Shown piece by piece: positions 1 to 20,488 of a DNA stretch of 20,488 nucleotides. Numbering within the stretch: the first letter of the stretch is position 1; each line of letters begins with the position of its first letter. This stretch comes from a virus, in IMG/VR virus record IMGVR_UViG_3300014720_002658, positions 1 to 20,488 of that record; one strand, 5' to 3'. The position numbers and the translations under genes were made by a program. The notes under the pieces are model-generated. The model was given only the letters and a program-made list of their open reading frames with translations. It ran no database searches and was not told the DNA's origin.

Positions 1-1
1 A

Positions 2-1084
2 ATGAACGACGAGAGCTATCGTATCGGTCGTGGTCTTTATCGCTTACCACAAACTGCGACGGTTGATAACGCTCGGAGCACGAACAAAGTTATTCCTTTA
101 CCCGTTCCAGCGCCAATTCCTTTCGTTCCTGCTCCTGTAGAAAATCAAATGGCTGTGAAATCGAATCCAACAAATCTTTCTGAATCCTTGGTTCCTGCTC
201 GTTTTCCGAAATATGTACCATTCGGTAACTTCGAAGACGTTGAGTCTATTATCAAGTCCAAGCGATTCTATCCAATGTATATCACTGGTCTTTCTGGTAA
301 CGGTAAGACTATGATGGTTGAACAGGTTTGTGCCAAAACGAATCGCGAAATGGTTCGAGTCAACATTACAGCTGAGACTGATGAAGATGATTTGATTGGT
401 GGTTTTCGACTGATTGATGGTCATACTGTGTGGCATAATGGTCCTGTTGTTATGGCAATGGAGCGTGGTGCAGTTCTTTTGCTCGACGAGGTCGACCTTG
501 GCTCAATCAAGCTTATGTGCCTTCAGCCTGTTCTTGAAGGTAAGTCGATCTTTTTGAAGAAAATCAATAAACTGATCACACCTGCTTCTGGGTTTACTGT
601 TGTTGCTACTGCAAACACCAAAGGTAAAGGTTCTGATGATGGTCGTTTCATTGGCACCAATGTGATGAACGAAGCGTTCTTGGAACGATTCTCTATCACT
701 CTTGAGCAGGAATACCCGCCTGCTAACGCAGAGCGTCGTATTCTCATCAATGTTCTTGAAAAAACGACTGATGAGAAAGACAAAAACTTTGTTGATCTTT
801 TGATTAAATGGGCTGATGCTATTCGTCGTACATTCTATGATGGTGGTGTGAACGAAATCATTTCCACTCGTCGTTTGGTTCACATTTGCGAAGCTTATAT
901 GATCTTCAATGGTGATCGTAAGAAGGCTATTCAGCTGTGTTTGAATCGTTTTGATGCTGATACAAAGACTTCGTTTATGGATTTGTATACGAAGATTGAT
1001 GCTGAGGTTGTGATTGATCCTGCTGGAGCTGAAGCTATTGTTGCTGTTGCTCCGGCGAGTAATTCGCAAGAAGTCGAGTTTTGA
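2..1084 (+). CDS. cobS: CobS/MoxR-like AAA+ ATPase (possibly 5'-partial)
   Basis: AAA+ ATPase of the MoxR/CobS type, annotated as CobS in many T4-like cyanophages. In bacteria CobS is the ATPase of the cobalt chelatase in cobalamin synthesis; phage copies usually lack the other subunits, so the phage role is unproven. Visible are Walker A GLSGNGKT (residues 96-103), Walker B VLLLDEVD (158-165), a sensor-1-like VVATANT (200-206) and an FLERF segment (227-231) where MoxR-type proteins carry a catalytic arginine. Residues about 31-47 are a proline/valine-rich linker before the ATPase core. The first ATG is at base 2, so neither an RBS nor a longer N-terminus can be excluded. A remodelling ATPase unrelated to cobalamin is an alternative. 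The ATPase call is secure, the CobS name moderate. Confidence 0.8.
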   Translation: MNDESYRIGRGLYRLPQTATVDNARSTNKVIPLPVPAPIPFVPAPVENQMAVKSNPTNLSESLVPARFPKYVPFGNFEDVESIIKSKRFYPMYITGLSGNGKTMMVEQVCAKTNREMVRVNITAETDEDDLIGGFRLIDGHTVWHNGPVVMAMERGAVLLLDEVDLGSIKLMCLQPVLEGKSIFLKKINKLITPASGFTVVATANTKGKGSDDGRFIGTNVMNEAFLERFSITLEQEYPPANAERRILINVLEKTTDEKDKNFVDLLIKWADAIRRTFYDGGVNEIISTRRLVHICEAYMIFNGDRKKAIQLCLNRFDADTKTSFMDLYTKIDAEVVIDPAGAEAIVAVAPASNSQEVEF

Positions 1085-1126
1085 GTTTTCGAAAAGTGCG
1101 ATGTATAAGGTTGCGTGCATCGCACT
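1081..1126 (+). promoter_or_regulatory. Sigma70-like promoter with flanking inverted repeat (candidate operator)
   Basis: TTGAGT (1081-1086), a 17-base spacer and TATAAG (1104-1109) form a plausible -35/-10 pair overlapping the stop codon of the AAA ATPase gene. A perfect 9-bp inverted repeat, AGTGCGATG (1095-1103) and CATCGCACT (1118-1126), brackets the -10. The expected start is near 1116, so the left arm would be untranscribed. The dyad therefore looks more like a protein-binding site than an RNA hairpin, and it has no T-run. The next gene encodes a small HTH protein that could bind here; that link is inference. Confidence 0.45.
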
Positions 1127-1161
1127 CACTACAAGCAACCATTTATGATGGAGTATATTAT

Positions 1162-1428
1162 ATGAAGAATGTTTCCGCTAAGGATCGCATGTTGAAGGCT
1201 TTGAAGAAGGGTGGCACATTTACTGTAAAGCAGGCGCGTAGTCGTTTTGGTGTACAGAATGTGTCACAGCGTATTCAGGAACTTCGCGAAGAGGGATGGC
1301 CTATCTATACGAATGTGAAGTCCCGCATTGATGGGACCAAGTTCAATTTCTATCGTATGGGCATTCCTAATGCAGAGATGCGCTCTGGTATTGCAGATGT
1401 GTATCGTGAACGCAAGACTGCTGTCTGA
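1162..1428 (+). CDS. Small helix-turn-helix DNA-binding protein
   Basis: An 88-residue basic protein resembling the short phage winged-helix/HTH family (HTH_39-like). Residues about 5-45 (AKDRMLKALKKGG, then FTVKQARSRFGVQNVSQRIQELREEGWPI) read as a helix, a turn and a recognition helix. The region after GWPIYT looks like a beta wing (NVKSRIDGTKFNFYRM). The ATG at 1162 is chosen because GGAG at 1150-1153 sits 8 bases upstream; a longer reading from about 1081 would run through the promoter/dyad region. It is followed by a strong terminator, so it is probably a short transcription unit. It may be autoregulated through the inverted repeat at 1095-1126. The HTH call is fairly firm; target and role are unknown. 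Confidence 0.75.
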   Translation: MKNVSAKDRMLKALKKGGTFTVKQARSRFGVQNVSQRIQELREEGWPIYTNVKSRIDGTKFNFYRMGIPNAEMRSGIADVYRERKTAV

Positions 1429-1445
1429 TACAAACTAACACGAAA

Positions 1446-1478
1446 AAAGAGGGCTCGTAAGGGCCCTCTTTATTTTTA
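1446..1478 (+). terminator. Intrinsic terminator after the HTH gene
   Basis: A perfect 9-bp stem AAAGAGGGC (1446-1454) / GCCCTCTTT (1463-1471) with an 8-base loop is followed by ATTTTT. This GC-rich stem plus T-run is a textbook Rho-independent terminator. Its upstream A-run could also make it work on the opposite strand. Confidence 0.85.
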
Positions 1479-1482
1479 GGGA

Positions 1483-1490
1483 GCTAAATA
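1483..1490 (+). promoter_or_regulatory. Possible T4-type late promoter (CTAAATA variant)
   Basis: GCTAAATA matches 6 of 8 bases of the T4 late-promoter octamer TATAAATA and contains CTAAATA, a variant reported for marine T4-like phages. It lies just after a terminator and 39 bases before the glycosyltransferase start, where a promoter is needed. In AT-rich DNA a chance match is possible. Confidence 0.3.
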
Positions 1491-1529
1491 GTGTCATGGT
1501 TTGATCATTTTATCTGATTGGAGTATAGT

Positions 1530-2345
1530 ATGGAAATATCAATTTCAGTTGATGAGTTGCGTAAAAGAAAGTTGTTTGTTGCTACACCGATGTATGGTGG
1601 TATGAATAATGGTTTGTATATGAAGTCTTGTTTGGACTTGCAATCGATTATGCAACAATATAATGTTGAAACTAAGTTTTCATTTTTGTTCAATGAATCA
1701 TTGATTACTCGTGCAAGAAACTATTTGACCGATGAGTTTTTGCGTAACGAGCAGTTCACACATTTGCTTTTCATTGATTCCGACATACATTTCAATCCAC
1801 AAGATGTTGTCACATTGTTGGCTCTTGATAAAGAGATCATTGGTGGACCTTATCCTAAGAAGTCAATCAATTGGGGCAATATTGCTCAAGCTGTAAAGAA
1901 AAATCCTGACATTTCACCAGGTGAGCTTGACGGATTGGTTGGTGAGTTTGTATTTAATCCTGTTGCTGGAACAAAACATTTTTCAATTTCTGATCCTCTT
2001 GAGGTTATGGAGATTGGTACAGGATTCATGATGATCAAGCGCGAAGTGTTTAGGCAGTTCGAGCAGGCATATCCAGAGTATCGATACAAGCCTGATCATG
2101 TTGGACAAAAGCATTTCGATGGATCAAGATACATTCATGCATACTTCGACACGATTATTGATCGTGGACCTAATGCACCAGGCTCATCAGAGAGATACTT
2201 GTCCGAGGATTATTTCTTTTGTCAAATGTCTCGGAAGATGGGAGCTAAGATTTGGTTGTGCCCATGGATGAAGACACAACATGTTGGTACATTTGCATTC
2301 ACTGGTGATCTTCCTAAGATTGCTCAATACACAGGGCGTATTTGA
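1530..2345 (+). CDS. Putative GT-A glycosyltransferase
   Basis: A 271-residue protein of a glycosyltransferase type found in T4-like phages (Anp1/GT2-like). The N-terminus LFVATPMYGGM is a GT-A-like opening strand, LITRARNYL (59-66) is a conserved basic segment, and FIDSDIHF contains the DSD (83-85) expected to bind the metal and sugar nucleotide. The later part carries GTGFMMIKREVF and SEDYFFC, both common in GT-A C-terminal halves. ATG 1530 has GGAG at 1520-1523; a TTG at 1518 would add four residues. It follows a terminator and a possible late promoter and overlaps the dNMP kinase by one base, so the two are co-translated. It may modify phage DNA or a surface glycan; acceptor and sugar are unknown. 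It is separated from the other glycosyltransferases further downstream. Confidence 0.7.
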   Translation: MEISISVDELRKRKLFVATPMYGGMNNGLYMKSCLDLQSIMQQYNVETKFSFLFNESLITRARNYLTDEFLRNEQFTHLLFIDSDIHFNPQDVVTLLALDKEIIGGPYPKKSINWGNIAQAVKKNPDISPGELDGLVGEFVFNPVAGTKHFSISDPLEVMEIGTGFMMIKREVFRQFEQAYPEYRYKPDHVGQKHFDGSRYIHAYFDTIIDRGPNAPGSSERYLSEDYFFCQMSRKMGAKIWLCPWMKTQHVGTFAFTGDLPKIAQYTGRI

Positions 2346-2995
2346 TGCTAATTGGATTCGTTGGTACAATAGGATCAGGTAAAGGAACTGCTGGAAAGAT
2401 ATTGGCAGAGCGAGGTTTTCTCACAGAGAGCTTCGCTGCTCCTTTGAAGGATGTTGTTGCAAACTTATTTGGATGGCGTAGAGACCTGTTAGAAGGTGAT
2501 ACAGAAAGATCCAGAGAGTTTCGAGAAACTATTGATCCTTGGTGGAGTGAAAGATTTGGTCGTGACATCACACCTCGATTGATGTTACAGATTGTTGGAA
2601 CAGAGTCGATGCGTATGTGCATTCATGATGATTTCTGGATTGCATGCCTAGAAAAAAGAATATCTGAGAGGATAAAAGATGGCATAGATTATGTCATCAC
2701 AGATGTTCGTTTTCCGAATGAGATCGACGCCATTCATCGCATGGGTGGCAAGGTTATAGAAATACATCGTGGAGATCCGCCTAATTGGTATTATCAAGCC
2801 GTGATGTACAACAATAAACAAACTGACATACGCCCGGACAAGCATTATTCTGAGTGGGCGTGGATGGGGTATAAGATTGATTACACCATAACTAACAATG
2901 GCTCATTAGAAGATCTTGAGAGCGATGTGGTTTTGATGCTTGAGAGTTTAGAGCCTGAAAAATCTTTCTTGACTTCTTTAGAAACATCAGTATAA
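2345..2995 (+). CDS. 1: Deoxynucleoside monophosphate kinase (T4 gp1-like)
   Basis: Phage dNMP kinase, which phosphorylates dNMPs to diphosphates for replication. The P-loop GTIGSGKGT is at residues 7-15. TPRLMLQIVGTESMR followed by DDFWI is the characteristic gp1 block, and VITDVRFPNEIDAI resembles the conserved mid-C-terminal DxRFxNE segment. The protein has 216 residues, a little shorter than T4 gp1 (241). ATG 2345 overlaps the preceding stop (TGATG); a TTG immediately before is less likely. Its 3' end contains the promoter for the sliding clamp gene. The enzyme class is secure; base specificity cannot be read. Confidence 0.85.
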   Translation: MLIGFVGTIGSGKGTAGKILAERGFLTESFAAPLKDVVANLFGWRRDLLEGDTERSREFRETIDPWWSERFGRDITPRLMLQIVGTESMRMCIHDDFWIACLEKRISERIKDGIDYVITDVRFPNEIDAIHRMGGKVIEIHRGDPPNWYYQAVMYNNKQTDIRPDKHYSEWAWMGYKIDYTITNNGSLEDLESDVVLMLESLEPEKSFLTSLETSV

Positions 2996-2996
2996 T
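2969..2996 (+). promoter_or_regulatory. Sigma70-like promoter for the replication module
   Basis: TTGACT (2969-2974), a 16-base spacer and a perfect TATAAT (2991-2996) lie over the 3' end of the dNMP kinase gene. The expected start near 3003 leaves a leader of about 25 bases before the clamp ATG at 3029. It resembles a host-recognised early promoter for gp45, dsbA-like, gp44, gp62, regA and dut. Confidence 0.7.
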
Positions 2997-3028
2997 ATGT
3001 GCATAGATCTAACCTAGGAGTTTATATC

Positions 3029-3715
3029 ATGAAACTGACACAAGATACTTTGTCTATTTTGAAGAACTATCAATCAATCAATCCTGGTATCGTCTTCAAG
3101 AAGGGTAATGTTGTTCAGACTATTTCACCTCAAAAGGTGATTGTGTCTGAAGCTGAGATTCAAGGCGATAGCTTCGACCGCGATTTCGGTATTTATGATC
3201 TTGGTAGCCTTTTGAGCATTCTTTCGCTTGCTGGCGATGAACCTGAGGTCGTTTTGGACGAGAAGTTCCTTTGCATTGTTGCTCGCTCTGGTAGAGCCAG
3301 GATCAAGTATCGCTACACCGATACCAGTTTGATCGTTACTACGCCAGACAAGAAGCTAAATCTTCCATCGAAAGATGTAACATTTAATCTTTCACAGGAT
3401 GATCTTACATGGCTTCTTCGTTCAACTGCTATCCTTCAGCTGCCACATGTGGCGATTGAGAGTGATGGTGCAAAGGTATACGTTAGCGCATTTGATGCGA
3501 ATAACGATGCTGCTCATGAGCAGAAGCTTGAGATTCAAGAAGGTAATGGTGTAAAGTATCGTTTGATTATTCGTAGCGAATACTTGAAGTTGTTGCCCAC
3601 AGATTACACTGTTACTGCATCGAAGAGTGGTATTGCTTTGTTTGAAGGCACCAATAAGAAGATCAAGTATTGGATTGCCATTGAGAAGAATGGTTCCAGC
3701 TACGGAGGCGAGTGA
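3029..3715 (+). CDS. 45: DNA polymerase sliding clamp (gp45-like)
   Basis: Sliding clamp that encircles DNA, tethers the replicative polymerase and, in T4, also activates late transcription. The 228 residues equal the length of T4 gp45. The start MKLTQDTLSILKNYQSINPGI and the segment GIYDLGSLLSIL match the gp45 family pattern. Chosen start: ATG 3029, with AGGAG at 3016-3020 eight bases upstream; an upstream in-frame start would need an implausible leader. It opens the replication operon under the promoter at 2969-2996. The next two genes encode a DsbA-like late-transcription protein and the clamp loader that works on this clamp. In T4, gp45 is a target of RegA translational repression; a RegA homologue is present downstream, but its site here cannot be proven by eye. 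Confidence 0.88.
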   Translation: MKLTQDTLSILKNYQSINPGIVFKKGNVVQTISPQKVIVSEAEIQGDSFDRDFGIYDLGSLLSILSLAGDEPEVVLDEKFLCIVARSGRARIKYRYTDTSLIVTTPDKKLNLPSKDVTFNLSQDDLTWLLRSTAILQLPHVAIESDGAKVYVSAFDANNDAAHEQKLEIQEGNGVKYRLIIRSEYLKLLPTDYTVTASKSGIALFEGTNKKIKYWIAIEKNGSSYGGE

Positions 3716-3716
3716 T

Positions 3717-3998
3717 ATGTCTAATATCGGTCATAATAGTGGTATTCCTCATCTAACACCTGATGATGTGAAGAAGGTTGCACAAGCTATTCAGACTATC
3801 AATGACAGTATGACACGAGTTGCTGCTGAGCGTGATTTGGTCAAGGAAACGATCAATAGTGTAAGTGAAGAGCTAGGTTTTCCGAAGAAGCTGTTGCGTC
3901 GTATGGCAAAGACATATTACAAGCAAAGCTTCGAGAGCGATGTTCAGGAAGATCAGGATTTTCAGAATACATACGAGGCTGTTACTAAGAAGAAATAA
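3717..3998 (+). CDS. dsbA: DsbA-like double-stranded DNA-binding protein
   Basis: A 93-residue protein whose C-terminal half (EELGFPKKLLRRMAKTYYKQ, then QEDQDFQNTYEAV) aligns in pattern with T4 DsbA (DELG, FNRLLALYHK, EEVVELYDTV). T4 DsbA is 89 residues, binds dsDNA at late promoters and stimulates late transcription. The N-terminus MSNIGHNSG is unlike T4 and resembles a short leader motif recurrent in small proteins of alphaproteobacteria and their phages. Start ATG 3717 has a strong GGAGG (3704-3708) eight bases upstream and lies just after the clamp stop. Its place between clamp and clamp loader differs from T4, where dsbA lies elsewhere. The match is from remembered sequence, so the assignment is moderately sure. 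Confidence 0.6.
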   Translation: MSNIGHNSGIPHLTPDDVKKVAQAIQTINDSMTRVAAERDLVKETINSVSEELGFPKKLLRRMAKTYYKQSFESDVQEDQDFQNTYEAVTKKK

Positions 3999-4012
3999 CC
4001 TTGGGGGTTGTG

Positions 4013-4954
4013 ATGCTTGATAATGATCAGTTTCTTTGGGTGGAGAAATACCGCCCAAAGAAGGTTGAAGACTGTATTCTACCAGACTTTTTGAAGAGTG
4101 TATTTCAACAATATGTGAATACGAAAAAAATACCCAATCTTCTTCTCACTGGCACACCAGGTGTTGGTAAAACAACAATTGCAAAGGCTATGTGTGATGA
4201 GATTGGTTGCGACTATATGATGATCAATGGTTCTGAAGAACGAGGCATTGACATTCTTCGAACCAAGATTAGGCAGTATGCGTCATCTGTTTCATTTGCT
4301 GGTGGTAGAAAGGTTATCATCATTGATGAGGCAGATAATCTAACTCCAGATACACAAGCTGGTATGCGCGCTGCTATTGAAGAGTTTTCGTCAAACTGTT
4401 CATTTATCTTTACTTGTAATCATAAGGCTAGGTTGATTGGTGCTATTCATTCTCGTTGCTCTGTTATTGAGTTCAAGATCAAAAATGGCAACAAAGTAAA
4501 GATGGCAGCTGCATTCATGAAAAAAGTGCAGCAAGTGTTAAAACTGGAGAACATCAAGTATGATGCTGAAGTTGTTGCACAGATCATACAAAAGCATTTT
4601 CCAGATTACAGACGTGTGCTCAACGAGTTGCAGCGATATTCGGTAAAGGGCGAAATAAATACCGGTATGCTGACACAAGTCGCAGATGTAAGTTTGACTA
4701 AGTTGATTGATTTCTTGAAGGCTAAAGATTATACATCAATGCGTAAGTGGGTAGGATCAAACATTGATGCGGATCCGAATACGGTTTTTCGTTTGATTTA
4801 TGATGCATTGTACGATAATATGAAGCCCGATTCGATACCTCAAGCTGTTATCATTTTGGCTGAATATCAATATAAAGCAGCATTTGTTGCGGATCAAGAG
4901 ATCAATTTAGTTGCTTGTTTGACACAAATAATGGTTGAATGCGAGTATAAGTGA
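4013..4954 (+). CDS. 44: Clamp loader large subunit, AAA+ ATPase (gp44-like)
   Basis: ATPase subunit of the clamp loader; four copies act with one gp62 to open gp45 and load it on primer-template DNA. Seen: WVEKYRPKKVEDCILP at the N-terminus (clamp-loader signature), Walker A GTPGVGKT (47-54), Walker B VIIIDEAD (101-108), sensor-1 FIFTCNH (131-137) and the SRC motif (147-149) carrying the trans-acting arginine. At 313 residues it is close to T4 gp44 (319). ATG 4013 is preceded by a G-rich stretch (4003-4007); a TTG at 4001 is a poorer choice. It overlaps gp62 by one base (TGATG), as expected for subunits made in a set ratio. Confidence 0.93.
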   Translation: MLDNDQFLWVEKYRPKKVEDCILPDFLKSVFQQYVNTKKIPNLLLTGTPGVGKTTIAKAMCDEIGCDYMMINGSEERGIDILRTKIRQYASSVSFAGGRKVIIIDEADNLTPDTQAGMRAAIEEFSSNCSFIFTCNHKARLIGAIHSRCSVIEFKIKNGNKVKMAAAFMKKVQQVLKLENIKYDAEVVAQIIQKHFPDYRRVLNELQRYSVKGEINTGMLTQVADVSLTKLIDFLKAKDYTSMRKWVGSNIDADPNTVFRLIYDALYDNMKPDSIPQAVIILAEYQYKAAFVADQEINLVACLTQIMVECEYK

Positions 4955-5382
4955 TGGATTTGTTCAAAGACATTATTCATTCAATTCTTGTAACAAAGAA
5001 AGATTTATCCAATGATCAAGAGTTTGCAGAAAACTATAAGCCATTTGTGGTCAATCGCGCTTTATCGAATCATGTGGATTGTATATTATTTGCCAATGAA
5101 ATGAATAGGTTACCAAATATTGATAATATTCTACAATATCATTTTTACATAAATAGTATACGGGGTATGAAACGAAAGTTTCAACCTTGGATCAAGAAAG
5201 ATAAGAATGATGTGTTAGATGCTGTCAAAGAATATTATCAAATTAATAATGCCAAAGCTCTTGACGCTCTTCGTATTCTGTCTCCTGATCAACTTGAGTA
5301 TATAACTAAAAAAACCGAAAAGGGTGGAGCAGATAATGTGGAGCATAGAAGACATGGTGGAGGTGACGCTGAAAGAGCGTGA
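4954..5382 (+). CDS. 62: Clamp loader small subunit (gp62-like)
   Basis: Non-ATPase subunit of the gp44/62 clamp loader. A 142-residue protein, shorter than T4 gp62 (187). It has the family pattern YKPFVVNRALS (about 30-40) followed by ANEMN, an RGMKRKFQPWIKK stretch, a KEYY segment and a final ILSPDQLEYI. ATG 4954 overlaps the gp44 stop. The gene ends at 5382, inside regA, giving a 29-base overlap with the preferred regA start. The C-terminal tail past GGADN is encoded in the regA initiation region. Position directly after gp44 supports the call strongly. Confidence 0.85.
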   Translation: MDLFKDIIHSILVTKKDLSNDQEFAENYKPFVVNRALSNHVDCILFANEMNRLPNIDNILQYHFYINSIRGMKRKFQPWIKKDKNDVLDAVKEYYQINNAKALDALRILSPDQLEYITKKTEKGGADNVEHRRHGGGDAERA

Positions 5383-5743
5383 TGACTTCCTAAAAGTGAA
5401 AGAAACATTGACACGCATTGGTGTTGCTTCTAAAAAAGATCAAACATTGTATCAATCTTGTCATATTCTTCATAAACAAGGCAAATACTATATTGCACAC
5501 TTCAAAGAACTATTTGCATTAGATGGTAAACCAACTAACTTCTCTGAAGGCGATATAGCAAGAAGAAACTCAATAACAAATCTTTTGGCAGAATGGGGTT
5601 TGATAGGTTTAGCGAAACCAGATAAAACAACAGATCCTATTTGTCCATTGAATCAAATCAAGATATTACCATTCAAAGATAAGCATGAGTGGCAACTGGT
5701 AGCGAAATATAACATTGGAAAGAAGAGAATTGAAACCGAATAA
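5354..5743 (+). CDS. regA: RegA translational repressor
   Basis: RNA-binding protein that represses translation of phage early mRNAs by covering initiation regions. Close to T4 RegA throughout: MVEVTLK, DFLKVKETLTRIGVA, LYQSCHIL, GKYYIAHFKE, LLAEWGLI and KHEWQLVAKYNIG. I chose ATG 5354 because residues then number exactly as in T4 RegA (K14, T18 and R21 align). An upstream ATG at 5336 has a better placed GGAG (5326-5329) and would add six residues (MWSIED), so either could be used. The 129 residues compare with 122 in T4. As in T4 it follows gp62, but here dut rather than DNA polymerase follows it. It probably regulates its own operon. Confidence 0.93.
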   Translation: MVEVTLKERDDFLKVKETLTRIGVASKKDQTLYQSCHILHKQGKYYIAHFKELFALDGKPTNFSEGDIARRNSITNLLAEWGLIGLAKPDKTTDPICPLNQIKILPFKDKHEWQLVAKYNIGKKRIETE

Positions 5744-5759
5744 GAAAGGTGATTTTATT

Positions 5760-6272
5760 ATGCCAACAAAATTGAAATACTTCAAGAAACATCCCGATGT
5801 TCCTGCGCCCGTATATTCAACTAATGATGCAGCATGTTTTGACATTCATCTTTGCACATATGGTGTGATGTCTGTCACAGGTCATGATGAGAATGGTAAG
5901 CAGTTCTCAAGGTTGTTGAGTAATGATGGTGGTATCATTATTTGTCCAAGAGAAAGAGTGTTATCGCCAACAGGAATCATTTTTGACATTCCCAAAGAGT
6001 GGTCGGTCAGGCTGCATCCAAGGTCAGGAATGTCTCTTAAAGACGGCTTGACTTTAGCAAACGCTCAAGGTATAATAGACTCGGATTATGTGCTGGAGAC
6101 CTTTGTGATGTTGACCAATATCTCGGCTAAGAATATAACCGTGCCCAATCTTTCTCGCATTTGTCAAGGCGAGCTGGTCAGGATCAATAGAGCCATTTTT
6201 GAGGTCACTACAGAATTGCCATCCCGTGATGATACCAATAGAAAAGGCGGTTTTGGTTCCACGGGCACTTGA
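5760..6272 (+). CDS. dut: dUTPase (trimeric type)
   Basis: Hydrolyses dUTP to dUMP and pyrophosphate, keeping uracil out of DNA and feeding dTMP synthesis. All five trimeric dUTPase motifs can be traced: DAACFDI (23-29), PRSGMSL (87-93), GIIDSDY with the catalytic Asp region (104-110), RICQGELVRI (133-142) and the C-terminal KGGFGSTG (162-169). Motif 3 continues DYVLE rather than the usual DYxGE. There is also an insertion of about 20 residues around GHDENGKQFSRLL. 170 residues. ATG 5760 follows an AAAGGTG element; the gap from regA is 16 bases. The stop codon overlaps the -35 of the hsp20 promoter. Confidence 0.9.
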   Translation: MPTKLKYFKKHPDVPAPVYSTNDAACFDIHLCTYGVMSVTGHDENGKQFSRLLSNDGGIIICPRERVLSPTGIIFDIPKEWSVRLHPRSGMSLKDGLTLANAQGIIDSDYVLETFVMLTNISAKNITVPNLSRICQGELVRINRAIFEVTTELPSRDDTNRKGGFGSTGT

Positions 6273-6299
6273 CAAACATAACCGCCAATACTATATAAT
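6269..6299 (+). promoter_or_regulatory. Strong sigma70-like promoter for hsp20
   Basis: A perfect TTGACA (6269-6274) overlaps the dut stop codon. The -10 is either TATATA (6292-6297, 17-base spacer) or TATAAT (6294-6299, 19-base spacer). Transcription should begin near 6304, exactly where the folded hsp20 leader begins. Confidence 0.75.
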
Positions 6300-6303
6300 G
6301 ATA

Positions 6304-6352
6304 GATGATGCCACCATGGGTCATCTTTATTTTAACTTGCTGAAAAGGAGTT
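6304..6352 (+). promoter_or_regulatory. ROSE-like RNA thermometer in the hsp20 leader
   Basis: The leader can fold into two hairpins. Hairpin 1 (6304-6325) pairs GATGAT and CC with GG and GTCATC, with a bulged G at 6310. Hairpin 2 (6334-6352) pairs AACTT-(G)-CT with AGGAGTT around a GAAA loop: 6334-6338 with 6352-6348, G6339 bulged, C6340-G6347 and T6341-A6346. It buries the whole Shine-Dalgarno. The TTGCT opposite AGGA with an unpaired G is the hallmark of ROSE thermometers that control small heat-shock genes in rhizobia and enterobacteria. Melting on heating would free the RBS five bases before ATG 6357. The pairing is seen by eye; thermosensing is inference. Confidence 0.6.
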
Positions 6353-6356
6353 ACAC

Positions 6357-6818
6357 ATGACACTAACATATTCTTTTGGTCGTAATCTGCTTCCTTCTAC
6401 TGTTGGTTTCGATAGATTGCTATCGACATTGGATGAGGCGATGAACTTGCCAGAAAAGGTATTGACTACATTCCCACCATACAACATTGCCAAAATTGGT
6501 GATGATAGGTATGTAATTGAGCTGGCTGTTGCTGGATTCAAGAGGGAAGAGATTGATATCACACTTGAAGATAACAAACTGACAATTCAAGGGAATGCGA
6601 AGAAGGATGAAGAAACCAGTAATAAGAGCTATTATCATCGTGGCATCGCTCTTCGTAACTTTACCCGTCATTTTACTCTCGCTGATACGGTAGTCGTAAA
6701 GTCGGCTGAACTCGTCGATGGAATGCTTGCGATTGAACTCGAAAATGTTATTCCTGAGAGTAAAAAGTCTAGAAAGATTTCTTTGAGCAATTCAAAAAAG
6801 ACACTTCTTCAAGAATAA
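6357..6818 (+). CDS. hsp20: Small heat shock protein Hsp20 (IbpA class)
   Basis: ATP-independent holdase chaperone with an alpha-crystallin domain at about 42-130. PYNIAKIGDDRYVIELAVAGF opens the domain, YYHRGIALRNFTRHFTLAD (92-110) is the IbpA-class signature, and DGMLAIELEN closes it. An I-S-L (141-143) near the C-terminus fits the IxI/V oligomerisation motif. 153 residues, normal for the family. Start ATG 6357 has AAGGAG at 6345-6350, which is paired in a ROSE-like hairpin. hsp20 is a frequent gene in T4-like marine phages, where it may protect capsid assembly or host proteins. It has its own promoter and a hairpin downstream, so it is probably expressed separately from dut. Confidence 0.92.
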   Translation: MTLTYSFGRNLLPSTVGFDRLLSTLDEAMNLPEKVLTTFPPYNIAKIGDDRYVIELAVAGFKREEIDITLEDNKLTIQGNAKKDEETSNKSYYHRGIALRNFTRHFTLADTVVVKSAELVDGMLAIELENVIPESKKSRKISLSNSKKTLLQE

Positions 6819-6823
6819 CTTCG

Positions 6824-6831
6824 TATAAATA
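6824..6831 (+). promoter_or_regulatory. T4-type late promoter (perfect TATAAATA)
   Basis: A perfect match to the T4 late-promoter octamer, read by RNA polymerase carrying gp55 with gp33 and gp45. It sits five bases after the hsp20 stop and 80 bases before the first speD-like gene. A transcript from here would start near 6838 and include the hairpin at 6857-6887. Confidence 0.6.
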
Positions 6832-6856
6832 CTCTCACTTACTTTTATTATCAACC

Positions 6857-6894
6857 AGTCACCGTGGGTATTGTGCTCACGGTGACTTTCTATC
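6857..6894 (+). terminator. Hairpin between hsp20 and speD (likely terminator)
   Basis: A perfect 10-bp stem AGTCACCGTG (6857-6866) / CACGGTGACT (6878-6887) with an 11-base loop, followed by a short T-rich stretch (TTTCTATCT). It is likely the terminator for hsp20 transcripts. Because a late promoter lies upstream of it, it may also act as a leader hairpin for the speD transcript. The tail has few uninterrupted T residues, so termination may be partial. Confidence 0.6.
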
Positions 6895-6910
6895 TAGAAA
6901 GGATACTTTG

Positions 6911-7267
6911 ATGGAACAATACTGGGGTTATCACACCATGCTTGACTGCCGTTCATGTAAGACGGATTTGATCAAGAGTTATGATAATATCTACAACTTT
7001 GCAAAAAGCCTTGTAAAAGCCATTGATATGAAAGCTTATGGCGAGCCTCAGATTGTACATTTCGGAGAGGATGATAAACAAGGATATACACTGGTACAGT
7101 TGATCGAGACCAGTAATATCTGTGCACATTTTTGTGACGATTCAGGTGATGCATACATTGATGTATTCTCATGCAAGCCTTATGATCGTGACGTTGTCAG
7201 AGATCAGATCATTGAGTTTTTTATGCCCAAGCAGATCACTGTCAATTATGTTGAAAGACAGGCATGA
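6911..7267 (+). CDS. speD: SpeD-family pyruvoyl decarboxylase, divergent copy
   Basis: A 118-residue member of the S-adenosylmethionine decarboxylase (SpeD) family, resembling the copy common in T4-like marine phages (WGYHTMLDC, IDMKAYGEPQIVHFGEDD, GYTLVQLIETSN). Ser68, His73 and Cys88 keep the spacing of the family's pyruvoyl-forming Ser, processing His and catalytic Cys (+5, +15). The residue before the serine is Thr67 rather than the usual Glu, so self-cleavage would occur in an unusual context. Substrate may be AdoMet; SpeD homologues acting on ornithine or arginine are also known. It lies downstream of a late promoter and a hairpin, and just before a canonical SpeD gene. ATG 6911 is preceded by AAAGGAT. 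Confidence 0.75.
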   Translation: MEQYWGYHTMLDCRSCKTDLIKSYDNIYNFAKSLVKAIDMKAYGEPQIVHFGEDDKQGYTLVQLIETSNICAHFCDDSGDAYIDVFSCKPYDRDVVRDQIIEFFMPKQITVNYVERQA

Positions 7268-7270
7268 GAG

Positions 7271-7618
7271 ATGAGTGGTGTATCATATATGGGTCGGCAC
7301 GTTATTGCCGATTTACATGATGTATCTGCTGACATTCTTGGCTCCATCGATTTCTGGAAAGAACTCTTGGTTGATGGAGCCAAGATATCTGGTGCCACTG
7401 TTTTGAGCGATCACTTTCACCATTTTGGTGAAGGTTATGGCATAACTGGTGTCATTGTATTAGCTGAAAGTCATATCAGTATTCATACATGGCCTGAGAA
7501 AAACTATGCGGCCGTTGACATATTCATGTGCGGCACATGCGACCCTCAGGCAGCACTAAATCATATTACGAGCAAGATAAATAGTGTTGTAATAAAAGAC
7601 TTGATTTACAGAAAGTAA
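7271..7618 (+). CDS. speD: S-adenosylmethionine decarboxylase proenzyme (class 1B)
   Basis: Pyruvoyl enzyme that decarboxylates AdoMet to supply aminopropyl groups for spermidine. It has the full signature: HVIADLHDV, LSGATVL-like ISGATVL (39-45), FGEGYGITGVIVLAESHISIHTWPE and AAVDIFMCG. Self-cleavage is expected between Glu66 and Ser67; His72 and Cys87 fall at the catalytic spacings. 115 residues, normal for the small bacterial/archaeal class. Start ATG 7271 is three bases past the previous stop; an internal ATG at 7289 (MGRHVIAD) is also plausible by family length. No SpeE (spermidine synthase) gene is seen in the window, so the product would feed host enzymes. Confidence 0.9.
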   Translation: MSGVSYMGRHVIADLHDVSADILGSIDFWKELLVDGAKISGATVLSDHFHHFGEGYGITGVIVLAESHISIHTWPEKNYAAVDIFMCGTCDPQAALNHITSKINSVVIKDLIYRK

Positions 7619-7629
7619 TCAAGTATACT
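7599..7629 (+). promoter_or_regulatory. Sigma70-like promoter with overlapping inverted repeat
   Basis: TTGATT (7601-7606), a 17-base spacer and TATACT (7624-7629) lie over the 3' end of speD and before the 106-residue gene at 7654. An 8-bp inverted repeat ACTTGATT (7599-7606) / AATCAAGT (7617-7624) fills the space from the -35 to the edge of the -10. It may be an operator or a weak AT-rich hairpin. This is the only promoter-like site I see ahead of the sugar block. Confidence 0.45.
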
Positions 7630-7653
7630 TTGTTGAAACTAAGGAGTTTTGTC

Positions 7654-7974
7654 ATGAGATACATTGGTTTCTCGGTTTCACGCTGCGTTCGTGATATTGT
7701 CAAAGGTAAGATCAATTATAATACGGTAGAAGTGGTTGTCGGTCGAACACTGATCGAAAACGAACAACATGTTGCTGAGGTGGCAAGAACATACCACAGC
7801 AACCCCGCCAGTATGGAAACATCTTGGTCAGATCTAGACTACAAGAAGTGTTATGATACGCTTCTAAGATTGTACACTGATGGTAAGTTACATCAACCAA
7901 GACTATATGGTGCGATACCGATAAGAAGAGACAGTCATTGGTGTACCGTTGCACCATTTCCGATGAACTACTGA
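7654..7974 (+). CDS. Conserved phage protein of unknown function
   Basis: A 106-residue protein that I do not recognise by function. It resembles short hypothetical proteins in tailed phages with an MRYIGFSxxRCVRDIVxGK opening and a KLHQPRLYGA segment near the end. No membrane segment, signal peptide or metal motif is evident; the middle (ENEQHVAEVARTYHSNPA) looks helical. ATG 7654 has AAGGAG at 7641-7646, lying in and beside the loop of a small AAACT/AGTTT hairpin (7636-7649). It leads the sugar operon by position, 1 base before the next glycosyltransferase, but need not share its function. Confidence 0.65.
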   Translation: MRYIGFSVSRCVRDIVKGKINYNTVEVVVGRTLIENEQHVAEVARTYHSNPASMETSWSDLDYKKCYDTLLRLYTDGKLHQPRLYGAIPIRRDSHWCTVAPFPMNY

Positions 7975-7975
7975 T

Positions 7976-8695
7976 ATGAAAGCAATAGTCATCATACCAA
8001 CAACCGGTGATCAAAAGGTTCTCGATGCAATTAAAAGCGTTGAGAACCAAACCTATAAAGATACGAACTATCTCGTGGTTGTTGATGGAAACAAGTTCAA
8101 ACCGAAATTCGATGACCTATTTGTTGACAGAGATCCATATATGCAACCAAAGGATGTTGTGTATCTAAAACACAATACTGGTGGTGATGGATTCTATGGT
8201 CATCGTGTTTACGCTGGCTTTTCACATCTAGTAAATGAAGATATTGTTCTTTTCCTCGATCAAGATAACTGGTACGAACCAGATCATGTTGAAAGGCTTG
8301 TTGACACAATACAAAAAGAAAACCTTGCATGGGCATATAGTCTTCGCAATATTTACGATAAGCATGATCAATTTATGTGTCGAGATGATTGCGAGAATCT
8401 TGGTAAATGGCCTGTATGGAATAATCTCAATAGTTTTCATGTTGACACTAGTGCGTATGCATATACGAGAGAGTTTTTGATTCGCGTTGCGTCAGTGTGG
8501 CATTCTGGATATGCTGGTGATCGTAGATTTTTCAATACAATAAAAGATATTGCACCATATGGTACGAGTGGTGTATATACATTGAACTATAGATTGGATG
8601 GTAATACAACCTCTGCATCACCTGATTTCTTTAAATATGGTAATCAAACAAATCAACAGAAATATAATGGCAACTATCCTTGGAGAAAAGTATGA
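7976..8695 (+). CDS. Family 2-like glycosyltransferase
   Basis: GT-A fold glycosyltransferase of 239 residues. IVIIPTTGDQKVLDAIKSVENQTYKD is the typical GT2 N-terminus (opening strand, then SxxxQTY). VLFLDQDNWYEPDHVERL carries the DQD metal/nucleotide-binding motif (95-97). No transmembrane segment is seen, so it is soluble. The sugar and acceptor cannot be read. It is the first of the glycosyltransferases in the long sugar operon and its stop overlaps the start of the following methyltransferase by four bases (ATGA). Confidence 0.8.
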   Translation: MKAIVIIPTTGDQKVLDAIKSVENQTYKDTNYLVVVDGNKFKPKFDDLFVDRDPYMQPKDVVYLKHNTGGDGFYGHRVYAGFSHLVNEDIVLFLDQDNWYEPDHVERLVDTIQKENLAWAYSLRNIYDKHDQFMCRDDCENLGKWPVWNNLNSFHVDTSAYAYTREFLIRVASVWHSGYAGDRRFFNTIKDIAPYGTSGVYTLNYRLDGNTTSASPDFFKYGNQTNQQKYNGNYPWRKV

Positions 8696-9270
8696 GTAAT
8701 ATAAAAATTGAATACATGAAAGAGTATGGTGCTGGTAGGGTATTTGTTGAGACTGGAACATATTTGGGCGATACTGTTCAGATTGCATTAGATGCTGGTT
8801 ACGATCTAGTTCACAGTATTGAAGTGAATCAGGATATGTTCGACAAATGTTATGAGAGATTCAAGAACAATCCAAAAGTGAAGCTATGGTTTGGTGATTC
8901 TGTTGATATTGTTCCTCAGATTGCACATGAGTTGAACGAACCTGCGACATTTTGGCTTGATGCTCATGCTAGTGGACCTTTACCGGGTGGTCGTTATGCA
9001 CCATGCCCTTTGGTGCTTGAACTACAGGGCATCTATGGTAAAGAGGTTGTTCGTATTACTGAAACTGGTATGCAGAAGCAACGAGAGAAATCCAAAATTG
9101 ATACACACACAATCATGATTGATGATCGTCGTTTATTCGGTTCACCTGAATGGGGGTATGTGCAAGAAGTGCAAGTAATGCAATTATTGTTTCAAATCAA
9201 CCCCAACTATCAAGTTAGATATCTTGACGGGCATCAACCTAATGATATTATTTGCGCGAGGGTTCTATGA
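8692..9270 (+). CDS. Putative SAM-dependent methyltransferase
   Basis: A 192-residue class I methyltransferase-like protein. VFVETGTYLGDTV (17-29) resembles the SAM-binding glycine loop, SIEVNQDMFDK (42-52) the acidic strand-2 residue, and WFGDS (66-70) the motif III region. FWLDAHAS (87-94) and IMIDDRR (141-147) are further conserved-looking acidic segments. It could methylate a sugar in the glycan made by this operon; substrate is unknown. ATG 8692 overlaps the preceding stop by four bases, and GGAG lies just upstream. Confidence 0.65.
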   Translation: MSNIKIEYMKEYGAGRVFVETGTYLGDTVQIALDAGYDLVHSIEVNQDMFDKCYERFKNNPKVKLWFGDSVDIVPQIAHELNEPATFWLDAHASGPLPGGRYAPCPLVLELQGIYGKEVVRITETGMQKQREKSKIDTHTIMIDDRRLFGSPEWGYVQEVQVMQLLFQINPNYQVRYLDGHQPNDIICARVL

Positions 9271-10142
9271 AAGATTTGATCCTTGGTTGTATAACCAACT
9301 ATACATTTGATAAGATCGTTCATTGGGTCAATTCCATTGATCGTTCTGGTTTCGATGGATATAAGGTTGTTATTGCATACAATGTTGGTTTCGAGATTGT
9401 TGAAGAACTGACTAAAAGAGATTACACAGTCGTTACATTCAACCGTGATGATGCTAACAAAAGGTTTACTTATCGCGAAGATTTCAACATTGTTGTTGAT
9501 AGATTTTATCATTCATGGAAGGTGTTGAACAATCTTGAGAATCAGGTAAACTATGTTATTGCAACCGATGTTCGTGATGTTGTGTTTCAAACAAATCCTA
9601 GTGAAACATTGCGTAGGTTAAATGCATTTGCTCAATACGATGGTGATCAAAAGATCATAGCTTCCACTGAGGGCATTTCGTACAGAAATGAGCATTGGGG
9701 AAACAATAATATGCGCTTAAGTTTCCCATATGTTCATGAGTATATGCTGGATAAGACGATATACAATGCTGGTGTAATGGCAGGTCGTTGGAGCACAATC
9801 AAGGATTTATTCTTGAACATTTATATGATATGCGCTAATATGTCTCACACTATTCCTGGTGGTGGTGGACCCGATCAGGCAGCATATAACACATTGTTGA
9901 CAATGGACCAGTATAAATCTATCACTAGGTTTACTAAAGCATCAGACGCATGGGCTGCTCAGTTAGGAACAACTGCTGATCCACGGAAGATAGATATGTA
10001 TAGGCAGTATTTGACTGATGATGAGCCTATCGTAAAAAATAATATGGTTTGTAATAGTTCAGGCACTCCTTATAGCATTGTTCATCAATATGATCGCGTG
10101 CCGAACATTTCTTCTTTGATAACTTCTAAGTATGGATCTTGA
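9267..10142 (+). CDS. Putative glycosyltransferase (TDVRDVVFQ type)
   Basis: A 291-residue protein with the look of a GT-A transferase. VNYVIATDVRDVVFQTNP (94-111) contains a D-x-x-D element like those binding the metal-nucleotide in DUF-type glycosyltransferases. IYNAGVMAGRW and GGGGPDQAAYNTLL are typical of the acceptor-side half of such enzymes. No membrane helix is evident. It starts at the ATGA overlap with the methyltransferase stop. The assignment is by motif resemblance and genomic context; sugar specificity is unknown. Confidence 0.65.
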   Translation: MKDLILGCITNYTFDKIVHWVNSIDRSGFDGYKVVIAYNVGFEIVEELTKRDYTVVTFNRDDANKRFTYREDFNIVVDRFYHSWKVLNNLENQVNYVIATDVRDVVFQTNPSETLRRLNAFAQYDGDQKIIASTEGISYRNEHWGNNNMRLSFPYVHEYMLDKTIYNAGVMAGRWSTIKDLFLNIYMICANMSHTIPGGGGPDQAAYNTLLTMDQYKSITRFTKASDAWAAQLGTTADPRKIDMYRQYLTDDEPIVKNNMVCNSSGTPYSIVHQYDRVPNISSLITSKYGS

Positions 10143-10143
10143 T

Positions 10144-10779
10144 ATGTCAGATATTATTAGAATCAACACAATGACGAACTCTTTTCAAAAGGTTGAAAGA
10201 CCTTTGACTATTGCTCAATACAAGGAGCAAGGCAAATGGCCATTTGATTTTATTTCGGGTAAGGGTTTGGTGAATGTGATAAATGAACTATCCAATCGTT
10301 TGAGTCGAAATGTGGTTGGATTGGAGATTGGCATTTGTAAAGGCGAGAATATTGTTCATTTTCTAGAGCAGACAAATAGAATTGATAAGATTCATTGTAT
10401 TGATCCTTATCTTCCATATATGGATTGGGTTGGTCCAGTAACACAAGAAGATATGGATTTGTGGTATGAGATCACAATGCAAAACTTCGCCCTACATATG
10501 GATAAAATTGTTGTACACAAAGAAACATCTGATACTGCTGTAACTAAGTTTGATGACGGTCAATTCGATTATATTTTCATTGATGGTGATCATTCTTATG
10601 AAAGTGTATTAAAAGACTTGAACAACTATTACAGCAAGGTGCGACCAGGTGGTATTTTCTCTGGACATGACATCAACTTACAAACTGTTCAACAAGCATT
10701 GAGAGATTTTAGATCTGCGAACAACATTGATAATGAAATGTCGTTTACCGATGTAAATGTTTGGTATTGGGTGAAGTGA
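10144..10779 (+). CDS. Class I SAM-dependent methyltransferase
   Basis: A 211-residue methyltransferase of the Methyltransf_24 type. VGLEIGICKGENIVHFL (58-74) is the SAM glycine loop, IHCIDPY (83-89) gives the acidic residue for the ribose, FDYIFIDGDHSYESV (141-155) is the central acidic motif, and VRPGGIFSGHD (166-176) follows. Such enzymes are common in glycan clusters as sugar O-methyltransferases; the target is unknown. I chose ATG 10144 directly after the preceding stop; ATG 10132 would add four residues (MDLD) and overlap by eleven bases, but neither has a strong RBS. Confidence 0.8.
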   Translation: MSDIIRINTMTNSFQKVERPLTIAQYKEQGKWPFDFISGKGLVNVINELSNRLSRNVVGLEIGICKGENIVHFLEQTNRIDKIHCIDPYLPYMDWVGPVTQEDMDLWYEITMQNFALHMDKIVVHKETSDTAVTKFDDGQFDYIFIDGDHSYESVLKDLNNYYSKVRPGGIFSGHDINLQTVQQALRDFRSANNIDNEMSFTDVNVWYWVK

Positions 10780-11648
10780 TGAATAAGAAACCTTTGCGGG
10801 TAGGATTCGTAGATGTTTGTACATCAGAGTTCTACGAGCATATTCTTAGTCAAAGATATGATTTGATTATAGACAACAATGATCCTGAATATTTGTTCTT
10901 TGGTGATGAAAACTTTGGTACAAGAAATCTTCAATATTCTAAAGATAAATGCATAAAGATTTTCAATACAGGCGAAAATAGGCGACCAGAGAACTATCAA
11001 TGTCATTATGCTATGACATTTGATCATAATCCGAATCAATGGCATTATAGGTTACCTGGTTGGGCATTAGTGCCTTTCTTTTACAAGAAGTTTGATTTCA
11101 ATCATATTTTCAATGCACATAATATCAAACACTCAAAGACGAAGTTTTGTGTATTCATACATAGAAATCCTAGCAATAATATACGCAATACTGTCTTTCA
11201 CGAACTATGTAAGTATAAGAAGGTAGATAGTGCAGGGCCCCTATTCAATAATATTGGGTATACGATTAGCCCCGATTATGATGCCAAGTTGGATTTCATA
11301 AAAGATTACAAGTTTGTATTTTCATTTGAGAATAGCCCGCATCCTGGCTATGTTACTGAGAAGATCATGGATGGATTTTATGTCAATTCTATTCCTATTT
11401 ACTGGGGTTCAGCGACAGTAGATTTAGATTTCAACGAGAGATCTTTTATTGATGCTGGAAGATTCAATAGTATTCAAGAATTGATTCAAACTATCGTTAG
11501 AATTGACAATGACGATGGCCTATATAATGATATGATTGCACAACCCAAGTTCAGGCATAATATGCCACCTAGTGAGATGGTATATGATAACTTTTTGAAT
11601 TGGTTTGATGCTATCGTTTATAATAAGATTTATAAGAGAGATATATGA
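10779..11648 (+). CDS. GT10 fucosyltransferase (alpha-1,3/4 type)
   Basis: A 289-residue glycosyltransferase of family GT10, which transfers L-fucose from GDP-fucose, often in alpha-1,3 or 1,4 linkage. Family motifs are clear: IFNTGENRRP (61-70), FCVFIHRNP (123-131), and the donor-binding run FSFENSPHPGYVTEKIMDGFYVNSIPIYWG split over 181-210, then DFNERSFID. No C-terminal amphipathic membrane tail of the Helicobacter kind is evident. A GDP-fucose synthase gene lies 2.9 kb downstream in the same operon, a natural donor source. ATG 10779 overlaps the methyltransferase stop by one base. Confidence 0.88.
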   Translation: MNKKPLRVGFVDVCTSEFYEHILSQRYDLIIDNNDPEYLFFGDENFGTRNLQYSKDKCIKIFNTGENRRPENYQCHYAMTFDHNPNQWHYRLPGWALVPFFYKKFDFNHIFNAHNIKHSKTKFCVFIHRNPSNNIRNTVFHELCKYKKVDSAGPLFNNIGYTISPDYDAKLDFIKDYKFVFSFENSPHPGYVTEKIMDGFYVNSIPIYWGSATVDLDFNERSFIDAGRFNSIQELIQTIVRIDNDDGLYNDMIAQPKFRHNMPPSEMVYDNFLNWFDAIVYNKIYKRDI

Positions 11649-12622
11649 ACAAGCATAAAAAGATTATCGTTTGGGGTGCAAAATACGATACTGGGCATAC
11701 TCATGCATTTACACATGCAGCATTTGTGAATGCGGCTCAGTATTTGGGTGAAGAAGTATATTGGTTAGATGACCGAGATAATGTTGATCCATCTTTTTTC
11801 GATGACTCTTTGATTATATCAGAGCATTGGATTGCAACCACGCATCCTGCGAGTCATAGATTGCCTTTGAGAACAACATCAACATATGTTATGAACTATT
11901 TGGGCAATAAAAAAGGAACAGATAATCCTGGTGCAGATTATTATCTAGGTCGTGTGGGCAGAATCATAGACTTTCGTTTTGCTAATGACTGGTCAGACAA
12001 ATACTGGGAATACAAATACGAACCTCAAAAATACATTGCTGTGAATGATGGGTTCTCGCATCTAGAAAGGGGTGCTGAGTATGATAACTTTTACAGTATG
12101 TGGGCTACTGATTTTATGCCCAATGAAATCAACCTAGATGATTGTTTGACTGCTTGGAAAGAACCCAGATCAGTATTTTTTTCAGGTACGATCAGAGAAG
12201 ACAATCATGATCAGTTTGAACCATTTATTCGTGCATGTAATGAAAACAATATGCCATTTTATTTCAACAATGTTTGGCAAAGAGTATTGCAGAAAGAGGA
12301 TGTGAAAAAACTATCTCTTGATGCATTTCTGGCTCTAGAGCTTCGCCCTAAGTTTCATGTGAACATTGGATATAAATCATGCAGAGCATTCAAGTTGATC
12401 AGTTATGGTCAATTAGGGATGACCAACTCTAAGGCTGTATATGATTTTTTTGATCAAGAGATAGCATTTCATGAAGATCCGTATCAGTTGTTTTATGTTG
12501 CATCTGAGATGCGAACAAATCCAAAAACAAGAGACTTAGTTCACAATCAAATGAAGAAGGTAAAAGAAAAGCATACATATGCTAGTAGGATGAAGGATAT
12601 TATAACTGCTTGTGAAATGTGA
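11645..12622 (+). CDS. Putative GT-B-like glycosyltransferase
   Basis: A 325-residue protein with weaker similarity to known families. IIVWGAKYDTGHTHAFTHAAFVNAAQYLGEEVYWLDD reads as a GT-B N-terminal strand-loop-helix. The C-terminal part (VFFSGTIREDNHDQF, then NIGYKSCRAFKLISYGQLGMTNS, then DPYQLFYVASEM) resembles the donor domain of CgeB/GT1-like transferases, where an F-K-x-x-x-Y-G segment sits near the nucleotide site. Neighbours on both sides are glycan genes. It starts with an ATGA overlap. Function is an inference from fold-like pattern and context. Confidence 0.55.
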   Translation: MNKHKKIIVWGAKYDTGHTHAFTHAAFVNAAQYLGEEVYWLDDRDNVDPSFFDDSLIISEHWIATTHPASHRLPLRTTSTYVMNYLGNKKGTDNPGADYYLGRVGRIIDFRFANDWSDKYWEYKYEPQKYIAVNDGFSHLERGAEYDNFYSMWATDFMPNEINLDDCLTAWKEPRSVFFSGTIREDNHDQFEPFIRACNENNMPFYFNNVWQRVLQKEDVKKLSLDAFLALELRPKFHVNIGYKSCRAFKLISYGQLGMTNSKAVYDFFDQEIAFHEDPYQLFYVASEMRTNPKTRDLVHNQMKKVKEKHTYASRMKDIITACEM

Positions 12623-12630
12623 GGTTTATG

Positions 12631-13569
12631 ATGACAACTGTTTTGGTAACTGGTGGTGCAGGCTACATTGGTAGTATTTTTGTTGAAGAGCTTCTTCGAC
12701 TTGGTTTTAGAACCATTGTTCTCGACAATCTTTATTACGATAATCAAACATCGCTCAATCATTTGATGCACGACAACTTATTAGAGATAAGAAGAGGCGA
12801 TGTAAGAAAACCTAGTGATATCGATCCATTATTGAAAAGAGCCGATTACATTTTCCCACTAGCTGCTCTTGTTGGTGCACCTGTTTGCGATATAGACCCT
12901 GTTACAGCGACTACAACCAACAAAGATGCTATTTTTTACATGCTTGATAATATCAGCCCTGGTCAAGCAGTGATTATGCCAACAACGAATAGCGCATATG
13001 GCACTGGTGATGATAATAACTTTTGCACTGAAGAGTCACCATTGAACCCTATTTCTTTGTATGCCAAGGATAAGGTGAAGGTTGAAAAGAGGTTGATGGA
13101 ACATCCTAATGCTATTAGCTATAGGTTGGCAACAGTGTTTGGTATGTCACCTCGTATGCGAACAGACCTATTAGTCAACGATTTCACATATCGAGCAGTG
13201 AATGATGGTTTTGTTGTTCTATTTGAAGGACACTTTAAGCGCAACTATATTCACGTTCGTGATGTTTGCAGAGCATTTGTACATGGAATAGTCAACTTTC
13301 AAGAAATGAAAGGACAGATCTATAATGTTGGTTTGTCTGACGCAAATCTGTCAAAGCTAGAACTCTGTAAGATAATCAAGTCTTTCATTCCTAAGTTTAC
13401 ATATCTAGAAGCACCACTATTGAAGGATCCGGATCAAAGAAACTATATTGTTTCAAATGCTAAGATTGAAGCAACTGGATACAAGCCACAATATTCGCTT
13501 CAAGATGGTATTGTAGAAATGATCAAAGGTTACAAGTTTTTGAAAAACAATCGTCATGGTAATGTATAA
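12631..13569 (+). CDS. Extended SDR: NAD-dependent sugar epimerase/dehydratase-like
   Basis: A 312-residue extended short-chain dehydrogenase of the nucleotide-sugar epimerase family. Cofactor loop GGAGYIG (8-14), a TTNSAYG segment (118-124) where the catalytic Ser/Thr lies, and YxxxK (Tyr144, Lys148). RNYIHVRDVCRAFVHGI is the usual substrate-side segment. It probably changes the stereochemistry or oxidation state of a GDP-, UDP- or dTDP-sugar; which is unknown. The ATG at 12631 is chosen with GAGG at 12621-12624; ATG 12628 and GTG 12619 are less well spaced. It overlaps the GHMP kinase start by one base. Confidence 0.8.
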   Translation: MTTVLVTGGAGYIGSIFVEELLRLGFRTIVLDNLYYDNQTSLNHLMHDNLLEIRRGDVRKPSDIDPLLKRADYIFPLAALVGAPVCDIDPVTATTTNKDAIFYMLDNISPGQAVIMPTTNSAYGTGDDNNFCTEESPLNPISLYAKDKVKVEKRLMEHPNAISYRLATVFGMSPRMRTDLLVNDFTYRAVNDGFVVLFEGHFKRNYIHVRDVCRAFVHGIVNFQEMKGQIYNVGLSDANLSKLELCKIIKSFIPKFTYLEAPLLKDPDQRNYIVSNAKIEATGYKPQYSLQDGIVEMIKGYKFLKNNRHGNV

Positions 13570-14552
13570 TGATTATCATACGCACACCATATAGGATTTC
13601 ATTCTTTGGTGGCGGCACAGATTATCCGGCATGGTATCGCGAGCATGGGGGCTGTGTTTTGTCCACCTCTATCAATAAGTGTAGTTTTTTAGTCTTACGC
13701 AGACTACCTGAAATATTTGATTATCGATACAAGATTCGATACTTCAACGATGAAACAACATCATCGATTGAAGACATAAAGATTCCTGTGATTCGTGAAG
13801 CGATCAAATATATGAACTTCGAAGATGGGTTAGATATAACTCATCATGGTGATTTGCCCAATCGCACTGGTATTGGATCCAGTTCTAGTTTCACAGTATC
13901 ATTGATTCATGGGCTTGCAACATTGAAAAATCAGCAAATAACTAAACGAGATCTTGCAAAAAAAGCGATATATTTGGAACAAAATATATTACGTGAAGCT
14001 GTTGGATCACAAGATCAGGTTGCTGCTGCATTCGGTGGATTCAATAAGATTGAGTTTGGTGGGTATACAGACTTTACTTGCTATACATTACACCTTCAAA
14101 AAGATATTCTTCAAGAGCTTGAATCATGGGTTCAATTGTTCTTTACGGAAAAACTGAGAAACTCTTTCGACATTGCTGAGAAAAAGATTGAGAACATAAC
14201 TACAAAGAAAACTGATCTCAATACAATGAAAGACTTGACTTATGAAGCAGAAAGAGTTATATTTCAACATAGGATATATGATTTTGCTAACCTATTGAAT
14301 GATCAATGGAAGCTGAAAAAAAGCATGGAATCTTCAGTCACAACAAGTGACATTGATGAGATTTATGAAAAAGGTATACAAGCTGGAGCTGTTGGTGGTA
14401 AGTTATTGGGTGCTGGTGGTGGTGGATTTATATTATTTTTGACACCACCGCATATGCAAAAGAAAGTTGCAGAAAAACTAAGATTGAAGCAAGTACCACT
14501 AAACTTTGATTATTTGGGAAGTCAAATCATTTATCACGATTATCAAAATTGA
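13569..14552 (+). CDS. GHMP sugar kinase (HddA heptokinase-like)
   Basis: A 327-residue GHMP kinase. IRTPYRISFFGGGTDYP (4-20) is the hallmark of D-glycero-D-manno-heptose 7-phosphate kinase (HddA) and fucokinase-like kinases. LPNRTGIGSSSSF (96-108) is the ATP-binding GHMP loop, GSQDQ (146-150) a conserved segment, and GGKLLGAGGGGF near the C-terminus the third motif. HddA makes heptose 1,7-bisphosphate on the way to GDP-heptose. No GmhA, GmhB or HddC gene is in the window, so a heptose route would need other genes. A related sugar-1-kinase function is possible. TAATG overlap with the preceding gene. Confidence 0.8.
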   Translation: MIIIRTPYRISFFGGGTDYPAWYREHGGCVLSTSINKCSFLVLRRLPEIFDYRYKIRYFNDETTSSIEDIKIPVIREAIKYMNFEDGLDITHHGDLPNRTGIGSSSSFTVSLIHGLATLKNQQITKRDLAKKAIYLEQNILREAVGSQDQVAAAFGGFNKIEFGGYTDFTCYTLHLQKDILQELESWVQLFFTEKLRNSFDIAEKKIENITTKKTDLNTMKDLTYEAERVIFQHRIYDFANLLNDQWKLKKSMESSVTTSDIDEIYEKGIQAGAVGGKLLGAGGGGFILFLTPPHMQKKVAEKLRLKQVPLNFDYLGSQIIYHDYQN

Positions 14553-14559
14553 GGTTATC

Positions 14560-15510
14560 ATGAAAAAGATATATGTTGCTGGTCATACAGGATTGGTTGG
14601 TTCAGCTATTGTTCGTGCTTTACAAGAACAAGGCGAAAATAATATCATTACAGAGGCATCATCTCGGCTGAACCTGACAGACCCTATTGCAGTTGATGCA
14701 TTTTTCACAAAAGAAAAGCCTGATGAAGTGTATCTTGCTGCAGCTAAAGTTGGTGGTATTGTTGCCAACAACACATATCCAGCAGATATGATCAATGTCA
14801 ATCTTCGTATACAGACTAATGTCATTGATGCTGCATATAGACATGGTGTTGAAAAGTTGCTGTTTTTGGGTTCAACATGTATCTATCCTCGTGTTTGCCC
14901 ACAACCAATCAAAGAAGAATATTTGATGACTGGTCATCTTGAAGTGACGAATGATGCATATGCGATTGCTAAGATTGCTGGAATCAAAATGTGTCAAGCA
15001 TACAATCGTCAATATGGTACTGATTATCGTGCAGTGATGCCGAGTAATGTATATGGTATAGGTGACAATTTTCATCCAGAGAACAATCATCTTGCTGCTG
15101 GTTTGATGCGAAAGTTTCATGAAGCTAAGTTAAAGGGAACCAAGGCTGTTCTTTGGGGTACAGGTAAACCTCGTCGTGAGTTCTTGTATTGTGATGATCT
15201 TGCTAGAGGATGTATTCATGTTTTGAATGCACCAAAAGAAGAGTTCACGAAAACTGGTGGATTTGTGAACCTTGGACCAGGATATGATTTAGAGATTAGT
15301 GAGTTCGCAGAAATCCTTGCTGAGGTCATTGGATATAACAATGGGTTCGAGTACGATTCATCGCGCCCTGATGGTACTATGCGCAAACTGACTGATACGA
15401 GTAAAGCTAATGCATTAGGATGGTTTCCTCAAATATCACTTGACAATGGTTTGAAAATAATGTATGATTGGTATGTATCAGGATTAGTCAGAGGTAGAAT
15501 CAGACAATGA
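14560..15510 (+). CDS. fcl: GDP-L-fucose synthase
   Basis: Bifunctional 3,5-epimerase/4-reductase turning GDP-4-keto-6-deoxy-D-mannose into GDP-L-fucose. Cofactor loop GHTGLVG (8-14); active-site Ser105 and Cys107 (GSTCIYP), Tyr134, Lys138 and His177 all lie exactly two residues before their E. coli Fcl counterparts (107, 109, 136, 140, 179). NNTYPADMI and KVGGIVAN are further family signatures. 316 residues, typical. ATG 14560 has GAGG at 14551-14554; a longer reading from 14506 is unlikely. Its usual partner, GDP-mannose 4,6-dehydratase (Gmd), is not seen here. The GT10 fucosyltransferase upstream is a likely user of the product. Confidence 0.92.
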   Translation: MKKIYVAGHTGLVGSAIVRALQEQGENNIITEASSRLNLTDPIAVDAFFTKEKPDEVYLAAAKVGGIVANNTYPADMINVNLRIQTNVIDAAYRHGVEKLLFLGSTCIYPRVCPQPIKEEYLMTGHLEVTNDAYAIAKIAGIKMCQAYNRQYGTDYRAVMPSNVYGIGDNFHPENNHLAAGLMRKFHEAKLKGTKAVLWGTGKPRREFLYCDDLARGCIHVLNAPKEEFTKTGGFVNLGPGYDLEISEFAEILAEVIGYNNGFEYDSSRPDGTMRKLTDTSKANALGWFPQISLDNGLKIMYDWYVSGLVRGRIRQ

Positions 15511-16493
15511 GGTATTTTGTAACTGGTGGTGCAGGTTATATTGGAAGCCATGTTGTCGATGTATTGCTGAATAGAGGGCATGAGGTTATTGCATACGATA
15601 ATCTCTCCAGTGGTCAAATGAGATATATCGAAAAGCATAAGCATTTGACTAATCCTAAGTTTAAGTTCATTATGAATGATTTGGTTGAACAACTGCCGCT
15701 TATAGAAAATCTAAGAGGTGTTGATTGTGTATATCATCTTGCTGCTAATGCGGATATAAGAAAAGGTTTTGCCAATCGTAAAATAGACATAAACAGCAAT
15801 GTCATAGGCACATCAAACCTTTTAGAAGCGATGTACTGCAACAATGTGAAAAGAATCTTATTTGCATCCACTTCTGCTGTTTTGGGTGAATTGGATATTG
15901 ATAAGTTACCAGCCTCAGAAACGATTGCAATGCCTGAGCAAACATCACTGTATGGTGCAACTAAACTGGCCGGCGAAGGTTTGTTATCTGCATATTGTGA
16001 AGGAATGGATTTAGAAGCATATGCTTTTCGATTTGTTACTGTTTTGGGTCCCAGATACAGTCATGGGTTTGTTTTTGATTTTGTAAAAAAACTGATTGCT
16101 GATCCGAATAGAATTGAAGTATTAGGTAATGGTAAAGGAATAAAAAGTTCCGTTCATGTTTCTGATGTTGTTTCAGCGTTGATTACTATTGGTGAATATG
16201 TTAGACCAGCTCAAAATAAGAAAAGGAAATACGAGGTATTCAATATTGGTAATGATGTCACTTATCGTGTAAGTGATGCTGTTCAATGGGTTTGTGATGC
16301 AATGGGGTTACAACCAAACATTGTTTATGATAATGAGATAAAAGGATGGCCTGGTGATATACCATATATACATTTAGATACAACAAAGATCAAATCATAT
16401 GGTTGGTCTGTATCATATACACCAAAGCAGGCTGTTTACGAAACTGTTGAATGGTTACTTAATAACAAGTGGATATTAGAGGCTAGAAAATGA
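15507..16493 (+). CDS. UDP-glucose 4-epimerase-like SDR
   Basis: A 328-residue extended SDR close in pattern to GalE/WbpP-type epimerases. Cofactor loop GGAGYIG (7-13), YDNLSSG (30-36) at the NAD ribose site, HLAANADIRKGF (77-88), STSA (121-124) and YGATK with Tyr149 and Lys153. It likely inverts C4 of a UDP- or GDP-hexose; substrate is not determined. ATGA overlaps at both ends couple it to fcl and to the cytidylyltransferase. The first 40 residues are close to the SDR at 12631 in the cofactor loop, but the substrate-binding halves differ. Confidence 0.82.
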   Translation: MRYFVTGGAGYIGSHVVDVLLNRGHEVIAYDNLSSGQMRYIEKHKHLTNPKFKFIMNDLVEQLPLIENLRGVDCVYHLAANADIRKGFANRKIDINSNVIGTSNLLEAMYCNNVKRILFASTSAVLGELDIDKLPASETIAMPEQTSLYGATKLAGEGLLSAYCEGMDLEAYAFRFVTVLGPRYSHGFVFDFVKKLIADPNRIEVLGNGKGIKSSVHVSDVVSALITIGEYVRPAQNKKRKYEVFNIGNDVTYRVSDAVQWVCDAMGLQPNIVYDNEIKGWPGDIPYIHLDTTKIKSYGWSVSYTPKQAVYETVEWLLNNKWILEARK

Positions 16494-16936
16494 AACGTAT
16501 TGCTATTGCTAGTGGTGGGTTCGATCCAATACATTCAGGACATATTGATTACTTACGAGATGCAAAACTTTTGACTGACATGCTGATTGTAGGAATCAAT
16601 TCAGACAATTGGTTGATTCGTAAGAAAGGAAACTATTTCTTACCTTTCGAAGAAAGAATGAGCATTGTTAGTAGTGTTAGATGGGTCGATAAAGCGGTTG
16701 CATTCAATGATGATGATGAGAGTGCTGCATCTCTTATCAGAGATGTTCGTACAATGTATCCAGGTTGTTTGTTGTTTTTTGTCAATGGTGGTGATAGAAT
16801 AGGTGGTACAAAACAGAGTGATCTTGAAATGCAGGTTGCTGACGAGCATACATTTTTTGTTGTTGGTGTTGGGGGTAAGAATAAGAAGAACTCATCATCA
16901 AAGATTCTAGATAGATGGAGAATAGCTTCAAAATGA
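16490..16936 (+). CDS. Cytidylyltransferase-like nucleotidyltransferase
   Basis: A 148-residue nucleotidyltransferase of the HxGH family (glycerol-3-phosphate cytidylyltransferase/HldE C-terminal type). FDPIHSGHIDYLRDAK (11-26) has the HSGH nucleotide-binding motif, VGINSDNW (34-41) the second strand, FEERMSIVSSVRWVD (53-67) the ER-containing helix, and NSSSKILDRW near the C-terminus a trace of the ISSS(T)KI motif. It joins a nucleotide to a sugar or polyol phosphate. With the HddA-like kinase it could activate a heptose, though HddA normally pairs with a different (GDP-forming) transferase. ATGA overlap on both sides. Confidence 0.78.
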   Translation: MKRIAIASGGFDPIHSGHIDYLRDAKLLTDMLIVGINSDNWLIRKKGNYFLPFEERMSIVSSVRWVDKAVAFNDDDESAASLIRDVRTMYPGCLLFFVNGGDRIGGTKQSDLEMQVADEHTFFVVGVGGKNKKNSSSKILDRWRIASK

Positions 16937-17676
16937 AAAAGGCATTAATATTCGTTCCAACAGGAAATAATGCTGATACATTTGATGATAGGTATGACAA
17001 GAATGCGCATTGGAGATCGAAGCATCTTGATCGAACATATGAGATTGTGAGTTGTGTTTATAAAGAAGGTTTCGAACCAAACCCAAATGTATATGACTAT
17101 TTGTATCATATTCGTGGTCATAAGTGGCAAATGGTTCGTGATGTATTCAACCAATTCGACTACAGCAAATATGATTACATAGGTTGTATTGATGATGATC
17201 AGATTACTGATGTTTGGAATCTAAATAAGGGGCTTGAAATAGCAAGAAGGTTTGATTTTCGGTTATGGCAATTATCAATGGCAGAAGGTTCTGACCTATT
17301 TTATCAATGTTTGACGCAAGATAAAGGAATAGATTTTTCGGAGACGAACTTTCTCGAATGTGGTGTTCCTGTTTTTAGAACTGATATATTCGCTCGTATT
17401 CTTAAGGCGCTAAACTCGTGGCCTGGATACGAACAAGCATGGGGGCTTGATAAAGCATATTGCGATATTGCACAATCACATGCACATGTGGTTCATAGTG
17501 CTTCGATCTATCATCCACCAAGACAAGCATATTATGATAAAACAGGTGCAATGAATGAATTGAATGCTTTTATGAGTATCATATACCCTAAGATGGCACG
17601 CGAAATTTTTGGACATGAGTCTATGATGATCGATCAACAAGTAACATATCATAGATTTAAGATGGGTAATTGGTGA
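16933..17676 (+). CDS. Putative GT-A-like protein of unknown specificity
   Basis: A 247-residue protein. KALIFVPTGNNADTFD opens with a strand-loop, and YDYIGCIDDDQITDVWNLNKGLEIARRF (80-107) places a DDD in the position of the GT-A metal site. FLECGVPVFRTDIFARIL and WGLDKAYCD fit the acceptor-side segments of such enzymes, and the gene lies among glycosyltransferases. The ATG at 16933 forms an ATGA overlap; an in-frame ATG at 16915 would add six residues. Glycosyltransferase is an inference; family not identified with confidence. Confidence 0.55.
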   Translation: MKKALIFVPTGNNADTFDDRYDKNAHWRSKHLDRTYEIVSCVYKEGFEPNPNVYDYLYHIRGHKWQMVRDVFNQFDYSKYDYIGCIDDDQITDVWNLNKGLEIARRFDFRLWQLSMAEGSDLFYQCLTQDKGIDFSETNFLECGVPVFRTDIFARILKALNSWPGYEQAWGLDKAYCDIAQSHAHVVHSASIYHPPRQAYYDKTGAMNELNAFMSIIYPKMAREIFGHESMMIDQQVTYHRFKMGNW

Positions 17677-18461
17677 TGTTTCAAAATGTAGACTACGAAC
17701 AAAAGTCATATGAATTTCGAAGTTCAGTTCCATTTAATCATGTAGTGATAGATAACTTTTTTGATGATGTTTTTGCTCGCACATTGTCTCGAAAGTTTCC
17801 AAATTATGAAGATGATTCATGGAAAGGTGTGTATAACAATCCAATAGAGATCAAAAAAGCAAATCAATCATGGTCACATTTTTCAATGGAGTTCTATAAA
17901 GTTTTTCATCAACTTCTTAGCGATGCATTTGTTGATAAAATGAAGACTTTAGTTGGAATTGATAACTTGTATGTTGATCATGGATTGCATGGTGGTGGTT
18001 TACATTCACATCCGAGTGGTGGAAAACTGAACATTCACCTCGATTATTCGATACATCCAAAACTAGAATTGCAAAGAAAATTGAATTTGATCGTTTATTT
18101 GAACGAAAATTGGAAATCAGAATGGGGTGGTGATATAGAGTTTTGGTCACACAATCATGAAAATAATAAACCAAAGCAATGCGAAAAAAAGATTGCTCCA
18201 TTGTTCAATCGAGCTGTTATATTTGATACGGCACAAAACTCCTGGCATGGCTTACCAGAACCTTTGAAGTGTCCAGTGGGTGAGATGAGAAAAAGTTTAG
18301 CAGTTTATTATTTGACAGATGTTGACGAAAACACTAGAAATAGGTTTCGTGCAAAGTTTGTTCCATACAAGGATCAAGAAAATGATCCTAAGATAATCGA
18401 TTTGATAGAAAAAAGAAGCGATAACCAAACAGCAAGTTCTGTATACGTGACAGGAGTATAA
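17676..18461 (+). CDS. 2-oxoglutarate/Fe(II)-dependent oxygenase
   Basis: A 261-residue double-stranded beta-helix oxygenase (2OG-FeII_Oxy_3 / prolyl-hydroxylase-like). Iron ligands would be His121 and Asp123 in NIHLDYS and His191 in SWHGLPEP; Arg205 in MRKSLAVYYLT would hold 2-oxoglutarate. RKLNLIVYLNENWKSEWGGDIEFW (134-157) is the family core. It may hydroxylate or oxidise a sugar or lipid in the glycan, or a protein side chain; the substrate is unknown. Related oxygenases are common in T4-like marine phages. ATG 17676 overlaps the preceding stop by one base. It is separated from the next start (18463) by one base. Confidence 0.85.
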   Translation: MFQNVDYEQKSYEFRSSVPFNHVVIDNFFDDVFARTLSRKFPNYEDDSWKGVYNNPIEIKKANQSWSHFSMEFYKVFHQLLSDAFVDKMKTLVGIDNLYVDHGLHGGGLHSHPSGGKLNIHLDYSIHPKLELQRKLNLIVYLNENWKSEWGGDIEFWSHNHENNKPKQCEKKIAPLFNRAVIFDTAQNSWHGLPEPLKCPVGEMRKSLAVYYLTDVDENTRNRFRAKFVPYKDQENDPKIIDLIEKRSDNQTASSVYVTGV

Positions 18462-18462
18462 T

Positions 18463-19011
18463 ATGATTATAGATCTCGGAAGTGGACCATGGCCTAAACC
18501 TGATGCAACAGTCCGCGTGGATGTAAATCCATGGCCTCATGTTAATGTTCAACATGACTTATCGAAAGTACCTTATCCTTTTGAAACCAATGTAGCAACC
18601 AAGATATATTTTGGTGATGTCATTGAACATTTGTCGAAGTTTATTGTTGATGGAGTTCTCAAAGAGATTCAACGCATTCTAAAACCTGGTGGTTGTCTAG
18701 AGATAACAACACCAGATATTGAATGGATTGCCGAGAGGATATACAAAAAAGATTGGCATCTTATGGCAAATGTTGATTGGTTAAACAAAAACAATGATCC
18801 TTTCGAAGACGCCATGGAAGTAATCTATGCTGGATGGCTGCATGAAACAGATCGCAAGATTCCTGGTATGGGTCATATAAATGGCTTCAATGAGGATAAG
18901 TTGAGAAAATACTTGACTAGAGCTGGATTTTCAAATATAATGCGTGTTCCAGATTTAAGAAACCCCGAGCCTGCAAGAGGCTGTGTATTGAAAATGGTAG
19001 CATATAAATGA
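18463..19011 (+). CDS. Class I SAM-dependent methyltransferase (Methyltransf_11-like)
   Basis: A 182-residue methyltransferase. It opens directly at IIDLGSGPWPKPD (2-14), the SAM loop in compact form, then VDVNPWPHVNV (19-29), FGDVIEHLSKF (50-60) and ILKPGGCLEITTPD (72-85), which are the canonical motifs II-IV. The N-terminus begins at the SAM loop, with no N-terminal cap. LDRI-like hydrophobic segments typical of membrane anchoring are absent. ATG 18463 has CAGGAG at 18451-18456. It is the third methyltransferase in the block; it probably acts on the sugar product or a precursor. The 3' end overlaps rmlB by ATGA. Confidence 0.8.
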   Translation: MIIDLGSGPWPKPDATVRVDVNPWPHVNVQHDLSKVPYPFETNVATKIYFGDVIEHLSKFIVDGVLKEIQRILKPGGCLEITTPDIEWIAERIYKKDWHLMANVDWLNKNNDPFEDAMEVIYAGWLHETDRKIPGMGHINGFNEDKLRKYLTRAGFSNIMRVPDLRNPEPARGCVLKMVAYK

Positions 19012-19994
19012 AGCAGGTTCTCATTACTGGTGGTGCTGGTTTTATTGGCCTCAACTACATCAAACATATATTGCAAGTTGATAAACTTGATATAGTTATT
19101 GCCGATAAACTAACATACGCGAGTAATCCTAAAGAATTGATTTACACAATGGGAATAGAAAATCATTGTATAGACATTGCTGATAAACAGTCTGTTGAAT
19201 TGTTGTTTTCTAGACATGAGTTTTCTCATGTAATACACTTTGCTGCAGAAAGTCATGTTGATCGATCAATACAAGATTGTAAACCATTTGTTGATTCTAA
19301 TATCATAGGAACAATAAACCTATTGGAACAATCTGTAAAGAATAAAGTGCAGAAGTTTTTGCATATATCTACAGACGAAGTATTTGGTGAAGTGATCGAA
19401 CCTAACAAGTTCAATGAAGAATCAAAGATAGAACCAAGGAATCCATATTCTGCCAGTAAGGCTTCTGCTGAGCATTTTGTTATGGCATATGGAAACACAT
19501 ATGATTTGCCTTATATAATCATCAATTCATCAAATAACTATGGACCTTGGCAGCATCCGGAAAAGCTCATTCCATTGACTATAAATCGTATATTACGGAA
19601 TAAGAGTATACCTGTATATGGTAATGGTCAACAGATTCGTGATTGGATCTATGTAAAAGACTCTGTTACAGCCATACATCGTGTATTTCATGCTGGTGCA
19701 GTAAATACTAGATATTGTATTGGTGGAGAGAATGAAACAAAAAATATTGATTTGGTGAACATGATTGTTCAAAAGATGAATGCTGATCGTTCTTTGATTG
19801 AACATGTGAGTGATCGACTTGGTCATGATGTAAGATATTCTACTGATATCAGTAAGATCAAAAATGAACTTGGTTGGTCTCCAAAATATAGTTTATCAAA
19901 TGGTTTAGATGAAACAATATATCATGAGGTAAAAAATGATTACGGTAATAGGTCACGGATACATCGGAACAGAAGTTATCAAGAAACTGATTGA
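19008..19994 (+). CDS. rmlB: Nucleotide-glucose 4,6-dehydratase (RmlB-like)
   Basis: Converts dTDP-glucose (or UDP-glucose) to the 4-keto-6-deoxy sugar, the first step of rhamnose synthesis. Cofactor loop GGAGFIG (8-14), FAAESHVDRSI (78-88), STDEVFG (121-127) with the Thr-Asp-Glu that marks 4,6-dehydratases, Tyr147 and Lys151, and NNYGPWQHPEKLIP (177-190). 328 residues, normal length. Which nucleotide is used cannot be read. The last 20 residues (from about base 19935) run on into the next gene, giving a 59-base overlap, much longer than other junctions here; the extra tail looks unlike a family C-terminus. Confidence 0.88.
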   Translation: MKQVLITGGAGFIGLNYIKHILQVDKLDIVIADKLTYASNPKELIYTMGIENHCIDIADKQSVELLFSRHEFSHVIHFAAESHVDRSIQDCKPFVDSNIIGTINLLEQSVKNKVQKFLHISTDEVFGEVIEPNKFNEESKIEPRNPYSASKASAEHFVMAYGNTYDLPYIIINSSNNYGPWQHPEKLIPLTINRILRNKSIPVYGNGQQIRDWIYVKDSVTAIHRVFHAGAVNTRYCIGGENETKNIDLVNMIVQKMNADRSLIEHVSDRLGHDVRYSTDISKIKNELGWSPKYSLSNGLDETIYHEVKNDYGNRSRIHRNRSYQETD

Positions 19995-20488
19995 GAAAGA
20001 AATCAAGTTTACTTGGACCTCACACAGCAACTATGTTCCAATTCATACAAATGTTATCATCAATGCAGCTGGATATACAGGATCACCCAATGTTGATGCA
20101 TGTGAATCCAATAAAGAAAAAACTATTGATGGTAATGTGTCATGGCCATTAAAACTGGAACGCGCACACCCAAATATTCCCATTGTCCATATATCTAGTG
20201 GTTGTGTGTATACTGGATACACTAAGGATTATACTGAGGAAGATGAATCAAACTTTGATTTCGATAATGGTAGCTTCTACAGTGGTTCAAAAGCATTGGC
20301 ACAGAGATTGTTGATGCCTTATATGAATAAGTCATATCTTCTTCGTATTCGTATGCCATTTGGCAACACAGAGAACAACAAAAATCTTCTGACCAAATAC
20401 ATTCGTTATCCGAAATTGATTGATTATAAAAACAGTGTTAGTTATATTGATGATGTCGCAAATGTTGCTATTCATTTTGCGACCGAGA
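19936..20488 (+). CDS. Epimerase/reductase SDR, NRS/ER- or RmlD-like (partial, runs off window)
   Basis: 184 residues are visible before the window ends, with no stop. GHGYIG (6-11) is the cofactor loop; NAAGYTGSPNVDACE (43-57), SSGCVY (87-92), FYSGSKA (114-120, Tyr115/Lys119) and LRIRMPF (136-142) follow. These resemble the plant/mimivirus bifunctional UDP-4-keto-6-deoxyglucose 3,5-epimerase/4-reductase (NRS/ER) more than bacterial RmlD, notably the GxPNVDxCE and RxRMP blocks. It would finish L-rhamnose synthesis after RmlB. ATG 19936 has GAGG at 19926-19929 and overlaps the rmlB end by 59 bases. The nucleotide-rhamnose role is a strong inference; the exact family needs a search. Confidence 0.75.
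   Translation, partial: MITVIGHGYIGTEVIKKLIEKEIKFTWTSHSNYVPIHTNVIINAAGYTGSPNVDACESNKEKTIDGNVSWPLKLERAHPNIPIVHISSGCVYTGYTKDYTEEDESNFDFDNGSFYSGSKALAQRLLMPYMNKSYLLRIRMPFGNTENNKNLLTKYIRYPKLIDYKNSVSYIDDVANVAIHFATE

Follow-up and report, generated by a model that had tools for sequence, protein, structure and literature searches.

The closest described system is the short ROSE thermometer of Pseudomonas ibpA (Krajewski 2013, PMC3669281; Rfam family ROSE_3). Its mechanism has been proven by probing, toeprinting and reporter experiments: only hairpin II melts, hairpin I staying closed, the switch is locked when the G corresponding to the bulged one of the leader studied here is deleted, and hairpin II is sufficient by itself (PMC3669281). 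The classical ROSE elements of Bradyrhizobium hspA and E. coli ibpA share with the phage elements described below the ROSE motif, a bulged G in the hairpin that holds the Shine-Dalgarno (SD) sequence and a small heat-shock protein (sHSP) gene. They are nevertheless made of three to four hairpins (PMC3669281), whereas most phage elements have two.

The original prediction for this leader gave lambda cIII as the phage precedent. In both, temperature would be sensed by the RNA alone, in the leader of a phage mRNA, but the sense of the switch is the opposite one: cIII adopts two alternative conformers, its ribosome binding site can be reached below 37 °C and is closed at 45 °C (PMC4166951), and its structure and gene are unrelated. 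Cyanobacteria are the host group of many carriers, and the sHSP leaders of Synechocystis (hsp17) and Anabaena also hide the SD. That of hsp17 is however a single short hairpin without the ROSE motif, another type blocks the start codon, and one Anabaena sHSP leader has been described as ROSE-like (PMC4166951). The manA and wcaG RNAs (Weinberg 2010, PMC2864571) are likewise structured RNAs of T4-like cyanophages, and manA reportedly occurs in what may be 5' UTRs of ibpA chaperone genes (PMC2864571), but both are larger and their folds differ from that of the phage hsp20 leader. Identity with manA (RF01745) was considered and rejected, with no match in the loci of five relatives and none for the window at the curated Rfam cut-offs.

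Two papers on cyanophage sHSPs, one of them PMC5028025, mention neither untranslated regions nor thermometers. Open-access full texts on phages with RNA thermometers, ROSE or Hsp20 contained no report of a phage ROSE-hsp20 element, an absence that is not proof. The mechanism, i.e. that of a short ROSE, is known, and its phage-wide occurrence appears to be new.

The hsp20 leader and its genomic setting

The window, i.e. the whole stretch of 20,488 nt that was analysed, is a piece of a T4-like phage (Table 1). Its regA gene is located one gene upstream of the dUTPase gene that precedes hsp20. In S-PM2, S-RIM32, S-RSM4 and DSL-LC02 (loci L087, L135, L141 and L143) regA is immediately 5' of hsp20, and hsp20 adjoining the RegA/replication cluster recurs among T4-like phages. 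The gap between the dUTPase gene and hsp20 is 84 nt long and contains a promoter-like block, whose -35 element overlaps the stop codon of the dUTPase gene, followed by two hairpins.

Table 1. Positions of the features around the hsp20 leader in the window.
Feature	Positions	Strand	Details and support
Sliding clamp, gp45-type	2999-3715		
Clamp loader subunits	4001-4954 and 4951-5382		
RegA translational repressor	5324-5743		PF01818, 2.2e-45
dUTPase	5760-6272		
Putative sigma70-type promoter	6269-6299	+	TTGACA 6269-6274; TATATA 6292-6297 (17 nt) or TATAAT 6294-6299 (19 nt)
Hairpin I, stable	6304-6325	+	Conserved bulged G6310 (U.G, [G], C-C / G-G core); fold, covariation, Rfam ROSE_3 alignment
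Single-stranded U-rich linker joining hairpins I and II	6326-6333	+	Folds
Anti-Shine-Dalgarno arm AACUUGCU	6334-6341	+	ROSE motif U(U/C)GCU with bulged G6339; conservation
Hairpin II loop GAAA	6342-6345	+	Fold
Shine-Dalgarno arm AGGAGUU, sequestered in hairpin II (6334-6352)	6346-6352	+	Folds, Rfam alignment, covariation
hsp20, the gene controlled (small heat-shock protein / IbpA-like, 153 aa)	6357-6818	+	Pfam HSP20 1.3e-19; PHROG 432 1e-39
14-bp hairpin with U-rich tail, 3' of hsp20	6857-6887	+	Sequence scan

The original prediction described two adjacent hairpins in a leader beginning at 6304, the second one burying AGGAG by pairing with AACTT-G-CT, closed by a GAAA loop and leaving one G unpaired. 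Folding returned both hairpins, and the Pfam match identified the downstream gene as the expected hsp20. In hairpin I, GAUGAU (6304-6309) pairs with GUCAUC (6320-6325) and, beyond the bulged G6310, CC (6311-6312) pairs with GG (6318-6319), with an additional A6313-U6317 pair. In hairpin II the pairs are A6334-U6352, A6335-U6351, C6336-G6350, U6337-A6349, U6338.G6348, C6340-G6347 and U6341-A6346, arranged around the bulged G6339. The ROSE motif UUGCU (6337-6341) thus faces AGGAG in an imperfect pairing. The anti-SD arm, AACUUGCU, does not place UUUU opposite the SD as in the FourU type of thermometer, where four U pair with AGGA/GGAG.

With the Pseudomonas ibpA element this anatomy shares two hairpins in a leader of 53–70 nt ahead of an sHSP gene, a stable hairpin I with a bulged-G UGCC/GGG core, and a hairpin II in which U(U/C)GCU lies opposite the SD with one bulged G. 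The phage elements differ in being phage-borne, shorter, A/U-rich and mostly under the Rfam cut-off. They follow late-type or sigma70-like promoters, whereas the Pseudomonas ROSE follows a sigma32 promoter; many have UCGCU, and some (L286, L303) have a third hairpin.

The block upstream of the leader had been called a strong promoter, a description that needs correcting: with TTGACA-(17)-TATATA or TTGACA-(19)-TATAAT it fails a canonical 16–18 nt promoter scan, although it is conserved in the near clade (L001-L026). The other clades have instead a late-type box, TAAATA/TATAAATA, at the matching position; the T4 late promoter sequence is TATAAAT (PMC3037559). In 121 of 175 distinct leaders the distance from the end of TAAATA to the first paired base of hairpin I is 0–6 nt (mode 4), and TATAAT is placed likewise in about 20. 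The promoter type therefore varies among clades while the RNA stays constant. Since the box lies just 5' of hairpin I, its position suggests that the mRNA should begin with hairpin I.

Directly after hsp20 a T4-late-type TATAAATA is found at about 6824-6831, ahead of the 3' hairpin. This hairpin is probably the terminator of a monocistronic hsp20 unit, or else a leader hairpin of the next gene; the region 6823-6910, with the late-type box and then the hairpin, precedes the first of two adjacent genes (6911-7267 and 7271-7618) that both match S-adenosylmethionine decarboxylase (PF02675, E 1.9e-20 and 4.1e-32, respectively). The pair is possibly a duplicated or split phage polyamine gene. Further downstream (7976-20488), many reading frames resemble by eye glycosyltransferases, nucleotide-sugar epimerases/dehydratases, sugar kinases and methyltransferases, and would form a large phage block of surface-sugar genes.

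Occurrence of the element among phages

The original prediction had proposed a search with the Rfam ROSE covariance models. We queried all families with 301 bases around the leader at a permissive threshold; ROSE_3 (RF02523) was the best of four matches, over its full length (24.9 bits, E 0.0031). This score is below the gathering cut-off of 43 bits, and at the curated cut-offs the window gave no match. This cut-off is exceeded (44.1 bits) by L128, a phage contig syntenic with the window, with clamp loader and regA upstream of hsp20. Of 12 phage records, 6 had a ROSE_3 match at this leader of hsp20, and the scores in the reference phages Melnitz-3, Atu_ph07 and C48C1 were 34.1, 28.0 and 26.8 bits respectively.

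Relatives were compared via the protein, because searching the phage collection with the DNA gave no match. The Hsp20 search yielded 80 IMG/VR loci (48–100% identity), and the two-hairpin layout was shared by almost every leader of the fetched loci. MAFFT alignments of all leaders were dropped, because they put the SD or the 3' strand of hairpin I in the wrong place. We used instead a covariance model, R1, trained on only eight leaders with loops of equal length (L007, L030, L031, L037, L038 and L046-L048), with the structure written by hand and the window excluded.

R1 scored the window at 43.0 bits (E 3.9e-8), and the Pseudomonas locus L090 at 20.3, compared with 69.2 for ROSE_3. Among sequences not used to build it, it matched at E<=0.01 29 of 49 cyanophage-type loci, most of the remainder giving weaker matches at the same position, 57 of 59 mixed loci and 28 of 45 other loci, which include phages of Pelagibacter, Methylophilales, Agrobacterium and Sinorhizobium. 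All the confident R1 matches in phage loci are upstream of hsp20. At the same threshold, 96 of 97 loci (299 kb in total) had exactly one match each, at the hsp20 leader, and there was no other. Among whole phage records, the sole confident match of each genome is again the hsp20 leader; with the stricter filters of that search, 3 of 15 records had none. No R1 match was obtained in the sHSP loci of Firmicutes and Planctomycetota (L131-L134). A two-hairpin descriptor, written after the leaders had been seen, recognised 71 of 90 hsp20 leaders and none of 4500 mononucleotide shuffles, without any off-target in 876 kb of locus sequence (both strands counted). In a relaxed form it matched 176 of 192 distinct leaders, the reference phages and further scans being added.

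The carriers are Kyanoviridae on Synechococcus, Prochlorococcus, Pelagibacter and Methylophilales, small Pelagibacter phages, and two jumbo phages of Agrobacterium and Sinorhizobium. The element is general among hsp20-bearing phages and not peculiar to the phage of the window, and temperature control of the viral chaperone is probably widespread. In a scan of contigs of bacterial relatives, L129 and L130, which are probably phage contigs inside metagenome bins, have the same leader; distant bacterial sHSPs do not. When R1 was run on two sets of bacterial genomes (143 and 142), matches were few and mostly weak, the strong ones with hsp20 coming from both starting bins and a single other genome (L314).

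Covariation, hairpin stability and alternative readings

For 95 distinct sequences fitted to R1, 95.0% of the cells are paired, vs 75.5% when partners are shuffled and 44–62% when they are slid. Both-sided changes occur in 11 of 14 pairs, with a covariation score of 0.531 vs 0.165, counts that overstate the independent events because related sequences were aligned by fitting to R1. In hairpin I, two-sided compensatory change is seen at all eight pairs (95.5% of cells paired), and the presence of four Watson-Crick types at its pairs 2–4 cannot be a fitting artefact. The hairpin II helix (94.5% paired) is far more invariant, as expected because its arm must match the SD. Its outer pair covaries (U-A 37, A-U 17, C-G 6) and is unformed in many cyanophages, while the column of the bulged G6339 is G in 96 of 96. 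Among 176 distinct leaders the anti-SD variants are ACUCGCU (53), UCUUGCU (50), ACUUGCU (47), UCUCGCU (14) and CUUUGCU (10). The cyanophage S-RSM4 (L141) has GGAC for GGAG and, on the facing base, G for C (GUCGCU/AGGAC). This double change and the covarying outer pair were weighed against the view that CUYGCU is kept merely as sequence, which we rejected.

Retention of the SD with loss of the pairing arm 6334-6341, named in the original prediction as the pattern that counts against it, was looked for in related phages and not seen. The nearest case is that of the SAR11-phage-type loci L109-L116, where hairpin I is retained and AACUGUCU faces AGGAGGUU in place of the ROSE motif, complementary by eye. 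A G/A mismatch seems there to replace the bulged G, as a natural variant of the switch.

Other leaders carry additional structures. L286, L303, L130 and L298 have a ROSE-like layout of three hairpins, the extra one separating hairpin I from the SD hairpin. In L027, L028, L029, L042 and L048 a further structured domain is found 5' of the ROSE-like hairpins, ~60–120 nt upstream of the hsp20 start. It consists of a CCYUCGGGAUGGG-like hairpin, then interleaved complementary segments resembling an H-type pseudoknot (ACCAGC/GCTGGT with CCGAGG/CCTCGG in L028, ACTTGT/ACAAGT with CGAGG/CCTCG in L048; compensatory by eye). This domain gave no Rfam match, manA included.

The invariance of the hairpin II core could also be read as that of a protein site. 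T4-like phages repress translation by RegA, and the leader might be an operator at which a protein of the phage or the host, most plausibly RegA, acts on translation, with (U/C)GCU...AGGAG as the site and the hairpin as its presentation. The location of regA, near hsp20 in the window and directly 5' of it in the four phages named above, is in favour of such an operator. It would however predict neither the similarity to ROSE_3, a family of bacterial sHSP leaders, nor compensatory change in all the pairs of hairpin I. Moreover RegA prefers unstructured sites near start codons and targets many phage mRNAs, whereas each phage genome has a single copy of the element, at hsp20. We consider an operator improbable.

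The folding energies bear on a second alternative. In the window, hairpin I is predicted at -7.8 kcal/mol at 37 °C, and hairpin II at about -4.2 kcal/mol at 20 °C and -1.7 to -1.9 at 37 °C. Excised hairpins II (n=176) have a median of -2.9 kcal/mol at 37 °C (sd 1.0), all between -5 and 0; in the same survey the median of hairpin I is -8.4 kcal/mol. A weak hairpin II in a narrow stability band next to a strong hairpin I is compatible with a thermometer. The SD is predicted to be buried in the leaders, with a median P(unpaired) of 0.07 at 15 °C vs 0.46 for other SD-bearing gene starts. Its computed opening is gradual, from 0.02 at 5–10 °C to 0.22 at 50 °C, and the proven Pseudomonas element gives the same curve, so that the energy model speaks neither for nor against thermosensing. 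When 37 nt of coding sequence are added, ViennaRNA favours pairing of the SD to the coding sequence; these folds were set aside as uninformative, because for the proven Pseudomonas element, too, the procedure gives an unstable outcome and predicts other SD partners.

The gradual melting predicted for hairpin II would suit a fixed translational brake that lowers or delays Hsp20 with no response in the natural temperature range, hairpin I shielding the 5' end from decay. Hairpin I indeed begins exactly at the presumed 5' end, a known stabilising position, and 5'-end protection has been suspected for that of Pseudomonas (PMC3669281). A brake would nevertheless be more easily made by a weak SD, and the narrow stability of hairpin II, its invariant bulge and a trade-off between its core and outer pairs resemble melting that is tuned. 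The outer pair is present in 7 and absent in 27 UCGCU leaders (C-G core), vs 54 and 8 respectively for UUGCU leaders (U.G core; Fisher p 1e-10, kinship ignored): a stronger core with the outer pair lost, or a weaker core with the outer pair kept, looks like tuning of melting. Both the operator and the brake are weakened by the ROSE_3 similarity, and we regard a fixed brake as unlikely. A chance likeness, i.e. an SD that happens to meet its complement in an A/U-rich leader, agrees with the window's Rfam score under the curated cut-off, but it is refuted by the covariation over 95 distinct sequences, besides the 0 of 4500 shuffles and the confinement of model matches to hsp20 leaders, and its probability is negligible.

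A candidate thermometer for a phage chaperone

The structure, its conservation and covariation, its restriction to hsp20 and its similarity to ROSE_3 are directly established. The 53-nt leader 6304-6356 is very probably an RNA thermometer of the short, two-hairpin ROSE type, by which translation of the phage hsp20 is controlled. This ROSE-like reading, already put forward in the original prediction, is borne out by the ROSE_3 similarity, by an anatomy identical to that of the proven two-hairpin Pseudomonas ROSE, by the conservation and covariation, among nearly all related phages, of the arm that pairs with the SD and by hsp20 downstream; it agrees with all available sequence tests except the curated Rfam cut-off for the window.

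The transcript would start at or beside the first base of hairpin I, which, as in Pseudomonas, would be a stable fold holding the 5' end. In hairpin II the imperfect pairing of UUGCU to AGGAG (bulged G, U.G) would hide the ribosome site at the normal temperature of the host. On warming, the weak hairpin II would melt while hairpin I stays closed, ribosomes would load and the chaperone would be made. The phage would thereby gain a heat response of its chaperone independent of the heat-shock sigma factor of the host, and its use in infection may be chaperoning under warming.

We lean slightly towards a broader picture, in which nearly all hsp20-bearing aquatic T4-like phages and at least two other lineages use a ROSE thermometer at the 5' end of a late transcript, chaperoning is temperature-gated at translation independently of the host heat-shock system, and ROSE elements pass back and forth among phages and bacteria that belong to distant phyla.

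In T4-like cyanophages hsp20 belongs to the core genes (PMC3037559), and Hsp20 of the cyanophage S-ShM2 stops client aggregation under heat in vitro (PMC5028025). Its purpose in cyanophages is unsettled, and capsid scaffolding has been suggested. With a conserved thermometer before hsp20, the amount of chaperone would be meant to vary with temperature, which would favour a role in protein quality control during infection under heat over plain scaffolding. The range of ROSE elements, those of proteobacterial genes, would then also take in a large phage family with cyanobacteria among its hosts, a group whose best known sHSP thermometers are not of the ROSE type. The warming of oceans and lakes would thus be linked to phage gene expression through a short, testable RNA.
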